A DNA stretch of 64,000 nucleotides from Pseudohongiella spirulinae (GTDB lineage: Bacteria > Pseudomonadota > Gammaproteobacteria > Pseudomonadales > Pseudohongiellaceae): the NCBI RefSeq assembly GCF_001444425.1, contig NZ_CP013189.1:3224001-3288000 (forward strand), given 5' to 3'. A program made the translations under genes and the position numbers. The notes under the pieces are model-generated. The model searched no databases. It was not told the origin of the DNA and saw nothing but the letters and a program-made list of their open reading frames with translations. Positions 1 through 64,000 of the stretch are shown here, piece after piece; within the stretch, counting starts at the first letter, position 1; every line of letters begins with the position of its first letter.

Positions 1-725
1 TCACGTTCGCGGATATCCCGAATGCGCGCCATGGTCGGATCGTTGTCGGCCGGCAGGCGCACGGCACTGGTAATGCCACGATTGTCAGTCTGCAGATAAT
101 CAGCATAAATTTCCGGCGCAAACTCCGCAGCGAATTTCAGCTCTGCCACGGTGCGGATATTGCGCATGTCATCGTTGCTGATATTCTGCTGACGGTATGC
201 AAGCATATCGTTGGCAATAGTATTGTAGATGACCTGAAAGGGATCGTGTGACTGTCGCTGCGACGGGTCATAGTTATACTGGCTGATATGCTCTTCATAT
301 TCCTTGCTGAACCACTGTCGGCCGGTGGCGTCGGTCACGGTGATGTCGAGAATCATGCCCTCACCATTGGACAGCAGAATCTGACCATGGACGTAGACAT
401 CCATCACGCTGCGCTCGGTAGGAATGACGCGCACAACGCCCCAGTTTCCCGAACGCTGCAACGTGTCCGCCATCAGATAAGGCGCATAGCGAGACTCGGC
501 GCGGCGAATTTCAAAGTTGGTGCGCTCAAGATCGCGGCGCTCAACCTCATCAATACCGGGATCAAATACCTTGACCCCTACGTCCAGAATCAGATCTTCA
601 TCCATCGGCAAGGTGCCCTGCACCACGGGCACAAACTCGGTCGATTTAACCGATGTGGTCGCACAACCACTCAAGCCCAACAAAAGCATCGCTGTTAGCG
701 CGAATATCGGTTTCAGTGCCTGCAT
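1..725 (-). CDS. Lipoprotein of unknown function (3' end outside window)
   Basis: The gene reads leftward from an ATG at 725 and is still open at base 1, so only about 241 codons are visible. The N-terminus is a lipoprotein signal with lipobox LSGC (MQALKPIFALTAMLLLGLSGC), which predicts an acylated envelope protein. The mature part is soluble-looking and contains VHGQILLSNGEG and a WFSKEYEEHISQYNYDPSQ stretch. I do not recognise the family. It starts 25 bases after the stop of the Ser/Gly-rich lipoprotein gene and shares its strand, so it is probably the third gene of that operon. A GGAC-GGAAG purine stretch lies just upstream of the start. Confidence 0.75.
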   Translation of the reverse strand, partial: MQALKPIFALTAMLLLGLSGCATTSVKSTEFVPVVQGTLPMDEDLILDVGVKVFDPGIDEVERRDLERTNFEIRRAESRYAPYLMADTLQRSGNWGVVRVIPTERSVMDVYVHGQILLSNGEGMILDITVTDATGRQWFSKEYEEHISQYNYDPSQRQSHDPFQVIYNTIANDMLAYRQQNISNDDMRNIRTVAELKFAAEFAPEIYADYLQTDNRGITSAVRLPADNDPTMARIRDIRER

Positions 726-750
726 ACTTCCGTCCTCTTGACCCGTCTGA

Positions 751-2037
751 TCAATTGCTGATGCCAGTGTAACGGCGATATTCATCCCAAAGCGCTTCAC
801 GCAGCTCAGGATCCGGCTCGCGCATGGCGGCCTCTCTGATCTGGCGGGCAACAACATCATCGTCCCGACCCGATGGCGGAATATCATCCGGTATCGGATA
901 TTCCCCCTGCTCGCCAGACGGGCCGCCCTGCAGGCCGCCGACCGACCCGCCGGAGCCACCGGCCTGAGGACCCTGTCCGCCGCCGTTCGACGCTATCACG
1001 CCGCCCTGACCTTCGCCAGTACCTTCTATGCTGCCCCGGCCTGCGGCTGTAACACCCGGCAAGCCACCAGGCTCACCTCCACCACCGGGCTGATTAGCCA
1101 TGCCACCAGAGCCACCCTGACCCTGCTCATCATAAAGTCCGGCAGGATCAGCACCCACTTCATTGCTCTGTCGTTGGGCACGGCTGCGCTCAGCCAATAT
1201 GAGACCATCAAAATCTTCGTAGCCACGACCCAGCGCGCCATCTAGCACGGCCACGCGCTCAGCAGCGGTCATCACACCACTGCCGGTACCACTACCTGAC
1301 CCTGCACCAGCGGGAACACCTGACACACTTCCCGCACCCGCAGCACTGCCACTCCTATTTCCAGTTCTTGTCTGGGAGCCTGGTATGCCTCCCGGCAAAC
1401 CGCCTGCAGCGGTTGTGCCGCCGCTACCCGATCCTGCTGAGCCTGATGGCATGGCGCCACCGACAGCACCAGCAATTCCGCCAGTACCCGCGCTGCCACC
1501 GGTCTGCATAGTGGCCCCACCTGCCGCTGATTGCGCACCCGTACCTGTCTGCTGAGTACCGCCACTGGTGGTCCTGGATCCGCTCTGACCAGAGCTGCCT
1601 TGCGGCATTGAGCTGCCGCCTGCGCTTGCTGCCTGCGCTCCCCCGGATTGCTGACCAGTGCCGGACTGCTGCGAACTTGAGCCCGATTGCTGAGAGCTGC
1701 TGGCACTCTGCTGAGAGCCGCCACCCTGGCTGGATGATCGCCGCCCGCTGGAGAAGTCCGGCAGGCGCGATGAGGCGGTGGATCCTGCTGAACCAGAGGG
1801 CATAGAGGAACTCGACGGCATGGACGATCCGGAAGATGGCATGGACGGCCCTGATGATGGCATCGATGAGCTGCTGCCGCCAGATGACGACGAAGACGAA
1901 GACGAGGATGACGAAGACGACGGCATCTGCGGCATTTGCGGCATACTGGACTGAGTCTGCTGGGTGCTTTCACAGGCACTGAGAATCAGCGCTGCCGCGC
2001 CCAGACCCAACACCGTTTTTCGCATCGATCTACTCAT
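751..2037 (-). CDS. Ser/Gly-rich low-complexity lipoprotein
   Basis: This 428-residue protein begins with a lipoprotein signal (MSRSMRKTVLGLGAAALILSAC). Residues of about 30 to 390 are almost entirely Ser, Gly, Gln, Ala, Pro and Met, with a run of consecutive serines followed by repeated MPSSGS-type units. Only the last 50 residues look folded (REAAMREPDPELREALWDEYRRY, acidic and helical). The likely design is a lipid anchor, a long disordered linker and a short helical tip, but the function is unknown. The coding frame is supported by the lipobox, the folded end and its place between two same-strand genes. Other open frames on both strands here are by-products of the skewed composition. Confidence 0.75.
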   Translation of the reverse strand: MSRSMRKTVLGLGAAALILSACESTQQTQSSMPQMPQMPSSSSSSSSSSSSSGGSSSSMPSSGPSMPSSGSSMPSSSSMPSGSAGSTASSRLPDFSSGRRSSSQGGGSQQSASSSQQSGSSSQQSGTGQQSGGAQAASAGGSSMPQGSSGQSGSRTTSGGTQQTGTGAQSAAGGATMQTGGSAGTGGIAGAVGGAMPSGSAGSGSGGTTAAGGLPGGIPGSQTRTGNRSGSAAGAGSVSGVPAGAGSGSGTGSGVMTAAERVAVLDGALGRGYEDFDGLILAERSRAQRQSNEVGADPAGLYDEQGQGGSGGMANQPGGGGEPGGLPGVTAAGRGSIEGTGEGQGGVIASNGGGQGPQAGGSGGSVGGLQGGPSGEQGEYPIPDDIPPSGRDDDVVARQIREAAMREPDPELREALWDEYRRYTGISN

Positions 2038-2097
2038 TTTCCTGAACCCCGGAATGTCGTGTTTTCAGTAACTTAATAAGACCGGCTGAGGCCGGCA

Positions 2098-3486
2098 TTA
2101 TTGCGTGACCTGCGAGACGCCTTCAATCTCGTAGGGGAAACGATAAACCAGCCCGGTCATATCGACGGGCTCACCGTTTTCGATTCGCGGTCGCAAGAGA
2201 CTGTCGCGCAAAGCTCCAAGCATACGGCGCCGAACTCTGTCATCGTCGTCCACACCACCATCAACAACATTGACGTTGGTTGCACGCCCAAAACGATTGA
2301 TGTCAAAAGCAATGGTCAGATAATCGTACTGACCCTGCTGCTTCGTCGCTGCTGGCCGTCGGGGCTGCAGGGAGCTGGCATGTTGCGGTACCGAGGCATT
2401 CTGCACAGCCGAAGGTCCCAGTCGCGGCTCAAAGCTCGGCAGCAACACAACCCGATCAAATACATCGTCCGTCGCTACCTCATGCTCTGCAATCAGATCC
2501 CAGGCATCCCGATAAGTGCTGCGGGCGGCCTGCCGCCTGTCAAACAACAGGTGCCAATCGGCAAGGTCCAGAACAGCCTCCGCCTGCTGCCGGATCAACT
2601 CATCATGCACGGCTGAGCCCGGGTCGGCCTGCGCAACGTGCTCGGCACGTATATCAATTATTTTCTGCAGCGCCTCTTCGCCGCGCACGAAAGCATTGTT
2701 GCGTCCGCGCGTCAGTTCGCCGGTCAGTCCATCAGCCCAGGCATCGTCGATCCGGCGCTCGGCACTGTATACCGCTTCCGACCTGCCCAGCACGTTGGTG
2801 CGATGCATCAGCCAGGCGATAAATGCCTGTTGCCGAAGATATTCTTCCTTGGGAAACTCCAGTTGCTTGCCGTGTTTGTCCATCAAAGCCACGGCGACGC
2901 TGTAAAGTTGATAAGCATCCAGAAGACGGGTCGACGGAATTTCCCCGCGCCGGTCTGCAAAGGCGTCCATATTCCACTGTGCGTAATCGACAAGACCCGG
3001 AATCAATCCCGGATCACTGTCTTGATAAGTCCTGCTCTGCACATAAAACGCGTACTGTCGCAGACCATCGGCGCTATCCCACTGGTTCAGAGCCAGATGG
3101 CTTTGCACCTGCAGCATGATGGCCGGTAACTGCTGCAGACTGAACAGGCCATGATTGATACGGCTGATGTGAACCGCGCGCTCGAACTGTTCCAGTGCAC
3201 CTTCGTGATCATTGGCATGTTGCAATGCGCGTCCCAGATCCAGAAGCGTTTCGCCTAGCTCTGCCCGCCAGGTATCGCCCGGGCTTTCCATTTCCAGCAG
3301 GCTTGCCCGAAGCTGTTGAACCCTTTGCACGGCCTCGGCATCCACTTCGATCTCAACGGTCTCATCGACCTGTGCCATTAACGGCACCGGCAACATCAAA
3401 AGAGCCGTGCCAGTCAGCATGCGAATATAGCGCCTCGCCGATCGAGGTGAACTGTCACGCTCTGTGAACCACTGTCGGAAAACCAT
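2098..3486 (-). CDS. Secreted TPR protein with TonB-like C-terminal domain
   Basis: The protein has 462 residues from the ATG at 3486, which has GGAG six bases upstream; a TTG four codons earlier is less likely. The N-terminus carries basic residues and then a hydrophobic segment (MLTGTALLMLPVPLMAQ) that looks like a signal peptide. Tetratricopeptide-like helices follow, the clearest being ALQHANDHEGALEQFERAV. The last 90 residues (YDYLTIAFDINRFGRATNV through LVYRFPYEI) resemble the C-terminal domain of energy transducer TonB-type proteins. A periplasmic scaffolding or envelope role is inferred. It is the first gene of a leftward three-gene unit with the two lipoproteins. Confidence 0.7.
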   Translation of the reverse strand: MVFRQWFTERDSSPRSARRYIRMLTGTALLMLPVPLMAQVDETVEIEVDAEAVQRVQQLRASLLEMESPGDTWRAELGETLLDLGRALQHANDHEGALEQFERAVHISRINHGLFSLQQLPAIMLQVQSHLALNQWDSADGLRQYAFYVQSRTYQDSDPGLIPGLVDYAQWNMDAFADRRGEIPSTRLLDAYQLYSVAVALMDKHGKQLEFPKEEYLRQQAFIAWLMHRTNVLGRSEAVYSAERRIDDAWADGLTGELTRGRNNAFVRGEEALQKIIDIRAEHVAQADPGSAVHDELIRQQAEAVLDLADWHLLFDRRQAARSTYRDAWDLIAEHEVATDDVFDRVVLLPSFEPRLGPSAVQNASVPQHASSLQPRRPAATKQQGQYDYLTIAFDINRFGRATNVNVVDGGVDDDDRVRRRMLGALRDSLLRPRIENGEPVDMTGLVYRFPYEIEGVSQVTQ

Positions 3487-3608
3487 AACGCTCTCCAATC
3501 TTCAGAATCGTCGTCTTATTATTCAGATCTTTGTAGTCCGCTCTATGGAAGACCGCAATCCTGACTTTATAATGTACAGCCTATGTTGCATTTGCAAGCG
3601 TGAGACCA

Positions 3609-4427
3609 ATGCCCGAACTACCCGAAGTCGAGACCAGCCGCCGCGGCATTGATCCGTATGTATCCGGCCACACCGTCGTTTCCAGTCTGGTCAGACAATC
3701 AAGTCTACGCTGGCCAGTTGCACAGCAGATCACCTCTGTGCTACCCGGCCAGACCATCACCCACACCAGCCGTCGCGGCAAATATATGTTGCTGCACACG
3801 GGTCACGGCACGCTGATCATTCATCTGGGCATGTCCGGAAGTCTCAGGATAGTCGATAAAAACGCACCTGTGCGTGCGCACGATCACATCGACCTCATAT
3901 TGGACAGCGGCCATGTACTGCGCTATCACGACCCACGACGGTTCGGCGCCATGCTCTGGTCTGAAGACAGTGACCCGTTGACCCATGATTTATTACGCAA
4001 TCTGGGACCGGAACCACTGTCAGATGAATTCGACACCGCCTGTTTATTCAGACGCAGTCGCGGGCGAAAGGTTCCAATAAAAAACCTGATTATGGATAGT
4101 CGAGTGGTAGTGGGTGTCGGCAATATTTACGCCAATGAAGCACTGTTTCTGGCCGGCATACGTCCTGATACACCTGCCGGACGGCTATCGCGCGCTCGTT
4201 GTGAGCGCCTGGTCACACAGGTCAGACATGTCATCGCAAAAGCAATTGCGGTGGGGGGCACAACCTTGCGTGATTTCGTGGGCAGCGACGGCAAACCCGG
4301 CTATTTCAAGCAATCTCTGCACGTCTACGGGCGCGCAGGAGAACCCTGTACACAGTGCGGATCTGTGCTGCAGGAAATTCGCCTGGGCCAACGAAGCACG
4401 GTTTTCTGCCGGCGATGTCAGCGCTAG
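3609..4427 (+). CDS. mutM: Formamidopyrimidine-DNA glycosylase
   Basis: MutM (Fpg) excises 8-oxoguanine and ring-opened purines and cuts the abasic site, in base-excision repair. The ATG at 3609 is chosen because it gives the invariant MPELPEVE N-terminus, where Pro2 is the catalytic nucleophile and Glu3 is essential; a GTG three codons earlier would bury it. The 272-residue length is normal. The C-terminus has the zinc finger CTQC...CRRC and ends CRRCQR as expected. The gene converges on coaD: the two stop codons overlap within the sequence CTAG at 4424-4427. It is transcribed divergently from the TPR protein gene. Confidence 0.97.
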
Positions 4428-4918
4428 GAAGCTGACTTCTGCTCATTCAGGTGGGCGATCATGGCCTCGTTGACCAGAGGATGCACAAATCGCGATATGT
4501 CACCGCCGTAAGAAGCAATCTCTCGAACCAGCGTTGAAGAGATATAGGACAGGTGTTCATCCGGCGCCATAAAAATAGTCTCGATGCCCGGATCCAGCGC
4601 CCTGTTCATGCCAACGAGCTGAAATTCGTATTCAAAATCTGCCACCGTCCGCAACCCGCGCAGGATCACATCAGCGCCCCGCTCGCGTACAAAATCAATC
4701 AGCAGCGTCTCAAAGGCACAGACTTCCACGTTATCAAGATGTCCCAGCACCTTCCTTGCCAGCTCCACGCGGCGCTCCGTCGACAGCGAGGTTGTTTTCT
4801 GACGGTTGACGCCAATGGCCACGATGACCTTGTCGAATAGCTTGGAGGCCCTCTCAACCAGATCGGTATGGCCGTTGGTGATAGGGTTAAAGGTACCCGG
4901 GTAAACCGCTGTTTTCAT
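4424..4918 (-). CDS. coaD: Phosphopantetheine adenylyltransferase
   Basis: CoaD transfers AMP from ATP to 4'-phosphopantetheine, the penultimate step of coenzyme A synthesis. The 164 residues show the nucleotidyltransferase signature [10 protein letters not shown] near the N-terminus (family GxFDPxTxGH) and the ISSTLVREI motif near residue 130. Length and start ([12 protein letters not shown]) are standard. It is adjacent to mutM as in many gammaproteobacteria, but here convergent. The later pathway enzyme coaBC is also in this window at 23.7 kb. Confidence 0.97.
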
Positions 4919-4939
4919 GCTGCGTGAGATCCTGTGATA

Positions 4940-5974
4940 TCAATTGCCGCCTACACTACACCAGTGCCTGCTCTGTGTCAGCTCGATAAATCGCCAAATG
5001 CGTTGTTCCAGCCATCGGGGTTCGCCGGGACGGGCAAAACCGACATGGCCGCCGGTCCTGTGAACATCACGAATAACGGTCGCAGGAAGCTCGTCAGGCA
5101 TTGGCAAAGCCGAGGGCGGGATAATGGGATCATTCAACCCATGCACCATCAGCACAGGCACATTGATTTTGTTAATGAACTGCCGACTGCTGCAACGCTG
5201 ATAATAATCGGCCGCATTCGAAAATCCATGCAGAGGCGCGGTGACCCTGTCGTCAAACTCCCACAGAGTGCGCAGTGACTGCAAAGGCCCCAGCGCGTCG
5301 ATCTGCGACACTTCCCGCTCATGTCCGAGCTTGACAAGATACTCTCGCTTGGCCAACAGATCATTGCGCAGGCGACGCAGAAAGTAGCGACCATACCAGG
5401 CCGTTACACCCGCACTCATCTGTTGGCTGCAAAGCGCCAGTGAGAAGGGGTTCGACACACTGATCACGGCCTGCAGACTTTGCTGATACCTCGTATGACT
5501 GGCCCATTTGAGCAGCACATTAGCGCCCAGCGAATAACCAATCACTATAAGGGGCCGGTCCGACATTTCGAGGGTCATGAGCGTAGCAACCACTTGCTCC
5601 ACATCATCTGAGCACCCGGAATGATAGGCCAGCGCCAGTCGATTGGGCTCGCCACTGCAACCGCGCAGATTCATCGCCGCACTGGGCAAACCCTGCTGCT
5701 GGAGGTAAGCCTGCATTGCCAGTACATACGGCGAAGACGAGCAGCCGGCCAGTCCGTGAACCAACAGCACCCAAGGGCGACCGGTATCACCAGCCAGCTG
5801 CAAAGGCTCTGCCAGATCAACATCAATAAAGTCACCATCCGCCAGCTCAATTCGCTGCCGCCTGCGCTGCAGAGTCGGTTGTCGGCTAAATTTGCGCCAG
5901 ACGGTTTGTGTGTGACCATCAGGCAGCCACCACGGCGACTGGTAGGGTGCACCCAGCACTTCGGCACGGTTCAC
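4940..5974 (-). CDS. YheT-type alpha/beta hydrolase
   Basis: This is an alpha/beta-fold hydrolase of the YheT/ABHD1-3 group. It shows the conserved PWWLPDGHTQTVWR entry segment, a nucleophile elbow GYSLGANVLLKW, HGLNDPIIP carrying the acidic residue and TGGHVGF carrying the catalytic His. The substrate is unknown; esterase or lipase activity is inferred from the fold. The most likely start is the GTG at 5974, which overlaps the rsmD stop as GTGA and has CGGAG six bases upstream, giving 344 residues. An ATG 21 codons upstream lies inside rsmD and has no clear ribosome site. It is probably translationally coupled to rsmD. Confidence 0.88.
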   Translation of the reverse strand: MNRAEVLGAPYQSPWWLPDGHTQTVWRKFSRQPTLQRRRQRIELADGDFIDVDLAEPLQLAGDTGRPWVLLVHGLAGCSSSPYVLAMQAYLQQQGLPSAAMNLRGCSGEPNRLALAYHSGCSDDVEQVVATLMTLEMSDRPLIVIGYSLGANVLLKWASHTRYQQSLQAVISVSNPFSLALCSQQMSAGVTAWYGRYFLRRLRNDLLAKREYLVKLGHEREVSQIDALGPLQSLRTLWEFDDRVTAPLHGFSNAADYYQRCSSRQFINKINVPVLMVHGLNDPIIPPSALPMPDELPATVIRDVHRTGGHVGFARPGEPRWLEQRIWRFIELTQSRHWCSVGGN

Positions 5975-6597
5975 GGCTCGCTCCGGTACAGACCATAAAA
6001 TACCTTGCCGGCGCGCTTGTTTTTCAGCAGTTGCCAATGCGGCGGAAAACCTGCCGTCTGGCCCGCAATGGGCAAGGCGTCGCCAGACTCCACATAAATG
6101 TGAGCGCCGGATTTAAGCGCACCGCTCTCCTGCAACTGTCGGCAGCACTCGATTAATACGCCATCGGCAAAAGGTGGATCAAGGAATACCAGGCCAAATT
6201 GTCTGGCGCTATGCCCGCCTGACAGCCAGTTTTCGGCGCGGCTCTGAACCACCTGTGCGGAACCGTGGTAACCGGGCGCACGCTGCAATATCTGCAGATT
6301 ATCCCGAATATGCTGGCAGGCCGTGGATGACGCATCAACAAAAGTCACCGAGCGCGCCCCGCGCGACAGCGCTTCAAACCCGCAGGCACCACTGCCGGCA
6401 TAAAGATCAAGGCAATCTTCGCTGATCACCAGCGTTTGCAGCCAGTTAAACACCGTCTCGCGCACCCGGTCCGGTGTCGGCCGCAAACCCTGCACGTCAG
6501 GAAAGCTCACCCGTCGCCCACGCCACAAGCCTGCGATGATGCGCAGACTGTTGGAGCCGTTGGCGGACCGCGCCCGGAATTTGTGGTTTGGAATCAT
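5971..6597 (-). CDS. rsmD: 16S rRNA (guanine(966)-N2)-methyltransferase
   Basis: RsmD methylates G966 of 16S rRNA in assembled small-subunit intermediates, using S-adenosylmethionine. Recognisable segments are LRIIAGLWRGRRV, GLRPTPDRVRETVFNWL, DLYAGSGACGFEALSRGA (SAM-binding) and the catalytic FLDPPF. I prefer the ATG at 6597 (208 residues) because family members have a short leader before (I/L)RII; an ATG at 6627 in the same frame is an alternative and neither has an ideal ribosome site. The gene is divergent from ftsY, the conserved gammaproteobacterial arrangement, and its 3' end overlaps the hydrolase start. Confidence 0.94.
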   Translation of the reverse strand: MIPNHKFRARSANGSNSLRIIAGLWRGRRVSFPDVQGLRPTPDRVRETVFNWLQTLVISEDCLDLYAGSGACGFEALSRGARSVTFVDASSTACQHIRDNLQILQRAPGYHGSAQVVQSRAENWLSGGHSARQFGLVFLDPPFADGVLIECCRQLQESGALKSGAHIYVESGDALPIAGQTAGFPPHWQLLKNKRAGKVFYGLYRSEP

Positions 6598-6704
6598 AAT
6601 GCGATGGACCCTTGCAAACCGCCTCATTGTACTGGGTCAACCACAGATGTGCACAGTAATGCTAAACTAGCGCCGATTTTCAAACACAGATTCAGGGCTT
6701 GCGT

Positions 6705-7706
6705 ATGTTCGGCTTCGGCAAAAAAACCAGCGACACTCCACAGACTTCCGAATCAACGGACACGTCGACGGGTTTTTTCGGGCGACTGAAACAGGGTCTT
6801 AGCCGCACCCGCAGCAATCTGGCAGAAGGCCTGGTCAGCCTGGTCAGCGGTCGCAAGACCATCGACGCCGAACTGCTGGAAGAGATTGAGATGCAACTGC
6901 TGACCGCAGACGTGGGCATCGAGGCCACTGACCAGGTGATTTCAGCGCTCACTGCCAGGCTGAAGCGCAAGCAGCTTAACGATGCTGACGAGCTAATGTC
7001 GCAATTGCGCGGCGAGCTGCAAAGTCTGCTCACCCCCTGTAGCCAACCCCTGATTATCGACGACAGCAAGAAGCCTTATGTCATTCTGGTCGTCGGCGTA
7101 AACGGCGTTGGCAAAACCACTACCATCGGTAAACTGGCGCGCCGCTTTCAGCAGGAAGACCGCAAGGTCATGCTGGCCGCTGGTGACACTTTTCGGGCAG
7201 CCGCCGTTGAGCAACTGCAGGCCTGGGGTGAGCGCAATCAAGTACCTGTGGTCGCGCAGGCCACCGGCTCCGACAGCGCATCCGTCATCTTTGATGCTTA
7301 CCAGTCAGCCAAAGCACGTGGCATCGACGTGCTGATTGCCGACACCGCTGGCCGACTGCACAACAAGTCCAATCTGATGCAGGAGCTTGAGAAAATCGTC
7401 CGCGTGCTCAAAAAGCAGGATGAATCACTGCCACACGAAGTGCTGCTGGTGCTGGACTCAACCACCGGCCAGAACGCGCTGAGTCAGGCCAAAGCCTTTA
7501 ACGATTCAGTTTCGGTGACCGGCCTGTGCCTGACCAAACTGGATGGCACGGCCAAGGGCGGCATGGTGTTTGCCATCGCCAAAGCCCTGCAATTGCCTAT
7601 TCGCTTCATTGGCGTGGGCGAGCAGGCCGAAGATCTGCGACCTTTTGATGCCGATGATTTTGTGGCGGCCCTGTTCAGCAACCGGGATGACGATGATCAG
7701 GTTTGA
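6705..7706 (+). CDS. ftsY: Signal recognition particle receptor FtsY
   Basis: FtsY is the membrane-associated GTPase that receives the SRP-ribosome complex for co-translational insertion of inner-membrane proteins. The 333-residue protein has a short variable N-terminal region and then the NG domain: GVNGVGKTTTIGKLA (G1), GDTFRAAAVEQL, DTAGRLHNKSNLM (G3), TKLDGTAKGG (G4) and a C-terminal GVGEQAEDLRPF. The start is the ATG at 6705, with AGGG seven bases upstream. The acidic A domain is much shorter than in E. coli, as in many other bacteria. ftsE starts inside its last codons, so ftsYEX is one transcription unit. Confidence 0.97.
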   Translation: MFGFGKKTSDTPQTSESTDTSTGFFGRLKQGLSRTRSNLAEGLVSLVSGRKTIDAELLEEIEMQLLTADVGIEATDQVISALTARLKRKQLNDADELMSQLRGELQSLLTPCSQPLIIDDSKKPYVILVVGVNGVGKTTTIGKLARRFQQEDRKVMLAAGDTFRAAAVEQLQAWGERNQVPVVAQATGSDSASVIFDAYQSAKARGIDVLIADTAGRLHNKSNLMQELEKIVRVLKKQDESLPHEVLLVLDSTTGQNALSQAKAFNDSVSVTGLCLTKLDGTAKGGMVFAIAKALQLPIRFIGVGEQAEDLRPFDADDFVAALFSNRDDDDQV

Positions 7707-8385
7707 CGACGTCAGCAAGCGCTATCCGGGCGGACACGAGGCCCTGAAGCAGGTCTCCTTTGAGATGGCCCGCGGCGACATGGTCTTTCTGACCGGACGC
7801 TCCGGTGCCGGCAAATCTACATTGCTCAAACTGCTGATGCGCTCGGAACCGCTGAGTCAGGGTCAGATTCTGGTGGGCGGGCGCAATATCAACAGACTGT
7901 CTGCCAATCAGATACCCTTTTACCGCCGCCGCATTGGTGTAGTTTTTCAGGATCACCAACTGCTGTATGACCGCAGCGTCTTTGACAATGTGGTGCTACC
8001 CCTGCAGATCGATGGTTTTGAGCGTCGCGAGGCAGCACGCAGAGTGCGCGCCGCGCTGGACAAAGTCGGCCTGCTCGACAAGGAAAAAATGAATCCCATC
8101 GCCCTGTCCGGGGGAGAGCAGCAGCGGGTCGGCATCGCTCGCGCCGTGGTTAACCGTCCAACCATCCTGCTGGCGGACGAACCCACCGGCAACCTTGATC
8201 CGGAGCTGGCTGCTGAAATCATGCACCTGTTTGAACAGTTCAATCAGATTGGCGTCAGTATGCTGATTGCCAGTCATGACCTGTCACTGATCACGCGCCT
8301 GAAACACCGTATTCTGACCCTGGACCAGGGGCGACTGATCAACGATGAGCAGCACCCCAGTCGCCATGGAGACGCGCATGGCTAA
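7693..8385 (+). CDS. ftsE: Cell division ATP-binding protein FtsE
   Basis: FtsE is the ATPase of the FtsEX complex, which activates septal peptidoglycan hydrolases through EnvC-type partners at the divisome. The 230 residues contain Walker [10 protein letters not shown], the Q-loop region [13 protein letters not shown], the ABC signature [15 protein letters not shown] and Walker [14 protein letters not shown]. The start [14 protein letters not shown] at 7693 overlaps the ftsY 3' end by 14 bases; an ATG two codons earlier is possible. It overlaps ftsX at the other end, consistent with coupled translation. Confidence 0.96.
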
Positions 8386-9337
8386 AACGGATTTACCAAA
8401 AGGCGCACGCCGCGAGCGCAGCGAAAAACAGAAACTGGCGGCCTGGCTGGATAATCATCGACATTGCGCCGGTCAATCCTTGCAACGACTGCGTGAGCAG
8501 CCTGTTGCGACACTGATGACGCTGGCAGTCATAGGCATCGCTCTGTTGCTGCCAGCGCTGCTGTATGTGAGTGGCAAAAACCTGGTGCAATTCAGTGACA
8601 GCCTGGCCAATACCAATCAGATCTCGCTTTATCTGGCAGACAATGCAACCGACAATGATGTCGAGGCCATCGAGGCAAGATTTGCATCCAACCCGCAAGT
8701 CAGAAGCATCGTCTACCTGTCTCCCGATGAGGCTGCCATCGAATTCGCGCAATGGTCCGGGCTGGGTGACATCGTCCGGGCGATGGAGACTAACCCACTA
8801 CCGGGCACGGTGATCATCACACCGAACGATACACGGCTGGAAACCGCCGAAGCACTGGTGTCCATCGTGCGCAATATGCCCGGCGTGGAACGCATACAAA
8901 TGGACCAATCCTGGGCCAGCCGCCTGGACCGTTTCGTCAGCCTGGGACAGCGTCTGACCTGGGCCCTGATTACCGTGCTGGCGCTGGCCGTACTGTTTAT
9001 CACCGGCAACAGTATTCGCAGCATTATCGCCAGCAGCGAGGCTGAAATCCGCGTCATGAACCTGATCGGCGCCACCCGCTCCTACATAATCAGGCCATTT
9101 CTATATCTGGGCATGTGGTATGGACTGCTGGGCGGATTGCTGGCATGGCTGTTACTGCAGGCATTGCTGGCATTTATCAGTCAGCCCGCCAATGAGCTGC
9201 TGGCCTTTTATGGCGAGAACTATCAATTTCGGGGTATGGATGCCGTCGCTACCGCACTGCTGATTGTCGGCAGCGCGATGCTTGGCTGGCTGGGCGCAAA
9301 ACTGTCGGTCTCGCGCCATCTGCGTCAGTATCAGTAG
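8378..9337 (+). CDS. ftsX: Cell division protein FtsX
   Basis: FtsX is the transmembrane partner of FtsE. The 319-residue protein has a cytoplasmic N-terminal tail rich in charged residues, a first membrane helix (MTLAVIGIALLLPALLYV), a large periplasmic loop with FtsX extracellular-domain features (VRSIVYLSPDEAAIEF, LPGTVIITPND), and three further membrane helices in the FtsX/permease fold. The ATG at 8378 has GGAG six bases upstream and overlaps the ftsE end by 8 bases. No rpoH-proximal promoter is evident downstream, because the M13 peptidase gene intervenes on the opposite strand. Confidence 0.95.
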   Translation: MAKTDLPKGARRERSEKQKLAAWLDNHRHCAGQSLQRLREQPVATLMTLAVIGIALLLPALLYVSGKNLVQFSDSLANTNQISLYLADNATDNDVEAIEARFASNPQVRSIVYLSPDEAAIEFAQWSGLGDIVRAMETNPLPGTVIITPNDTRLETAEALVSIVRNMPGVERIQMDQSWASRLDRFVSLGQRLTWALITVLALAVLFITGNSIRSIIASSEAEIRVMNLIGATRSYIIRPFLYLGMWYGLLGGLLAWLLLQALLAFISQPANELLAFYGENYQFRGMDAVATALLIVGSAMLGWLGAKLSVSRHLRQYQ

Positions 9338-9371
9338 AAGCTGTGCGCCCTGGCGGCGCGCAACGGTCCGC

Positions 9372-11468
9372 TTACCAGATTTTAACGCGCACATCCTCAG
9401 CCCGATACATGCCATCGCCTTCGCGCACGTCAAAGGCCTCATAAAATTCCGGCATATTGGATAGTGTGCCCCGCACCCGGTACATACCCGGTGAGTGCGG
9501 GCCAGTCGTGAGCTGCCTGCGCATGGCCTCCTCACGATACAGGGTGCGCCAGATCTGCCCATATCCCAGAAAGAATCGCTGTTCTCCGCTGAACCCGCCG
9601 ATCACTGGCGCCGGTTCTCCCTGCAGACTGCGCTGCCAGGCCTGGAAGGCCACCGTCAGGCCGCCCAGATCAGCAATATTCTCTCCCAGGGCCAAGGCGC
9701 CCTGAATATTCATGCCTTCAATCGGCTCATAGGCATCAAACTGGTCAATCATTCGCTGCGCACGCTCGCGGAACTGGACCTCATCCTGCTCAGCCCACCA
9801 GTCGCGAAGATTGCCCTCACCATCGGAACGGCGTCCCTGATCGTCAAATCCGTGGGTAATCTCGTGGCCGATAACCGCACCAATGGCGCCATAGTTGACC
9901 GCCTCATCGGCCTCGACATTAAAAAATGGCGGCTGCAGGATACCAGCCGGGAAGACGATTTCATTCATTGTTGGAGAGTAGTAAGCATTTACTGTCTGTG
10001 GTGTCATGAACCACTCTTCACGATCAACGGGCTGACCCAGACGGGCGATGCTGCGCTGAAATTCACAGCGACCAGCATTCATGATGTTCTGCAGCAACTG
10101 ATCAGGGGCGGTCTGCAGGCACTCGTAGTCTCTCCAGACATCCGGATAGGCAATTTTGGTATTGAGACGAGCCAGCTTGGCCTGTGCCTCGACCTTGGTA
10201 TCGGCACTCATCCATTCCAGATTGTCGATCGCCACCTCGAACTGCGCCAGCAGATTCTGTACCAGGTCATCCATCCGATCTTTGGCTTCCTGCTGAAAGT
10301 GACGCTCGACATAAATACGACCGACGGCAAAACCCAACAGGCGGTCTACCATGTCGACAGCACGGCGGTCTCGCGGTCTCTGGGCCTGCAGGCCGCTCAA
10401 CTCCCGACCAAAAAAGTCGTGATGCGCCTGCACAAAGTCTTCCGTCAAATACGGCGCCGCCGAGCGGATCAGGTGATAGTGATGATAGTCGCGCCAGGCC
10501 TGCATGCTGATGTCGCGGTGCATGTCTGCCAGGGCCTGCAAATAAGTCGGCTGACGGACCACCAGAGCATCAATTGACGGCAGCTCTGTGCTGTTCAGAT
10601 AACGCAGCCAGTCGATGCCCGGCACCTGCTCAGCCAGTTCCCGCGGCGTCATGCGGTTGTAGGTGGCGTTGCGGTCACGATTCTGTACCCGGGTCCACTG
10701 AGCTTCAGCCAGCCGCGTCTCTGCATCGATAATACGCTGCGCAGCCCCTTCAGCATCTTCATGCCCGGCCAATTGCAGTAACTCAGCGATATGCAACCTG
10801 TACAGCTCCCGGATCTCGGCAAAGCGGGCATTATCACTCAGGTAGTAATCGCGATCCGGCATGCCCAGCCCTGACTGCGCCAGGGTAGTGATGTAGCTGT
10901 CTGACTGGCGCTGGTCCTGACTGACGCCAAACCCCAGCGGCGCGGCCAGACCGCGTCCCGGCGCCTGGGCCCAGAATTCCAGCAATGCATCATGGTCGCT
11001 CAATGCGGCGATGGCCTGCAGGTCTGCCTGCAAGGGCTGCAGGCCCAGACTGGCGATCGCCGACTCATCCATAAAGGACTGATAGACATCAGCAATCTTC
11101 TGCTGCTCAGCAGTCTGCGCGGCACCAGGACGGGAAAAATCATTGATGATGTCCAGCACACGCTGTTCAGCGTTTTCGCGCAGTTCATCAAAGCTGCCCC
11201 AGCGCGAACGGTCCTCTGGAATTTCCGTGCGGTCGTCCCAACCTCCATTAACGTAGCGATAGAAATCGTCCTGAGGGCGAACTGAGGTATCCATATTCCG
11301 CAGATCAACACCTAGACCCAACACCTGGCTGTTTGACGTTGAGGCGGCCTGTTGGGTATCTGCATTTTGGCTTTGATCAGTTGCCTCCTGTGAACAGGCA
11401 GCTGTTACCAAAAAAGCGCCAGCGACCGTTGCCAGGCGGATGGACCGGATTAATCTGAAACTGGACAT
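9372..11468 (-). CDS. M13 family zinc metallopeptidase lipoprotein
   Basis: This 698-residue protein belongs to the neprilysin/PepO M13 peptidases. A lipoprotein signal (ATVAGAFLVTAAC) predicts an envelope-anchored periplasmic enzyme. The N-terminal M13 domain begins at GVDLRNMDTSVRPQDDFYRYVNGGW. The catalytic segment carries GHEITHGFDDQGR (HExxH), then ENIADLGGL (the third zinc ligand) and the typical end YRAEDVRVKIW. It probably cleaves short peptides. It lies between ftsX and rpoH, which are usually adjacent, so it interrupts a conserved cluster on the opposite strand. Confidence 0.94.
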   Translation of the reverse strand: MSSFRLIRSIRLATVAGAFLVTAACSQEATDQSQNADTQQAASTSNSQVLGLGVDLRNMDTSVRPQDDFYRYVNGGWDDRTEIPEDRSRWGSFDELRENAEQRVLDIINDFSRPGAAQTAEQQKIADVYQSFMDESAIASLGLQPLQADLQAIAALSDHDALLEFWAQAPGRGLAAPLGFGVSQDQRQSDSYITTLAQSGLGMPDRDYYLSDNARFAEIRELYRLHIAELLQLAGHEDAEGAAQRIIDAETRLAEAQWTRVQNRDRNATYNRMTPRELAEQVPGIDWLRYLNSTELPSIDALVVRQPTYLQALADMHRDISMQAWRDYHHYHLIRSAAPYLTEDFVQAHHDFFGRELSGLQAQRPRDRRAVDMVDRLLGFAVGRIYVERHFQQEAKDRMDDLVQNLLAQFEVAIDNLEWMSADTKVEAQAKLARLNTKIAYPDVWRDYECLQTAPDQLLQNIMNAGRCEFQRSIARLGQPVDREEWFMTPQTVNAYYSPTMNEIVFPAGILQPPFFNVEADEAVNYGAIGAVIGHEITHGFDDQGRRSDGEGNLRDWWAEQDEVQFRERAQRMIDQFDAYEPIEGMNIQGALALGENIADLGGLTVAFQAWQRSLQGEPAPVIGGFSGEQRFFLGYGQIWRTLYREEAMRRQLTTGPHSPGMYRVRGTLSNMPEFYEAFDVREGDGMYRAEDVRVKIW

Positions 11469-11590
11469 AGCTCATCACTCATGTAATAAATAGTGCTAGA
11501 ATAAGGTCTGTTGAAGGTCAATAAGAGTCAATAAAATTCTGATTCAGCCAATACTGAGGATCAACTGAAACGTATATGGGCCCAGAGAAT

Positions 11591-12451
<861 letters not shown>

Positions 12452-12470
12452 CGCACTGTCGGCATTGATC

Positions 12471-12500
12471 AAAAGCCGCTGCCTGTTCAGCGGCTTTTTT
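12471..12500 (+). terminator. Rho-independent terminator after rpoH
   Basis: The sequence AAAAGCCGCTG pairs with CAGCGGCTTTT across a six-base loop (CCTGTT) and runs into T residues. The perfect 11-bp stem and T tail begin 19 bases after the rpoH stop, so rpoH is probably monocistronic. Confidence 0.9.
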
Positions 12501-12517
12501 ATTCGGAGAACACCTGA

Positions 12518-12898
12518 ATGTCTGCTGTTTTTATCGCCATTGCTGCCATCAACGGCTTCCTTGCTGTGGGCCTTGGCGCCTTTGCCGCACATGGCCTGCG
12601 AGCCCGTCTGCCAGAAGACCTGCTGGCCATTTTCCAGACCGGCGTGCAATACCAGATGTATCATGCCCTGGCGCTGTTTGGTGTTGGGCTACTGTGTCTG
12701 CACTATCAGGAGTCCGCCCTGCTCAAGGCCAGCGGCTGGGCCTTTCTGGTCGGCATCATCATTTTTTCCGGCAGCCTTTATATCCTCAGTCTAAGTGGCG
12801 TCCGCTGGCTGGGTGCCATTACGCCGATCGGCGGTGTAGCCTTCCTGACTGGCTGGCTGTTGCTGTCAGCAGCCGTGCTGGGCGGTAAGACGGCATGA
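12518..12898 (+). CDS. DUF423 family inner-membrane protein
   Basis: A 126-residue protein with about four membrane helices, matching the YgdD/DUF423 family through the N-terminal AAINGFLAVGLGAFAAHGL and QTGVQYQMYHALALFGVGL segments. The function of the family is unknown. GGAG lies nine bases before the ATG. Its stop overlaps the thiS start (ATGA), so it appears to lead an operon with thiS and thiG. Confidence 0.9.
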   Translation: MSAVFIAIAAINGFLAVGLGAFAAHGLRARLPEDLLAIFQTGVQYQMYHALALFGVGLLCLHYQESALLKASGWAFLVGIIIFSGSLYILSLSGVRWLGAITPIGGVAFLTGWLLLSAAVLGGKTA

Positions 12899-13095
12899 AG
12901 ATCACGGTTAATGGCGATGCGGTTGAACTGCCGGCCGCCAGCTCCATCACTCAACTGCTTGAGCATCTGCACATGACAGGTGGCCGGGTGGCCGTCGAAC
13001 TGAATCAGCAGATTATTCCCCGCAGTCAGCACGCCGAACAGCCGCTAAAGGAAGGTGATGTCGTCGAAATCGTGCACGCCATTGGCGGCGGCTGA
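12895..13095 (+). CDS. thiS: Sulfur carrier protein ThiS
   Basis: ThiS is a ubiquitin-like carrier whose C-terminal Gly-Gly is converted to a thiocarboxylate that donates sulfur to the thiazole of thiamine. The 66-residue protein ends in AIGGG, with the required C-terminal diglycine, and carries the beta-grasp pattern (MKITVNGDAVELP, GDVVEIVHAI). It overlaps the DUF423 gene by four bases and precedes thiG, its acceptor enzyme. Confidence 0.95.
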   Translation: MKITVNGDAVELPAASSITQLLEHLHMTGGRVAVELNQQIIPRSQHAEQPLKEGDVVEIVHAIGGG

Positions 13096-13137
13096 TGCAT
13101 TCAGCCTGTAACTGCCTGAACAAGGACCACAACTATC

Positions 13138-13938
13138 ATGACAAATGTTAACTCCCGCAACGACAAGCCCCTGATTCTGGCTGGCAAGACCTACCAGTCA
13201 CGCCTGATCATTGGCAGCGGCAAATACCAGGATTTTGACCAGAACCTGGCGGCCCTGCAGGCCAGCGGTGCAGAAATGATCACCGTAGCCATCCGCCGCG
13301 TCAATCTGGGCCAGAACAAAGGCGAACCCAATCTGCTGGACGTCATTTCGCCAGACAAATATACCATCCTGCCCAATACCGCTGGCTGCTATACCGCGGC
13401 TGATGCCGTGCGTACCTGCCGCATGGCCCGTGAGCTGCTGGACGGGCACAAGCTGGTCAAGCTGGAAGTGCTGGGCGACCAGAAAACTCTTTATCCCAAT
13501 GTCACCGAAACCCTGGTTGCCGCCGAGCAGCTGGTGGCCGACGGTTTTGACGTAATGGTTTATACCAGTGATGACCCGCTGATTGCCAAGCGACTGGAGG
13601 AGATCGGCTGCATCGCCGTGATGCCGCTGGGTGCGCCCATTGGCTCAGGTCTGGGCATACGCAATCCCTACAATATCCGCATGATTCTGGAGAACGCCAC
13701 GGTACCGATTATCGTGGATGCCGGCGTGGGTACCGCATCTGATGCGACCATTGCCATGGAGCTGGGCTGTGACGGCGTGTTGATGAACACGGCCATTGCA
13801 GAGGCCGGCGACCCTGTATTGATGGCCTCCGCTATGCGCAAGGCCGTGGACAGTGGTCGGGAAGCCTGGCTGGCCGGTCGGATGCCGCGCAAGCTTTATG
13901 CCAGTGCTTCTTCACCGATTGATGGCACATTTTTCTGA
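13138..13938 (+). CDS. thiG: Thiazole synthase
   Basis: ThiG condenses 1-deoxy-D-xylulose 5-phosphate, dehydroglycine and sulfur from ThiS into the thiamine thiazole phosphate. The 266 residues include [12 protein letters not shown], the lysine-bearing strand [10 protein letters not shown], the phosphate-binding [12 protein letters not shown] and [30 protein letters not shown]. Length and order (thiS-thiG) are standard. trmB begins two bases after its stop, as in pseudomonads. Confidence 0.97.
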
Positions 13939-13939
13939 T

Positions 13940-14710
13940 ATGAGCGACTCACCTATTTCAATCGACCAGCATACATTAAGCGAAGAAGATCAGTCGTCAG
14001 AGACGAAGCAACTACTCACCAACACGGCTCATCACCGACCTTTACGCAGCTTTGTTATCCGCGCCGGCCGGCTGACCACATCCCAGAAAGAAGCTTTGGA
14101 TAAATACTGGGTTGACTATGTCATTGAGCAGACCAAGCAATTGCTTGATCCCGAACAGGTGTTTGGCCGTAAAGCGCCGCTGGTTGTCGAAATTGGCTTC
14201 GGCATGGGCGACTCCCTGGCCGAGATGGCCATGGCCAACCCCGACAAGGATTATATCGGCATCGAGGTACACCGGCCTGGCGTCGGCAAGCTGTTAAATA
14301 CCATCGCCGTGAACGAGATCACGAACCTGCGTATCTATTGCCACGATGCTGTAGAAATTCTACGCGACTGTATCGCCGACCACTCACTGGCAGGTGTGCA
14401 GATTTTTTTCCCCGACCCCTGGCACAAAAAGAAGCACCACAAGCGCCGCCTGATTCAGCCGGCCTTTGTCGAAAAGCTGACCGCCAAACTACAGCCAGGC
14501 GGATTTATCCACCTGGCCACTGACTGGCAGCACTACGCCGAACACATGCTGGAAGTCATGCAGGCCAACCCTGCACTGCACAATACCGCCGGCGCTGACA
14601 CATGGGCCAGCCACACCGGCCGGCCGGAAACCAAGTTCGAGCGCCGGGGTCACCGGCTGGGACACGGCGTCTGGGATCTGGTTTATACATTCAACCCGCC
14701 CCAACCCTGA
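13940..14710 (+). CDS. trmB: tRNA (guanine-N7-)-methyltransferase
   Basis: TrmB makes 7-methylguanosine at position 46 of tRNA. The 256-residue protein shows the SAM site [16 protein letters not shown] and the family hallmark [20 protein letters not shown], followed by [13 protein letters not shown] and TKFERRG. The ATG at 13940 (MSDSPIS) immediately follows the thiG stop; earlier in-frame starts lie inside thiG. The first 40 residues are variable and acidic. Confidence 0.95.
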
Positions 14711-14809
14711 TTGATCTGATCAGCACGCCGCACTGTCTGGCTTTGCGGCATTAGCTGCGTTATTCTTCGGCACTGGTTTACGGTTCCTATCGCAGGAGAA
14801 CGCACACAG

Positions 14810-16021
14810 ATGGTCACGCTGGTTTCCCCCCTGATCCGCCGCACTTTGCGCTTCAGCTTTCTGACAGCAGGTCTTTTCGCCCTGTCAGCCTGCGGTGTTG
14901 AGGAGCTTCCGGAAAACCCTCCTGCCGGACAACTGAACATGCCCCAGACGGTGGCCTGGTCTGCCTATCCAACCGGCACCGGTGGATACAGCCAGGCAGT
15001 CGCCATTGGCAATATTCTGCAGCGTCAATACGGCGTGAATCTGCGTGTGGTGCCAGGGCGTAATGACGTTTCCCGTCTGGCCACGCTGAACGCTGGTCGA
15101 GTCAATATGTCAGCCGGTGGCTCGGAGGCAGTTTATGCGCAGGAAGGCATTCTCAACTTCGCCGCCCGCATCTGGGGCCCCCAACCCATCCGCGCCCTGC
15201 TCTCCAATTTTTCCACCAGTTGCTCCTTCAGCCTGGCCACTGCGGCAGATGCGGACATCCGCACAGTGGACGACATCAAAGGCAAGCGGGTGACCTTTGT
15301 ACAGGGTGCGCCATCACTCAACAATGCCACCACTGCATTACTGGCCTACGCCAATTTGACCTGGGATGATGTGGAACGTATCGATGTCGGTGGTTATAAC
15401 GCCTCCATTGATGCGGTGATCAACAACCGCGCCGATGTGGCTGGCGGCGCCTGCAACTCACCGCCCTTTATGCGCCTGGACTCCTCGCCTCGCGGGCTGT
15501 TCTGGGTGGAGTTCCCCCCAGATGACGCCGAGGCTGTTGAGCGCGTGCGCAGCCGTCTACCGTGGTATGTGCCGCATGTCGCCACAGAAGGGCCAGCTAT
15601 CGACGTCAATACCGGCATCGAGGTGTTCACCTCGGCTTACCCACTGCTGGTCGCCATGGATGATCTGGACCAGGACATGGTGTATGGCATGACCAAAGTC
15701 ATCGCGGTGCATTACGATGAGTACAAAAACTCCGCCCCGGGTGCCAATGGCTGGCGCATCAACGGCCAGCAACTGGAAAATGCCTTCATCCCCTATCACG
15801 AGGGCGCCATTCGTTACTTCAAGGAAATTGGCATCTGGTCACCCGAAGCCGAAAGCAAGCAACAGGACAACCTGTTTCGCCAGCAGGTACTGATGGAAGC
15901 CTGGCAGGAGTATCTGCCCGGTGCGCCGGAAGACCGTGCGGCCTTTGAAGCAGGCTGGCTGGCACATCGTGAGCAGGCGCTGGAAGCCCGCGGGCTGATC
16001 ACACTGGCCGAAACCCAATAA
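14810..16021 (+). CDS. TAXI-type TRAP transporter solute receptor (lipoprotein)
   Basis: This 403-residue protein is the extracytoplasmic receptor of a TAXI-TRAP transporter. Family features are the early SAYPTGTGGYSQAVAIGNILQ, the GRNDVSRLATLNAGRVNMS segment, and DIKGKRVTFVQGAPS. The signal ends in a lipobox (LSAC), so the receptor is probably membrane-anchored rather than free in the periplasm, as TRAP receptors of Gram-negatives usually are. The ligand cannot be read from sequence; TAXI receptors are often linked to glutamate or other organic acids. The permease gene follows 49 bases downstream. Confidence 0.88.
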   Translation: MVTLVSPLIRRTLRFSFLTAGLFALSACGVEELPENPPAGQLNMPQTVAWSAYPTGTGGYSQAVAIGNILQRQYGVNLRVVPGRNDVSRLATLNAGRVNMSAGGSEAVYAQEGILNFAARIWGPQPIRALLSNFSTSCSFSLATAADADIRTVDDIKGKRVTFVQGAPSLNNATTALLAYANLTWDDVERIDVGGYNASIDAVINNRADVAGGACNSPPFMRLDSSPRGLFWVEFPPDDAEAVERVRSRLPWYVPHVATEGPAIDVNTGIEVFTSAYPLLVAMDDLDQDMVYGMTKVIAVHYDEYKNSAPGANGWRINGQQLENAFIPYHEGAIRYFKEIGIWSPEAESKQQDNLFRQQVLMEAWQEYLPGAPEDRAAFEAGWLAHREQALEARGLITLAETQ

Positions 16022-16070
16022 GCATCGCCCTGAGCCTTAATTTTTAACCGTTTACAATAAGAAATCTCTC

Positions 16071-18077
16071 ATGACAAACAGCATTGTTCCGCCGATCAAA
16101 CCCAAAGACGACGAAAAAGACGAGGGAGAACTGCCTGCCATTGGCCGCTACCGTGAGCTGGCCACAAAATGGCGCGCCGTCATGGCCGTGCTGACGGCTC
16201 TGGCCACCTTGCTGGCCACCAACCAGATTTTTGCGCTGGGCTTTTTCATCGATTACACCATGCTGGACGGGCGTTATCTGTACCTGATCACCGGACTGAT
16301 GCTGATCATGGTGTTTATCACCTTCCCTTCGCACAAGAGCAACCTGAACTTTGTGCCCTGGTATGACAAGGTCATTATCGGGCTGATCGCCGTCATATTT
16401 TCCTATTTCGCCTTTAACGCCGAGCGAATTATTCTGGATGCCTGGGAATACGCGGCTCCCGTGCAGGGCATCGTGCTGGCCCTGGTAACCTGGGTGATTA
16501 TTCTGGAAGCTGGCAGGCGGGCAGGCGGCTGGCCGATCTTTTTTATCGTGCTGACGCTATCGCTGTATCCCACGTATGCCGACAAGATGCCGGCCGTCAT
16601 TGCCGGTATCGGTATGCCTGTACACGATGTCGCGATCTTCCACGTGCTGGGTGAAGAGAGTGTCTTTGGTGTGGCGCTTAACTCCTTTGCCATGCTGGTG
16701 TTTGGTTTCATCCTGTTTGGCGTGTCGCTGCAATACACCGGCGGCGGCCCCTTCTTCATCAACCTGGCCTTTGCCCTGCTCGGTCACATGCGCGGCGGTC
16801 CGGCCAAGGTGGCTATCTTCTCCAGTGGTCTGATGGGCTCCATGAGTGGCGGCCCGATCACTAACGTACTGACCACCGGGCCGTTGTCCATTCCGGCCAT
16901 GCGCCGGGTTGGCTTCTCCAGAGGATACGCCTCGGGCGTTGAGGCCTGCGCCTCCACTGGCGGCGTGTTGATGCCGCCGATCATGGGTGCCACCGCCTTT
17001 GTCATGGCCAGCTTCCTTGGCGTGAGTTACGTCACCATCGCGGTGGCGGCCATCGTGCCCTCCGTGCTGTACTTCTTTGGCCTGTTCATGCAGATCGATG
17101 CGTATTCAGCCCGTAATGAATTGAAGGGCTTGCCCAAAGAGGAGTTGCCACGGCTGGGGCAGGTCTTCAAAGAGGGTTGGTACTTTATCGCGGTGTTTGT
17201 AATTCTGACGGTGATGCTGGTGTACATGCAGCGTGAAGCCACCGCGCCGTTTATCGCCACAGCCGCACTGTTGATTATCAATCAGTTCACGTCACATCGC
17301 ATGGATCTGAAGAAGTTCATGCTCATGGTGGCCGCCACCGGCCGCCTGATGGCTGAACTGGCAGGCATTCTGGCGGCCATCGGCCTGATCGTGGGTGCGC
17401 TGGCAGTGACTGGCATGGCCGGTACGCTGGCCAATGATCTGGTCTATCTGGCCGGCGATAATATTCTGGTGCTGTTGATCATGGGCGCCATTACCAGCTT
17501 TGTGCTGGGTATTGGCATGACGGTCACTGCCGCCTATATATTCCTGGCCATCGTGCTGGCGCCGGCGCTGATCAACGCGGGACTCGATCCGCTGGCTTCG
17601 CACATGTTCATCATGTACTGGGGCATGCTCAGCTTTATCACCCCGCCTGTGGCACTGGCGGCCTTCGCTGCGGCATCTGTAGCGCAGGTGTCGCCCATGC
17701 GGGCTGGCTGGGAGGCCATGCGCCTGGGTGCCATTATCTACTTCATCCCCTTCTTCTTTGTCTTCAACCCGGCATTGCTGCTGCAAGGCTCATTCGGGGA
17801 AGCGGCCTTGCTGATCAGCACAGCTCTGCTGGGTGTCGCTTTGCTCTCTGCCGGTCTGCAGGGTTATCTGCTGGGATTTGGACGCCTGGGTGAAGGTCGA
17901 CTGGGGCTGATTGGGCGGGGCTTCGTCTGCGTATCGGGTCTGGCGCTGGCGGCACCATCAGGCGGTATGCTGGGGCTGAATCAGGCCATGCTACTGGGCG
18001 TGAGCATCGTTTTGCTTATAGCCGGCATGACCATCGCCATTGCCCAGCGAAAATCAGCGCAGAGCCAGGCTGTCTGA
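16071..18077 (+). CDS. TRAP transporter fused permease (4TM/12TM)
   Basis: A 668-residue membrane protein in which the small (DctQ-like, four helices) and large (DctM-like, twelve helices) TRAP subunits are fused, as is usual for TAXI systems. Recognisable DctM segments are FSSGLMGSMSGGPITNVLTTGPLSIPAMRR, EACASTGGVLMPPIMGATAFVMA and MYWGMLSFITPPVALAAFAAA. It uses an ion gradient to import the ligand delivered by the lipoprotein receptor encoded immediately upstream. The last 100 residues add further hydrophobic helices. Confidence 0.93.
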   Translation: MTNSIVPPIKPKDDEKDEGELPAIGRYRELATKWRAVMAVLTALATLLATNQIFALGFFIDYTMLDGRYLYLITGLMLIMVFITFPSHKSNLNFVPWYDKVIIGLIAVIFSYFAFNAERIILDAWEYAAPVQGIVLALVTWVIILEAGRRAGGWPIFFIVLTLSLYPTYADKMPAVIAGIGMPVHDVAIFHVLGEESVFGVALNSFAMLVFGFILFGVSLQYTGGGPFFINLAFALLGHMRGGPAKVAIFSSGLMGSMSGGPITNVLTTGPLSIPAMRRVGFSRGYASGVEACASTGGVLMPPIMGATAFVMASFLGVSYVTIAVAAIVPSVLYFFGLFMQIDAYSARNELKGLPKEELPRLGQVFKEGWYFIAVFVILTVMLVYMQREATAPFIATAALLIINQFTSHRMDLKKFMLMVAATGRLMAELAGILAAIGLIVGALAVTGMAGTLANDLVYLAGDNILVLLIMGAITSFVLGIGMTVTAAYIFLAIVLAPALINAGLDPLASHMFIMYWGMLSFITPPVALAAFAAASVAQVSPMRAGWEAMRLGAIIYFIPFFFVFNPALLLQGSFGEAALLISTALLGVALLSAGLQGYLLGFGRLGEGRLGLIGRGFVCVSGLALAAPSGGMLGLNQAMLLGVSIVLLIAGMTIAIAQRKSAQSQAV

Positions 18078-18089
18078 CAACAGCCCGGC

Positions 18090-18860
18090 CTAGAACCACA
18101 AGCGGTGCTCGTTATCCTTTAACCAGCCGACATAACGCTGGTAGTCGGGGCAGACTTTTGCCACCGCCTGCCAGTAAACGGCTGAGTGATTCATGTGCAA
18201 CAAATGGCAGACTTCATGAGCAATCATGTAGTCAATCACGCCATCCGGCGCCAGCATGATCAGCCAGTTGTACTGTATCCGCCCGCCCGACGTGCAGTGG
18301 CCCCATTTGCTACGCGTTTTGCGGAGCACCACTTCTTTAAGCTTGTGCCCCACACCCAGATATTCAGCCAATGCGCGCGTCCTGGCCGGTAAATAATCTT
18401 TAGCCTGCTGCTGCAGCCAACGCTTCAGTACCTGCGCAGCCGCAGACTGCTGGTCAACACGCCCCCCCTTTACACCGGGACCACAGATGCGCATTGTGTG
18501 AGGGGAGTCCAGCGGAGCAAGAATGACGCCGGAGCGGGCGCTGTCGCACAATTCGATGTTTAACAGCCGGGCCTTGTACAGGATCTGCCCACCATCAGAC
18601 AGGCTCAATCGTTCCGAATGACGTTGCTGCTTTTCCTGGACCTTGCGCAGCACCCAGCCGCGGTGCTTGTCCAGGAACTTCAGGATATCACCCCGGCCCA
18701 CAAAGGCCGGCGCCCGGACCTCAATCAGATCATGGCGCACATGCACCGCCAAACTTTTGCGACGGCTGCGCACCAGGCGACAATCCAGCGGCAAATCGGC
18801 AACAGCCAGATGTTCAATCTGCCTGGATTCCATGCCTGTCTGCAATCTGCGCGTTAACAT
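18090..18860 (-). CDS. YgjP-like (DUF45) zinc metallopeptidase
   Basis: The 256-residue protein matches the YgjP/DUF45 family: an N-terminal beta region (RRKSLAVHVRHDLIEVRAP, FLDKHRGWVLRKV), RSKWGHCTSGGRIQYNWLIMLAP, and the metal-binding YMIAHEVCHLLHMNHSAVYW (HExxH and a third His) ending with the family tail GWLKDNEHRLWF. The cellular role is unknown. The start at 18860 is uncertain; an in-frame ATG nine codons later is possible. It converges on the TRAP permease and diverges from the HIT gene. Confidence 0.9.
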   Translation of the reverse strand: MLTRRLQTGMESRQIEHLAVADLPLDCRLVRSRRKSLAVHVRHDLIEVRAPAFVGRGDILKFLDKHRGWVLRKVQEKQQRHSERLSLSDGGQILYKARLLNIELCDSARSGVILAPLDSPHTMRICGPGVKGGRVDQQSAAAQVLKRWLQQQAKDYLPARTRALAEYLGVGHKLKEVVLRKTRSKWGHCTSGGRIQYNWLIMLAPDGVIDYMIAHEVCHLLHMNHSAVYWQAVAKVCPDYQRYVGWLKDNEHRLWF

Positions 18861-18960
18861 CCGCGAAGTCCCGCCGCTGCCTGCTCTTTCGTCGGTTGGA
18901 CTGTACCACGAATTGCCTCATAATAGCGCCTTCCATAGCCGCTACCCGGATGATCCGCTA

Positions 18961-19383
18961 ATGAGCAGCCTGTTTACACAAATCCGCCTGGGACAGCTTC
19001 CCGGTCATCTGCTGTGGGATGATGGCCGCTGTTTTGCCATCCTGACCATTAAACCGATCAATGAAGGCCATCTGCAGCTTATCCCTCACGAAGAGGTCGA
19101 TCACTGGGATGATATGTCGCCGGAATTGACTGCACACATTTTTCAGGTTGCCAGCACCCTGTCGAAAACGCTTCGCAAGCTGTTTCCCTGCGAAAAAACC
19201 GGACTGATGATCGCGGGACTGGAGGTCCGGCATGCCCACCTTCACCTGTTCCCCATCAACGCCATCAGTGACCTGGATTTCTCTAAAGCCAAGGACCGCG
19301 CTGATGATGCACAGAAACTGACGGCTGATAAAATCCGGGCAGCACTGCAAGAGCAGGGCCTGACCTCCGTGCCTGCCGACTGA
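18961..19383 (+). CDS. HIT family nucleotide-binding protein
   Basis: A 140-residue histidine-triad protein. The triad is RHAHLHLFPI near residue 95, preceded by INEGHLQLIPHEEV. HIT proteins hydrolyse or transfer nucleotide conjugates such as AMP-linked substrates; the substrate here is unknown. The start at 18961 fits the family N-terminus. It is followed after 16 bases by cmoA and may share its promoter. Confidence 0.88.
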   Translation: MSSLFTQIRLGQLPGHLLWDDGRCFAILTIKPINEGHLQLIPHEEVDHWDDMSPELTAHIFQVASTLSKTLRKLFPCEKTGLMIAGLEVRHAHLHLFPINAISDLDFSKAKDRADDAQKLTADKIRAALQEQGLTSVPAD

Positions 19384-19399
19384 GAACTGCAGACTGACA

Positions 19400-20149
19400 A
19401 TGACCCGATCCCCTGATACACCACCGCTTAAAGACAATATCTTTGCCGACCCGCAGTCGCGCAGCGACTTCGTGTTCGATGAAAAGGTAGCGGCTGTTTT
19501 TACCGACATGATCAACCGCTCCGTGCCCGGCTACGGCACCATCCTGTCCATGATTGGTGTGCTGGCCGCGCGTTACTGCACCCCCGGCAGCCACATTTAT
19601 GATCTGGGCTGCTCACTGGGCGGCGCCAGCCTGGCCATGGCACACCAGATAGAGCACAGCGACTATCGGCTGCTGGCCATCGATAATTCGCCGGCCATGA
19701 CAACTCGCCTGCAAAAGCGCCTGCAAGAACCTGACTCTGCCGGGCTGCCCATTGAAGTAGTGTGCCAGGATATTTGCGAGTCACAGATCAGCAACGCCTC
19801 TGTGGTCGTCCTTAACTTCACCCTGCAGTTCATTGCTCCAGCCAAACGCCAGGCCCTGGTGCAGAAGATCGCCGATGGCATGCGCCCCGGCGGCATTCTG
19901 ATTCTGTCGGAGAAAATACGTTTCCCCGCTGATGACCTGAATGAGCTGTTTATTGATCTATACCATCAGTTCAAACGCGCCCAGGGGTATTCAGAAATGG
20001 AAGTGGCACAAAAACGCACTGCCCTGGAAAACGTGCTGATACCAGAGACCATCGAGGCGCACAAGAACAGGCTGTCCCAGGTTGGATTCCGCTCCTGTGA
20101 TGTGTGGTTTCAATGCTTCAACTTCACATCCATGGTGGCTGTGCGCTGA
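19400..20149 (+). CDS. cmoA: Carboxy-S-adenosyl-L-methionine synthase
   Basis: CmoA converts S-adenosylmethionine and prephenate to carboxy-SAM, the donor for wobble uridine-34 modification. The 249 residues carry DNIFADPQSRSDFVFDEKVAAVFTDMI, the SAM-binding IYDLGCSLGGASLAMA and LNFTLQFIAP. The stop overlaps the cmoB start (ATGA), so product and consumer are coupled. Confidence 0.96.
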   Translation: MTRSPDTPPLKDNIFADPQSRSDFVFDEKVAAVFTDMINRSVPGYGTILSMIGVLAARYCTPGSHIYDLGCSLGGASLAMAHQIEHSDYRLLAIDNSPAMTTRLQKRLQEPDSAGLPIEVVCQDICESQISNASVVVLNFTLQFIAPAKRQALVQKIADGMRPGGILILSEKIRFPADDLNELFIDLYHQFKRAQGYSEMEVAQKRTALENVLIPETIEAHKNRLSQVGFRSCDVWFQCFNFTSMVAVR

Positions 20150-21123
20150 TGCGAGACACAACCGCTGATGTCCGCCTGGCAGAAATCCTGCACGGCGGCC
20201 CGCTTGAAGACATCACCTATTTTGCCAGCGAGACTTACCTGTACTCACGCAAGCACGGCCTGACCGACCGCTGGCTGGCCATGTACGATGCCCTGCCTGA
20301 TGTCACACCTTCGTCCATCGATCTTGAATCCATGGTTCGCATTGGCACCCGCGACGATGTCAGCGAAGAGCAATACCAGAACATCCTGGCAGCGGCGCGC
20401 ACGCAAATCCCGTGGCGCAAGGGGCCGTGGTCACTTTTTGGCGTGGAGATTGACAGTGAGTGGCGTTCAGATATGAAGTGGGACCGGCTGCTGCCTCACA
20501 TCAGCCCACTGGCCGGGAGGCGGGTGATGGACGTGGGCAGTGGCAATGCCTACCATTGTTATCGTGCCTATGGGGAAGGTGCCCGCTTTGTTCTGGGCGT
20601 GGATCCGCATCCGGCCTACTTTTTCCAATATCGTCTGATTCAGCACTACTTACGCGAACTGCCCGTATTTGTGGTACCCGTCACGCTTGATCAGTTCCCC
20701 TCCAAAAGTGCCTGGTTTGACACCGTGTTTTCTATGGGCGTGCTTTATCATCGTCGCTCGCCATTTGACCATTTGTTTCAATTGTTCGAGAGCCTGCGTC
20801 CCGGCGGCGAACTGATTCTGGAAACATTGGTGGTCGATGGTGAGGAAGGTTATGCGCTGACACCACCAGATCGTTACTGCAGAATGCATAATGTGTGGTT
20901 CCTGCCCTCTGTGGCCACAACAGAGAGTTGGCTGCGCCGCTGCGGCTTCGAGAATATCCGCACAGTTGACGTTAACGTCACTTGCCAGGCCGAGCAGCGC
21001 ACCACAGAATGGATGCCCTTTCAGTCCTTGATTGACGGCCTGCACCCAGACAACCCAGCTCTGAGCATTGAAGGCCTGCCCGCGCCCAAACGTGCCATCA
21101 CCATTGCCAACGTGCCTGCCTGA
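20149..21123 (+). CDS. cmoB: tRNA U34 carboxymethyltransferase
   Basis: CmoB transfers the carboxymethyl group of carboxy-SAM to 5-hydroxyuridine-34, giving cmo5U and broader decoding of four-fold codon boxes. The 324-residue protein shows LPHISPLAGRRVMDVGSGNAYHCYR, FDTVFSMGVLYHRRSPFDHL and LRPGGELILETLVVDG. The start overlaps the cmoA stop. Length is typical. Confidence 0.96.
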   Translation: MRDTTADVRLAEILHGGPLEDITYFASETYLYSRKHGLTDRWLAMYDALPDVTPSSIDLESMVRIGTRDDVSEEQYQNILAAARTQIPWRKGPWSLFGVEIDSEWRSDMKWDRLLPHISPLAGRRVMDVGSGNAYHCYRAYGEGARFVLGVDPHPAYFFQYRLIQHYLRELPVFVVPVTLDQFPSKSAWFDTVFSMGVLYHRRSPFDHLFQLFESLRPGGELILETLVVDGEEGYALTPPDRYCRMHNVWFLPSVATTESWLRRCGFENIRTVDVNVTCQAEQRTTEWMPFQSLIDGLHPDNPALSIEGLPAPKRAITIANVPA

Positions 21124-21296
21124 TTAATCCAGGCGTTTACTTCTCACACTCGTTAAAGTCGACAATTAATTTTGCTGTTGACCTTAGCGCTTGATGTAGT
21201 TCACTATTATTGCTGATCAGTGGGGTCAACTGTAATTTATAAAAACGATACATAACAATAATACTAAACATCGCTCATAACAAAGGGACTCAAATC

Positions 21297-22265
21297 ATGG
21301 CACGTCCACTTCGAATCGAGTATCCGGATGCAGTTTATCACGTCTCAAACTATGCGCTGGAAGGCCAGCGCGCCTTCCCCTCAACCCGCTACTACGAAGC
21401 CTTTCTGCAGGCTCTTGAAGAAACCTGTAGCCGACTGAATGTTCAGGTTCATGCCTATGTGCTGATGAAAGATCAGTATCATTTGCTGATCAAGACCCCG
21501 GAAGGAAATCTCAGTCGCTTTATGCGCCAGATTGACGGCTTGTACACACAGTATTATCAGCGCCTGAAAAAATCTGACGGTTCTCTGTTCAAAGGTCGCT
21601 ATAAAGCGGTGCTGGTGCAGGCTGACAAATACCTGCTGCCGCTGACCCGCTACATCCATCTGGGTGTGCGCAAGCAGGATCTGGACAAGAACGAATGGAG
21701 CAGTTACCCGGCCTATACCAACAAGGTTAAACCGCCGGTCTGGCTGGTGCGCGATGATGCACTGGCACAATTGGAAGGCCCCGCCAACCGTCGATACAAG
21801 ATTTATGCAGATTACGTGGCTATGGGCGTCGATGAGGAAATGGCCCATTTCTACGGCAAGAAAAACCTGCTGTCGGTCATGGGTGATGAGAAATTCCGCA
21901 AGTTTGCCGCCGGCAAGCGCAGCGCCAGCAAGCCAAGAGGTGTATCACGGGGTGCTAACGCCAAATGGCGTCCCAGCTGCAAAGACATTGTCTCCGCGGT
22001 TGCCAAACACTTCAAAGTCAGTGAAGAGAGCATTTACCAGGCCGCCCGTGGTCCGGGCTCCAAGAACGTACCGCGCTGGGTCGCCATGTACCTGTGTCAG
22101 GAGCTGTCCGCCACCACGCTGCAGTCCATTGCCAGGCTGTTCAAGCTCAAGCGTTATGGCACAGTGTCGACAACGGTCGGGAAACTGAAGAAAGAGCTGG
22201 CTACGGATACCAAGCTCGCTGCAGCCACTCAAAAACTGGCAAAATCACTCAGCAAGCAGAAATAA
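21297..22265 (+). CDS. RAYT/IS200-like (Y1) transposase with DnaA-type HTH, HUH degenerate
   Basis: This 322-residue protein has the REP-associated Y1 transposase fold: MARPLRIEYPDAVYHVSN start, HAYVLMKDQYHLLIKTPEGNLSRFMRQIDGLYTQYYQR core and the GSLFKGRYKAVLVQ segment. The C-terminal third (residues about 220-300, SCKDIVSAVAKHFKVSEESIYQAARG to ARLFKLKRYGTVSTTV) resembles the DnaA domain IV helix-turn-helix. The usual HUH motif (NHxH after LMP) reads DQYH here, so the first metal-binding His is Gln; the likely nucleophile Tyr in LYTQYY is present. No terminal repeats were seen around the gene, so it looks domesticated rather than mobile. Confidence 0.85.
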   Translation: MARPLRIEYPDAVYHVSNYALEGQRAFPSTRYYEAFLQALEETCSRLNVQVHAYVLMKDQYHLLIKTPEGNLSRFMRQIDGLYTQYYQRLKKSDGSLFKGRYKAVLVQADKYLLPLTRYIHLGVRKQDLDKNEWSSYPAYTNKVKPPVWLVRDDALAQLEGPANRRYKIYADYVAMGVDEEMAHFYGKKNLLSVMGDEKFRKFAAGKRSASKPRGVSRGANAKWRPSCKDIVSAVAKHFKVSEESIYQAARGPGSKNVPRWVAMYLCQELSATTLQSIARLFKLKRYGTVSTTVGKLKKELATDTKLAAATQKLAKSLSKQK

Positions 22266-22292
22266 CAAGGCTGTTTCAGACCCACAAACGGG

Positions 22293-22328
22293 AACACCCG
22301 GCAAGCCAAAGGCCTGTCGGGTGTTTTT
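22293..22328 (+). terminator. Terminator downstream of the RAYT gene
   Basis: AACACCCGGCA pairs with TGTCGGGTGTT (one G-T pair) around a loop of about 11 bases and is followed by T residues. It ends the rightward gene and sits 24 bases from the end of leftward rpmG, so it may serve both directions, though the T tail favours rightward transcripts. Confidence 0.8.
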
Positions 22329-22351
22329 GTACGGGCTGCAAGGGCAAAGAT

Positions 22352-22507
22352 TTACTTGATCTTGGCTTCTTTGTAGATCACGTGCTTACGTACCACCGGA
22401 TCGAACTTCTTGATTTCGATCTTGTCTGGTGTAGTACGCTTGTTTTTGTCCGTTGTATAGAAGTGACCGGTGCCTGCAGAAGAAACCAGTTTGATTTTAT
22501 CGCGCAT
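22352..22507 (-). CDS. rpmG: 50S ribosomal protein L33
   Basis: A 51-residue protein beginning [20 protein letters not shown] and ending YKEAKIK, matching L33 with [19 protein letters not shown] in the middle. It lacks the CxxC pairs of zinc-binding L33 forms and is therefore the zinc-independent type. It lies 29 bases downstream of rpmB, the usual bacterial pair. Confidence 0.97.
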
Positions 22508-22536
22508 TGCTGCTTACCACCTGATTCGGTTATTGA

Positions 22537-22773
22537 TTAAACTTTTACGCCATTGGCACGGATATCGGCCAGAACAGCATCAATGCCTTTCTTGTCGATG
22601 GTACGCATACCTTTGGTGGATACTTTCAGTTTCACAAAACGCTTCTCTGACTCAACCCAGAAACGGTGTGACTGGATGTTCGGCACAAAACGACGACGCG
22701 TTCTGTTATTCGCGTGAGAAACATTGTTGCCTGTAATCGGCTTTTTGCCGGTTACCATACATACGTTAGACAT
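22537..22773 (-). CDS. rpmB: 50S ribosomal protein L28
   Basis: A 78-residue protein starting [20 protein letters not shown] and containing [19 protein letters not shown], diagnostic of L28. It is the first gene of the rpmB-rpmG pair. Only one cysteine is seen in the N-terminal part, so no zinc-binding knuckle is evident. Confidence 0.97.
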
Positions 22774-22869
22774 GGTCTTGCCTCGTTACAAACCCGTGCA
22801 GAAAAATTTGAGCCGCGATTTATACCAAAACAGCCTGCCAAAGGCAACTTATTTCGCCTTTTTGCCTCA

Positions 22870-23544
22870 CTAAAGCAGCCCTCGCTCGGCAAAGGAAACG
22901 ACCTCTGCCTTGCCGACAACCACATGGTCCAGCACTCTGACATCAATGGTATTCAGGGCCGTGGTCAATCGCCGGGTAATACTGATGTCGGCCTGGCTGG
23001 GTTCTGCCAGGCCTGACGGGTGGTTATGCGCGAAGATCACCGCTGCCGCATTGTGATGCAGGCAGCGCTTGACCACCTCCCGCGGATACACTGCCGCTCC
23101 GTCGATGGTGCCCGTGAAGAGCTCCTCCATGCCTGTCACCTGATGCTGGTTATTGAGGTACAGGCAGGCAAAAACCTCATGCGGATAGTCCCGTAATCTT
23201 GCCCTCAGATAGTCGCGTGTCAGATCCGAGTTGGTCAAGGCATCGGCTTCTGCCAGACGCTCGCCCATATAGCGCCTGGCCAGTTCCAGCACCGCCTGAA
23301 ACTGTACATATTTGCCCGGCCCCAGGCCCTGGTGCTGGCAGAACTGCTCCAGGCTGGCCGCCAGTATGCTGGACAGACCACCAAAGTCCAGCAGCAGGCG
23401 CCTGGCAACATCGATGGCTGTCTGTCCACGGGTGCCGGTGCGCAAAAACACCGCCAGCAATTCGGCGTCTGACAGACTGGACGGCCCGCCCGCCAATAGC
23501 TTTTCCCTGGGCCGCTCCGACACCGGCCAATCCTTGATCCCCAT
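22870..23544 (-). CDS. radC: RadC family JAB/MPN domain protein
   Basis: The 224-residue protein has an N-terminal helix-hairpin-helix region ([30 protein letters not shown]) and a C-terminal JAMM metalloprotease-like domain with [18 protein letters not shown] (HxHx7SxxD). RadC proteins are named as DNA-repair proteins, but that role is doubtful and the biochemical function is unknown. The ATG at 23544 ([15 protein letters not shown]) has GGAG-AAGG just upstream; several earlier in-frame starts exist. It is divergent from coaBC, as in E. coli. Confidence 0.94.
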
Positions 23545-23661
23545 AACCTTCTCCATAAGCTGCATGTACATTGTTATAGCAGCTCTCCAAAAAACCTGCC
23601 TTGTCGAAAACGCCTCCTGTTGCATAGAATGCGAGATACACATCTGCAACGGACTTTGCCC

Positions 23662-24897
23662 ATGCAATCAGATTCACTGGCCACACTGGCTAACAAACGC
23701 ATACTGCTGGGCATGACCGGCGGCATTGCAGCCTATAAATGTGCCGAGTTAACCAGACTTCTGAGCAAAGCAGGTGCCGATGTGCGGGTGGTCATGACCC
23801 GGGCCGCCACCGAATTCATTACTCCGCTGACCATGCAGGCCCTGTCTGGTCATCGGGTGCATCTGGACCTGTTGGATGTTGATGCAGAAGCGGGCATGGG
23901 GCACATCGAGCTGGCACGCTGGCCGGATCTGATTCTGGTCGCGCCTGCCAGCGCAGACTTTCTGGCGCGCATGGTCACCGGCCATGCCGATGACCTGCTC
24001 ACCACCCTGCTGCTGGCCAGCAAAGCACCGGTAGCATTGGCACCGGCCATGAATCAGGGCATGTGGCTGAATCGGGCCACCCAGGACAACCTGGCGACGC
24101 TGGTATCACGCGGCGCCCATGTGTTTGGCCCCGCCGCCGGCTCTCAGGCTTGCGGAGATGTCGGCCCGGGCCGCATGCTGGAACCAGCCGAGTTGGCCAG
24201 GCTGTGCGCCGACCTTTATCAACCCGGCCTTCTGAACGGTCTGCATATCACGTTAACCGCCGGCCCCACACGCGAAGCCATTGATCCGGTGCGTTTTATC
24301 AGCAATCACAGCTCCGGCAAAATGGCCTATGCGCTGGCGACCGAAGCCGTTCAGGCGGGCGCCCGTGTTACGCTGATCAGTGGCCCGGTGAATCTGCCTG
24401 CCCCCGACAGAGTAGAACTTGTAAAGGTCACAACCGCCCAGGAGATGCTGGACGCCAGCCTGACGGCCGTTGCCGACACCGACGTCTTTATTGGCGTTGC
24501 AGCCGTGGCTGACTATCGGGTATCCGAAAGCAGCGACCACAAAATCAAAAAAACGGCCGAAACCCTGCAACTGACTCTTGTTCGCAATCCCGACATCATT
24601 GGCACCGTGGCCGCGCTGCCGGAGCGCCCCTTTGTGGTGGGGTTTGCGGCCGAAACCCGGGATGTGGTCGAGTACGGACGCGACAAACTGAAGCGCAAAG
24701 GCCTGGATCTGTTGTTTGCCAATGATGCCACCGCCACCTTCAATAGCGACAGTATCGCCGCCACCGCCATCTGGCCTGCCGGCAGCAGCGAAGACCATCA
24801 GGAGCTGGGCCCGGCCAACAAACATTTGGTGGCCCGCCAGATGCTGATGCTGATTCGTCAGCGACTGGACGCCAACAAACCGGAAACAGCGCAATGA
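23662..24897 (+). CDS. coaBC: Bifunctional CoaBC: PPC synthetase / PPC decarboxylase
   Basis: CoaBC makes 4'-phosphopantothenoylcysteine and decarboxylates it to phosphopantetheine. The 411-residue protein has the N-terminal flavin decarboxylase domain ([47 protein letters not shown]) and the C-terminal CTP-dependent synthetase domain ([29 protein letters not shown]-type segment, here [16 protein letters not shown]). The ATG at 23662 is chosen from the family N-terminus; an earlier in-frame ATG would overlap the radC promoter region. Its stop overlaps the algC start. Confidence 0.96.
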
Positions 24898-26312
24898 CGG
24901 CAGTCTGCATACCGGATGTCATGTTCCGCGCCTATGACATCCGCGGCATCGCCCACCAGGACCTGACCACTGAAAATATCCGCATTATTGGCCAGGCAAT
25001 CGGATACCTGGCGTTGCAGCAGGGTATTGATGAGCTGCTGCTGGGCGCTGACGGACGTCTTTCCAGCCCGGCTCTGGGGCAGGCTCTGATCAACGGAATT
25101 CTTGATAGCGGCTGCCATGTGATCGATCTGGGCGTGATTGCTACGCCTTTGCTGTACTTTGCAACCCACACGACGCACTGCGACTCCGGTGTCATGCTGA
25201 CCGCCAGCCACAATCCGGCTGATTACAACGGCATCAAGATGGTACGTCACGGAACCTGCCTGACACCTGAGGAAATTCTGGGCATACGTGACCAGGCGCA
25301 TTTTCTGGCCAGCCGCCCGGATAAAGTAAGGCCACCCGATCAGTCTCGCGGCAAGCTGCAAAAGCAGGACATCAAGCCGGCCTACATCCAATACATCAAG
25401 GAGCGGGTCAGCCTGCAGCGACCACTGAAGGTGGTGGTCGACTGCGGCAATGCTGTGCCAGGCCTGGTTGCACCGGAGCTCTATCGCGCACTGGGTTGCG
25501 AAGTGATTGAGCTGTATTGTGAGCTTGACGGTCGCTTCCCTAACCACCACCCCGACCCCACCATCAATGCCAATTTGGCTAGCCTTATAGAGTCAGTAAA
25601 GACTCACTCAGCAGATCTGGGCGTGGCACTGGACGGCGACGGCGATCGAGTGGTCATGGTGACCGACCAGGGCAGGGTTATCGATACGGACCGGCTACTG
25701 ATGTTGCTGGTTCGCGACATTCTGCCACGATATGCCAATGACAGTCCGGCGCCCAAAGTGGTGTTCGACGTGAAATGCAGCAACCTGCTGGCCGGTGAAA
25801 TCACCCGGCTGGGTGGCCAGCCGGTCATGAGTCGCAGCGGCCACTCATTCATGAAACAAAAAATGCGCGATAGCGGCGCCGTGGTGGGCGGCGAGTTTTC
25901 GGCCCATATTTTTATCAAGGATCGCTGGTTCGGGTATGATGATGGCCCCTACACCGGTGCGCGATTTCTGGAAATCCTGGCCCGCAGCCCGATCTCCGCC
26001 GACCAGATGCTGGATACCCTGCCACCCAGTCTGACCACGCCGGAACTGCGCATAGCGGTTGAAGAATCCGAGAAGTTTGAACTGATGGCGCGCATCAGCA
26101 AACTGGCCAGCTTCCCGCAAGCAAGCGTCAACTGCCTGGACGGCGTGCGGGCCGACTTCAAAGATGGCTGGGGACTGATCCGCGCCTCCAATACCACGCC
26201 AGCGCTGCTGCTGCGCTTTGAAGCCTGCAATGCGCAAGCGCTGCAGACTATACAACAAGCCTTCCGCCAACTGCTGCAGCAGGTTGATGCCCGACTCGAC
26301 TTTGTCGCCTGA
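24894..26312 (+). CDS. algC: Phosphomannomutase/phosphoglucomutase
   Basis: AlgC-type enzymes interconvert mannose or glucose 6-phosphate and 1-phosphate for polysaccharide and LPS precursors. The 472 residues include FRAYDIRGI, the active serine loop VMLTASHNPADYNGIKMV, the metal loop ALDGDGDRVVMV, the sugar loop GGEFSAHIF and the phosphate loop RASNTTPALLLRFEA. It overlaps the end of coaBC by four bases. In many relatives dut lies between these two genes; here there is no room for it. Confidence 0.95.
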   Translation: MTAVCIPDVMFRAYDIRGIAHQDLTTENIRIIGQAIGYLALQQGIDELLLGADGRLSSPALGQALINGILDSGCHVIDLGVIATPLLYFATHTTHCDSGVMLTASHNPADYNGIKMVRHGTCLTPEEILGIRDQAHFLASRPDKVRPPDQSRGKLQKQDIKPAYIQYIKERVSLQRPLKVVVDCGNAVPGLVAPELYRALGCEVIELYCELDGRFPNHHPDPTINANLASLIESVKTHSADLGVALDGDGDRVVMVTDQGRVIDTDRLLMLLVRDILPRYANDSPAPKVVFDVKCSNLLAGEITRLGGQPVMSRSGHSFMKQKMRDSGAVVGGEFSAHIFIKDRWFGYDDGPYTGARFLEILARSPISADQMLDTLPPSLTTPELRIAVEESEKFELMARISKLASFPQASVNCLDGVRADFKDGWGLIRASNTTPALLLRFEACNAQALQTIQQAFRQLLQQVDARLDFVA

Positions 26313-26330
26313 CGGCTCAAGCGCCGTTTT
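26312..26330 (+). terminator. Short terminator-like hairpin after algC
   Basis: ACGGC and GCCGT form a 5-bp stem with a six-base loop (TCAAGC), followed by four T. It begins at the algC stop codon. The stem is short, so termination may be partial and argB 70 bases further may be read through. Confidence 0.5.
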
Positions 26331-26380
26331 AACAAACGGTGTAAGTCGTTATATACTGCCTGACTCACGTATTACACTGA

Positions 26381-27315
<935 letters not shown>

Positions 27316-27316
<1 letters not shown>

Positions 27317-27966
27317 TGAACGCAGCCGTACACGCCCGCGCAGAACGCAAAACCTCACGCAAGGAACAGATTCTGCAGGCTCTGGCGCACATGCTGGAAA
27401 CCGGCCCCGGCGCCCGCATTACCACCGCGGCGCTGGCCCGCGAAGTGGGTGTCTCAGAGGCGGCGCTATACCGCCATTTCCCCAGCAAAGCCCGCATGTT
27501 TGAAGGGCTGATCAAGTTTATAGAAGATACCCTGTTCACGCGTATCAACAAGATCCTGCAGGACGACCTGACCACTTCTCAGCGCTGTGAAAAGATCCTC
27601 ACCCTGTTGGTGACCTTTGCCGAAAAGAATCCCGGTATGACCCGCCTGATGACGGGCGATGCGTTGACTGGCGAAACAGATCGCCTGCGCGCTCGTATCA
27701 GTCAGTTGTTTGATCGACTGGAAGCCCAGCTGAAGCAGGTGCTGCGCGAAGCGCAGATCCGGGAAGGCATGAAACCACCAGTATCCCCGGCTGTGCTGGC
27801 CAATCTGCTGCTGGCCAGTGCCGAAGGGCGGCTGGTGCAGTTTGTACGCAGCGAATTTGCGCACAAACCCACCGAGCACTGGGAGGAACAGTGGGCCTAT
27901 CTGGCGCAGAACCTGCTGCAGCCGTTTAATGAAGAAGCGGCCGACCCCAGTCCCTATAATTTCTGA
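27316..27966 (+). CDS. slmA: Nucleoid occlusion factor SlmA (TetR family)
   Basis: SlmA binds specific chromosomal sites and blocks FtsZ ring assembly over unsegregated DNA. The 216-residue protein has an N-terminal TetR-type DNA-binding domain ([32 protein letters not shown]) and a helical C-terminal domain typical of SlmA ([18 protein letters not shown]). Position next to pyrE-rph-yicC matches the E. coli locus. It is translationally coupled to argB, an unusual partner. Confidence 0.94.
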
Positions 27967-28064
27967 CCGGAAATTTTTGCCCGGCGTCATATCTGGGCGC
28001 CAATTACTGTCGTGCAGGCAGCGACTGCAGACCCTCAGCCCCGTTGCTGCCTCCGCATTGTCGC

Positions 28065-28718
28065 TCAGACCCCGTATCGCTGACGGTAATTACGGATAGC
28101 CGGCAAAAAAGCCTTCAAATCCTCATCCTGCTGCATCTGCAGGTAGCTGATGATCTGATTCAGGTTGATCAGACTGAGCACCGGCACATGGAACTCCTTC
28201 TCGATCTCCTGAATGGCCGACAACTCACCCTGACCCTTTTCCTGCCGGTCCAGCGCCACCAGAATGCCCGCCGGTTTGGCGCCCGCCTCTGCAATCATGG
28301 CCATGACTTCGCGAATCGCCGTACCTGCCGTAATCACGTCATCAACAATCAGCACCCGGCCCTGCAACGGTGAGCCCACCATCTGGCCACCTTCGCCATG
28401 GGTCTTGGCTTCCTTACGGTTAAAGCAGTAAGGCTTATTGACCTGATGCTCACTGGCCAAAGCTGCGGCCGTCACCGATACCAGCGGAATGCCCTTGTAA
28501 GCCGGCCCGAACAACAGATCATAGTTCAGCCCGCTGGCATTGAGCGCCGTCGCATAACTACTGCCGATAAAAGCCAACGCCTCACCGGTATTAAACAGAC
28601 CAGCGTTAAAAAAGTAAGGGCTTACTCGCCCGGACTTTAATGTAAATTCGCCAAAGCGAAGTATCTCATGCTCGATTGCGTACTCCAGAAACCGCAACTG
28701 ATACGGTTGCAGTGCCAT
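28065..28718 (-). CDS. pyrE: Orotate phosphoribosyltransferase
   Basis: PyrE converts orotate and PRPP to orotidine 5'-phosphate in pyrimidine synthesis. The 217 residues include [49 protein letters not shown] and the PRPP-binding [16 protein letters not shown]. The ATG at 28718 is chosen for the AGGAGG-type site just upstream and the family N-terminus MALQPYQ. It lies 23 bases downstream of rph, and the rph-pyrE operon is conserved in gammaproteobacteria. Confidence 0.96.
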
Positions 28719-28741
28719 GTCCTGCCCTCCTGGTGTGCCGC

Positions 28742-29488
28742 TCATGACAGACCCAGCGCCTCCCTTTGCGTGGCAATCAACTGCTCAATGCCCTGCTGTG
28801 CAAGCTCCATCATTTGCTGCAGTTGCCCAAAGTCAAAATCACCCTCTTCTGCCGTGCCTTGCACTTCAATGAAACGTCCGGCGTCGTTCATTACTACATT
28901 CATGTCGGTCTCTGCCGTTGAATCTTCTGCATAATCCAGGTCCAGCACCGGCATGCCCTTATAAACACCCACCGATACCGACCCGATCAGCTGTTTGATT
29001 GGATTTTGTTTGATCAGTTTGCGTTCCAGCATCACGCCCACCGCATCGTACAAGGCGACACAGGCGCCGGTGATTGAGGCGGTGCGTGTGCCGCCATCCG
29101 CCTGAATTACATCGCAGTCCAGCTTGATGGTGTTCTCACCCAGCAGATTCATGTCCAGTGCCGCCCGCAAAGAGCGACCAATCAAACGCTGAATCTCGAG
29201 CGTACGGCCGCCCTGCTTGCCACGCGCCGCCTCACGATCCATCCGGCTGCCGGTCGAGCGTGGCAGCATGCCATACTCCGCCGTCACCCAGCCCTGCCCT
29301 GTGCCTTTCAAAAATCGCGGCACACTGGCTTCAACACTGGCAGTACAAATCACCTTGGTGTCGCCAAACTCCACCAGCACCGAGCCTTCAGCGTGCTTGG
29401 TGTAATGGCGGGTGAGGCGAATATCGCGCAGTTGATTGGCGGCGCGCTGGCTGGGGCGGGTGATGACGGCAGGTGTGGAAACTGACAT
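28742..29488 (-). CDS. rph: Ribonuclease PH
   Basis: RNase PH is a phosphate-dependent 3'-5' exoribonuclease that trims tRNA precursors. The 248-residue protein has [43 protein letters not shown]-type N-terminal features, [36 protein letters not shown] and the catalytic [19 protein letters not shown]. The ATG at 29488 has GAGG five bases upstream; in-frame starts further up lack one. The C-terminus is complete, unlike the frameshifted rph of some E. coli K-12 strains. Confidence 0.96.
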
Positions 29489-29584
29489 GGAACCTCGGTG
29501 TGATATCTTTGAATTGAAGCGCAATTATCCCGCATTCAGCAGGCGATTGCGATAAACTTGCGGCATTCAGAACAGGAGGACAGC

Positions 29585-30451
29585 ATGGCAGCCAGCATGA
29601 CCGCTTTCGCCAGAAAGCAGCAGGAATACGATTGGGGCACCCTGAGCTGGGAGATCCGCTCGGTCAACCATCGCTACCTGGAACCTGGCCTGCGCCTGCC
29701 GGAATTGCTGCGTCCCCTGGAACCGGCGATCCGTGACGCTCTGCGCAAAGCCATCGCCCGCGGCAAGGTAGACTGTCAGGTGCGCATTCAGACCCGCGAA
29801 GAAACCACTCGTCAGGAAGAACTTGACCTTGGCATAGTCGGCCAGCTCAGCGACATGAGCCAGCAGGTACACCAGCTGATCCCGGGTGCCAGCCCGCTCA
29901 GCGTACACGAGATCCTGCGCTGGCCTGGCGTACTGCAGGAACACGAAGTGGATGCCACCCCCATTCAGCGCGACGCCATGGCACTGTTGCAGGAAACCCT
30001 GCGCGACTTCAACACGGCCCGCCAGCGCGAGGGCGAAGAGCTGGCCCAACTGATCCGACAGCGACTGGCTGCCATTACCGCCATCGTCAGCAATATCCGC
30101 GAACGTCTACCCGAGATCCTGCAGCGCCAGCAGGACAATATCCGCACTCGCCTGGATGCGCTGAAGACAGAACTCGATCCCACCCGCCTGGAACAGGAAA
30201 TTGTACTGCTGGCCCAGAAGGCCGATGTGGATGAAGAGCTGGATCGTCTGGCCACGCATGTCGCTGAGGTGGAACGTGTACTGGGCACCAACGAGCCGAT
30301 CGGCCGCCGCCTGGACTTTCTGATGCAGGAGCTGAATCGGGAGGCCAATACCTTATCGTCCAAGTCGATTGTCGCAGAGACTACGCTGAACGCCGTGGAG
30401 CTGAAGGTGCTGATTGAGCAGATGCGGGAGCAGATCCAGAATATTGAGTAA
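29585..30451 (+). CDS. yicC: YicC family endoribonuclease
   Basis: A 288-residue YicC/YloC protein, starting MAASMTAFARKQQEYDWGTLSWEIRSVNHRYLE and ending with the family C-terminus FLMQELNREANTLSSKS...VELKVLIEQMREQIQNIE. Members are endoribonucleases that affect stationary-phase survival and small-RNA decay in E. coli. The ATG at 29585 has AGGAGG five bases upstream. It is divergent from rph, as expected. The usual downstream neighbours gmk and rpoZ are absent, marking the start of the accessory region. Confidence 0.93.
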   Translation: MAASMTAFARKQQEYDWGTLSWEIRSVNHRYLEPGLRLPELLRPLEPAIRDALRKAIARGKVDCQVRIQTREETTRQEELDLGIVGQLSDMSQQVHQLIPGASPLSVHEILRWPGVLQEHEVDATPIQRDAMALLQETLRDFNTARQREGEELAQLIRQRLAAITAIVSNIRERLPEILQRQQDNIRTRLDALKTELDPTRLEQEIVLLAQKADVDEELDRLATHVAEVERVLGTNEPIGRRLDFLMQELNREANTLSSKSIVAETTLNAVELKVLIEQMREQIQNIE

Positions 30452-30477
30452 ACAAGGCGGGCTGGCCAATCCTTTCG

Positions 30478-30504
30478 TGTCGAAATTTATGCAAAATATC
30501 GACA
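30478..30504. repeat. Imperfect dyad upstream of the AAA ATPase
   Basis: TGTCGAAAT and ATATCGACA form 9-bp arms with one mismatch around nine bases. It lies in the yicC-ATPase intergenic region, 29 bases before a larger palindrome, and may be a second protein-binding site. Confidence 0.5.
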
Positions 30505-30533
30505 TGTCTTTCTGATGTGCCGATGGCATCACC

Positions 30534-30589
30534 ACACTTTAATGCGCATAAAAATGTTAAATATTGCATTTTTATGCGCATTAAAGTGT
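30534..30589. repeat. Perfect 23-bp inverted repeat before the AAA ATPase
   Basis: The left arm (30534-30556, starting ACACTTTAATGCGCAT) and right arm (30567-30589, ending ATGCGCATTAAAGTGT) are exact reverse complements over 23 bases, separated by TTAAATATTG. There is no T tail, so it is not a standard terminator. It ends 34 bases before the likely ATPase start, where it could act as an operator or as a strong leader hairpin in the mRNA. Confidence 0.85.
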
Positions 30590-30623
30590 AATGGCCCTCT
30601 ACCAACACCCATCAGGATGCCCA

Positions 30624-31946
30624 ATGCAGCGCTCACTGACCCAGCAACTGCTGACCTGGAAAGCACAGCCGACCCGCAAACCGCTGCTGATTGACGGCGC
30701 CCGTCAAACGGGTAAAACCTACCTGTTGACCTCCCTGCTGGGTCAGACATTCCGGCGCGTGTTGCACATCGATTTTCTGGAGTCCCCGGAGATGGCTGAG
30801 GCATTCAGCGGCTCACTGACACCGCAGGATGTAATCACCAGTCTGGAGCTGCTCAGTGGCCAGCCGTTTGACCCCGCCAGCGACCTGCTGATCCTGGATG
30901 AGATCGGTGAATGCCCGCGCGCCGTGACCGCCCTGAAATACTTCGCCGAAAAAGCGCCGCATTTCTTTGTCGCCGCCAGTGGATCCAACATCGGCCTGCT
31001 GACAGCGTTTCCGGTTGGCAAGGTCGAGCAATACAATTTGCGCCCTCTCACCTTCCACGAATTTCTGATGGCCTCTGGTGATGCCCCACTGCTGACAGCC
31101 TTCGAACAGCAAGCCAACTCCGCCGCTGCCCACACGCGCCTGTTTGACGCCCTGACTGATTACTACTTCACGGGCGGCATGCCAGAGGCCGTTCATACCT
31201 GGTTTCAACTGAAAGAATCCAGCATCCTGGAGCGGGTGCAGACCGTCACACAGATCCACAGCGATCTGGTGGCCGGCTACCTGCGCGACTTTGGCAAATA
31301 CGCAGGCAAAACTGACGCCAGCCTGATTGAAGCCGTGTTTCGCAACGTGCCCGCGCAACTGTCCGCGGTACTGGACGACTCCGTGCAGCGCTTCCGCTTT
31401 AAGGGCATTTACGAGCGTAAATCTCGCTACGGCGAGCTGGAAAGTGCCATCACCTGGCTGGAGAAATGCCGTCTGGTGCTGAAGAACTATCCCGTTGAAG
31501 GCACTCCGCGCTACCCGCTGGCTGCGTACAAAAAAGACAATCGATTCAAACTCTACCTGTTTGATACTGGCCTGCTGAACCACATGCTGGGAATGAGCTA
31601 CAAAGCCATCAAACAACAGGGCTACGAATACAAGGGTTTTGTGGCCGAGAATTTTGTGCAGCAGGAGCTGGTCGCGCTGGGGCAGGACCCCACCTTTGCG
31701 TGGTTTGACGCCCGCGCCGAGATGGAATTTATCGTCGCGGATGATGCCGGACGCATCGTACCGATAGAGGTCAAAAGCGGTAAACGCACACGGGCAAAGT
31801 CGCTGCAGTCCTATATCGACAAGTGCGCACCGCACAAAACCATCAAGCTAACCGGCACGCAGGGCTCGTCGATGTTGGAGCAACACAACATCGTGGCTCC
31901 GCTCTATTACACCGGGCATGTGGTGCGTGGTTTGTTGTCAGAATGA
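30624..31946 (+). CDS. AAA ATPase with DUF4143 domain
   Basis: A 440-residue protein of the AAA_14/DUF4143 type. Walker A is DGARQTGKTYLL near residue 20, Walker B LLILDEIGECPRA near residue 95, and sensor-like VAASGSNIGLL follows. The DUF4143 half contains YYFTGGMPEAVHTW and ends in a PD-(D/E)xK-like core (EMEFIVADDAGRIVPIEVKSG). Such ATPases are common, often mobile or defence-linked, and of unknown function. The ATG at 30624 has AGGA seven bases upstream; an ATG at 30591 directly beside the palindrome is the alternative. Confidence 0.85.
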   Translation: MQRSLTQQLLTWKAQPTRKPLLIDGARQTGKTYLLTSLLGQTFRRVLHIDFLESPEMAEAFSGSLTPQDVITSLELLSGQPFDPASDLLILDEIGECPRAVTALKYFAEKAPHFFVAASGSNIGLLTAFPVGKVEQYNLRPLTFHEFLMASGDAPLLTAFEQQANSAAAHTRLFDALTDYYFTGGMPEAVHTWFQLKESSILERVQTVTQIHSDLVAGYLRDFGKYAGKTDASLIEAVFRNVPAQLSAVLDDSVQRFRFKGIYERKSRYGELESAITWLEKCRLVLKNYPVEGTPRYPLAAYKKDNRFKLYLFDTGLLNHMLGMSYKAIKQQGYEYKGFVAENFVQQELVALGQDPTFAWFDARAEMEFIVADDAGRIVPIEVKSGKRTRAKSLQSYIDKCAPHKTIKLTGTQGSSMLEQHNIVAPLYYTGHVVRGLLSE

Positions 31947-31983
31947 CCCAAAACTTACAATTGGACGAATAAAAACTTTGCCG

Positions 31984-32018
31984 GTTTCTGACATACGGAA
32001 TGTCGTTATGTCAGAAAC
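31984..32018. promoter_or_regulatory. Operator-like inverted pair of a 12-bp motif upstream of fic
   Basis: GTTTCTGACATA at 31984-31995 is repeated in inverted orientation as TATGTCAGAAAC at 32007-32018, with an 11-base spacer. The exact 12-bp identity and location 89 bases before the Fic start suggest a binding site. A TTGACA sequence follows at 32029, consistent with a nearby promoter -35 element. Confidence 0.75.
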
Positions 32019-32095
32019 TAATCTTAAGTTGACATAAGACTTGCGATTCCACGCCAAATTGAAATAGGATGAGGCGCTATATCAAAAACTCGCGA

Positions 32096-32107
32096 GTTTC
32101 TGACATA
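32096..32107 (+). promoter_or_regulatory. Third copy of the 12-bp motif, overlapping the fic start
   Basis: GTTTCTGACATA recurs exactly at 32096-32107; its last base is the A of the Fic ATG. Binding here would block transcription elongation or translation initiation. No Shine-Dalgarno sequence is visible between the motif and the start. Confidence 0.75.
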
Positions 32108-33252
32108 TGAATATCTCTAATTTCAATGCAGGGCGCTACGAGCAACGCTACGAATACAAGGCTTTTTTACCTGAACACATCTGCCATGAGTGGGTGATTG
32201 CCGACCCCGAGCTAATGGATCTGCTGGGGAAAGCCGATCGTGCGCTGGGCGAACTGAACGCCTTCAGCCAGCTGATTCCCGGCATCGACTTCTTCATCCG
32301 CACCTATGTCGCAAAAGAGGCTACCCAGTCCAGCCGGATTGAAGGCACTCAGACCAACATCGAGGATGCCTTTAAAGACGCCGATGATCTGAAGCCAGAC
32401 GAGCGGGACGACTGGACCGACGTCCAGAATTACATTCAAGCTCTCAGGTTCGCCATCGAATCTCTGGACAGATTGCCGCTGTCCGTCAGGCTGCTGAAGC
32501 AAACCCATGCCATTCTGATGCAGGGCGTGCGCGGGGAACACACATTGCCGGGAGAGTTTCGCAGCAGTCAGAACTGGATTGGCGTCAGCCTGAATCACGC
32601 TGCCTTTGTGCCACCACATCACGAGCACGTGCCCCAGCTGATGGGGGATTTGGAGAAGTTTTTGAACGCACAAGACTTCTTTTTGCACCCATTGCTGCGC
32701 ATTGGTATCGCTCATTACCAGTTCGAGACCATCCACCCGTTCCTGGACGGTAACGGCCGACTGGGCCGACTGATGATTGCTTTGTACCTGGCAGCCGAGA
32801 GGCTGTTGCACAAACCGGCGCTGTATTTGTCGGACTACTTCGAGCGCAACAAAACCGCCTATGTTGACCATCTGATGGCTGTACGCCACGGTAATCACCT
32901 GCGTGAATGGCTGGTGTTTTTCCTGTTCGGCATCCAGGAAACCGCGCGCGCCGCTGCCAGGGTGTTCCGCGCCATCATAGACCTGAAACAAGGAATAGAG
33001 CGAGATGTCCTTCCGCACTTTGGTGCCCGCCGCCAGGGCAATGCACACACCCTGATGCGCCACCTCTACGGCCAACCGGTTATCGACATCAAGTGGGCCG
33101 CCGAGACCATTGGCACCTCAACCAACACCGCCGCCGCCCTGGTGGCCGACCTGGTCAGCCATGGCGTGCTTGTTGAAATCACGGGTCAGCATCGCAATCG
33201 GCTGTATGTATTCGATGCCTATTTACGGCTGTTTCGGGCCGAGACACCATGA
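32107..33252 (+). CDS. Fic family protein with C-terminal winged helix
   Basis: Fic enzymes transfer AMP or other phosphate-containing groups to target proteins. The 381 residues contain the active motif HPFLDGNGRLGRLMIALYL near residue 215 and, near residue 75, SSRIEGTQTN, which fits the class II inhibitory motif (S/T)xxxE(G/N), so activity is probably self-restrained. The last 70 residues (IKWAAETIGTSTNTAAALVADLVSHGVLVEI) look like a winged helix-turn-helix, suggesting that the protein could bind its own upstream repeats. The stop overlaps the start of the next gene (ATGA). Confidence 0.92.
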   Translation: MNISNFNAGRYEQRYEYKAFLPEHICHEWVIADPELMDLLGKADRALGELNAFSQLIPGIDFFIRTYVAKEATQSSRIEGTQTNIEDAFKDADDLKPDERDDWTDVQNYIQALRFAIESLDRLPLSVRLLKQTHAILMQGVRGEHTLPGEFRSSQNWIGVSLNHAAFVPPHHEHVPQLMGDLEKFLNAQDFFLHPLLRIGIAHYQFETIHPFLDGNGRLGRLMIALYLAAERLLHKPALYLSDYFERNKTAYVDHLMAVRHGNHLREWLVFFLFGIQETARAAARVFRAIIDLKQGIERDVLPHFGARRQGNAHTLMRHLYGQPVIDIKWAAETIGTSTNTAAALVADLVSHGVLVEITGQHRNRLYVFDAYLRLFRAETP

Positions 33253-33985
33253 CCGACCAAACCACCTACATGGCCGACTTCATGACGGCCTTCCAAACCC
33301 TGGAACGCTGGGGCCCCGGCAGCGATGCCGACACCCTGCGGGCGCTGCAGCAGGTGCCGGGCAAACCACAGCGCATCGCCGACATTGGCTGCGGCAAAGG
33401 GCTCGCCACCCTGCTGCTGGCGCAACACACGCAGGCACACATCACCGCCATTGATACCGAAGCCGGCGCGCTGGCCCGTCTGTTGTCGACCTGGGCCTGA
33501 GCCAGCGTGTCACCGCCTGCTGCGCCAGCATGGACGCACTGCCCTTTGAACCAGGCAGTTTTGATCTGATCTGGGCCGAGGGTTCGGCTTACATCAAGGG
33601 TATAGAAGCCGCCCTGCAAGCCTGGCAGCCCCTGCTCAGCGCCCAGGGCACGCTGGTCTTCAGCGACATGGTGTGGCTGAGCGATCAAGCCAGCGATGAT
33701 GCCAGGGCATACTGGCAGCGGGAGTATCCGGACATGCAGAGCGTGCCGACCCGGCTGGAACAAATCGCCACGCTGGGTCATCAGGTGCTGGCGCATTTCA
33801 CCCTGAGCGAGGCGGGCTGGGACAATTATTACCGGCCGCTAAAGGCAAGGGTTGCGGAACTGCGCGATGTGATGCCTGACTCGGCGGCGCTGCGGGATAT
33901 CGCGCGGGAGGTGGCGCTGGCGGAGCGGGCGAAGGGGGTGTTTGGGTATGAGGTGTTTGTGTTGGCTACTACGAATGAAATTTAG
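33249..33985 (+). pseudogene. SAM-dependent methyltransferase, frameshifted
   Basis: Two adjacent frames together make one class I methyltransferase. The first (33249-33500) carries the SAM site RIADIGCGKGLATLLLA and IDTEAGALARLL and stops early. The second resumes around 33490 as DLGLSQRVTACCASMDALPF, continues with FDLIWAEGSAYIKG and runs to 33985. A one-base loss near 33470-33500 (in the LARLLSTW stretch) explains the break. It may be a real mutation or a sequencing error. The product would be a small-molecule methyltransferase coupled to fic by ATGA. Confidence 0.8.
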
Positions 33986-34039
33986 CAGGGAATACCAATC
34001 AGGCCATTCCTGCCTTTTGGGTCGGCTTAACCGTGTGCA

Positions 34040-34279
34040 TCAATGCGATTCTTTGTCCAGTTCGTCCATAAGAGAATTATAGTCGTAATCGACAAATCCG
34101 CTCTTTTCCCCTTCCGACAGCAACCGACGCAAATGCTGGCGGCGGATTTCTGCCTCTTCAAGCATCCGGAGCCCGGTGCGCACAACCTCGCTGGCGGAAC
34201 CATAACGCCCGCTCTGGATTTGCTGAGCAATAAACTCATCAAAATGAGCGCCAAGGGAAATGCTGATGTTTTTAGCCAC
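34040..34279 (-). CDS. ParD-like antitoxin (no toxin partner seen)
   Basis: A 79-residue ribbon-helix-helix protein of the ParD type: AKNISISLGAHFDEFIAQQIQSGRYGSASEVVRTGLRMLEE. The C-terminal half (RRQHLRRLLSEGEKSGFVDYDY) is the usual toxin-binding tail. The start is the GTG at 34279, which has GGAGG seven bases upstream; an ATG 33 bases earlier has no good site. A parE gene normally follows, but only 54 bases separate the stop from the methyltransferase remnant and none fits. Confidence 0.82.
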   Translation of the reverse strand: MAKNISISLGAHFDEFIAQQIQSGRYGSASEVVRTGLRMLEEAEIRRQHLRRLLSEGEKSGFVDYDYNSLMDELDKESH

Positions 34280-34293
34280 GGCCGCCTCCAGCT

Positions 34294-34365
34294 TCATAAC
34301 TCGCTCAGGCACGCCAGAGCTCGAGCGTGATCTTCTGGTGTTTTGATGAGTTTTATGTCGTACAT
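34294..34365 (-). pseudogene. Short reading frame resembling an HTH antitoxin N-terminus
   Basis: ATG at 34365 opens 23 codons, MYDIKLIKTPEDHARALACLSEL, and a stop at 34294. The sequence looks like the first helix region of HigA-type antitoxins (family pattern IKPIRTEEDYEAALARIEEL). The stop lies 15 bases before the ParD GTG, so it could also act as a leader peptide for that gene. Evidence is by eye only. Confidence 0.4.
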
Positions 34366-34389
34366 CTTTAACCCCACCCCCGCCAATTC

Positions 34390-35652
34390 CTACATAGCCA
34401 GTCCAATCTGAAACGAATCTTCATGTTCTGATTTGGTTATGGCATGGATTCGCGGAACCATAATTCTGGCAACTTCCTCCATGACAGGTACGATCACGCT
34501 GTTACCAAACTGTTTGTATGCTTGAGTATCACTAACTGTTATCTTAAACGAATCTGGATATCCCATTAGTCTCGCGCACTCCCTTGGAGTCAATCTGCGA
34601 GGGCGCTTTCTGGTACCTTGAGAAACCAGAATCTCTGAGCCATCTTTGTAATATCTTGCAGACAAAGTCCGAGAGACCGAATCGCCTGTAACCAGGCCGA
34701 ATCCAAATCCGTTTCCAGCAGCCTTGTGCTTTGCAGCGTATGCCTGCAGATAGTCCCAGAGTTTCGGAGTAAGCGTATATTTTTCGTTAACCTTAGCTTT
34801 AGTGCCTTCAGTGTAAGGAAGTTCTGGCGATTCACTTCCGTCCTGTGGATGCAGAATATTCTTCATCCGGGGAGCGCTATCCGCCTTCGGTAGCTGCAGA
34901 TCCTCCCACGAAAAGTTTGTTCCCTCTCTAAACCCGACAATTATGATTCGCTCACGATGCTGAGGAACAAAATGCTGGCCATCAATTACTTTGTAATGAA
35001 CTTCGTAGCCAAGCTCATCGTGTAAAGTCTGAAGAATTACCTGAAAGGTATTACCTTTATCATGAGAGAGCAGATTCTTTACATTTTCCAGCAAGAACGC
35101 TTTCGGACGTTTAGCGGCGATAATACGCGCCACGTCAAAGAACAACGTACCTTGTGTTGCACATTCAAAACCGTGCGGTCTTCCCAGCGCATTTTTTTTG
35201 GAAACCCCGGCAATGCTGAAAGGCTGACAAGGAAAACCTGCCAGCAGCACGTCATGATCCGGGATATCATCTACATGGACCTGAGTGATGTCCCCTGCAA
35301 ACGAGTGATCAGCTGTCTCGGGGAAGTTAGCCAGATAGGTTTTCTGAGCGAAGTTATTCCATTCGCTGGTAAACACACAATGACCACCCTGCCTCTCGAA
35401 CCCGAGGCGAATACCACCTATGCCTGCAAACAGATCAATAAACTTAAATGAGCCGTCAGAATGTTTTCGATTGCTTTGAAATTGCAAAATGCGCTGCCGA
35501 ATTGCATCCGTAATGTAGGTTGGCGGCTCACATTCCTTAGCTTCCCAGCGACGCACTGTCCGTGCATCCACACCCAACAGTGACGCAATTTCCCTCTGAC
35601 TGTAGACTGTACGGGCTTTTTGGAGTAACTCAAGAGATTCGAGATTGTTCAT
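34390..35652 (-). CDS. Dcm/EcoRII-type DNA (cytosine-5-)-methyltransferase
   Basis: A 420-residue C5-cytosine methyltransferase. It shows motif I FKFIDLFAGIGGIRLGFE, motif IV GFPCQPFSIAGVSKKNALG with the catalytic Cys, motif VI LLENVKNL, motif VIII QHRERIIIVGF, and motifs IX-X RPRRLTPRECARLMGYPDSF...DTQAYKQFGNSVIVPV. The segments around motifs IV, VIII and the GNGFGFGLV/SRTLSARYYKDG recognition region closely resemble Dcm and M.EcoRII, so CCWGG is the likely target (inference). The N-terminus is a helix-turn-helix (SQREIASLLGVDARTVRRWE), suggesting self-regulation. Start at 35652 has AAGGA upstream. It is visibly AT-richer than the core genes. Confidence 0.93.
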   Translation of the reverse strand: MNNLESLELLQKARTVYSQREIASLLGVDARTVRRWEAKECEPPTYITDAIRQRILQFQSNRKHSDGSFKFIDLFAGIGGIRLGFERQGGHCVFTSEWNNFAQKTYLANFPETADHSFAGDITQVHVDDIPDHDVLLAGFPCQPFSIAGVSKKNALGRPHGFECATQGTLFFDVARIIAAKRPKAFLLENVKNLLSHDKGNTFQVILQTLHDELGYEVHYKVIDGQHFVPQHRERIIIVGFREGTNFSWEDLQLPKADSAPRMKNILHPQDGSESPELPYTEGTKAKVNEKYTLTPKLWDYLQAYAAKHKAAGNGFGFGLVTGDSVSRTLSARYYKDGSEILVSQGTRKRPRRLTPRECARLMGYPDSFKITVSDTQAYKQFGNSVIVPVMEEVARIMVPRIHAITKSEHEDSFQIGLAM

Positions 35653-35723
35653 TGAGGGGATCCTTATCTGGGTATTTTTGCGGACATAATGCCCTAAAGG
35701 ATTACCAAGCACAACCATTAAAA

Positions 35724-35739
35724 CTGTTTTTTTATACAG
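35724..35739. promoter_or_regulatory. LexA (SOS) box candidate between methyltransferase and vsr
   Basis: CTGTTTTTTTATACAG fits the gammaproteobacterial LexA consensus CTGT-N8-ACAG exactly and continues as ACAGTA on the right. It lies 72 bases upstream of the methyltransferase start and about 30 bases upstream of the vsr coding start, so it could control either or both divergent genes. Confidence 0.6.
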
Positions 35740-35769
35740 TAGTCATGATAATACTTTCCGGAGCTAATA

Positions 35770-36189
35770 ATCGATACCCTTACGCCTGAAAAGCGAAGCT
35801 GGAATATGAGCCGCATCAAGGCCAAAAACACCAGCCCCGAGCGCCGGTTAAGGACCCTTCTGCACCGATCCGGCTTTCGCTTCCGACTTCATGCGCACGA
35901 TTTACCGGGTAAGCCGGATATCGTGCTTCCCAAATACCGCACCGTCATTTTCGTAAATGGGTGTTTCTGGCACCGACATGAAGGCTGCCCATTCGCATAT
36001 ATCCCCAAATCCCGAACTGAATTCTGGCTTCCCAAATTTCAAAAGACCATTGAGAGAGATCTCCAGAAATCCAGGGAGTTAGAATGCGCTGGGTGGAATG
36101 TGATCGTCGCTTGGGAGTGTGAGATAAAGTCAGCACCCGAACAGACATTGGCACGAGTTATAGATGAAATGACCGTTCATCATGAATAG
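35770..36189 (+). CDS. vsr: Very short patch repair endonuclease Vsr
   Basis: Vsr nicks DNA at T:G mismatches created by deamination of 5-methylcytosine in Dcm-type sites. Family features are MSRIKAKNTSPERRLRTLLHRSGFRFRLH, DLPGKPDIVLPKYRTVIFVNGCFWHRHEGC and FQKTIERDLQKSRELECAGWNVIVAWECE. The first ATG is at 35806, but the conserved leader DTLTPEKRSWN continues upstream of it in frame to about 35770 with no ATG, GTG or TTG. A GGAG at 35760-35763 is placed for initiation at ATC 35770 or ATA 35767, so a non-standard start is proposed; otherwise the protein starts at 35806 and is truncated. It overlaps the endonuclease gene convergently by ten bases. Confidence 0.85.
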   Translation: MDTLTPEKRSWNMSRIKAKNTSPERRLRTLLHRSGFRFRLHAHDLPGKPDIVLPKYRTVIFVNGCFWHRHEGCPFAYIPKSRTEFWLPKFQKTIERDLQKSRELECAGWNVIVAWECEIKSAPEQTLARVIDEMTVHHE

Positions 36190-37415
36190 ATTCCCTGAAT
36201 CTCACGAATAAAGTCCTTGAATGTGTTTATGTGTTCTATCTGTCCGGACGCGTAGGTCGCGCGTACTGGCCAAGGAACGACCAGTTGAACGTTATGCTCT
36301 ATCATTTGTGCAGTTTGTTCATTTGATATTGATGGCTCTAGCGTAATCAGATGTTTCCGGGGAATTCTGCTCGCCTCTGATAGTATTTGGCGCCAACGCT
36401 CTTTGCATGTCGTCTTGGCTGCAAGCATCCTTAATCGCTCTGCCGGAAACGAAGGGCTGTGATACTCATTTTTACCCGGGAAGAGGAAGTCCGGTTTTTG
36501 GCTCCCTTCTGTGTGAACTCCACGCTGAAATCTTATTCCATTGTGTCTCAATAACTCTTCTATATGATTCTCGAAAGCATGCCCCACTCTCGACTTGCGG
36601 CGATTCTGTACGCTCAAGGAGAACCTGATGAATTCATCGATGTCATCGCCATTTTCGCCAAATCCAGTAGTCAGCCTTTCCTGAACGATATGGCGCTCCA
36701 GCAAACGAAACATCTTTTCTTCTTCTTCCATCCACCTGACCAATGCCAAATCAGGATCTTTGACTAACTCGACGTCTGTGACAAATCCCCTGGCAAAGGC
36801 AGAGAATACTTTCGTTGAGGGGAACGTATCTCCAAACTCATCGCGGATCATCTGAAGGCGCTTACTATCATCTTTGTCGGTGACTGTTAACTCGAAGCCA
36901 TACCTGGCCAGCATCAAGCGTATTGGGGAAACAACCTCAAGTCTCTCGATAGGTACACGCTTAAGAGAGTCGTCAATTTTAGTCTGGCTGGCACCAAACA
37001 ATGCTTGTAACTGGCGCTCCACTACCGTATCCGGACGACAGAAGATCATTAGGAGGGACCGATCTTTCGTAAATGCTATGAGACAAAAATCACCCTGCTG
37101 AAACTCTTCGGAAACATCGTTCGATCGGTAATACAGCCTGTATTCTGGCCGACGATGCTGCTGACTGTATCGACTGTCGTACCAAGTGACAATGTCTTCA
37201 CACACAATTGGTTCATCAGAATAATCATCGATATAAACCATGGTTGCGGGGAATACGAACTTATCTCCATTGGTGGGGTATCCCATAGCTTCGGCCATCC
37301 CAGCCTTCACAAGTCCACCGATCTCATGCTGGTTCGAAGTCCCCGGATCAGCGTCGACTGCTGTCAGGTACTTTACGGCGACGGCGCTAAATACATCTGT
37401 CAAATTTTCGAACAT
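36180..37415 (-). CDS. EcoRII-like type II restriction endonuclease
   Basis: The C-terminal 170 residues of this 411-residue protein match the EcoRII catalytic domain: SVQNRRKSRVGHAFENHIEELL, KPDFLFPGKNEYH, LRMLAAKTTCKERWRQILSEA (the PD...K nuclease core) and VQLVVPWPVRATY. The N-terminal 230 residues presumably form the effector DNA-binding domain, whose sequence I do not recognise in detail. EcoRII cuts before CCWGG and needs two sites. With the Dcm-type methyltransferase and Vsr beside it, this makes a complete CCWGG-type restriction set. The coding sequence is AT-rich compared with drmA and drmB. Confidence 0.88.
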   Translation of the reverse strand: MFENLTDVFSAVAVKYLTAVDADPGTSNQHEIGGLVKAGMAEAMGYPTNGDKFVFPATMVYIDDYSDEPIVCEDIVTWYDSRYSQQHRRPEYRLYYRSNDVSEEFQQGDFCLIAFTKDRSLLMIFCRPDTVVERQLQALFGASQTKIDDSLKRVPIERLEVVSPIRLMLARYGFELTVTDKDDSKRLQMIRDEFGDTFPSTKVFSAFARGFVTDVELVKDPDLALVRWMEEEEKMFRLLERHIVQERLTTGFGENGDDIDEFIRFSLSVQNRRKSRVGHAFENHIEELLRHNGIRFQRGVHTEGSQKPDFLFPGKNEYHSPSFPAERLRMLAAKTTCKERWRQILSEASRIPRKHLITLEPSISNEQTAQMIEHNVQLVVPWPVRATYASGQIEHINTFKDFIREIQGIYS

Positions 37416-37723
37416 TCCCTGCTCCTAGCGTACAACTTCGATGTGCGACAATATGACCTTGACTCTCGACGAGTTATTAAAGATCATCGAAGCGTTACCT
37501 GCAAGTACAGTGGTAAGAAGTTGGTATATTAGTGATTTCTAACTTTATCCGATTATCCGGAGAGCTTTCTTGATGAATGGACTTACAACTGTCGAACAAG
37601 TGACTCCCGCTAGCTGATTGTTTATATCTTAGATCAAATAGTTACTTCGTAAGTAAGTTACTGAGGGGTTTTCGAAACAGAGGTTGCCACTGATCTATTG
37701 GACACTTGCAGGAAGCATGCAGA
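37416..37723. other. Divergent intergenic region between endonuclease and helicase operon
   Basis: These 308 bases hold no gene that I can support. They are AT-rich and must contain the promoters of the leftward endonuclease and the rightward helicase operon. At 37642-37656 there is a dyad TTACTT-CGT-AAGTAA, extended by a further AGTTACT, which is a possible operator for the operon. I could not assign -10 or -35 elements with confidence. Confidence 0.5.
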
Positions 37724-39580
37724 ATGACCAGTTCACACGTTTGGGACAAAGATCAACTCGAGATTATTAGCAAAGCAAGCAACTTACGAATAATAGTTTC
37801 AGCAGGACCTGGAACGGGAAAAACTGCAATCGCATGCGCTAGGCTAGCGCACTTAATCAACGAATGTGACGTGGAGCCAAGCAATACTTGGTTGATTAGC
37901 TTCACGAGAACTGCTGTGGCTGAAATTCGCGCACGGCTGCATTCCTACGCCGGCGATGCCTCCTTCGCTATAAGGATAGCGACGATCGACTCACACGCAT
38001 GGTCCATCCACTCCGGACACGATCCGAATGCGAGACTGACCGGCTCCTATGAGGATAACATCGCCCGGGTCATTGGTCTCGTGAAATCGGATGAGGATGT
38101 CGCCGATGAATTGTCGCAGATTGAGCATATTGTCATCGATGAGGCGCAAGACCTCGTAGGACAGCGGGCAGACCTGATCGAGGAACTGGTAAAGAAATTG
38201 CCTTCAGACTGCGGGGTGACAGTCTTCGCTGACGAGGCCCAAGCTATTTATGGGTTCTCCGACGATAGTATCGGACATCGGAAAGACGGAGCAGTCAAAA
38301 CCGGTAAATCTCTGCTCGACAGGCTTCGCTCAGATAAATCCATGGGCTTCGACACACTAATCCTGAAGGAGATTTATCGCACGTCATCACCCGGGCTGCA
38401 AAAGATCTTCTCGGATCTGCGGAAGGACGTCCTCGACAAAAACAGGCATCGCGACGGCTTCCACGCCGAGACTGCAGAGCGGATCCGGGAGTATGCGGAC
38501 AAAAAGGGTTTGAAGTGGACCCAGATGAAGGTCGCTGACTTCACCAGAGACGATCTTCTGCTCTTCAGAACTCGCGGCGAAGTGCTGATGGCCTCCCAGT
38601 TTTGTGACCTCCCCCATCGGCTGCGCCTGTCAGGATACGGAGCGACGCTCCCGGCATGGCTCGCAATATGCTTCTCGGATTTTGTCGAGCCCCATCTGGC
38701 CGAGCGGCATTTCCTCGATCTCTGGGCCACACGTATCGAAAACAATGCTACACCGCAATACGGACCACGCGAAGCATGGCAGCACCTTGTGCGCGTTGCA
38801 GGGCGAAAGGATGGCTCGGTAGACATGCAGAGGCTGAGACGACGGTTGGGTCAGGCGCGCCCTCCGGTGGAACTGACCCTCCCCGAGTATGGTCTTCAAG
38901 GACCGATCGTCGGGACGATTCATGCCAGTAAGGGCCGCGAGGCAAGCAACGTCGTGTTGCTTCTTCCGAACGGCGCAGAATTCGAGAGCGCCGAGGACGA
39001 GGCCGAGGAAGCGAGAGTACTCTTTGTCGGCGCAACACGTGCTCGCACATCCCTGATCGTCGGTGAGAGTAACGCTTTCCGAGCGTCGACCCTCGCATCA
39101 GGCCGGGTTCATCGGTCCGTGAGGAACGGCAAATCCACGATGGTCGAAGTCGGTCGCGACGGGGACATAGCCGCTCGTGGACTCGTCGGCCGCAGCGAGT
39201 TCAGTGCGACCGATGCAAAAGCCGGTCAGGCCCTGCTCGCAAAAAATGCAGATGTCGTCACGACCTACAAGCTGGAAGCGGATCGTGCACTCGATTGGCG
39301 CTACAGAATACGCGTTGGCGACGATGGTCCATTTGTCGGCGTCATGTCACGCAATCTAAATTTCGACCTTTGGAAGATACTTGAGAACAAGAACCAGAAG
39401 CACAGTCACAATCCGCCAAGCAAGGTGAACCATGTCCGCGGTCAGGGTAGCGCCACTATCGTGCTGGCTCCCGATGACAGCGACCTCAATACGCTAAACG
39501 AGCCTTATGCCTCCTCAGGCTTCGTCCTCGCACCTAGAATTGCGGCCTTCCCTCCATTCTTCTTTTTTCATCGGAATTAG
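37724..39580 (+). CDS. UvrD/Rep-like SF1 ATPase, first gene of the DISARM-like operon
   Basis: A 618-residue superfamily 1 helicase-like protein. Motifs in order: Walker A SAGPGTGKTAIACARLA near residue 30, Ia WLISFTRTAVAEIRARL, II HIVIDEAQDLVGQ near residue 140, III VFADEAQAIYGF, IV ILKEIYRTSS, V GTIHASKGREASNVVLLLP near residue 400 and VI LFVGATRART. The last 150 residues are of no recognised family. The ATG at 37724 follows AGGAAG by eight bases. drmA begins five bases after its stop, so it is probably a component of that system. Typical DISARM operons are not known to me to carry this gene. Confidence 0.85.
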   Translation: MTSSHVWDKDQLEIISKASNLRIIVSAGPGTGKTAIACARLAHLINECDVEPSNTWLISFTRTAVAEIRARLHSYAGDASFAIRIATIDSHAWSIHSGHDPNARLTGSYEDNIARVIGLVKSDEDVADELSQIEHIVIDEAQDLVGQRADLIEELVKKLPSDCGVTVFADEAQAIYGFSDDSIGHRKDGAVKTGKSLLDRLRSDKSMGFDTLILKEIYRTSSPGLQKIFSDLRKDVLDKNRHRDGFHAETAERIREYADKKGLKWTQMKVADFTRDDLLLFRTRGEVLMASQFCDLPHRLRLSGYGATLPAWLAICFSDFVEPHLAERHFLDLWATRIENNATPQYGPREAWQHLVRVAGRKDGSVDMQRLRRRLGQARPPVELTLPEYGLQGPIVGTIHASKGREASNVVLLLPNGAEFESAEDEAEEARVLFVGATRARTSLIVGESNAFRASTLASGRVHRSVRNGKSTMVEVGRDGDIAARGLVGRSEFSATDAKAGQALLAKNADVVTTYKLEADRALDWRYRIRVGDDGPFVGVMSRNLNFDLWKILENKNQKHSHNPPSKVNHVRGQGSATIVLAPDDSDLNTLNEPYASSGFVLAPRIAAFPPFFFFHRN

Positions 39581-39585
39581 CTCCC

Positions 39586-42500
39586 ATGCAGGATAAATCA
39601 GCGGACAGAGACATCGTCGCACTCAGGCTTGCCGAGGACCTTGTCGGCCCCCGGGCCGAAGACGAAACACTCACAGCTCGGCCTTCTGATGTCTACCTGA
39701 CTGGCATCCTCTGGCCTCAGCGCACCGCCATGTCGGGCGAGGATGATGATCGCCTCGGCACAGCAGGAGCGAGCGCTGCGGAGGAAAGCGATGGCGAAAG
39801 CGATGCCGTTCGGACCGGATCAGTTCAGAAGCCTTCCGTCGCTGGCATATCCTTCAGCACAAAGGCGGAGGGTATCGCGAAGGTACGCTTCGTCTGCAGC
39901 TTTGGAACCTATCGGACAGAGAAACGCGACGATGGCGAAGTATGGGTTCGGCAACCCCACAGTGTGGAAATTGCGGCCGTTGAACTAACGCCCGGTCCGA
40001 CGCGCGAGATCCAGCTTGCCGAGCATGGAAATGGTCTTCCTGTAGTTTCTCTCAGCGTCAGATGCATCAAGGCTAAGGATACCGTCTTGGCTACTCTCGC
40101 TCTGGTCAATTCGGTGGTTCCAGAGCAGGACCGAAACGAGATCGAGGCGGCCTCTCTCTTTCAGACTTCGCTCCGCATCGAGCCCTGCGAGGGAACTCTG
40201 CTGGTCCCAAAGCCTCCAAGACGCGCAGCTCCGGTAGAGCCGACCGAAACCTGCGCGGTCGGCGACGAGGAGAGCGGAACGCTCCTTTACAGGAACGTCG
40301 CGGAGTTTGCCGTCGGCCACGTCTGTTCGGCCGAGTGGGAAGAGGCAGAGGCTTCGGCAGGCTCACAACCCCATGCTCGGTGGGTTGCGACGACATGGCT
40401 GCCATCGACCATTGTCGAGGGAGTGGATCCCAATGGTCATCCATATTTCGCAGAGCTGGGAAATGAACAAGGGACATTCGACCCTCTTCTGGCCGAGGCG
40501 CTGGCCTCCGCTGACTCGACAACCCTTAAGAACGGACTTGTCACCTTCTGTGACGCCTATGCTCGGTGGATCGAGACACAGAAGAAGCGGCTGGAAGATA
40601 CCGGGGACGTCGCCCCAACCCTGAGGCATGTTGCCCATGCGCATCTCATCCAGTGCGACAAAGCCCTGGATCGCATGCGAGCCTCAGTTGATGAACTCGA
40701 CACCAACCCGAGGCTACGGAGAGCGTTCCAGCTGGCAAACTTCGCCATGCACCTGCAGCACTCGTGGGACAAGTCGAAGGGTCGTCACGGCTCCCTCCGC
40801 TGGCGCCCGTTCCAGCTGGGTTTTCTGCTTCTGAGCGCTCCGTCGTCGGTGCTCCGGGATCACGAGCACCGAGGAGTCATGGATCTGCTCTGGTTCCCGA
40901 CGGGTGGCGGCAAGACCGAGGCTTACCTGGCGCTGATCGCGTGCATCGCCGTCTACCGACGCCTCTCAGACAATGCGGACGACCACAGCGGCGTTTGCGC
41001 CCTAATGCGCTATACGCTTCGTCTTCTTACAACCCAACAGTTTGCGCGGTCCGCCGCAATGATCGTGGCCCTTGAGGCCATCCGCTCTGGTCGGGTGGCC
41101 GCTCCCAAGGGACTTCCCCTTAAGGGCAGAGAGCCTTTTTCGATCGGCCTGTGGGTTGGCAGTGATGCTACCCCCAACAAACGGAAAGCCGCTTACGCTT
41201 CCATCGTCCAGCGCTCGCAGGAGGTAGCTTCGCCAAAGCAACTCGCACGTTGCCCTGCCTGCGAATCGAAGCTGAACTGGTCGATAGCAAGCTCGACATC
41301 GCCTGTGGAGGTTTCATGCGAGAACCCCGAATGCGCGATCTACGGGCTGCTCCCTGTCCATACCGTGGACGAGGATGTCTACGACAATCGTCCGACGCTG
41401 ATCATTGGAACGGCAGACAAGTTCGCTCAGGTGGTTCGTGAAAAGCGAACCAACAGCCTGTTTGCCGTCTCGGAAGGGTCCCCTCCTGACCTAATCATCC
41501 AGGACGAGCTTCATCTCATTTCCGGCCCGCTCGGGACAATTGCTGGCGTCTATGAGTCCGCTTTCGACCTGATGTTTGCCGCGCGCGGACATCGCGCCAA
41601 GGTCATCGGCTCGACTGCTACAATCCGCAGGGCGCCGGAACAGGTTCTGGCGCTTTTTGATCGCGGGGCGTTCCAGTTTCCGCCGCCGGCGATCGACCAT
41701 GACGATTCAGGGTTTGCGGTGCGCGACCGTCGCCCCAGCGCCAAAGGACGGAGATATCTCGGGGTCACGACGGCCGGGCGATCCGCAAAGTTCACCCTTC
41801 AGGCAGTGGCTGGCTCCCTGCTGCAGACTGCCTTCGGAGCGTTCAGCGACGATGTCCGTAGGGACGCCTACTGGACGCTTGTCGGCTACTTCAACTCTCT
41901 TCGGGAGCTCGGCGGCGCCCTTGTTCTGATGCAGGATGACGTCACCGACAGTATAGCGCTCTACGCGAATGTTCGGTCAGAAGAGAAGCGCCCTCTTAGC
42001 AACGTCGAAGAACTTACCTCTCGCCGGACACAGGAGGAGATCCGCGAGATGCTCGACCTTCTCGATATCAAGGTTGGGGCTCCTGGTGCAGTCGATGCAG
42101 TGCTTGCGACTAACATGGTTAGTGTCGGCGTCGACATCTCCCGACTCGGGCTGATGCTTGTCAACGGGCAACCAAAGACGATCGCAGAGTACATCCAGTC
42201 GACGAGCCGCGTCGGGCGTGGTGACGTGAGCGGCCTTGTAGTTTCGGTCCTCAACAACGCCAAGGCAAGGGACCGCTCGCATTTCGAGACGTTTTGCAGC
42301 TGGCATCGCACATTGTACAGGGACGTTGAGGCCACAAGCGTCACACCTTTCGCTTCGCGTGCTCGCGACAGGGCGCTACATGCCTCTTTTGTAGCGGCAG
42401 TACGCCATCTGGTTCCGGCCATGCTCGACTCCCCTCGAATGGAAGACGAGGCGGAAGACGCGGCGATGGATCTCATCGACCTCATTGTCGAGCGGGCAAA

Positions 42501-42771
42501 GCGCATCGATCCCGAAGAGACAGCTGTGCGGGATGAACTAGAACGGCGCCTCGACACATGGAGAGCAAGATCGCCGACGGTCTACTGGAGTGACTACAAG
42601 GGGGGTAAATCCCTTTTGCAAAGCGCCGAACGCGCTGCCGCACGTCGAGCATCCGGACGTGATGCTGGCGCCGCATGGCCTACCCTCAACTCCATGCGGA
42701 CCGTCGAGGCCGGAACCCCCTTCAGGATGGCCCCAATACTGAGAGCAAAGGACGATACGCATGAAGAATGA
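39586..42771 (+). CDS. drmA: DrmA-like DISARM helicase
   Basis: A 1061-residue superfamily 2 helicase resembling DrmA of DISARM. The N-terminal region (ALRLAEDLVGPRAEDETLTARPSDVYLTGILWP) is typical of DrmA. Helicase motifs are LLWFPTGGGKTEAYLALIA (Walker A, near residue 440), LIIQDELHLISGPLGT (motif II, DELH, near residue 635), GSTATIRR (motif III), TNMVSVGVDISRLGLMLVNGQPKTIAEYIQSTSRVGRG (motifs V-VI, near 850-875). A CPAC...CENPEC cluster near residue 555 may bind zinc. DrmA with DrmB forms the DISARM core that engages incoming phage DNA. The start overlaps nothing; the 3' end overlaps drmB by 11 bases. Confidence 0.88.
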   Translation: MQDKSADRDIVALRLAEDLVGPRAEDETLTARPSDVYLTGILWPQRTAMSGEDDDRLGTAGASAAEESDGESDAVRTGSVQKPSVAGISFSTKAEGIAKVRFVCSFGTYRTEKRDDGEVWVRQPHSVEIAAVELTPGPTREIQLAEHGNGLPVVSLSVRCIKAKDTVLATLALVNSVVPEQDRNEIEAASLFQTSLRIEPCEGTLLVPKPPRRAAPVEPTETCAVGDEESGTLLYRNVAEFAVGHVCSAEWEEAEASAGSQPHARWVATTWLPSTIVEGVDPNGHPYFAELGNEQGTFDPLLAEALASADSTTLKNGLVTFCDAYARWIETQKKRLEDTGDVAPTLRHVAHAHLIQCDKALDRMRASVDELDTNPRLRRAFQLANFAMHLQHSWDKSKGRHGSLRWRPFQLGFLLLSAPSSVLRDHEHRGVMDLLWFPTGGGKTEAYLALIACIAVYRRLSDNADDHSGVCALMRYTLRLLTTQQFARSAAMIVALEAIRSGRVAAPKGLPLKGREPFSIGLWVGSDATPNKRKAAYASIVQRSQEVASPKQLARCPACESKLNWSIASSTSPVEVSCENPECAIYGLLPVHTVDEDVYDNRPTLIIGTADKFAQVVREKRTNSLFAVSEGSPPDLIIQDELHLISGPLGTIAGVYESAFDLMFAARGHRAKVIGSTATIRRAPEQVLALFDRGAFQFPPPAIDHDDSGFAVRDRRPSAKGRRYLGVTTAGRSAKFTLQAVAGSLLQTAFGAFSDDVRRDAYWTLVGYFNSLRELGGALVLMQDDVTDSIALYANVRSEEKRPLSNVEELTSRRTQEEIREMLDLLDIKVGAPGAVDAVLATNMVSVGVDISRLGLMLVNGQPKTIAEYIQSTSRVGRGDVSGLVVSVLNNAKARDRSHFETFCSWHRTLYRDVEATSVTPFASRARDRALHASFVAAVRHLVPAMLDSPRMEDEAEDAAMDLIDLIVERAKRIDPEETAVRDELERRLDTWRARSPTVYWSDYKGGKSLLQSAERAAARRASGRDAGAAWPTLNSMRTVEAGTPFRMAPILRAKDDTHEE

Positions 42772-44635
42772 GTTGCAGGAACTGAGGCGAAGCGCAGTCG
42801 TTTCTACCTTTGGTCCAGGTTCCGTCGTGGACTTCAGGGCAGGTGGCGGAGCCGTCTCTGGCATAGCTGCGGGGCTCGAGGAATGGGATCGATCCTTTCC
42901 TCCGGCAGGGCTGGCGCACCCGCAGCTCATCCGCGAGACGCGCCTCCAGAAGAAGCTTGGCGTCAAGGGATTCAGAACGCCCCCAGTTGCGCTCGAACGG
43001 GGAATGGAAGGCGATCCGGATACCCGACGGCTTGTTGCCGTGCGCTTCCCGAAATGGCTGCAATGCCCCAGCTGCGATATGATCAAGCCTGAGCGCCGAT
43101 GGAAGAATGACCCGGGTAAGGCCTATCGTTACTGCCCGACGTGCACCGAAACGACACATGGCGACAGCAAGGTCTTTGTCATCCCAGTCCGCTTCGTCAT
43201 GGCTTGCAAGCATGGGCATGTTGACGAGTTTCCGTGGGATTGGTGGGTCGGCCACAGACCTGAATGTTTAGTGGCGAAGCGGGAAAATCCGGATCGCCAC
43301 CCGGGACTTGTCCTGAGGTCAGAGAGGCCGGGGCTTGCCGGTCTTATCCTCAGCTGCCCGAAGTGTGGTGCGCGCCGATCAATGGATGGCGTCTTTTCCA
43401 AGAAGACGTGGGAACGCGGCCCCAAATGCCACGGCTATCGACCATGGCTGGCCGATGGCGATGAAAGCTGTGGCAAGGAGCAATACGCAGTTCAAAGAGG
43501 GGCGTCGAACCTGTATTTCGCCGTTACGGAGTCCGCTCTGAGCATTCCACCTTGGTCGGATACCCTGCAGGAAGATTTGGGCGACTTGTGGAGCGATCTG
43601 ACAGACCTCGATGATCTTTCAACACTGGAGAACTACATTCATCATGGTCTAAGCAATCCATTCGTGCGCAGCAAATTGGAGAGTATACTAAAGGAGCGAG
43701 AGCTGTCGCCAGGTCAGCTGGCGGAGGCGATCCGCGCCCGTCTCACGTCTTACGGACAGCTGCGGACTGATGATCTGAGACCGGCAGAGTATCGGCAGTT
43801 CGTCACGGAACCCGGTCGCAGCAGAACGCTCGACATCGACTTCGAAACACGCCGGGAGTCCGTCGCCACCGAGATTGTCCCATGGATTTCTCGGGTCGTG
43901 AGGGCTGTCCGGTTAAGAGAGGTGCGAGCCATTAAAGGCTTCACCCGTATCAATCCACCAGGCGATCCGGACTCACCAGAGGTCGCTCGTCTCTCCAAGG
44001 AGCCGCTTGAATGGCTGCCAGCCATCGAGGTCCGCGGCGAAGGCATTTTTCTCGCCCTGAACGAGGACCGCTTGTCGAGCTGGGAAAACCGGCCAGACGT
44101 CATGGCGCGTGTTTCCCAGTGCGAGACGCGGCACCAAGCCGACTGGAAGGAACGGTACGGAGAAGACGGTAAGCCACCTCAGACGATCAGCCCGCGTTAC
44201 ATGCTCTGCCACACCCTTGCGCATGCTCTCATGCGTCAACTCACGCTTGAATGCGGATACTCGTCGGCATCTCTCCAAGAGAGGATCTACGCCGGTACTG
44301 GCGAGGAGCAGATGGCGGGACTTCTCATCTATACCGCGACCACCGACTCGGATGGAACGCTTGGAGGGCTTGAACGTCAAGGGAAGTCGGGGCGCATTGC
44401 AGGCATTCTCCAACGTGCAATCGATGCGATCGAATGGTGCTCTTCGGACCCGCTCTGCATCACTGACATGATGGGAGCAGAGAAAAGCTATTCCCATTCG
44501 GTGTGCCACTCCTGCTGTCTTGCCCCGGAGACAGCGTGTGAAGCGTTCAACAGCTTCCTCGACCGTGCACTCCTCACCGGCGACGGCACGAACTCGGGCC
44601 TCGGCTACTTCGAAGAGATGCTTCGGAGAAGCTGA
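42761..44635 (+). CDS. drmB: DrmB-like DUF1998 protein
   Basis: A 624-residue DUF1998 protein matching DrmB. The N-terminus MKNELQELRRSAVVSTFGPGSVVDFRAGGG is the hallmark of the family. Zinc-binding-like cysteines occur at CPSCDMIK...YCPTC and CPKCGARR; the DUF1998 part includes HTLAHALMRQLTLECGYSSASLQERIYAG, LIYTATTDSDGTLGGLERQG and the terminal CHSCCLAPETACEAFN. DrmB binds DrmA in characterised DISARM. It overlaps drmA by 11 bases and the NERD-helicase gene by one base (TGATG), so the three are translationally coupled. Confidence 0.9.
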   Translation: MKNELQELRRSAVVSTFGPGSVVDFRAGGGAVSGIAAGLEEWDRSFPPAGLAHPQLIRETRLQKKLGVKGFRTPPVALERGMEGDPDTRRLVAVRFPKWLQCPSCDMIKPERRWKNDPGKAYRYCPTCTETTHGDSKVFVIPVRFVMACKHGHVDEFPWDWWVGHRPECLVAKRENPDRHPGLVLRSERPGLAGLILSCPKCGARRSMDGVFSKKTWERGPKCHGYRPWLADGDESCGKEQYAVQRGASNLYFAVTESALSIPPWSDTLQEDLGDLWSDLTDLDDLSTLENYIHHGLSNPFVRSKLESILKERELSPGQLAEAIRARLTSYGQLRTDDLRPAEYRQFVTEPGRSRTLDIDFETRRESVATEIVPWISRVVRAVRLREVRAIKGFTRINPPGDPDSPEVARLSKEPLEWLPAIEVRGEGIFLALNEDRLSSWENRPDVMARVSQCETRHQADWKERYGEDGKPPQTISPRYMLCHTLAHALMRQLTLECGYSSASLQERIYAGTGEEQMAGLLIYTATTDSDGTLGGLERQGKSGRIAGILQRAIDAIEWCSSDPLCITDMMGAEKSYSHSVCHSCCLAPETACEAFNSFLDRALLTGDGTNSGLGYFEEMLRRS

Positions 44636-46311
44636 TGGCAGTAATTTGGCCACGAAAGCTACCCCGGTCGATCTTAGATGACCCACGTCGGAAGGCAGAG
44701 GTTCGGGTTTACAACCGCCTAGCCGATGTTCTCGACGACAGCTTCCATGTCTTTTACTCGAGTCCTTGGCTGGGAACGGACAGGCTGGGAAATGAGAAGG
44801 ATGGAGAGTGTGACTTTCTCGTAGCTCATCCACTTCTAGGCATACTAGCTATAGAGGTGAAAGGTGGAAAAGAAATCTCTTTTGATCCTGCTGACGGACT
44901 GTGGCGCAGCACAGATCATTATGGATTTATACATAAGATCAAAGACCCTGTTGCACAGGCACGAAGCGCAAAGCATGAAATGCTGTCAAGACTAAACAGC
45001 TCCCGCCACTGGCCTAAGAGAAAAATCTATGCCGCTCATGGAGTAATATTTCCGAGCGTTGCGTCTCCCTTGACGAATCTAGGGTCAGACAAGCCTGCCG
45101 CAATATTTTGTTGCGCAAAACAATTTAACCGTGGGTTCTTGACTTGGATTCGCCAACGATTGAGGGAAGGGCAAACACCGTCGGACTGCAAACCCTTAGG
45201 GCACGACGGCGTGGCAGCTTTGACAAATGCACTGGCGCACCCATTTAGACTCAGCTTCCGAGTCGGTGCTGCGTTATCAGAGGCAGCTGCTGAATTTTCA
45301 ACTTTAGAACCCTCACAATATCACATTCTAGAGATGATTCAGGACTTGCCTCGTGCTCTTATTAAAGGTGGAGCTGGCACAGGAAAGACCGTACTTGCTA
45401 TCCAAGAGGCCATCGGATCAGCACAACTTGGCTATAAAACCCTCTTCGTATGCCATGGACGATCATTAGCCAGATATGTCAAAACCAAGACAGCGGAAAT
45501 TAACAACCTTTTCGTTTTGAGCTTCCATGAATTGTGTGGATTTGCAGCCCATCAAGCCGGTATTCAAATCAACTCTGTACAAGAAAAAAAAGCACTGTAT
45601 AACGATGCCTTGCCTAACTCACTTTACGAAGCTGTACATTTAAACCCTTCATTGAAGTGGGATTCAATCGTTGTAGATGAAGGCCAGGATTTTAAAAATA
45701 CGTGGTGGATTGCGATTGAAGCCTGCATCAACAAGAACGGTAGACTACGAGTTTTTATGGATAGCAATCAACAAGTTTACGGGGATGGAGACTCGTCTTT
45801 GCAAGACCTTAGCGCCATCCCTATACGATTAACCAGAAATCTAAGAAACACCAAGAACATTCACAACGCAGCAATGCTGCATTACTTTGGGCCAATGATT
45901 ACCGCTGACGGCCCTGACGGGCTGGATGTCAATTGGATCATAGCAGAAAATCATCAGAACAAGCTTGTGCTGGCTAAAAAGGAATTGAGGCGTCTAATAA
46001 TTAATGAAGATGCCAAACCAAGCGAAATAGCAATTCTTGTAAATTCCCAAAATGCAAAGAACGAATTCTTAGCGCTTACTGAAGGTTCGGGCATAAACTT
46101 CACTGATGCGGACAATCTGTTAAGTGATTCAGTTGTGGTTGACACTGTTTTAAGATTTAAAGGGCTTGAACGCCCAGCGGTGATATTGTTGGTGTTGGGA
46201 GACGAGATAGCGCGCCGTGAGTTCGCATATGTAGCAATATCTAGGGCAAAAGCGTACTTGGCGGTTGTCGCCTCCAATTCTGAAATAAGAATGCTGTCAC
46301 AGGAGACATGA
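44635..46311 (+). CDS. NERD nuclease-like domain fused to SF1 helicase
   Basis: A 558-residue protein with two parts. Residues about 15-130 form a NERD domain (RRKAEVRVYNRLAD, DGECDFLVAHPLLGILAIEVKGG), related to PD-(D/E)xK nucleases with the E...ExK pattern present. Residues 230-550 form a UvrD-like helicase: IKGGAGTGKTVLAIQEA, VVDEGQDFKNTWW, VFMDSNQQVYGD, TRNLRNTKNIHNAA, VVDTVLRFKGLERPAVILLV and YVAISRAKAYLAVVAS. It starts at the drmB stop, so it belongs to the same operon, and may replace the missing DrmC nuclease (inference). It is clearly AT-richer than drmA and drmB, suggesting a separate origin. Confidence 0.85.
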   Translation: MAVIWPRKLPRSILDDPRRKAEVRVYNRLADVLDDSFHVFYSSPWLGTDRLGNEKDGECDFLVAHPLLGILAIEVKGGKEISFDPADGLWRSTDHYGFIHKIKDPVAQARSAKHEMLSRLNSSRHWPKRKIYAAHGVIFPSVASPLTNLGSDKPAAIFCCAKQFNRGFLTWIRQRLREGQTPSDCKPLGHDGVAALTNALAHPFRLSFRVGAALSEAAAEFSTLEPSQYHILEMIQDLPRALIKGGAGTGKTVLAIQEAIGSAQLGYKTLFVCHGRSLARYVKTKTAEINNLFVLSFHELCGFAAHQAGIQINSVQEKKALYNDALPNSLYEAVHLNPSLKWDSIVVDEGQDFKNTWWIAIEACINKNGRLRVFMDSNQQVYGDGDSSLQDLSAIPIRLTRNLRNTKNIHNAAMLHYFGPMITADGPDGLDVNWIIAENHQNKLVLAKKELRRLIINEDAKPSEIAILVNSQNAKNEFLALTEGSGINFTDADNLLSDSVVVDTVLRFKGLERPAVILLVLGDEIARREFAYVAISRAKAYLAVVASNSEIRMLSQET

Positions 46312-46513
46312 TTTGCTTTACACCTTCAATTACCCAAGCACCGCAGATCCATTGGCTGTTTTCGGGGTGTGGGTTACGATTACTTAGCTCAGCCAAGCGC
46401 TAGTCAGCAGCATAGCCTCTGCCGCCTCGACGTCACTCCGACAAATCGGAACTGCGCTAAGTCTCATTGCACGTCGTCTTGACCTCTGCCCCGATAGTAC
46501 CCAATATTCAGCC
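46312..46513. other. Intergenic region after the helicase operon
   Basis: About 200 bases with no gene that I can support. A leftward open frame (46384 to about 46515) has no start signal and no recognisable product and may be a remnant. No terminator hairpin with a T tail and no tRNA or attachment-site repeat was seen. Confidence 0.4.
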
Positions 46514-46915
46514 ATGACAACACTCCCAACAAGCAAACCCTGTCCCTTCTGCGCCCTGGGCGAACGTGAGCTTCTGGCCAGCAATACCAGCGGTTTTTCT
46601 ATTTTCGACAATTACCCCATTTCGCCCGGCCATGCGCTGATCATCCCCCGGCGACATGTCGGCTCCTTCTTTGAGTTGTCGAAGACGGAGCGGGACGATC
46701 TGTTTGATCTGATTGAGCAAGTGAAGGCGAAGCTTGACGGTCAGTTTGCGCCTGACAGCTATAACATCGGCATCAACGATGGGCCCGCAGCAGGTCAGAC
46801 AATCGGGCACTGCCATATCCATCTGATCCCCCGCTATCGGGGGGACATGCCGGACCCGCGTGGCGGCGTGCGCTGGATTATCCCCGGCAAAGCCGACTAC
46901 TGGTCGAAACCATGA
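46514..46915 (+). CDS. HIT family hydrolase paired with an HNH nuclease
   Basis: A 133-residue histidine-triad protein: PCPFCALGERELLASN, FDNYPISPGHALIIPRRHVGSFFEL, NIGINDGPAAGQTIGHCHIHLIPRYRGD. The HxHxH motif is intact. This subgroup resembles AP4A hydrolase/diadenosine-type HIT proteins. It differs from the HIT protein at 18961. The stop overlaps the HNH gene start by four bases, so the two are co-expressed. Confidence 0.9.
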   Translation: MTTLPTSKPCPFCALGERELLASNTSGFSIFDNYPISPGHALIIPRRHVGSFFELSKTERDDLFDLIEQVKAKLDGQFAPDSYNIGINDGPAAGQTIGHCHIHLIPRYRGDMPDPRGGVRWIIPGKADYWSKP

Positions 46916-47970
46916 GCACGCTATCCGCTAAAGCTCAGCTCGCCTTTCTGGAAAAAATTCAGCGTCTGTTTGATGAAGGCGAATTCACTGCCACCTACAA
47001 GTTTGCCTTGATGCTGACACTGACCGAACTGGCAATCGAGCGCGGCACGGATGATGACGCGCAGCTGGCTTTGCCGCTCGATATTGTGGCGGAGCGATTC
47101 ATGCTGCTGTACTGGCGTCAGGCGAGCACATTTGGGCGCGCTACAGAGGATAATAAACACGGCTTACTGATTCAGAATCTGGGCAAGCAGGCGGCGGTCA
47201 TCAATCGTATTCGGGATATTTACCATGATGTGAATGGTAACCCTGCCAGGGCGCCGGGCCACCGCGATTGGCGAAAAACGGTCACCAGCGTGCGTGGCAT
47301 TGTTCACAACATGCCACTTCGTCACTTGCAGATCATCGGCGGCCAGAATGATCGCTTTCTATATGACTACCCATGCCTGAACAAAACGCTTGTTTTGAAA
47401 CGCGGCGTCAGCCATCACTTACGCCGCTTCAGTCCCTTGATTCAGCAACTGGCGAAAGCGGGTTGGATTGAGCATATTCGCAGCAACAGTCGTAACGCAT
47501 CCTTGCTCGGCAAGAAGGATGATCTTGAAGCCTTTATGTTTGGCACGCCACGGGCACAACTCACAAAAGTTGCAGAGGATTTAACACTGCGCCAGAACGG
47601 ACGCTGCTTCTATTGTCAGAAGAAACTTCACGACGCTGTCGAGGTGGATCACTTTATCCCCTGGTCGCGATATCCACGCGACACGGCTCATAATTTTGTA
47701 GTGGCGCATCGCGGCTGCAATAATGACAAACGCGACATGCTGGCAGCAAAAAAACATCTGGAACGGTGGCTGGAGCGAAACGATCGCTGCGGTCATGAAT
47801 TAGGTGAGTCATTGGCCAGCCACGGTTTTGTCGCCGACATCGGCAGCTCGCTGGAAGTGGCGCGCTGGGCTTATGGCGAAGCGGTCAGAATGCAGGGTAT
47901 TGCCTGGATTGCCCCGCGCCGACAGACGGAGGCAATCGATCCGCAGTATCTGGCAGCATTCAAATGCTGA
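46912..47970 (+). CDS. HNH endonuclease domain protein
   Basis: A 352-residue protein whose C-terminal part has a clear HNH nuclease core: LRQNGRCFYCQKKLHDAVEVDHFIPWSRYPRDTAHNFVVAHRGCNNDKRDMLAAKKHLERW, with the CxxC zinc half and the DH/N/H-type catalytic residues. The N-terminal 200 residues are helical (FALMLTLTELAIERGTDDDAQLALPLDIVAERFMLLYWRQ) and of unknown role. It follows the HIT gene with an ATGA overlap. A defence or DNA-processing role is inferred only from domain and location. Confidence 0.88.
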   Translation: MSTLSAKAQLAFLEKIQRLFDEGEFTATYKFALMLTLTELAIERGTDDDAQLALPLDIVAERFMLLYWRQASTFGRATEDNKHGLLIQNLGKQAAVINRIRDIYHDVNGNPARAPGHRDWRKTVTSVRGIVHNMPLRHLQIIGGQNDRFLYDYPCLNKTLVLKRGVSHHLRRFSPLIQQLAKAGWIEHIRSNSRNASLLGKKDDLEAFMFGTPRAQLTKVAEDLTLRQNGRCFYCQKKLHDAVEVDHFIPWSRYPRDTAHNFVVAHRGCNNDKRDMLAAKKHLERWLERNDRCGHELGESLASHGFVADIGSSLEVARWAYGEAVRMQGIAWIAPRRQTEAIDPQYLAAFKC

Positions 47971-48435
47971 TCAGCGAGTAAAGATCTGGTTAAACGGATT
48001 GTTGCCGAATCCATCACCGATGCGGATAAAGCCATGCTCGGTCACCTGATGGCAGCTATTGCATGATTGCACCACGCCGGCAAATGCAGTTCGCATGCCC
48101 TGCAAGTTTTCTTCATCCAGTCTGTCTTCCAGCGTTTCCAGTGCAGGCTCGAGCATTGATTCTGTCAATTCGGCAATCGGGAAGCCATCATAGGACTCAA
48201 CAGAGTCAATCAGATCCTCAACCGCTTCCTCCAATTCGTGATGGTAGAAATCGATCAATTCAAGATTACCCGCCTCAATGGAAAGCGCCAGCTTATGTGT
48301 CCAGTACTGCATGTCCTTCATTTGCACCGCCAGGCCAGGCGTATAAGTTTGCACGCTGGAATTAACGCTACAGCCAGTCACCAGAACAGTACTGGCAGCA
48401 ATGGCGGCAGTCATCAGTCTTGCAGTGTGTATCAT
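47971..48435 (-). CDS. Lipoprotein with a CxxCH haem motif
   Basis: A 154-residue protein with a lipoprotein signal (MIHTARLMTAAIAASTVLVTGC) and a single haem-attachment motif, CNSCH, near residue 130. The body is helical and acidic (YWTHKLALSIEAGNLELIDFYHHELEEAVEDL), resembling four-helix class II cytochromes c or related haem-binding lipoproteins, with the motif close to the C-terminus as in that class. It may accept electrons in the envelope. The stop directly abuts the HNH gene end (convergent). Confidence 0.75.
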   Translation of the reverse strand: MIHTARLMTAAIAASTVLVTGCSVNSSVQTYTPGLAVQMKDMQYWTHKLALSIEAGNLELIDFYHHELEEAVEDLIDSVESYDGFPIAELTESMLEPALETLEDRLDEENLQGMRTAFAGVVQSCNSCHQVTEHGFIRIGDGFGNNPFNQIFTR

Positions 48436-48482
48436 ACGGCGGTGTCCTTCTCTTATCGTTTAATTATCGCCAGTTTGTCTTG

Positions 48483-48896
48483 TCACGCACCAAAAGTCGA
48501 GACTGCATCGACGTAATACCATCGCCCCCCAACCCGAATAAACCGCGACCGCTCATGATGCACCTGAACCTGCCCATCATCGTCACACCAATATGCCTTG
48601 AACTCCACCATGGCGCTATCACCCGATTGACTGCTATCCAGCACCTCCAGCTTCACCCAATCGGTATCTGACGCACCCATATCCTGCGCACTGACGGCGG
48701 GCCGGGTATCCGGATGCCAGGTCTGCAGCAGGTAGTCACCCAGGCCACCAATCGCAAAAGCACTGTAGCGCGAGCGCATCAGTTGCTTTGCGGTGCGGGC
48801 GTGGTGTTTGCCGGTGTGCAGTGGGCCGCAGCAAGCGGCGTAGCGTTTGCCACTGTCGCAGGGGCAGGTTTGTGGATAGCATTTGTCCTTGTCCAT
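48483..48896 (-). CDS. YchJ family SEC-C motif protein
   Basis: A 137-residue UPF0225/YchJ protein. The N-terminal SEC-C-like zinc motif is CPCDSGKRYAACCGPLHTGKH, followed by TAKQLMRSRYSAFAIGGLGDYLLQTWHP and the NTF2-like end VEFKAYWCDDDGQVQVHHERSRFIRVGGRWYYVDA. Function is unknown. The ATG at 48896 has GGAG six bases upstream; an earlier in-frame start lacks one. Confidence 0.92.
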   Translation of the reverse strand: MDKDKCYPQTCPCDSGKRYAACCGPLHTGKHHARTAKQLMRSRYSAFAIGGLGDYLLQTWHPDTRPAVSAQDMGASDTDWVKLEVLDSSQSGDSAMVEFKAYWCDDDGQVQVHHERSRFIRVGGRWYYVDAVSTFGA

Positions 48897-49004
48897 AGGG
48901 AGCTCCGCGAGCTTGGTCATAGCCCGTGTTATAACGACCAACGTGCAATATTGGCAAATTTTCTGATGGGCAGCTATCCTGACCGCCTCAAGAGGAGATC
49001 AACC

Positions 49005-49157
49005 ATGACCATTAACAGCCAGCAGGACATCGACGGCATTTTGCGTGTTGGCCGCGTGGTGACGATTGTGCGCGACACCATGCTGGATGCGCTGGAGCCG
49101 GTGGATATTGTCACTCGCGGCGCGCCCATTGTTGCGACCTGCTCCGTAGCAGCGTAA
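49005..49157 (+). pseudogene. Truncated N-terminus of a type I methionine aminopeptidase
   Basis: The ATG at 49005 has a strong GAGGAG site and encodes MTINSQQDIDGILRVGRVVTIVRDTMLDALEP, which matches the N-terminal helix of type I methionine aminopeptidases. After this the sequence departs (VDIVTRGAPIVATCSVAA) and stops at residue 50; no metal-binding catalytic residues remain. It looks like the 5' end of a map gene joined to unrelated DNA. It could still be translated. Confidence 0.6.
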
Positions 49158-49167
49158 TGGTCCAGTC

Positions 49168-49653
49168 ATGAGTAAGTCGCAAGACACAAGCTTTCTGGCC
49201 GAGGCCATTAACCTGGCGGTTGACTCCGTGCAAAGCGCCGGCGGGCCGTTTGGGGCGGTGATTGTCTGTGAAGGTGAGGTGATTGCCCGCGCCAGCAATC
49301 GGGTCACCGTTAATCACGATGCGTCGGCACATGCCGAGGTTGAGGCTATCCGCCAGGCCGGCGCCCGGCTGGGGCGTCCGCATCTGCAGGATTGTGTGCT
49401 GTACGCCAGTTGTGAGCCCTGCCCCATGTGTCTGGCGGCTGCATTGTGGGCCCACATTCCGCGAATTGTGTTTGCGGCCCCGCATGCGCAGGCCATTCGT
49501 GCGGGTTTTGCGGATACTGACATCGCCATGCAGCTTTACGGTCAGGCACGGCCGGTGGCACCGGCACAGGGCCTGCTGACCCATCTGGATCTGCCGCAGG
49601 CCGCCTCACCCTTTGATGCCTGGCTGGCTAAAACCGACCGCGAGGCTTACTGA
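49168..49653 (+). CDS. Guanine deaminase / nucleoside deaminase
   Basis: A 161-residue cytidine-deaminase-fold enzyme. Zinc and catalytic residues are in SAHAEVEAIRQA (HAE) and SCEPCPMCLAAALWA (PCxxC). GGPFGAVIVCEGEVIARASNRV and the C-terminus PFDAWLAKTDREAY resemble the GuaD guanine deaminase of Bacillus, which hydrolyses guanine to xanthine. tRNA adenosine deaminase (TadA) is less likely because of the GGPFGAVIV and C-terminal features. It starts ten bases after the map remnant. Confidence 0.85.
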   Translation: MSKSQDTSFLAEAINLAVDSVQSAGGPFGAVIVCEGEVIARASNRVTVNHDASAHAEVEAIRQAGARLGRPHLQDCVLYASCEPCPMCLAAALWAHIPRIVFAAPHAQAIRAGFADTDIAMQLYGQARPVAPAQGLLTHLDLPQAASPFDAWLAKTDREAY

Positions 49654-49656
49654 TCC

Positions 49657-50298
49657 CTAGCTCTGCATATCCGCAATAAAGCGGTCAGATTCGGCGATGG
49701 CCGCCTGCATGGCATTGATCAGGTTGTCGACATCGGTATTGATGGTGTCCAGCTCGCCGCGCAGGGAGGAGATGGCGCGGGCGTTCAGGTTGTGCTTCAG
49801 GTACAGCACATTGTCGCGCAGGTTATCCAGTACCGGATCCAGTGTGGATTCGGCTCGGTTCATGGCCTGCATCAGCCGGCCGTAACGATCGCGGGTCGCT
49901 TGAAGTTGTCGCTCACTGTCGCTGCGAAGTTCGGGATTGCTGTATAACTCCAGCTCATCCTGCCATTCATCAAACAGCGCTTCAGCCACATCTTCAACCG
50001 CTGCAATGCGGTCGCGGATCCGTGTTGCAGCCCGTTCGCTGTTTTCGAACTCGGTCTCCAGCCGGTTGTAGACCTGCTGCAGCTCGCCGCCGTCAAACTC
50101 AACCACGCTGCGAAACTGCTCCAGTGCGTCCTTGAATTGCTGTTGCCCCTCTTCCTGAGCGGTCTGCGCTTCCCCGATGCGACTGACCAGGATATCGCGC
50201 TTGGGGACACCCAGGCGCTCCATGGTGCCGTAATAGGCGGATGAGCAGGCCGTCAGCGCCATCAGGCAAAGCAGCGACAGCGCTTTCAGGGCTTTCAT
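49657..50298 (-). CDS. DUF2959 lipoprotein
   Basis: A 213-residue lipoprotein (signal MKALKALSLLCLMALTAC) with a long helical, probably coiled-coil body: YYGTMERLGVPKRDILVSRI, EAQTAQEEGQQQFKDALEQFRSVV, DNLRDNVLYLKHNLNARAISSLRGEL. This matches DUF2959, a proteobacterial family of unknown function. Its start overlaps the stop of the Pmp3-like gene by four bases, giving a two-gene operon. Confidence 0.88.
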   Translation of the reverse strand: MKALKALSLLCLMALTACSSAYYGTMERLGVPKRDILVSRIGEAQTAQEEGQQQFKDALEQFRSVVEFDGGELQQVYNRLETEFENSERAATRIRDRIAAVEDVAEALFDEWQDELELYSNPELRSDSERQLQATRDRYGRLMQAMNRAESTLDPVLDNLRDNVLYLKHNLNARAISSLRGELDTINTDVDNLINAMQAAIAESDRFIADMQS

Positions 50299-50501
50299 CG
50301 GTCTCTCTCCCGGCTGTTGATGGCCTTGACGATACGGTCGGCACGCTTGTCATCCAGATGGCTGTGCACCACAAACAGCGCGTGGATCATGCCGGGTATC
50401 CAGAAAGCCAGGGTCAGAAAGATATTCAGAATGCCCTGAAACGGCTTACCGCACAGAAAGACCGCCAGCGGTGGCAGTATGATGGCAATCAGATAACGCA
50501 T
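50295..50501 (-). CDS. YqaE/Pmp3 family membrane protein
   Basis: A 68-residue protein with two membrane helices: MRYLIAIILPPLAVFLCGKPFQGILNIFLTLAFWIPGMIHALFVV. This is the YqaE/Pmp3 pattern (LAIILPPLAVFL), a family linked to membrane potential and stress. The start at 50501 is taken from the family N-terminus; an earlier in-frame start adds a poorly conserved leader. It is divergent from copA. Confidence 0.9.
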   Translation of the reverse strand: MRYLIAIILPPLAVFLCGKPFQGILNIFLTLAFWIPGMIHALFVVHSHLDDKRADRIVKAINSRERDR

Positions 50502-50570
50502 GATGTCTACCCTCGATCCTGATCTCTGATAAAGTGATGGCAACTAGCCGGCTGCATTGACAGCAAACGC

Positions 50571-50601
50571 TTGACCTTGCCACCCTGTCCTGGCTCAAAC
50601 T
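50571..50601 (+). promoter_or_regulatory. CueR-like promoter of copA
   Basis: TTGACC at 50571-50576 and CAAACT at 50596-50601 are separated by 19 bases, the long spacing of MerR-family promoters, and the spacer holds the imperfect dyad TTGCCA...TGGC. The layout matches CueR-activated copA promoters. No cueR gene is in the window. Confidence 0.5.
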
Positions 50602-50632
50602 ATAAATTATTGTCACTGGAAAGCGAAACAGT

Positions 50633-53092
50633 ATGTCGGAACAACTGCAAATCAGCATCGAAGGCTTAAGTTGTGCGTCCTGCGTGGGACGTGCTGAACA
50701 GGCATTGCGCAACACTCCGGGGGTGGAGTCCGCCAATGTAAACCTGGCGAATGAGCGCGCTGATGTGACTATAAGCGACGGCACGGAGGTCAGCACCCTG
50801 AGCGATGCACTGCAAACCGCTGGTTATCCGGCGCGCATGGAAACCCGCGAATACAGCATCAGCGGCATGAGTTGCGCATCCTGCGTGGGGCGCGTGGAGA
50901 AAGCCCTGAAGGCGATTCCCGGCGTTATCTCCGCCAATGTCAATCTGGCTACCGAGTCCGCCCACGTCGAGGCGCTGCTGGGTAGCGCGAGTGACGAACA
51001 GGTCGTTCGTATCGTGGCTGATTCCGGTTATGAAGCCACGCCGCTAAGTGAACAGTCCGACACATCGAGCGACGAGCGGCATCAACAGGAAATGTCCTTG
51101 CTGAAGCGCGATCTGATCATTGCCGCGGTGCTGACTCTGCCCGTGTTTGTGCTGGAGATGGGCGCGCACCTGATTCCATCGTTCCATCACTGGATCATGC
51201 AGAATATTGGCCAGACTGCGAACTGGATGATCCAGTTTGTGCTGACATCGCTGGTGCTGTTTTTCCCTGGCCGACGTTTCTTGAGCAAGGGCCTGCCAGC
51301 CCTGAAGCGCCTGGCGCCTGACATGAATTCACTGGTGGCACTTGGCACCTTGTCAGCATGGAGTTATTCCGTCATTGCCACCTTTATGGGCGGCCTGCTG
51401 CCGGCAGGCACACGCAATGTCTATTTTGAGGCGGCCGCCGTGATTGTCACCTTGATTTTATTGGGGCGCTTTCTGGAAGCGCGTGCCAAAGGCAAAACCG
51501 GTGACGCCATCCGCAAACTACTTAGCCTGCAGGTCAAATCTGCCCGTGTTGAAAAAGACGGACAGGTGCAGGATGTGCCGATAGAGAAATTGCAGCTTGA
51601 CGATCTGATTCATGTGCGGCCAGGTGAAAGCATTGCCGTTGACGGTGTTGTTACTTCGGGCGAATCCTTTGTGGATGAATCCATGCTGAGCGGCGAGCCT
51701 GTGCCAGTCGCCAAATCGCCCGGCAGCGAGGTGACAGGTGGCACGATTAACAAAAATGGGTCATTGGTTTTCAAGGCAACGCGAATCGGCAAAGACACCG
51801 TGCTGTCACGCATCATCAAGATGGTGGAAGACGCGCAGAGCACCAAGCTGCCCATTCAGGCACTGGTGGATAAAGTCACGGGCATTTTTGTGCCGGTTGT
51901 CATGACGGTTGCCGTGCTGACCTGCCTGGTATGGTTGATATTTGGCCCGCAGCCGGCCCTGACCTTTGCGCTGGTGAATGGCGTAGCAGTCTTGATCATT
52001 GCCTGCCCCTGCGCCATGGGACTGGCTACGCCCACATCCATTATGGTGGGCACTGGCCGCGCTGCCGATCTGGGCGTGCTGTTCCGCAAAGGCCAGGCGC
52101 TGCAGACACTACGCGACTGTCAGGTGATCGCACTGGACAAGACCGGCACCCTGACCAGGGGTGAAGCCACACTGACCGATTTCATTCTCAAGGGTGACCT
52201 GCTGCACGATGAGATTCTGACGCTGGTCGCGTCTGCTGAATTTGTGTCCGAACACCCCATCGCCCAGGCCATTGTCGAGGCTGCCAAAGAACAGGGACTA
52301 AGCCTGCAGAAACCTGAGCGATTCCGCGCCACGGCCGGCATGGGTGTCACCGCGACAGTGAATGGTAAGATCATCGAAGTTGGCGCCGATCGATTCCTGA
52401 AAGAAAAATATCCAGAACTGATAGAAATGATCAAGCAAGGTCAGCGCTTGGCTGAAGAGGGTAAAACGCCTCTGTATGCGGTGATTGACGGCGAGCCGGT
52501 CGCCACCATCGCGGTGGCCGATACCCTGAAAGACACTACGGCTGAGGCAATCAAAGGTCTGCACCAACTCGGATTGAAAGTGGCGATGATCACCGGAGAT
52601 AACCGCGCCACGGCCGATGCCATTGCCAGACAACTGGGCATTGACGAAGTGGTTGCTGAGGTACTGCCCAAAGGCAAGGTTGATGCCATCAAGGCCTTGC
52701 AGGATAAATACGGCACGCTGGCCTTTGTCGGCGACGGTATCAATGACGCCCCGGCGCTGGCCAGCGCCGATGTCGGTATTGCGGTCGGCACCGGCACCGA
52801 TGTCGCTATCGAAGCGGCAGATGTAGTGCTGATGAGCGGCGATCTGAACGGCGTGGTGAATGCGCTGGCGGTCAGTCAGGCGACCATGCGCAATATCAAA
52901 CAGAATCTGTTCTGGGCGTTTGCGTACAACGTGAGTTTGATTCCGGTGGCAGCCGGCATCCTGTATCCGGTCTTTGGCGTCCTGCTATCACCCATGCTGG
53001 CGGCTGGCGCCATGGCCATGTCCAGTGTGTTTGTGATAGGCAATGCGCTGCGGCTGCGGCAGTTTAATTTTCAGACAGCGGGCGATGCTTAA
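50633..53092 (+). CDS. copA: Copper-exporting P-type ATPase
   Basis: CopA exports Cu(I) from the cytoplasm. The 819-residue P1B-type ATPase has two N-terminal metal-binding domains with GLSCASCVGRAE and GMSCASCVGRVE (CxxC each), then membrane helices with the ion site IIACPCAMGLATPTS (CPC), the phosphorylation motif ALDKTGTLTRG, SEHPIAQAIVE, GDGINDAPALASADVGIA and the C-terminal YNVSLIPVAAG and MAMSSVFVIGNALRLR typical of Cu(I) types. The stop overlaps the next convergent gene by four bases. Confidence 0.95.
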   Translation: MSEQLQISIEGLSCASCVGRAEQALRNTPGVESANVNLANERADVTISDGTEVSTLSDALQTAGYPARMETREYSISGMSCASCVGRVEKALKAIPGVISANVNLATESAHVEALLGSASDEQVVRIVADSGYEATPLSEQSDTSSDERHQQEMSLLKRDLIIAAVLTLPVFVLEMGAHLIPSFHHWIMQNIGQTANWMIQFVLTSLVLFFPGRRFLSKGLPALKRLAPDMNSLVALGTLSAWSYSVIATFMGGLLPAGTRNVYFEAAAVIVTLILLGRFLEARAKGKTGDAIRKLLSLQVKSARVEKDGQVQDVPIEKLQLDDLIHVRPGESIAVDGVVTSGESFVDESMLSGEPVPVAKSPGSEVTGGTINKNGSLVFKATRIGKDTVLSRIIKMVEDAQSTKLPIQALVDKVTGIFVPVVMTVAVLTCLVWLIFGPQPALTFALVNGVAVLIIACPCAMGLATPTSIMVGTGRAADLGVLFRKGQALQTLRDCQVIALDKTGTLTRGEATLTDFILKGDLLHDEILTLVASAEFVSEHPIAQAIVEAAKEQGLSLQKPERFRATAGMGVTATVNGKIIEVGADRFLKEKYPELIEMIKQGQRLAEEGKTPLYAVIDGEPVATIAVADTLKDTTAEAIKGLHQLGLKVAMITGDNRATADAIARQLGIDEVVAEVLPKGKVDAIKALQDKYGTLAFVGDGINDAPALASADVGIAVGTGTDVAIEAADVVLMSGDLNGVVNALAVSQATMRNIKQNLFWAFAYNVSLIPVAAGILYPVFGVLLSPMLAAGAMAMSSVFVIGNALRLRQFNFQTAGDA

Positions 53093-55059
53093 CGGTCAGC
53101 GCCCCAACTGCGCCGGATATAACCAATAATGTCATTCAGGGTGTCACCTGGTACGTCGGCGAGGAATTTACATTCCAGTGGATCGTAGTGAAAGATATAC
53201 AGACGCGATAAGAATTGCTCGAATGGCAGGGATGCCTCACCGTAGCGCTCACCGTTTCCGGATGTACTGACCAGCACACCATCGCCCCAGTTTTGTCCGC
53301 TATCGTTATTGGGATTGTAGAAGTACACGCGCATCTCCTTATTAGGGTCGAGTGTCACTCTTAAAATGGTGATGGCATGCCAACCGATAAAACGTGCTGC
53401 ACTGTCTGTCACCGCAACACCTGCTGGTTGTGGATGTATCAGGGGCTGGTTCCCGTTATAAAAGGGATGGTAGGCCGCATAAAAGTAGCGAATGAACTCT
53501 TGCAGATTGCTGAGCTTGCCGGTCGGCACATCCACGTTCAGTTGAAAACCGCGCCCTGTCCACCAGCCATGAAATTCCGGGTTCACCCAGCGATGAGGAT
53601 CGCCGTCACGACCAACACATCGCCGACCCATCTCCGCATAAATGCGATCCAGGTGTGGCACGACCAGCACTGAGACCGGATCAAGATCCAGTGAAAATGC
53701 CTGGGCAACACCGCCGTCTGATTCTACTGACGATACGGGCTGGCCTTCAAAATGCATGATGATTTCGTCATCACGCGCCGCCCAGGTGACCATCTGCAGC
53801 AGGTAGTCCGGATCATTGTAGGCCCACATGGACAAGGCTCGTGCCGACTGGCATGTGGGATTGTTGCCCTGGCCGATACCCAGGGGCAGACCCAGCATAC
53901 ATAACACTCCCTCAAGCAGACGTGTTTCCGGTTGCACTTCGTCACCAAATACAGTCAGCAATGTCGTGCGGGAAGTTTCTGACAATTCAAGTGATAACTG
54001 GCGCCATAAAGCCGGGGCCATTGGATGTTGATATAAAATTCCCCGTTCCAGCATCAATGCCAGTCCGTAGATGGCCTGCGATGTCGCCACATGCACGGCG
54101 CGGTCTATCAGGGTCAACACTAACTCTCGATAACACAGCAGGCAGTCTCTACCGGTTGCTGACAGGCCCAGGACATCACTCAGCAAATGCTCAGCATGCT
54201 CGGCCAGATGACGGACCAGTATCACATGGTAGGCCGACACCAGCCCGGTGTCGTGCATGGCTCTGGCACAGCCCGTTGCTTCGTTCTGAAGACTCTGGCT
54301 GTCCATATGTGTCAGTCGCTGCTGATACTCGGCAATACCGGGATCTTCGCGACTGGCCTGGGTTGGACCAAACAGGCTGCTGACCAGTCGATCGGCCCCC
54401 TGCCCGCTGCCACCCAGTTCGATATCCGGATTGTGCTGGCAAACAGCAATCTGGGTAACCATGCGTTTGACGCCCGACACCTGAATGGGCCGCTGCTGGA
54501 GAATGCGCCATATCTCGGTGATCAACTCATCGATGATGCCTTCATAACCGATGTTATCTGCAATATGTTTGAGCAACCGACCGGGAATTTCCGCATGCCT
54601 GCCCTGCACCTCGCGCTCTGCTTCGCTCGGCGGATTGAACAGCCGGGTCAGATTGGCGGCCAGCGCCTGGGTCAGAAAGTGCTGTGCCTGCTCCGGGCTT
54701 ACCGAGGGATGATGAGCCTGGTCCTGCGCAATCGCAAGCAGTCGCATCAGGCTCACCGCTTCAATCAGCACCGTATTGATTTCCGGACTACCCAGAGAAT
54801 GCACCGTCAATGCCGGCACCAGTGTTTGTGGCGATTCCCAGTCGGTTCCGACAAACAGACCGGCTTTCTCCAATGCCATGGCCTGGGTTTGCAAGCGCTG
54901 ACATCCATCATCCAGCATCAGGACCTTCCTGATGACATCAAACACCCGATTCAGTTTGCCTGCTTTGGCAAAGTCCGGCGTATCCTGCAAGATCTGGATG
55001 GCATCCTGCAGACGTTTTTCAAGCAGGTCATGGTCTACAATCACGTTTGCTTCTCTCAT
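53089..55059 (-). CDS. Large protein with papain-like Gln/Cys/His/Asn pattern, partner of ATP-grasp
   Basis: A 656-residue protein of no family known to me. The N-terminal 350 residues are helical. In the C-terminal half, GIGQGNNPTCQSARAL places Gln397 six residues before Cys403, the spacing of the papain oxyanion Gln and catalytic Cys. FIGWHAITILRV (His561) and YFYNPNNDSGQNWG (Asn582 or 584) resemble the papain His and Asn segments. A cysteine peptidase, transpeptidase or transglutaminase-like activity is inferred. The ATG at 55059 follows the ATP-grasp stop by seven bases with AAGG upstream, so the two form an operon. No signal peptide is seen. Confidence 0.7.
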   Translation of the reverse strand: MREANVIVDHDLLEKRLQDAIQILQDTPDFAKAGKLNRVFDVIRKVLMLDDGCQRLQTQAMALEKAGLFVGTDWESPQTLVPALTVHSLGSPEINTVLIEAVSLMRLLAIAQDQAHHPSVSPEQAQHFLTQALAANLTRLFNPPSEAEREVQGRHAEIPGRLLKHIADNIGYEGIIDELITEIWRILQQRPIQVSGVKRMVTQIAVCQHNPDIELGGSGQGADRLVSSLFGPTQASREDPGIAEYQQRLTHMDSQSLQNEATGCARAMHDTGLVSAYHVILVRHLAEHAEHLLSDVLGLSATGRDCLLCYRELVLTLIDRAVHVATSQAIYGLALMLERGILYQHPMAPALWRQLSLELSETSRTTLLTVFGDEVQPETRLLEGVLCMLGLPLGIGQGNNPTCQSARALSMWAYNDPDYLLQMVTWAARDDEIIMHFEGQPVSSVESDGGVAQAFSLDLDPVSVLVVPHLDRIYAEMGRRCVGRDGDPHRWVNPEFHGWWTGRGFQLNVDVPTGKLSNLQEFIRYFYAAYHPFYNGNQPLIHPQPAGVAVTDSAARFIGWHAITILRVTLDPNKEMRVYFYNPNNDSGQNWGDGVLVSTSGNGERYGEASLPFEQFLSRLYIFHYDPLECKFLADVPGDTLNDIIGYIRRSWGADR

Positions 55060-55066
55060 CCTGCCT

Positions 55067-56293
55067 TCACACGTAGAAGTCCTGATCTTCCTGCTTTTTG
55101 AGCAGTGAGTGCATGCGTCCGGCATCATCACCAACAAAATAGACCAGCCCCCAATGGGTGCCGAAGGCTGTTCGTTTGGTGACAATTTCTTCAACCGGCG
55201 GCGTCAGTTCGTGCGACTCAAAGTAAGGATCGTCTTCTGTCTCTGCCGGTATCTCCAGTCGGCTGACAACCCGGCGGCGCGGGTAGACACCAAAACAGCC
55301 GGCATAAGCTGTGGCGTCTTGCACCGGTGTCGGGAAGTATTCATTAATTTCTTCTTCGGTTGTTTTGGGGTCGAAAACCATCATGGTCGCTTTGTAGGCG
55401 TTAAAACCCGGATAAACCCGCTCCAGCAGTTCAAACACTTTAAAGCCTGGCGGTCTGTAGGCAACCTCGCCAAAGTACATTTCGCCATCGCTGGTCACAA
55501 AGTATTCCGGATGGATCATGCCAAACTCTATGTCGAAGGCCTTGATCAGCTTGTTGATCTCGGCTTCAATTTTGGGTCGGTATTTTTCCAGCTCCGGTGA
55601 GGCCGGCACAAACACGGAATAGCCCAGACTGACGTACTCGGAAATGTTCATAAAGCACACTTTGCCGTTGTGCACCCAGGCCTCCACTGCGAATTCCCAA
55701 CCATCCAGATGCGACTCCATCAGGGAGGGAAACTCATCATCGGGAATGGCGTCCACGTCATCGGGTGTGCGGATGACCCGATGCCCCAGACACCCCGCCT
55801 TGTCGAATGCCTTGAAATGAATGGGATCGTTGGGGTCGCCATCCAATTTGAGCAGTGTCTGGTTCACACGTTTCAGAAAGCGCATCACATCTTCGCGGTC
55901 ATGTGCTTCTTCAAAAATACCCACACGAATACCACCAAGCTGAGCACGGCGCTTCATCAGCGACTTGTCGCGCATCAGCATGGACTGGCCAAACAATCTC
56001 GGATTATCCAGCAGTACAGAATTGATAGCCCCGGCCCACTCCACCGTTTCTTCGAACAGGGGAATGGCCACATCGACCCCCATGTCCTTCAGGGTCTGGG
56101 AGATTTCCATTGAGCGATCGTTCAGGCGCTCGAAGTTCCAGGACAGGTAGGGAATATTGTGTTTCTGGCAATAGTCTTCAGCCCACTCGGGGGCCACAAC
56201 CACGTAGCGACGATCAAACGTTTCGGCGGCTTCTACCGCATTTAATGACCATCCCAGCAGCGCGATATATCCCTTTTGAGGATCCTTCTGCAT
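55067..56293 (-). CDS. ATP-grasp domain protein
   Basis: A 408-residue ATP-grasp fold enzyme. The N-terminal Rossmann-like part begins GYIALLGWSLNAVEAAETFDRRYVVVAPEW; a lysine-rich central part (LLKLDGDPNDPIHFKAF) and WEFAVEAWVHNGKV, with FGMIHPEYFVTSDGEMYFGEVAYRPPGFKVFELLERV near residue 280, resemble the ATP/metal-binding core of carboxylate-amine ligases. The substrate is unknown. The ATG at 56293 has GGAG seven bases upstream. It is followed by the papain-like protein gene, suggesting a pathway in which one enzyme makes an amide or peptide bond and the other cleaves or exchanges it (inference). Confidence 0.82.
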   Translation of the reverse strand: MQKDPQKGYIALLGWSLNAVEAAETFDRRYVVVAPEWAEDYCQKHNIPYLSWNFERLNDRSMEISQTLKDMGVDVAIPLFEETVEWAGAINSVLLDNPRLFGQSMLMRDKSLMKRRAQLGGIRVGIFEEAHDREDVMRFLKRVNQTLLKLDGDPNDPIHFKAFDKAGCLGHRVIRTPDDVDAIPDDEFPSLMESHLDGWEFAVEAWVHNGKVCFMNISEYVSLGYSVFVPASPELEKYRPKIEAEINKLIKAFDIEFGMIHPEYFVTSDGEMYFGEVAYRPPGFKVFELLERVYPGFNAYKATMMVFDPKTTEEEINEYFPTPVQDATAYAGCFGVYPRRRVVSRLEIPAETEDDPYFESHELTPPVEEIVTKRTAFGTHWGLVYFVGDDAGRMHSLLKKQEDQDFYV

Positions 56294-56474
56294 GCAATTT
56301 CTCCGGTTTTTGGCGAATTTAGCTTTTTTACCATACACGAATGAGATCGCTTCGGCTAATCGCGCAATGGCGGGAGGGCTTCAAAATTCGTCAGAATTGT
56401 TGGCATTTCCCGTCAGATTTTTACCGGCATATGTGCTTAAATATTGCTCATATCCCTAGACAGGCAATGCAAAA

Positions 56475-58112
56475 ATGAGAATAAAAGGTCTGATGATGTC
56501 CGGCATGCTGCTGGTGTCGGCCCTGGCAAATATCAGCCTGGCCAATAGCGATTTTGGCCTGCTGGACAACACCGGCAAGTTTCATCAACTGAGTCGCTAT
56601 CGACATCTGGATGCGGTGGCCATGATGAGTTACACAGCGCATGATGATGCGACCCGTGCGGCCGCCGGGCGTTTTGCCGAGAGCTGCCAGGCGGTCGGCG
56701 AACAATTGCTGTGTTTTTTAATCAACGCCAGTGACGAGCCGGATGCCATTCGCCGCCATGCTCCTCCGGGAGGTCTGCCGGTGCTGATCGACAGCGCCCA
56801 GATAGTCTCACGCACCCTGGACATCACCCATCATGGTCAGGTGGTAACGCTGGATCCGGCCTCTCATGATCCGATTGATCCTTTTGTGCCAGAGTTTGCC
56901 GAGCTGACGCAGACCTCTGCCGTGCAGTATCGATTTATTGAGGCGCTGGCCGACCGGACTATCTCCTATCAGGAAGAAATCGCGCCTCTGCTGCAACAGC
57001 GCTGCGCTTACTGTCATGTGGAAAACGGCCTGGCGCCCTGGGCCATGAACCGTTACCTGATGGTGATGGGCTGGAGCCCGATGATGCGCGAGACCCTGAT
57101 TACCCGACGCATGCCGCCGGGTCAGATTGATGATGCCGTGGGAGACTGGCAAAACACTCACAATCTGAGCGATGACGAGTTGGCGCTGCTGGTGGAGTGG
57201 ATTGATCGCGGCGCGCCTCGCGAAGGCGATGGTGATCCTCTGGCAGGGCCGAGGCCGGAAGCCGAGCCCTGGCCACTGGGCGAACCTGATCTCATAGTGG
57301 AGCTACCCGAGCAACGGTTACCGGCCACCGGTAATGTCGATTTTATTGTTGAGCGGGTGCCGCTGAATTTGACGGAAGATCGATGGCTGCGTGCCATTTC
57401 CTATCAGATTGGCGACAAAAGTGTTCTGCACAGCCTGCTGGTTTATGCCCTGGACAAGCAGACCGACAGCAGCGATCCGGATGCCCTGATCTCAGACAGC
57501 AATGCTGACTACATCAGTGTGTATGTGCCCGGCGAACTGAGCGATTCTTTTGCCAGTGATACCGGCTTTCGCCTTGGCGCCGATCATGACCTGGCTATCA
57601 AACTACGCTACCTGACATCAGGTCGGCCCACCGTGGACCGCACTCGAATCGGCCTCTATTTTCATGAAGAGACACCGACACGACAACTGCAAACGATTGC
57701 ACTGGAAAAACCAGATCTGCAGATCCCGCCCAATGTGCTTGAGCATACCGAGTCGCTGGATTCGGCACCCTTGACTGTTGACGCCTGGCTGGAGAGTTAT
57801 TCACCTCACGCTCACAGTCGCGGCAAAAGCATGTCGGTCTCCGCCATTAGTCCTCAGGGCGATGAAGAGTTACTGATCAACGTCGCCAACTTCAATTACA
57901 ACTGGCAGCTCGCCTATCGGCCGTCAGAGGAAAAATTATTGCCCGCCGGTACCGTGTTGAGCGCTGAGACCATTTACGACAACTCGGCATCCAATCCATT
58001 TAATCCCGAACCGGATCTGACTGTGGATGCCGGCTACAGCGATCGCTCTGAAATGTTCAGTCATTTTATAAGGATTGCCGTGCCGATTACGGACGCAGTT
58101 CGAAGACCTTGA
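56475..58112 (+). CDS. Secreted c-type haem protein with thioredoxin-like and monooxygenase-like domains
   Basis: A 545-residue exported protein (signal MRIKGLMMSGMLLVSALANISLA). Residues 25-150 look like a redoxin fold (FGLLDNTGKFHQLSRY, LLCFLINASDEPD) without a CxxC. One haem motif, CAYCH, lies near residue 177 with RMPPGQ nearby as a possible distal Met. Residues 260-530 resemble the copper type II ascorbate-dependent monooxygenase (PHM-like) fold seen in some bacterial cytochrome fusions (SYQIGDKSVLHSLLVYAL, SYSPHAHSRGKSMS). The role is unknown. The 3' end overlaps rsmC by 26 bases convergently. Confidence 0.72.
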   Translation: MRIKGLMMSGMLLVSALANISLANSDFGLLDNTGKFHQLSRYRHLDAVAMMSYTAHDDATRAAAGRFAESCQAVGEQLLCFLINASDEPDAIRRHAPPGGLPVLIDSAQIVSRTLDITHHGQVVTLDPASHDPIDPFVPEFAELTQTSAVQYRFIEALADRTISYQEEIAPLLQQRCAYCHVENGLAPWAMNRYLMVMGWSPMMRETLITRRMPPGQIDDAVGDWQNTHNLSDDELALLVEWIDRGAPREGDGDPLAGPRPEAEPWPLGEPDLIVELPEQRLPATGNVDFIVERVPLNLTEDRWLRAISYQIGDKSVLHSLLVYALDKQTDSSDPDALISDSNADYISVYVPGELSDSFASDTGFRLGADHDLAIKLRYLTSGRPTVDRTRIGLYFHEETPTRQLQTIALEKPDLQIPPNVLEHTESLDSAPLTVDAWLESYSPHAHSRGKSMSVSAISPQGDEELLINVANFNYNWQLAYRPSEEKLLPAGTVLSAETIYDNSASNPFNPEPDLTVDAGYSDRSEMFSHFIRIAVPITDAVRRP

Positions 58113-59136
58113 AGCCATTCTCCCAGCTCAGCAACCTGATCTGGGAGAAGTGTTCGGCCGCCAGTGTCTCCAGAGGAATGAATTGATTCACCACAAACAC
58201 GGCTCGGGTGCTGCGGCGACTGAGCCTCGCCGCTGCACTCAGGAACTTCTGCGTCATGCCTTCGCCCCGACTGAAACCCTGATGGAATGGCGGATTGCAT
58301 AGGATCAGGTCAAAACGCTCTCGAATTGAAGCTGCGCAATCGTCTGCTACGCACTGCACAGCCAGGTTCTGCTGCGTAAAGTTTTTTTCGGCAGCCAGCA
58401 GCGCTGTTACATTATTGTCAGTTGCAACCCGTCTGGCTTCACCCAGAAATACTGTCGACATCATCAGATAGCCCCAGCCACAGCCCAGATCAATAATGCT
58501 GTCAACCGACTTGATGTATTTGCATACCGTTGGCAGAGTTTCGACCAGCATGCGGCTGCCTTCATCAACCTTTTCCCAGCCGAAAACACCCGGCTTGCTC
58601 CAGAACTGAATACCGTTGTCAGTCACTTCTCTTAACTGTGGATAGTCTGCATCGTCCAGCGCCTGTGTACTCAGAAGCTTTTCGTCTGGCCTGTGAACCT
58701 CAACCGAGTAAGCCGTGCCGTGTTTTTTGGCACGGGCAGAACATTGCCAGGTTTTTTCGATGTTTTTGGCAATTGACTTGATGCCATCCTGCTTGCCACC
58801 CACCAGCACAAGACGACCGCTCTGAGTCAGACTGCGCAGAGCCTGGTTGATGCAATGATGTGCCTGTAATTTTTCTTTGCATACCCGATAGACAATTTCG
58901 TCGAACAATCCCAAATCTGTTAGCGCGTAATCATTCAGGATAACGGAGTAACCATGATCTTTTAATGTCAGCCATGTGTCATACCGATTGCTGACGATTT
59001 CAAGATTCGTTTTTGGGACAGGCTCTATCAACATGTCTGATCTGAAGTTTTCGTCAACTATCCACAGCCGTCTGCCACAGGACTCAGGCGTTTCAGACAG
59101 GATGTTGATCAGCAGGGATTGGGTCTGGTCTTTCAC
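58087..59136 (-). CDS. rsmC: 16S rRNA (guanine(1207)-N2)-methyltransferase
   Basis: RsmC methylates G1207 of 16S rRNA. The 349-residue protein has the two-domain RsmC layout: a degenerate N-terminal methyltransferase-like domain and a C-terminal active one with SIIDLGCGWGYLMMSTVFL and the catalytic LILCNPPFHQGFSRGEGMTQKFL. The final FEVFELRP-type end (NGFKVFELRP) fits. The start overlaps the rsuA stop (ATGA), so it is in the rsuA operon. Confidence 0.9.
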   Translation of the reverse strand: MKDQTQSLLINILSETPESCGRRLWIVDENFRSDMLIEPVPKTNLEIVSNRYDTWLTLKDHGYSVILNDYALTDLGLFDEIVYRVCKEKLQAHHCINQALRSLTQSGRLVLVGGKQDGIKSIAKNIEKTWQCSARAKKHGTAYSVEVHRPDEKLLSTQALDDADYPQLREVTDNGIQFWSKPGVFGWEKVDEGSRMLVETLPTVCKYIKSVDSIIDLGCGWGYLMMSTVFLGEARRVATDNNVTALLAAEKNFTQQNLAVQCVADDCAASIRERFDLILCNPPFHQGFSRGEGMTQKFLSAAARLSRRSTRAVFVVNQFIPLETLAAEHFSQIRLLSWENGFKVFELRP

Positions 59137-59834
59137 AATTTTATTCCATTTATTTCCTGGCTGGTCAGTTCACGGTATTCGCCAGGTTTTAGATTTTTAT
59201 CGAGTTCGATGTCACCTATACGACTTCTGTGCAGGCTGACAACATGTCTGCCACAGGCTGCAAACATACGTTTGATCTGGTGATAACGGCCTTCCTGTAG
59301 TTCAATATTAACATGCGTGCCATCTATCACACTTAATTGGGCAGGCAATGTCAGTTTGGTTTCATTTTTCAGTTGAATGCCATTTTTAAACTGCTCAATG
59401 ATATTATTATCAACCGGAGAATCCAGAATTGCCTGATAAACTTTTGTACACTGCCTACGCGGTGAAATAACCGCATGAACCCAGGCTCCATCGTCACTGA
59501 TCAGCACCAGTCCTGTGGTGTCCTTGTCCAGGCGACCTGCCACGGAGAGTTTATCGGTATTCTCTGTCAGCAGATCCATGACAACGGGCGCCTGGCTGTC
59601 CGTGTTTGCACAGAGGTAACCGGAAGGTTTGTTGAGCATGTAGTAGCGCTGGCTGGGCATTACCAGGGGCATGGCGTCCAGCTCAACCAGGGTTGCCTTG
59701 TCGACAGCATGATCTGCCTTTTGACAGACCTTACCATTAACCGAGATGCGTTTTTGTCGAATGATCTTCTTCGCGTCGCTGCGGGTCAATCCTGTACACT
59801 GGCTGACATACTTGTCTAGTCTGGACGTGGTCAT
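59133..59834 (-). CDS. rsuA: RsuA-type 16S rRNA pseudouridine synthase
   Basis: RsuA isomerises U516 of 16S rRNA to pseudouridine. The 233-residue protein has an N-terminal S4 domain (SRLDKYVSQCTGLTRSDAKKIIRQKRISVNGKV) and the catalytic segment VAGRLDKDTTGLVLISDDGAWVHAV with the active Asp in RLDKDTTG, then LQEGRYHQIKRMFAACGRHVVSLHRSRIG. The ATG at 59834 (MTTSRLDKYV) is preferred over one five codons upstream, which lies inside the upstream gene. The start overlaps the diguanylate cyclase stop by four bases. Confidence 0.93.
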   Translation of the reverse strand: MTTSRLDKYVSQCTGLTRSDAKKIIRQKRISVNGKVCQKADHAVDKATLVELDAMPLVMPSQRYYMLNKPSGYLCANTDSQAPVVMDLLTENTDKLSVAGRLDKDTTGLVLISDDGAWVHAVISPRRQCTKVYQAILDSPVDNNIIEQFKNGIQLKNETKLTLPAQLSVIDGTHVNIELQEGRYHQIKRMFAACGRHVVSLHRSRIGDIELDKNLKPGEYRELTSQEINGIKL

Positions 59835-61003
59835 GCCGCTGCTGCGCACATGACACAGTTGCGACCCTGGTGCTTGCCCTGATAGAGCGCTGAGTCAACC
59901 CGACGGATGATGTTGTTGAGTTCTGTGTCGGTCGCGCACACCTGAGTGACAGCGAATGTTGCCGTTACCCGAATACTTTTTCCTTCAAGCACCAGTCTTG
60001 TCGTTTCCAGAGACTGCCGCATACGCTCAGCAACCAGCCTGGCCTGGTCAAGGTCAGAATCCGGCAGGATAAAGATAAATTCTTCCCCCCCGAAACGACC
60101 CAGAATATCTGATTGACGCAGCGGTGCCTGCAGTAGTTCGGCCACATGACACAGGACCTGATCCCCTACATCATGGCCGTATTGATCATTAATGTCTTTG
60201 AAGTGATCCAGGTCGATCAGCCCAAGCACCAGTGGATTGCCGTGGCGCAGGTGGCGATCCAGCTCCCGGCGGAACAGCATCTCGTATTGACGGCGATTAC
60301 TGAGACCAGTAAGCGGGTCAGTCAGGGCCTGCTGCTTCAGCTCCGATTCTAGAGTCTTGCGCCGCTCGATTTCCTCCTCTAGCTCTTTCAGGGTAATAAA
60401 CGCTCGACGGTTGCCTGTATTGATACGTAATGCAGCGGCATAACCCAGCAACGCCGGCCACAACAATACCAGCATGGCAAGCACCACGGCGGCCAAGTCA
60501 GCGCCCTGAATGGCAATGACTGTGACAATACCTGTAATGCCGACCGCGGCAATAAGATTGTTCAATGGCAGCCTGTTGGGAAGAAAAACATAAATACTGA
60601 GTAGCATGATCAACATCACAGCCAGGCCGAAAGTGCCGGCATCCGGGATGAGAAACGGATAGATGAAGTAAAGGGGGTATCCGGCAATGGCAACCCAGGT
60701 TGTCGGCCAGCCCCAGGTCGCCCAGTGTGACTTTTTTCCAACAATGTAAGCCAGCCATAACAACATCAGGGCATGCGCCAGCCGCAGCCCACTCAGGATG
60801 GCAAAACCGGAAGAACTGCCCAGTGCCAGCCAATCGAGCGGCAGAAATAGCATCAATAAGGCAGCCCAGATACACAAGGCAATTCTCAGAAACCTGACCG
60901 TGTGCGGTTCCACGGATTTCAGATACGCCTGCTCCATGGCCGGATCAATAAATTCCGCCCGCCAGGCTGAGATTTGGTAATTATTGTCCGATTGTCCATT
61001 CAT
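59831..61003 (-). CDS. Membrane-bound diguanylate cyclase
   Basis: A 390-residue protein that makes cyclic di-GMP. The N-terminal 200 residues contain about six membrane helices without a recognised sensory domain. A short coiled coil (LKELEEEIERRKTLESELKQQALTDPLTGLSNRR) leads to the GGDEF domain, with active motif GRFGGEEF. RQSD five residues before the motif matches the inhibitory I-site RxxD, so product inhibition is likely. It is the first gene of an operon with rsuA and rsmC, an unusual pairing of signalling with ribosome modification. Confidence 0.92.
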   Translation of the reverse strand: MNGQSDNNYQISAWRAEFIDPAMEQAYLKSVEPHTVRFLRIALCIWAALLMLFLPLDWLALGSSSGFAILSGLRLAHALMLLWLAYIVGKKSHWATWGWPTTWVAIAGYPLYFIYPFLIPDAGTFGLAVMLIMLLSIYVFLPNRLPLNNLIAAVGITGIVTVIAIQGADLAAVVLAMLVLLWPALLGYAAALRINTGNRRAFITLKELEEEIERRKTLESELKQQALTDPLTGLSNRRQYEMLFRRELDRHLRHGNPLVLGLIDLDHFKDINDQYGHDVGDQVLCHVAELLQAPLRQSDILGRFGGEEFIFILPDSDLDQARLVAERMRQSLETTRLVLEGKSIRVTATFAVTQVCATDTELNNIIRRVDSALYQGKHQGRNCVMCAAAA

Positions 61004-61132
61004 CGTCTGAATAATAGACGATCTCCGCTAAAGGCGCAGCATTTGTAGTTAAAATGCCTGCAGCGCGTTATGATCTGATCATTGTTGATCGCGTAATTAG
61101 TGGTACGTTTCTCAAACTACCCGGACAAGGAT

Positions 61133-62140
61133 ATGACAATTCGATTTGCCGTATTGGCAGCCCTTTTACTTTTTGCCCTGACGGCAAAGGCAGAAACTCC
61201 GCTGAATTTTGCTGTACTTGATCAGCAGGCGCGCCAACTGCCCCGGCTACACAGTCTGCTCATCAGCCAGAACGGCGAGATGATATTTGAGCGCTACTAT
61301 CAGGGCCGCTCAGCCAATCAGCCCGCCAACCTGAAGTCTGCATCCAAAAGTATCATGTCTGCTCTGATCGGTATTGCTATCGACAAGGGCTATATCAACA
61401 GCGTCGATCAACCTCTTTCTGACTTTTTCCCGGAGTACCTGGATAGCGAACTGCAGGCGGTGGTCACTGACATCACCGTGGAGAACCTGCTGACCATGCA
61501 GTCCGGTCTGGCCAGCACCAGCGGGCGCAACTACGGGCGCTGGGTAGTCAAGCAGGACTGGGTTGAAGGTGCGCTGGAGATGCCCATGGTGGCCGAGCCG
61601 GGCACAGACATGATTTACAGTACCGGGAGTACGCATCTTCTGTCGGCTTTGCTGGAACGTGCCAGTGGCATGAACAGCAAAACCTTTGCACAACGCTACC
61701 TGGCCGACCCGCTGGACTTTCGCATGGCTTACTGGAGTCAGGATCCGCAAGGCATCTACTTTGGCGGCAATGATATGGAAATGCGTCCCCGCGACATGCT
61801 GGCGATTGGCAGACTGTTTATCAATGGCGGACAACATGAAGGCGAGCAGATCATTTCCCGACGCTGGGTGGCCGACTCGCTGATGGCACGGGCGGAATCC
61901 CCTCGTGGCGAAGGACGCTTTTACGGCTATGGCTGGTGGCTGCGTGATATGGCCGGGCTGCAGGTGCCATTGGCCTGGGGTTATGGCGGACAGCTCATGT
62001 TTATTTTGCCGGAATTTGATATGGTCATCGTAGCCACATCAGACAGCACACCGGGCGACACCAGGCGCGGTCATCTCGGACGATTGTACGATCTGGTCGA
62101 ATATCAGATTATTGCCCCTCTGCTGGAAGATCATCTATAA
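61133..62140 (+). CDS. Secreted beta-lactamase-family serine hydrolase
   Basis: A 335-residue exported protein (signal MTIRFAVLAALLLFALTAKA) of the class C beta-lactamase/penicillin-binding fold. The nucleophile motif SASKSIMSALIGIA (SxxK) lies near residue 75, a YSTGSTHLLSALLE segment carries the Tyr motif (YxN-like, here YST), and the third motif region is WGYGGQLMFILPE (in place of KTG, HxG-like). It is more likely an esterase or peptidase than a true beta-lactamase. The start at 61133 is chosen because it yields the signal peptide; it is divergent from the cyclase gene. Confidence 0.85.
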   Translation: MTIRFAVLAALLLFALTAKAETPLNFAVLDQQARQLPRLHSLLISQNGEMIFERYYQGRSANQPANLKSASKSIMSALIGIAIDKGYINSVDQPLSDFFPEYLDSELQAVVTDITVENLLTMQSGLASTSGRNYGRWVVKQDWVEGALEMPMVAEPGTDMIYSTGSTHLLSALLERASGMNSKTFAQRYLADPLDFRMAYWSQDPQGIYFGGNDMEMRPRDMLAIGRLFINGGQHEGEQIISRRWVADSLMARAESPRGEGRFYGYGWWLRDMAGLQVPLAWGYGGQLMFILPEFDMVIVATSDSTPGDTRRGHLGRLYDLVEYQIIAPLLEDHL

Positions 62141-62164
62141 GAAATACAAAACAGGGACTCAAGT

Positions 62165-62977
62165 ATGTCAGCTCGACTTTCGGGGAAAACGGCCATCATT
62201 ACCGGCGCCACCAGTGGCATCGGCGAAGCCACAGCGCGGATTTTTGCGGCACAGGGTGCACAGTTGGTGATCGCCGGTCGCAGTACAGAACGCGGCGAAG
62301 CGCTGGTTCAGGAGTTAAAAACCAAATACGGCGACCACTTCATGTTCCACCAGGTCAACGTGATTCACGAGCAGGAGATGGCCGACCTGGTGGATGCCTG
62401 CGTAGATCACTTTGGCAAACTCGATTGCCTGTTCAACAATGCCGGCGCGGGCGAGCGCAGCAGCGTCGAAGAGGTCTCTGAAGAAAGTTTTGACCGGGTT
62501 ATGCGCCTGCTGGTTGGCAGCGTGGTGTTCGGCATGAAGCACGCCGCCCGTGTCATGAAAGCCGGCCATGGCGGCAGCATTATCAACAACGCCAGCATAG
62601 CGGCGCATCGCATCAATCAGGGCGGCTATCTGTATTCGGGCGCCAAGGCGGCCGTTTCTCACATGACCCGCCTGGCCGGGGTTGAACTCGGTCCGCACAA
62701 TATTCGTGTTAACGCCATTTCCCCCGGGGCCATCGCCACACCGATATTCTGGGGTGGTTCAGCCCGGGCGCAAATTCTGAGCGAACAGGAAAACGCCGCC
62801 AAGATGGCCAAACTGCAAGGCAATCTGGCCAATGCAACACCGACTCCCCGCTCCGGGCTGCCGGAAGACATTGCCTACACGGCACTGTTTCTGGCCAGTG
62901 ATGAGGGCAGCTACATTAACTGTCAGGACATCGTTGTGGACGGTGGCCGCATTGCCATGTTTAACGAAAAATCATGA
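62165..62977 (+). CDS. Short-chain dehydrogenase/reductase
   Basis: A 270-residue classical SDR oxidoreductase. It has the nucleotide-binding ITGATSGIGEATARIF, the FNNAGAGERSS motif, catalytic Ser in NNASIAAH and YSGAKAAVSHMTRLAGVELGPHNIRVNAISPGAIATP with the YxxxK pair. The substrate is not evident; NAD(H) or NADP(H) preference was not determined. The stop overlaps the acetoacetyl-CoA synthetase start (ATGA), so it may act on a ketone or hydroxyacyl compound in the same pathway (inference). Confidence 0.93.
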   Translation: MSARLSGKTAIITGATSGIGEATARIFAAQGAQLVIAGRSTERGEALVQELKTKYGDHFMFHQVNVIHEQEMADLVDACVDHFGKLDCLFNNAGAGERSSVEEVSEESFDRVMRLLVGSVVFGMKHAARVMKAGHGGSIINNASIAAHRINQGGYLYSGAKAAVSHMTRLAGVELGPHNIRVNAISPGAIATPIFWGGSARAQILSEQENAAKMAKLQGNLANATPTPRSGLPEDIAYTALFLASDEGSYINCQDIVVDGGRIAMFNEKS

Positions 62978-64000
62978 AATCACCTGAACTGCTTTGGCAA
63001 CCCTCCGGGCAGCGCATCCGTGACGCCGGCATTACCCGCTACCAGGAATGGCTGAAAGAAACCCGCGGCCTGAGCTTTGCCAGTTATGACGACTTGTGGA
63101 CCTGGTCAACGACTGAAATCGAAGCGTTCTGGGAGAGTATCTGGCAGTTTGGTGGTGTCATATCCCACGCGCATTATCAACAGGTCCTGGTGGAGCGCAA
63201 AATGCCGGGCGCGCGCTGGTTTGAAGGCGCCACCCTGAATTACGCCGAGCATGCGCTGGCCAGAGGCCTGCAGGCTGAGTTCCGGGACATGCCGGCCCTG
63301 ATCGCCGAATCCGAGGTTCGGGGCCGCACAGAAATCAGCTGGCACAGCCTGCGTCAACAGGTCGGTGCGCTGGCTGCCACACTGCGCTCTGTCGGCCTTG
63401 AGCAAGGTGACCGGGCCGTGGCCTATCTGCCCAACATACCGGAAACCGTCACGGCCATGCTGGCCGTCACCAGCCTGGGCGGCATCTGGTCCTGCGCGGC
63501 GCCGGATATGGGGGCGGTCGGCGTGCTGGATCGCTTCCGGCAGATTGAACCGAAGGTGCTGTTTGCTATAGACGGCTATCGTTATGGTGGACGTGAGTTT
63601 GATCGCAGGGACATTGTCAGCAAGCTGCTTCAGGATCTGCCCTCGGTAGAAACCATCATCTTTCTGCCTTATCTGAATGCCGAAGCGGCACCTGATGTGA
63701 CGGCAGTTGGACGCGAGCTGCACGTCATCCCGTTTGCATCGGCAACTGCCGAGCTGCAGGAACCGCAGTTTACGCCGGTCCCTTTCTCCACACCCTTGTG
63801 GATTGTCTATTCCTCCGGCACGACAGGCATGCCCAAACCCATTGTGCACGGCCACGGTGGCGTGGTGATACAGACCTTCAAGGCCGGCTTGCTGCATGCT
63901 GATGCCAAGCCCGGCGACCGAGCCTTCTGGTACTCATCCACCAACTGGATCATGTGGAACTCCAGCATCAACGGGCTGATCAATGGCGTCACCGTACTGT
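62974..64000 (+). CDS. Acetoacetate-CoA ligase (3' end outside window)
   Basis: The visible 342 codons encode the N-terminal part of an acyl-CoA synthetase of the acetoacetyl-CoA synthetase type: MKSPELLWQPSGQRIRDAGITRY, EAFWESIWQFGGVIS, MPGARWFEGATLNYAEHAL, and the AMP-binding motif IVYSSGTTGMPKPIVHGHGGV followed by WYSSTNWIMWNSSINGLI. It activates acetoacetate with ATP and CoA. It is open at the right edge. The start overlaps the SDR stop. Confidence 0.93.
   Translation, partial: MKSPELLWQPSGQRIRDAGITRYQEWLKETRGLSFASYDDLWTWSTTEIEAFWESIWQFGGVISHAHYQQVLVERKMPGARWFEGATLNYAEHALARGLQAEFRDMPALIAESEVRGRTEISWHSLRQQVGALAATLRSVGLEQGDRAVAYLPNIPETVTAMLAVTSLGGIWSCAAPDMGAVGVLDRFRQIEPKVLFAIDGYRYGGREFDRRDIVSKLLQDLPSVETIIFLPYLNAEAAPDVTAVGRELHVIPFASATAELQEPQFTPVPFSTPLWIVYSSGTTGMPKPIVHGHGGVVIQTFKAGLLHADAKPGDRAFWYSSTNWIMWNSSINGLINGVTVL

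Follow-up and report, generated by a model that had tools for sequence, protein, structure and literature searches.

A probable DISARM-branch anti-phage operon in Pseudohongiella spirulinae with UvrD-like and NERD-SF1 genes flanking drmA and drmB

Introduction

PADLOC defines two types of DISARM by five genes each, with DrmA, B, C, D and MI making up type I and DrmA, B, C, E and MII type II (PMC9252829). The structural study of DISARM calls its nuclease step a mystery, and the account of DrmC in the same source presents this component as dispensable and often missing (PMC9142583). Two further systems have components in common with the locus analyzed here. As outlined in PMC12458937, ARMADA type II shares a YprA-family helicase and a GajB-like UvrD helicase, the latter essential in that system and fused there to a RelE-like domain. 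TALON, as outlined in the same source, shares a YprA-family helicase and a NERD nuclease, and is a rare, mostly Chloroflexota system with ARMADA-like YprA, TPR-CSD and TBP genes.

We analyzed a stretch of 64,000 nucleotides from Pseudohongiella spirulinae (NZ_CP013189.1; hereafter referred to as the window) that contains a four-gene operon for which no description was found in the literature. This is probably an anti-phage operon of the DISARM branch, in which accessory and effector genes have been exchanged around a DrmAB core.

Genomic organization of the locus

Four rightward open reading frames at 37724-46311 of the window encode, in this order, an SF1 helicase, DrmA, DrmB and a NERD-SF1 protein:

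37724..39580, + strand: gene 1, UvrD/GajB-like SF1 helicase, 618 aa (ATG start; 6 aa longer if translation began at the in-frame TTG at 37706)
39586..42771, + strand: gene 2, DrmA, YprA-family SF2 helicase, 1061 aa
42761..44635, + strand: gene 3, DrmB, DUF1998/MZB zinc-binding partner of DrmA, 624 aa
44635..46311, + strand: gene 4, N-terminal NERD PD-(D/E)xK nuclease domain fused to an SF1 helicase, 558 aa, occupying the drmC slot

Recomputation of the open reading frames gave spacings of 5, -11 and -1 bases, the start of the NERD-SF1 gene overlapping the stop of drmB, and together with profile searches confirmed the gene order, spacing and UvrD-like, DrmA, DrmB and NERD-SF1 identities proposed in the initial annotation. 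Most of the related loci that we compared repeat this gene order, so the operon is not a chance arrangement.

An interval bounded by yicC (29558-30451) on one side and by a DUF2959 gene (49657-50298) on the other contains the operon together with restriction and modification genes:

30452..49656, no strand: variable interval holding the operon
34390..35718, - strand: C5-cytosine methyltransferase, Dcm/DrmMII-like, 442 aa (PF00145, E 8.4e-89)
35806..36189, + strand: Vsr (very short patch repair) endonuclease (PF03852, E 8.4e-26)
36180..37415, - strand: EcoRII-C type II restriction endonuclease, 411 aa (PF09019, E 4e-69; PADLOC REase_II)

The span first assigned to the system holds for the operon itself and is slightly narrow in extent, since the C5 methyltransferase, Vsr and EcoRII-C genes lie just upstream. 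The methyltransferase, which the initial annotation did not mention as present in its DISARM-like operon, is encoded on the opposite strand about 2 kb upstream and matches the PADLOC models MTase_II (533 bits) and DrmMII (463 bits), making it a possible self-marking enzyme; a second C5 methyltransferase is found in the genome near C1:453000. By its profile matches, the EcoRII-C enzyme is the restriction half of a Dcm/EcoRII-like restriction-modification unit. Judging by what is known of these families, a Dcm/EcoRII/Vsr set would predict C5 methylation of CCWGG sites in this host. The open frame of the Vsr gene continues upstream of the listed ATG, and its true start is probably located there.

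The yicC-DUF2959 interval spans 19 kb here, about 1 kb with a ychJ gene in two genomes of the same genus, and 8-24 kb with different contents in five genomes. No DrmA match was obtained in any of the 14 other same-genus genomes, and the operon is accessory.

Sequence features of the operon products

Gene 2 matches PADLOC DrmA at 652 bits and NCBIfam DISARM_DrmAS at 853 bits (E 3.5e-256), under the curated cut-off of 950 for the latter model, and gene 3 matches NCBIfam DrmB_fam at 501 bits (cut-off 240). Both also match the structure of Serratia DrmA and DrmB (7s9v), at 426 and 285 bits, respectively, and the initial placement of the 1061- and 624-residue proteins in the DrmA and DrmB families stands on these NCBIfam, PADLOC and 7s9v matches. 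Residues K443, D640, E641 and H643 of DrmA are present in 77 of 77 sequences, the window included. V1040, which aligns with V1296, the residue put forward as methylation sensor in the Serratia protein, is valine in 76 of these sequences and isoleucine in one. The Serratia chain is 264 aa longer, and the local alignment between the two proteins begins at residue 154 here and at residue 313 in Serratia; as regards the Serratia trigger loop (176-232), the N-terminal 273 residues of the DrmA protein returned no PDB sequence match. At the sequence level, the separate, adjacent drmA and drmB genes place the operon in the DISARM branch.

The product of gene 1 matches UvrD-helicase PF00580 (E 3.8e-26, Pfam profile search) and has GajB as its top PADLOC model (75 bits). 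Its Walker A lysine (K33) and Walker B residues (D139/E140) are identical, together with Q173, R219, H400 and R439, in 68/68 sequences, the window included. Fold comparison places its core closest to UvrD, Rep and AdnAB, and barely covers the extra C-terminal region that the protein carries past approximately residue 455 (about 455-618). This extra region sets it apart from the GajB of Gabija, and GajA, the OLD-type TOPRIM nuclease of that system, was not among the PADLOC matches listed for the four products (the top 25 out of 49 in the case of gene 1). Identification of gene 1 as DrmE was rejected, with no DrmE match in an NCBIfam scan of ten window proteins that included gene 1. The DrmE model (NF038316) matched none of 274 genomes, that of P. 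spirulinae among them, and none of 14 control genomes above its cut-off, with one control match below it, so this second search carries little weight by itself.

Gene 4 matches NERD PF08378 at 34.6 bits (cut-off 22.1) and UvrD_C_2, and neither Pfam nor PADLOC gave a PLD match for it. Sequence search against the PDB returned only a weak match to Schlafen 11 (E 0.0024). The NERD residues E22, E58, D60, E74, K76 and Q108 are identical in all 59 sequences compared, the window included, as are K251 and D348/E349 of the SF1 domain; R537 is present in 58, the remaining sequence having a gap at this position. The best PADLOC match of gene 4 is RTasNERD-Hel (189 bits, residues 9-546), a reverse-transcriptase-associated family, whereas gene 4 is instead linked to drmAB, and no reverse transcriptase was detected among the open reading frames scanned.

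Distribution and co-inheritance of the operon genes

The comparative analysis covered 85 loci, comprising five plasmid loci and the best 80 of 530 DrmB relatives, a choice by which the sample favours close relatives. In 69 of the 73 loci where this could be tested, an SF1 gene lies ahead of drmA; the count includes two loci (L073, L084) in which an over-long drmA open reading frame masks it and leads to an automatic label of no SF1, and one (L077) in which only a 192-aa fragment is present. NERD-SF1 follows drmB in 59/80 testable loci and DrmC in 8/80; the remaining 13 have neither directly after drmB. No locus carries both nucleases (NERD-SF1, 59 loci; DrmC, 9 loci). The complete four-gene order was labelled automatically in 50/85 loci, or 51 with L084, these including plasmids of Shinella, R. 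rhizogenes, Azospirillum and R. ruizarguesonis.

Both SF1 genes accordingly recur beside drmAB in several phyla, at the frequencies given above, and this recurrence, together with the profile matches, supports the earlier proposal of a putative variant defence system with two SF1 helicases flanking DrmA-DrmB. As a correction to that proposal, a NERD gene after drmB is not universal. In particular, drmA-drmB, with SF1 where testable, stands without an adjacent NERD or DrmC gene in one subclade (L070-L076, L082) and in a few further loci, so the nuclease is not required in cis in every case. That the NERD domain supplies the nuclease function is strengthened, short of proof, by its 59/59 conserved PD-(D/E)xK residues and by its occupying the same slot as DrmC without ever co-occurring with it. 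The slot itself may be auxiliary, given the report that DISARM can do without DrmC (PMC9142583).

Co-inheritance with drmB is tight for nerd (r 0.943, n=59), sf1 (r 0.923, n=68) and drmA (r 0.964, n=76), and loose for the methyltransferase (r 0.306, n=50). Along the DrmB tree, 6-7 changes account for the nerd label, against 29 when shuffled; the methyltransferase label requires 23, a count with no shuffle control. The 4 changes obtained for the sf1 label were counted without correction for L073 and L084 and are not relied on here. Of the 24 loci of this clade with full flanks, 19 have a C5 methyltransferase near the operon, and in the other five none was found within about 10 kb. Its free exchange (r 0.31; 23 changes) argues against the methyltransferase being a fixed partner and an integral operon component, though one is often nearby.

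The position of NERD-SF1 bears on an alternative that we consider unlikely, namely that two independent modules are stacked here, a system made up of DrmAB and SF1 and, behind it by chance, a NERD-SF1 gene with a defence role of its own, NERD-helicases being found with other systems too. NERD-SF1 is not confined to DISARM: of ten matches inspected in other genomes, five are located away from drmAB (one on a 3.8-kb contig and one beside a TmtA gene), and the nearest PADLOC model of gene 4 belongs, as noted, to a reverse-transcriptase-associated NERD-helicase. Furthermore, the gene is not downstream of drmB in four of those genomes (L175 and L176, convergent; L179 and L181, upstream) or on two plasmids (upstream). 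A stacked gene should, however, be exchanged in the way the methyltransferase is, whereas nerd is inherited with drmB nearly as tightly as drmA is, overlaps the drmB stop in the window and occupies the same place in most testable loci.

Relationship to known systems and proposed mechanism

The separate DrmA and DrmB, the sensor valine, and the association with a cytosine methyltransferase and restriction-modification genes liken this operon to DISARM types I and II. It differs from them in that no drmC, drmD/drmMI or drmE was found and in that it adds a UvrD-like SF1 gene before drmA and NERD-SF1 after drmB. As for type I, no DrmC, DrmD or DrmMI was detected in the operon or in 15 flanking window proteins (Pfam for all, NCBIfam and PADLOC for some). 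As for type II, the DrmMII-type C5 methyltransferase is present (463 bits; 533 bits for the type II methyltransferase model), and a search with one DrmC query, run with no positive control, gave no DrmC in the genome, the slot after drmB being occupied by NERD-SF1. On these sequence comparisons the operon is a DISARM-branch variant not covered by the definitions published for types I and II, and the five-gene definitions (PMC9252829) would not report it as either type. It also differs from TALON, in that the NERD domain is fused here to an SF1 helicase; no ARMADA-like YprA, TPR-CSD or TBP genes were found among the window proteins scanned.

In the mechanism that we propose, DrmA and DrmB would act as a sensor-translocase engaging invading DNA that is unmodified and either single-stranded or 5'-tailed, as has been reported of Serratia DrmAB, and NERD-SF1 would replace DrmC as a helicase-nuclease degrading the engaged DNA. 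The UvrD/GajB-like SF1 protein would provide a second motor that unwinds DNA, clears proteins, or gates DrmAB and NERD-SF1. We infer both that the products form a complex and the direction in which they act. The host may be spared through 5-methylcytosine, laid down by the neighbouring Dcm-like or another methyltransferase, lowering DrmAB activation. On a wider reading, which we regard as evenly poised, such operons would form a distinct and widespread third DISARM class, with DrmAB as loader passing invading DNA to a RecBCD-/Dna2-like NERD-SF1 that works with a UvrD-like motor. Replacement of the effector after drmB (by NERD-SF1, PLD DrmC or neither) would then be a main route of diversification in the branch.

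An alternative division of labour, also improbable in our judgement, would have DrmAB with the SF1 motor block phage DNA alone, the NERD nuclease serving as a backup whose attack on host DNA kills the infected cell. It would agree with DrmC being dispensable in tested DISARM, as PMC9142583 relates, with the suicidal backup role proposed, in the account of PMC12839542, for the NERD of PglW in type 2 BREX, and with the 13/80 loci having neither nuclease directly after drmB. The identical active site in 59/59 sequences and the fusion to a UvrD-like SF1 motor nevertheless fit DNA degradation, and ARMADA type II, with four essential genes including the GajB-like helicase, is described in PMC12458937 as acting directly, not abortively. 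A role in DNA repair or recombination in place of immunity, which YprA/MrfA-like and UvrD-family helicases might suggest by serving repair, as might the gene 1 core, is very improbable for an accessory operon whose DrmA and DrmB match DISARM models, which is found on plasmids, and which lies in a variable interval that holds restriction genes here and other cargo in other genomes.

Across these loci, the position after drmB passes between unrelated nucleases. The many DISARM-type operons with NERD-SF1 in the DrmC slot, its active site invariant and its gene inherited with drmAB, provide a specific enzyme, open to simple point mutation, for work on the effector step.

A sister clade carries an upstream gene of about 1000 aa; one member of it, when scanned, matched nothing in Pfam, PADLOC or NCBIfam, and an alignment of six members matched nothing in the PDB. 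A search for phage carriage of the system drew a blank among 50,697 phage records; five relatives were found in IMG/VR contigs.

Operon composition and relation to DISARM

The initial annotation had described, from the sequence alone, a DISARM-like variant operon at 37724-46311 of the window, and recomputation bore out its four open reading frames, their order and their spacing. Profile searches assigned the genes as follows.

37724-39580, plus: gene 1, UvrD-type SF1 helicase
39586-42771, plus: gene 2, DrmA
42761-44635, plus: gene 3, DrmB
44635-46311, plus: gene 4, NERD nuclease domain fused to an SF1 helicase (NERD-SF1)

DrmA matched its solved Serratia counterpart at 426 bits and DrmB at 285 bits, and the sensor valine and tested motor residues are conserved in this DISARM branch. 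The DISARM_DrmAS score of DrmA (853 bits) lies below the curated cut-off of 950, which fits a divergent subgroup. As defined in the available text on PADLOC, DISARM type I requires DrmA, B, C, D and MI, and type II DrmA, B, C, E and MII (PMC9252829); the operon falls outside both definitions. According to the accessible portion of PMC12458937, the DUF1998 gene of DISARM systems is typically followed by one for a PLD nuclease, and many classes resembling DISARM are uncharacterised. No description of an SF1-drmA-drmB-NERD operon was found in that portion, nor was one recognised in the open-access literature searched. Within the literature searched, we rate the operon as a variant of DISARM not previously described.

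Recurrence of the operon in other genomes

A DrmB alignment search of genome contigs returned at least 530 relatives, the best 80 of which were retained, so that close relatives are favoured; with five plasmid loci these made up 85 loci (L002-L086), annotated by profiles from the four operon proteins. An SF1 gene precedes drmA in 69 of 73 testable loci, a count that takes in a 192-aa fragment (L077) and two loci relabelled as SF1 by hand (L073, L084); a drmD-like helicase was found in three others and disruption by insertion elements in one, and 12 loci were lost to contig ends. Downstream of drmB, NERD-SF1 is present in 59 of 80 testable loci, DrmC (the usual PLD nuclease) in eight, another plus-strand ORF in three and nothing in ten, with five loci cut. 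No locus carries both NERD-SF1 (59 loci) and DrmC (9 loci). The 50 loci labelled as combining SF1 and NERD-SF1 comprise 42 from Pseudomonadota, four plasmid records and one each from Bacteroidota, Synergistota, Bdellovibrionota and Cyanobacteriota, and the five SF1 + DrmC loci derive from Myxococcota (2), Actinomycetota, Elusimicrobiota and Acidobacteriota; these phylum labels may err, since several sources are metagenome bins.

Gene 1 homologues (e.g. in L004 and L045) bear N-terminal extensions that differ widely in length, with about 0 to 310 residues ahead of the core helicase, and could be a variable sensor or adaptor; the window's gene 1 has none. Three loci (L008, L010, L054) have a tandem pair of gene-1-family genes ahead of drmA. 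A WYL-domain family, possibly a regulator, directly precedes the SF1 gene in L008, L009 (3918-4922, the only member scanned for the domain), L011 and L054, and lies three genes before it in L002.

Co-inheritance with DrmB

In a DrmB tree of 96 rows (fragments L077 and L078 omitted, 12 plasmid rows added), SF1-linked rows all lie within one group of 78 rows with SH-aLRT support of 84, which is not strong; the exceptions, L084 and Tsukamurella, branch nearby. Deep nodes are unsure because the method is quick, a number of long branches come together, and no branch has the outgroup as one of its sides. The window sits within starred groups of 4, 17 and 19 rows, every row of which is NERD-bearing. 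The nerd label requires 6-7 changes on the tree, as against 29 if shuffled, and the methyltransferase label 23. Pairwise-identity correlations with drmB were 0.964 for drmA (n=76), 0.943 for nerd (n=59), 0.923 for sf1 (n=68) and 0.306 for the methyltransferase (n=50), none of the four being reached in 500 permutations. By these correlations the gene 1 SF1 and NERD-SF1 are parts of the unit, and the methyltransferase is exchanged.

Among full-flank loci of the window's clade, a C5 methyltransferase lies nearby in 19/24 and Vsr in 15/24; in the sister clade, a DrmD/DpdE-like SNF2 helicase occurs in 18/21 and a ~1000-aa protein in 19/21. The latter (L005:1358-4324, minus strand; relatives in L045, L053, L055, L069 and L072) is paired with the SNF2 helicase, divergent from sf1-drmA-drmB, and has no Pfam, PADLOC, NCBIfam or PDB match.

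NERD-SF1 outside drmAB operons and its possible role

In evenly drawn genomes, the window's own included, NERD-SF1 was detected in 27 of 369 from the class (E <=1e-20) and, from the phylum, in 4 of 398 (E <=1e-60). Its surroundings were examined in 10 of the 29 other genomes with matches (7/26 class, 3/3 phylum). It adjoins drmA/drmB homologues in five: as the complete four-gene operon (L178), upstream of them (L179, L181), or in convergent orientation, where the drmB-like match is weak at 48-49 bits (L175, L176). It lies away from them in the other five. One of these is on a contig just 3.8 kb long, and one (L173:2416-6807) immediately follows a TmtA gene, which suggests that more than one defence system makes use of NERD-SF1. 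On genomic context, NERD-SF1 is thus a putative mobile defence module stably adopted by this DrmAB branch. A NERD-type protein is encoded ahead of drmA on plasmids of Rhodococcus opacus and Deinococcus gobiensis.

In Serratia, DrmAB binds DNA that is single-stranded or has a 5' tail, and 5-methylcytosine lowers its ATPase; the way in which phage DNA is degraded is described as a mystery (PMC9142583, available text). Most economically, NERD-SF1 would be the enzyme degrading DNA, with the GajB-like helicase (gene 1) assisting. In the YprA-family system ARMADA type II, the GajB-like helicase is essential (PMC12458937, accessible portion), making such a helicase role plausible.

Gene 4 looks like a mosaic. 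Residues 1-117 share 82-88% identity with ten sister proteins (L002, L007-L009, L011, L013-L015, L018, L019), and residues 118-540 just 56-58%; the values for L010 and L054 are 72% and 56%. Its G+C is 0.49 in the first part and 0.45 in the second, versus 0.59-0.60 in drmA/drmB. The drop is smaller in three sister pairs that were compared (second part 95, 78 and 71%). Recombination may have exchanged the helicase part.

Genomic setting

The block with the operon sits between yicC and a DUF2959 gene, and upstream of the operon it includes:

34390-35718, minus: C5 methyltransferase, Dcm/DrmMII-like
35806-36189, plus: Vsr gene
36180-37415, minus: EcoRII-C restriction enzyme

Together these look like an EcoRII-like R-M unit, whose families would imply CCWGG specificity; a second C5 methyltransferase lies near C1:453000 of the same genome. 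Both border genes were found on one contig in 7 of 14 other congeneric genomes, at distances of ~1 kb (G375, G381), 8.2 kb (G382), 9.9 kb (G369), 14.1 kb (G370), 16.3 kb (G377) and 24.0 kb (G376), compared with 19.2 kb in the window. Neither operon nor R-M genes were found in these seven intervals by tblastn with 14 window proteins (E 1e-6), the sole matches between the borders being a Fic protein (30%, G382) and, in G375 and G381, ychJ. None of the 14 genomes gave a DrmA match; among all 55 relatives, four gave E-values of 4.9e-4 to 8.5e-4, through short helicase motifs. Given the variable interval and the lack of operon genes in these congeners, the operon is accessory, and it was probably acquired horizontally. 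Ten ORFs from three of these seven intervals, scanned against PADLOC (E 1e-10), yielded three matches: two DpdE-like helicases (G382, G370) and one RtcR-like regulator (G370). Downstream of the operon lie genes for a HIT protein and for an HNH protein whose PtuB-like matches are weak.
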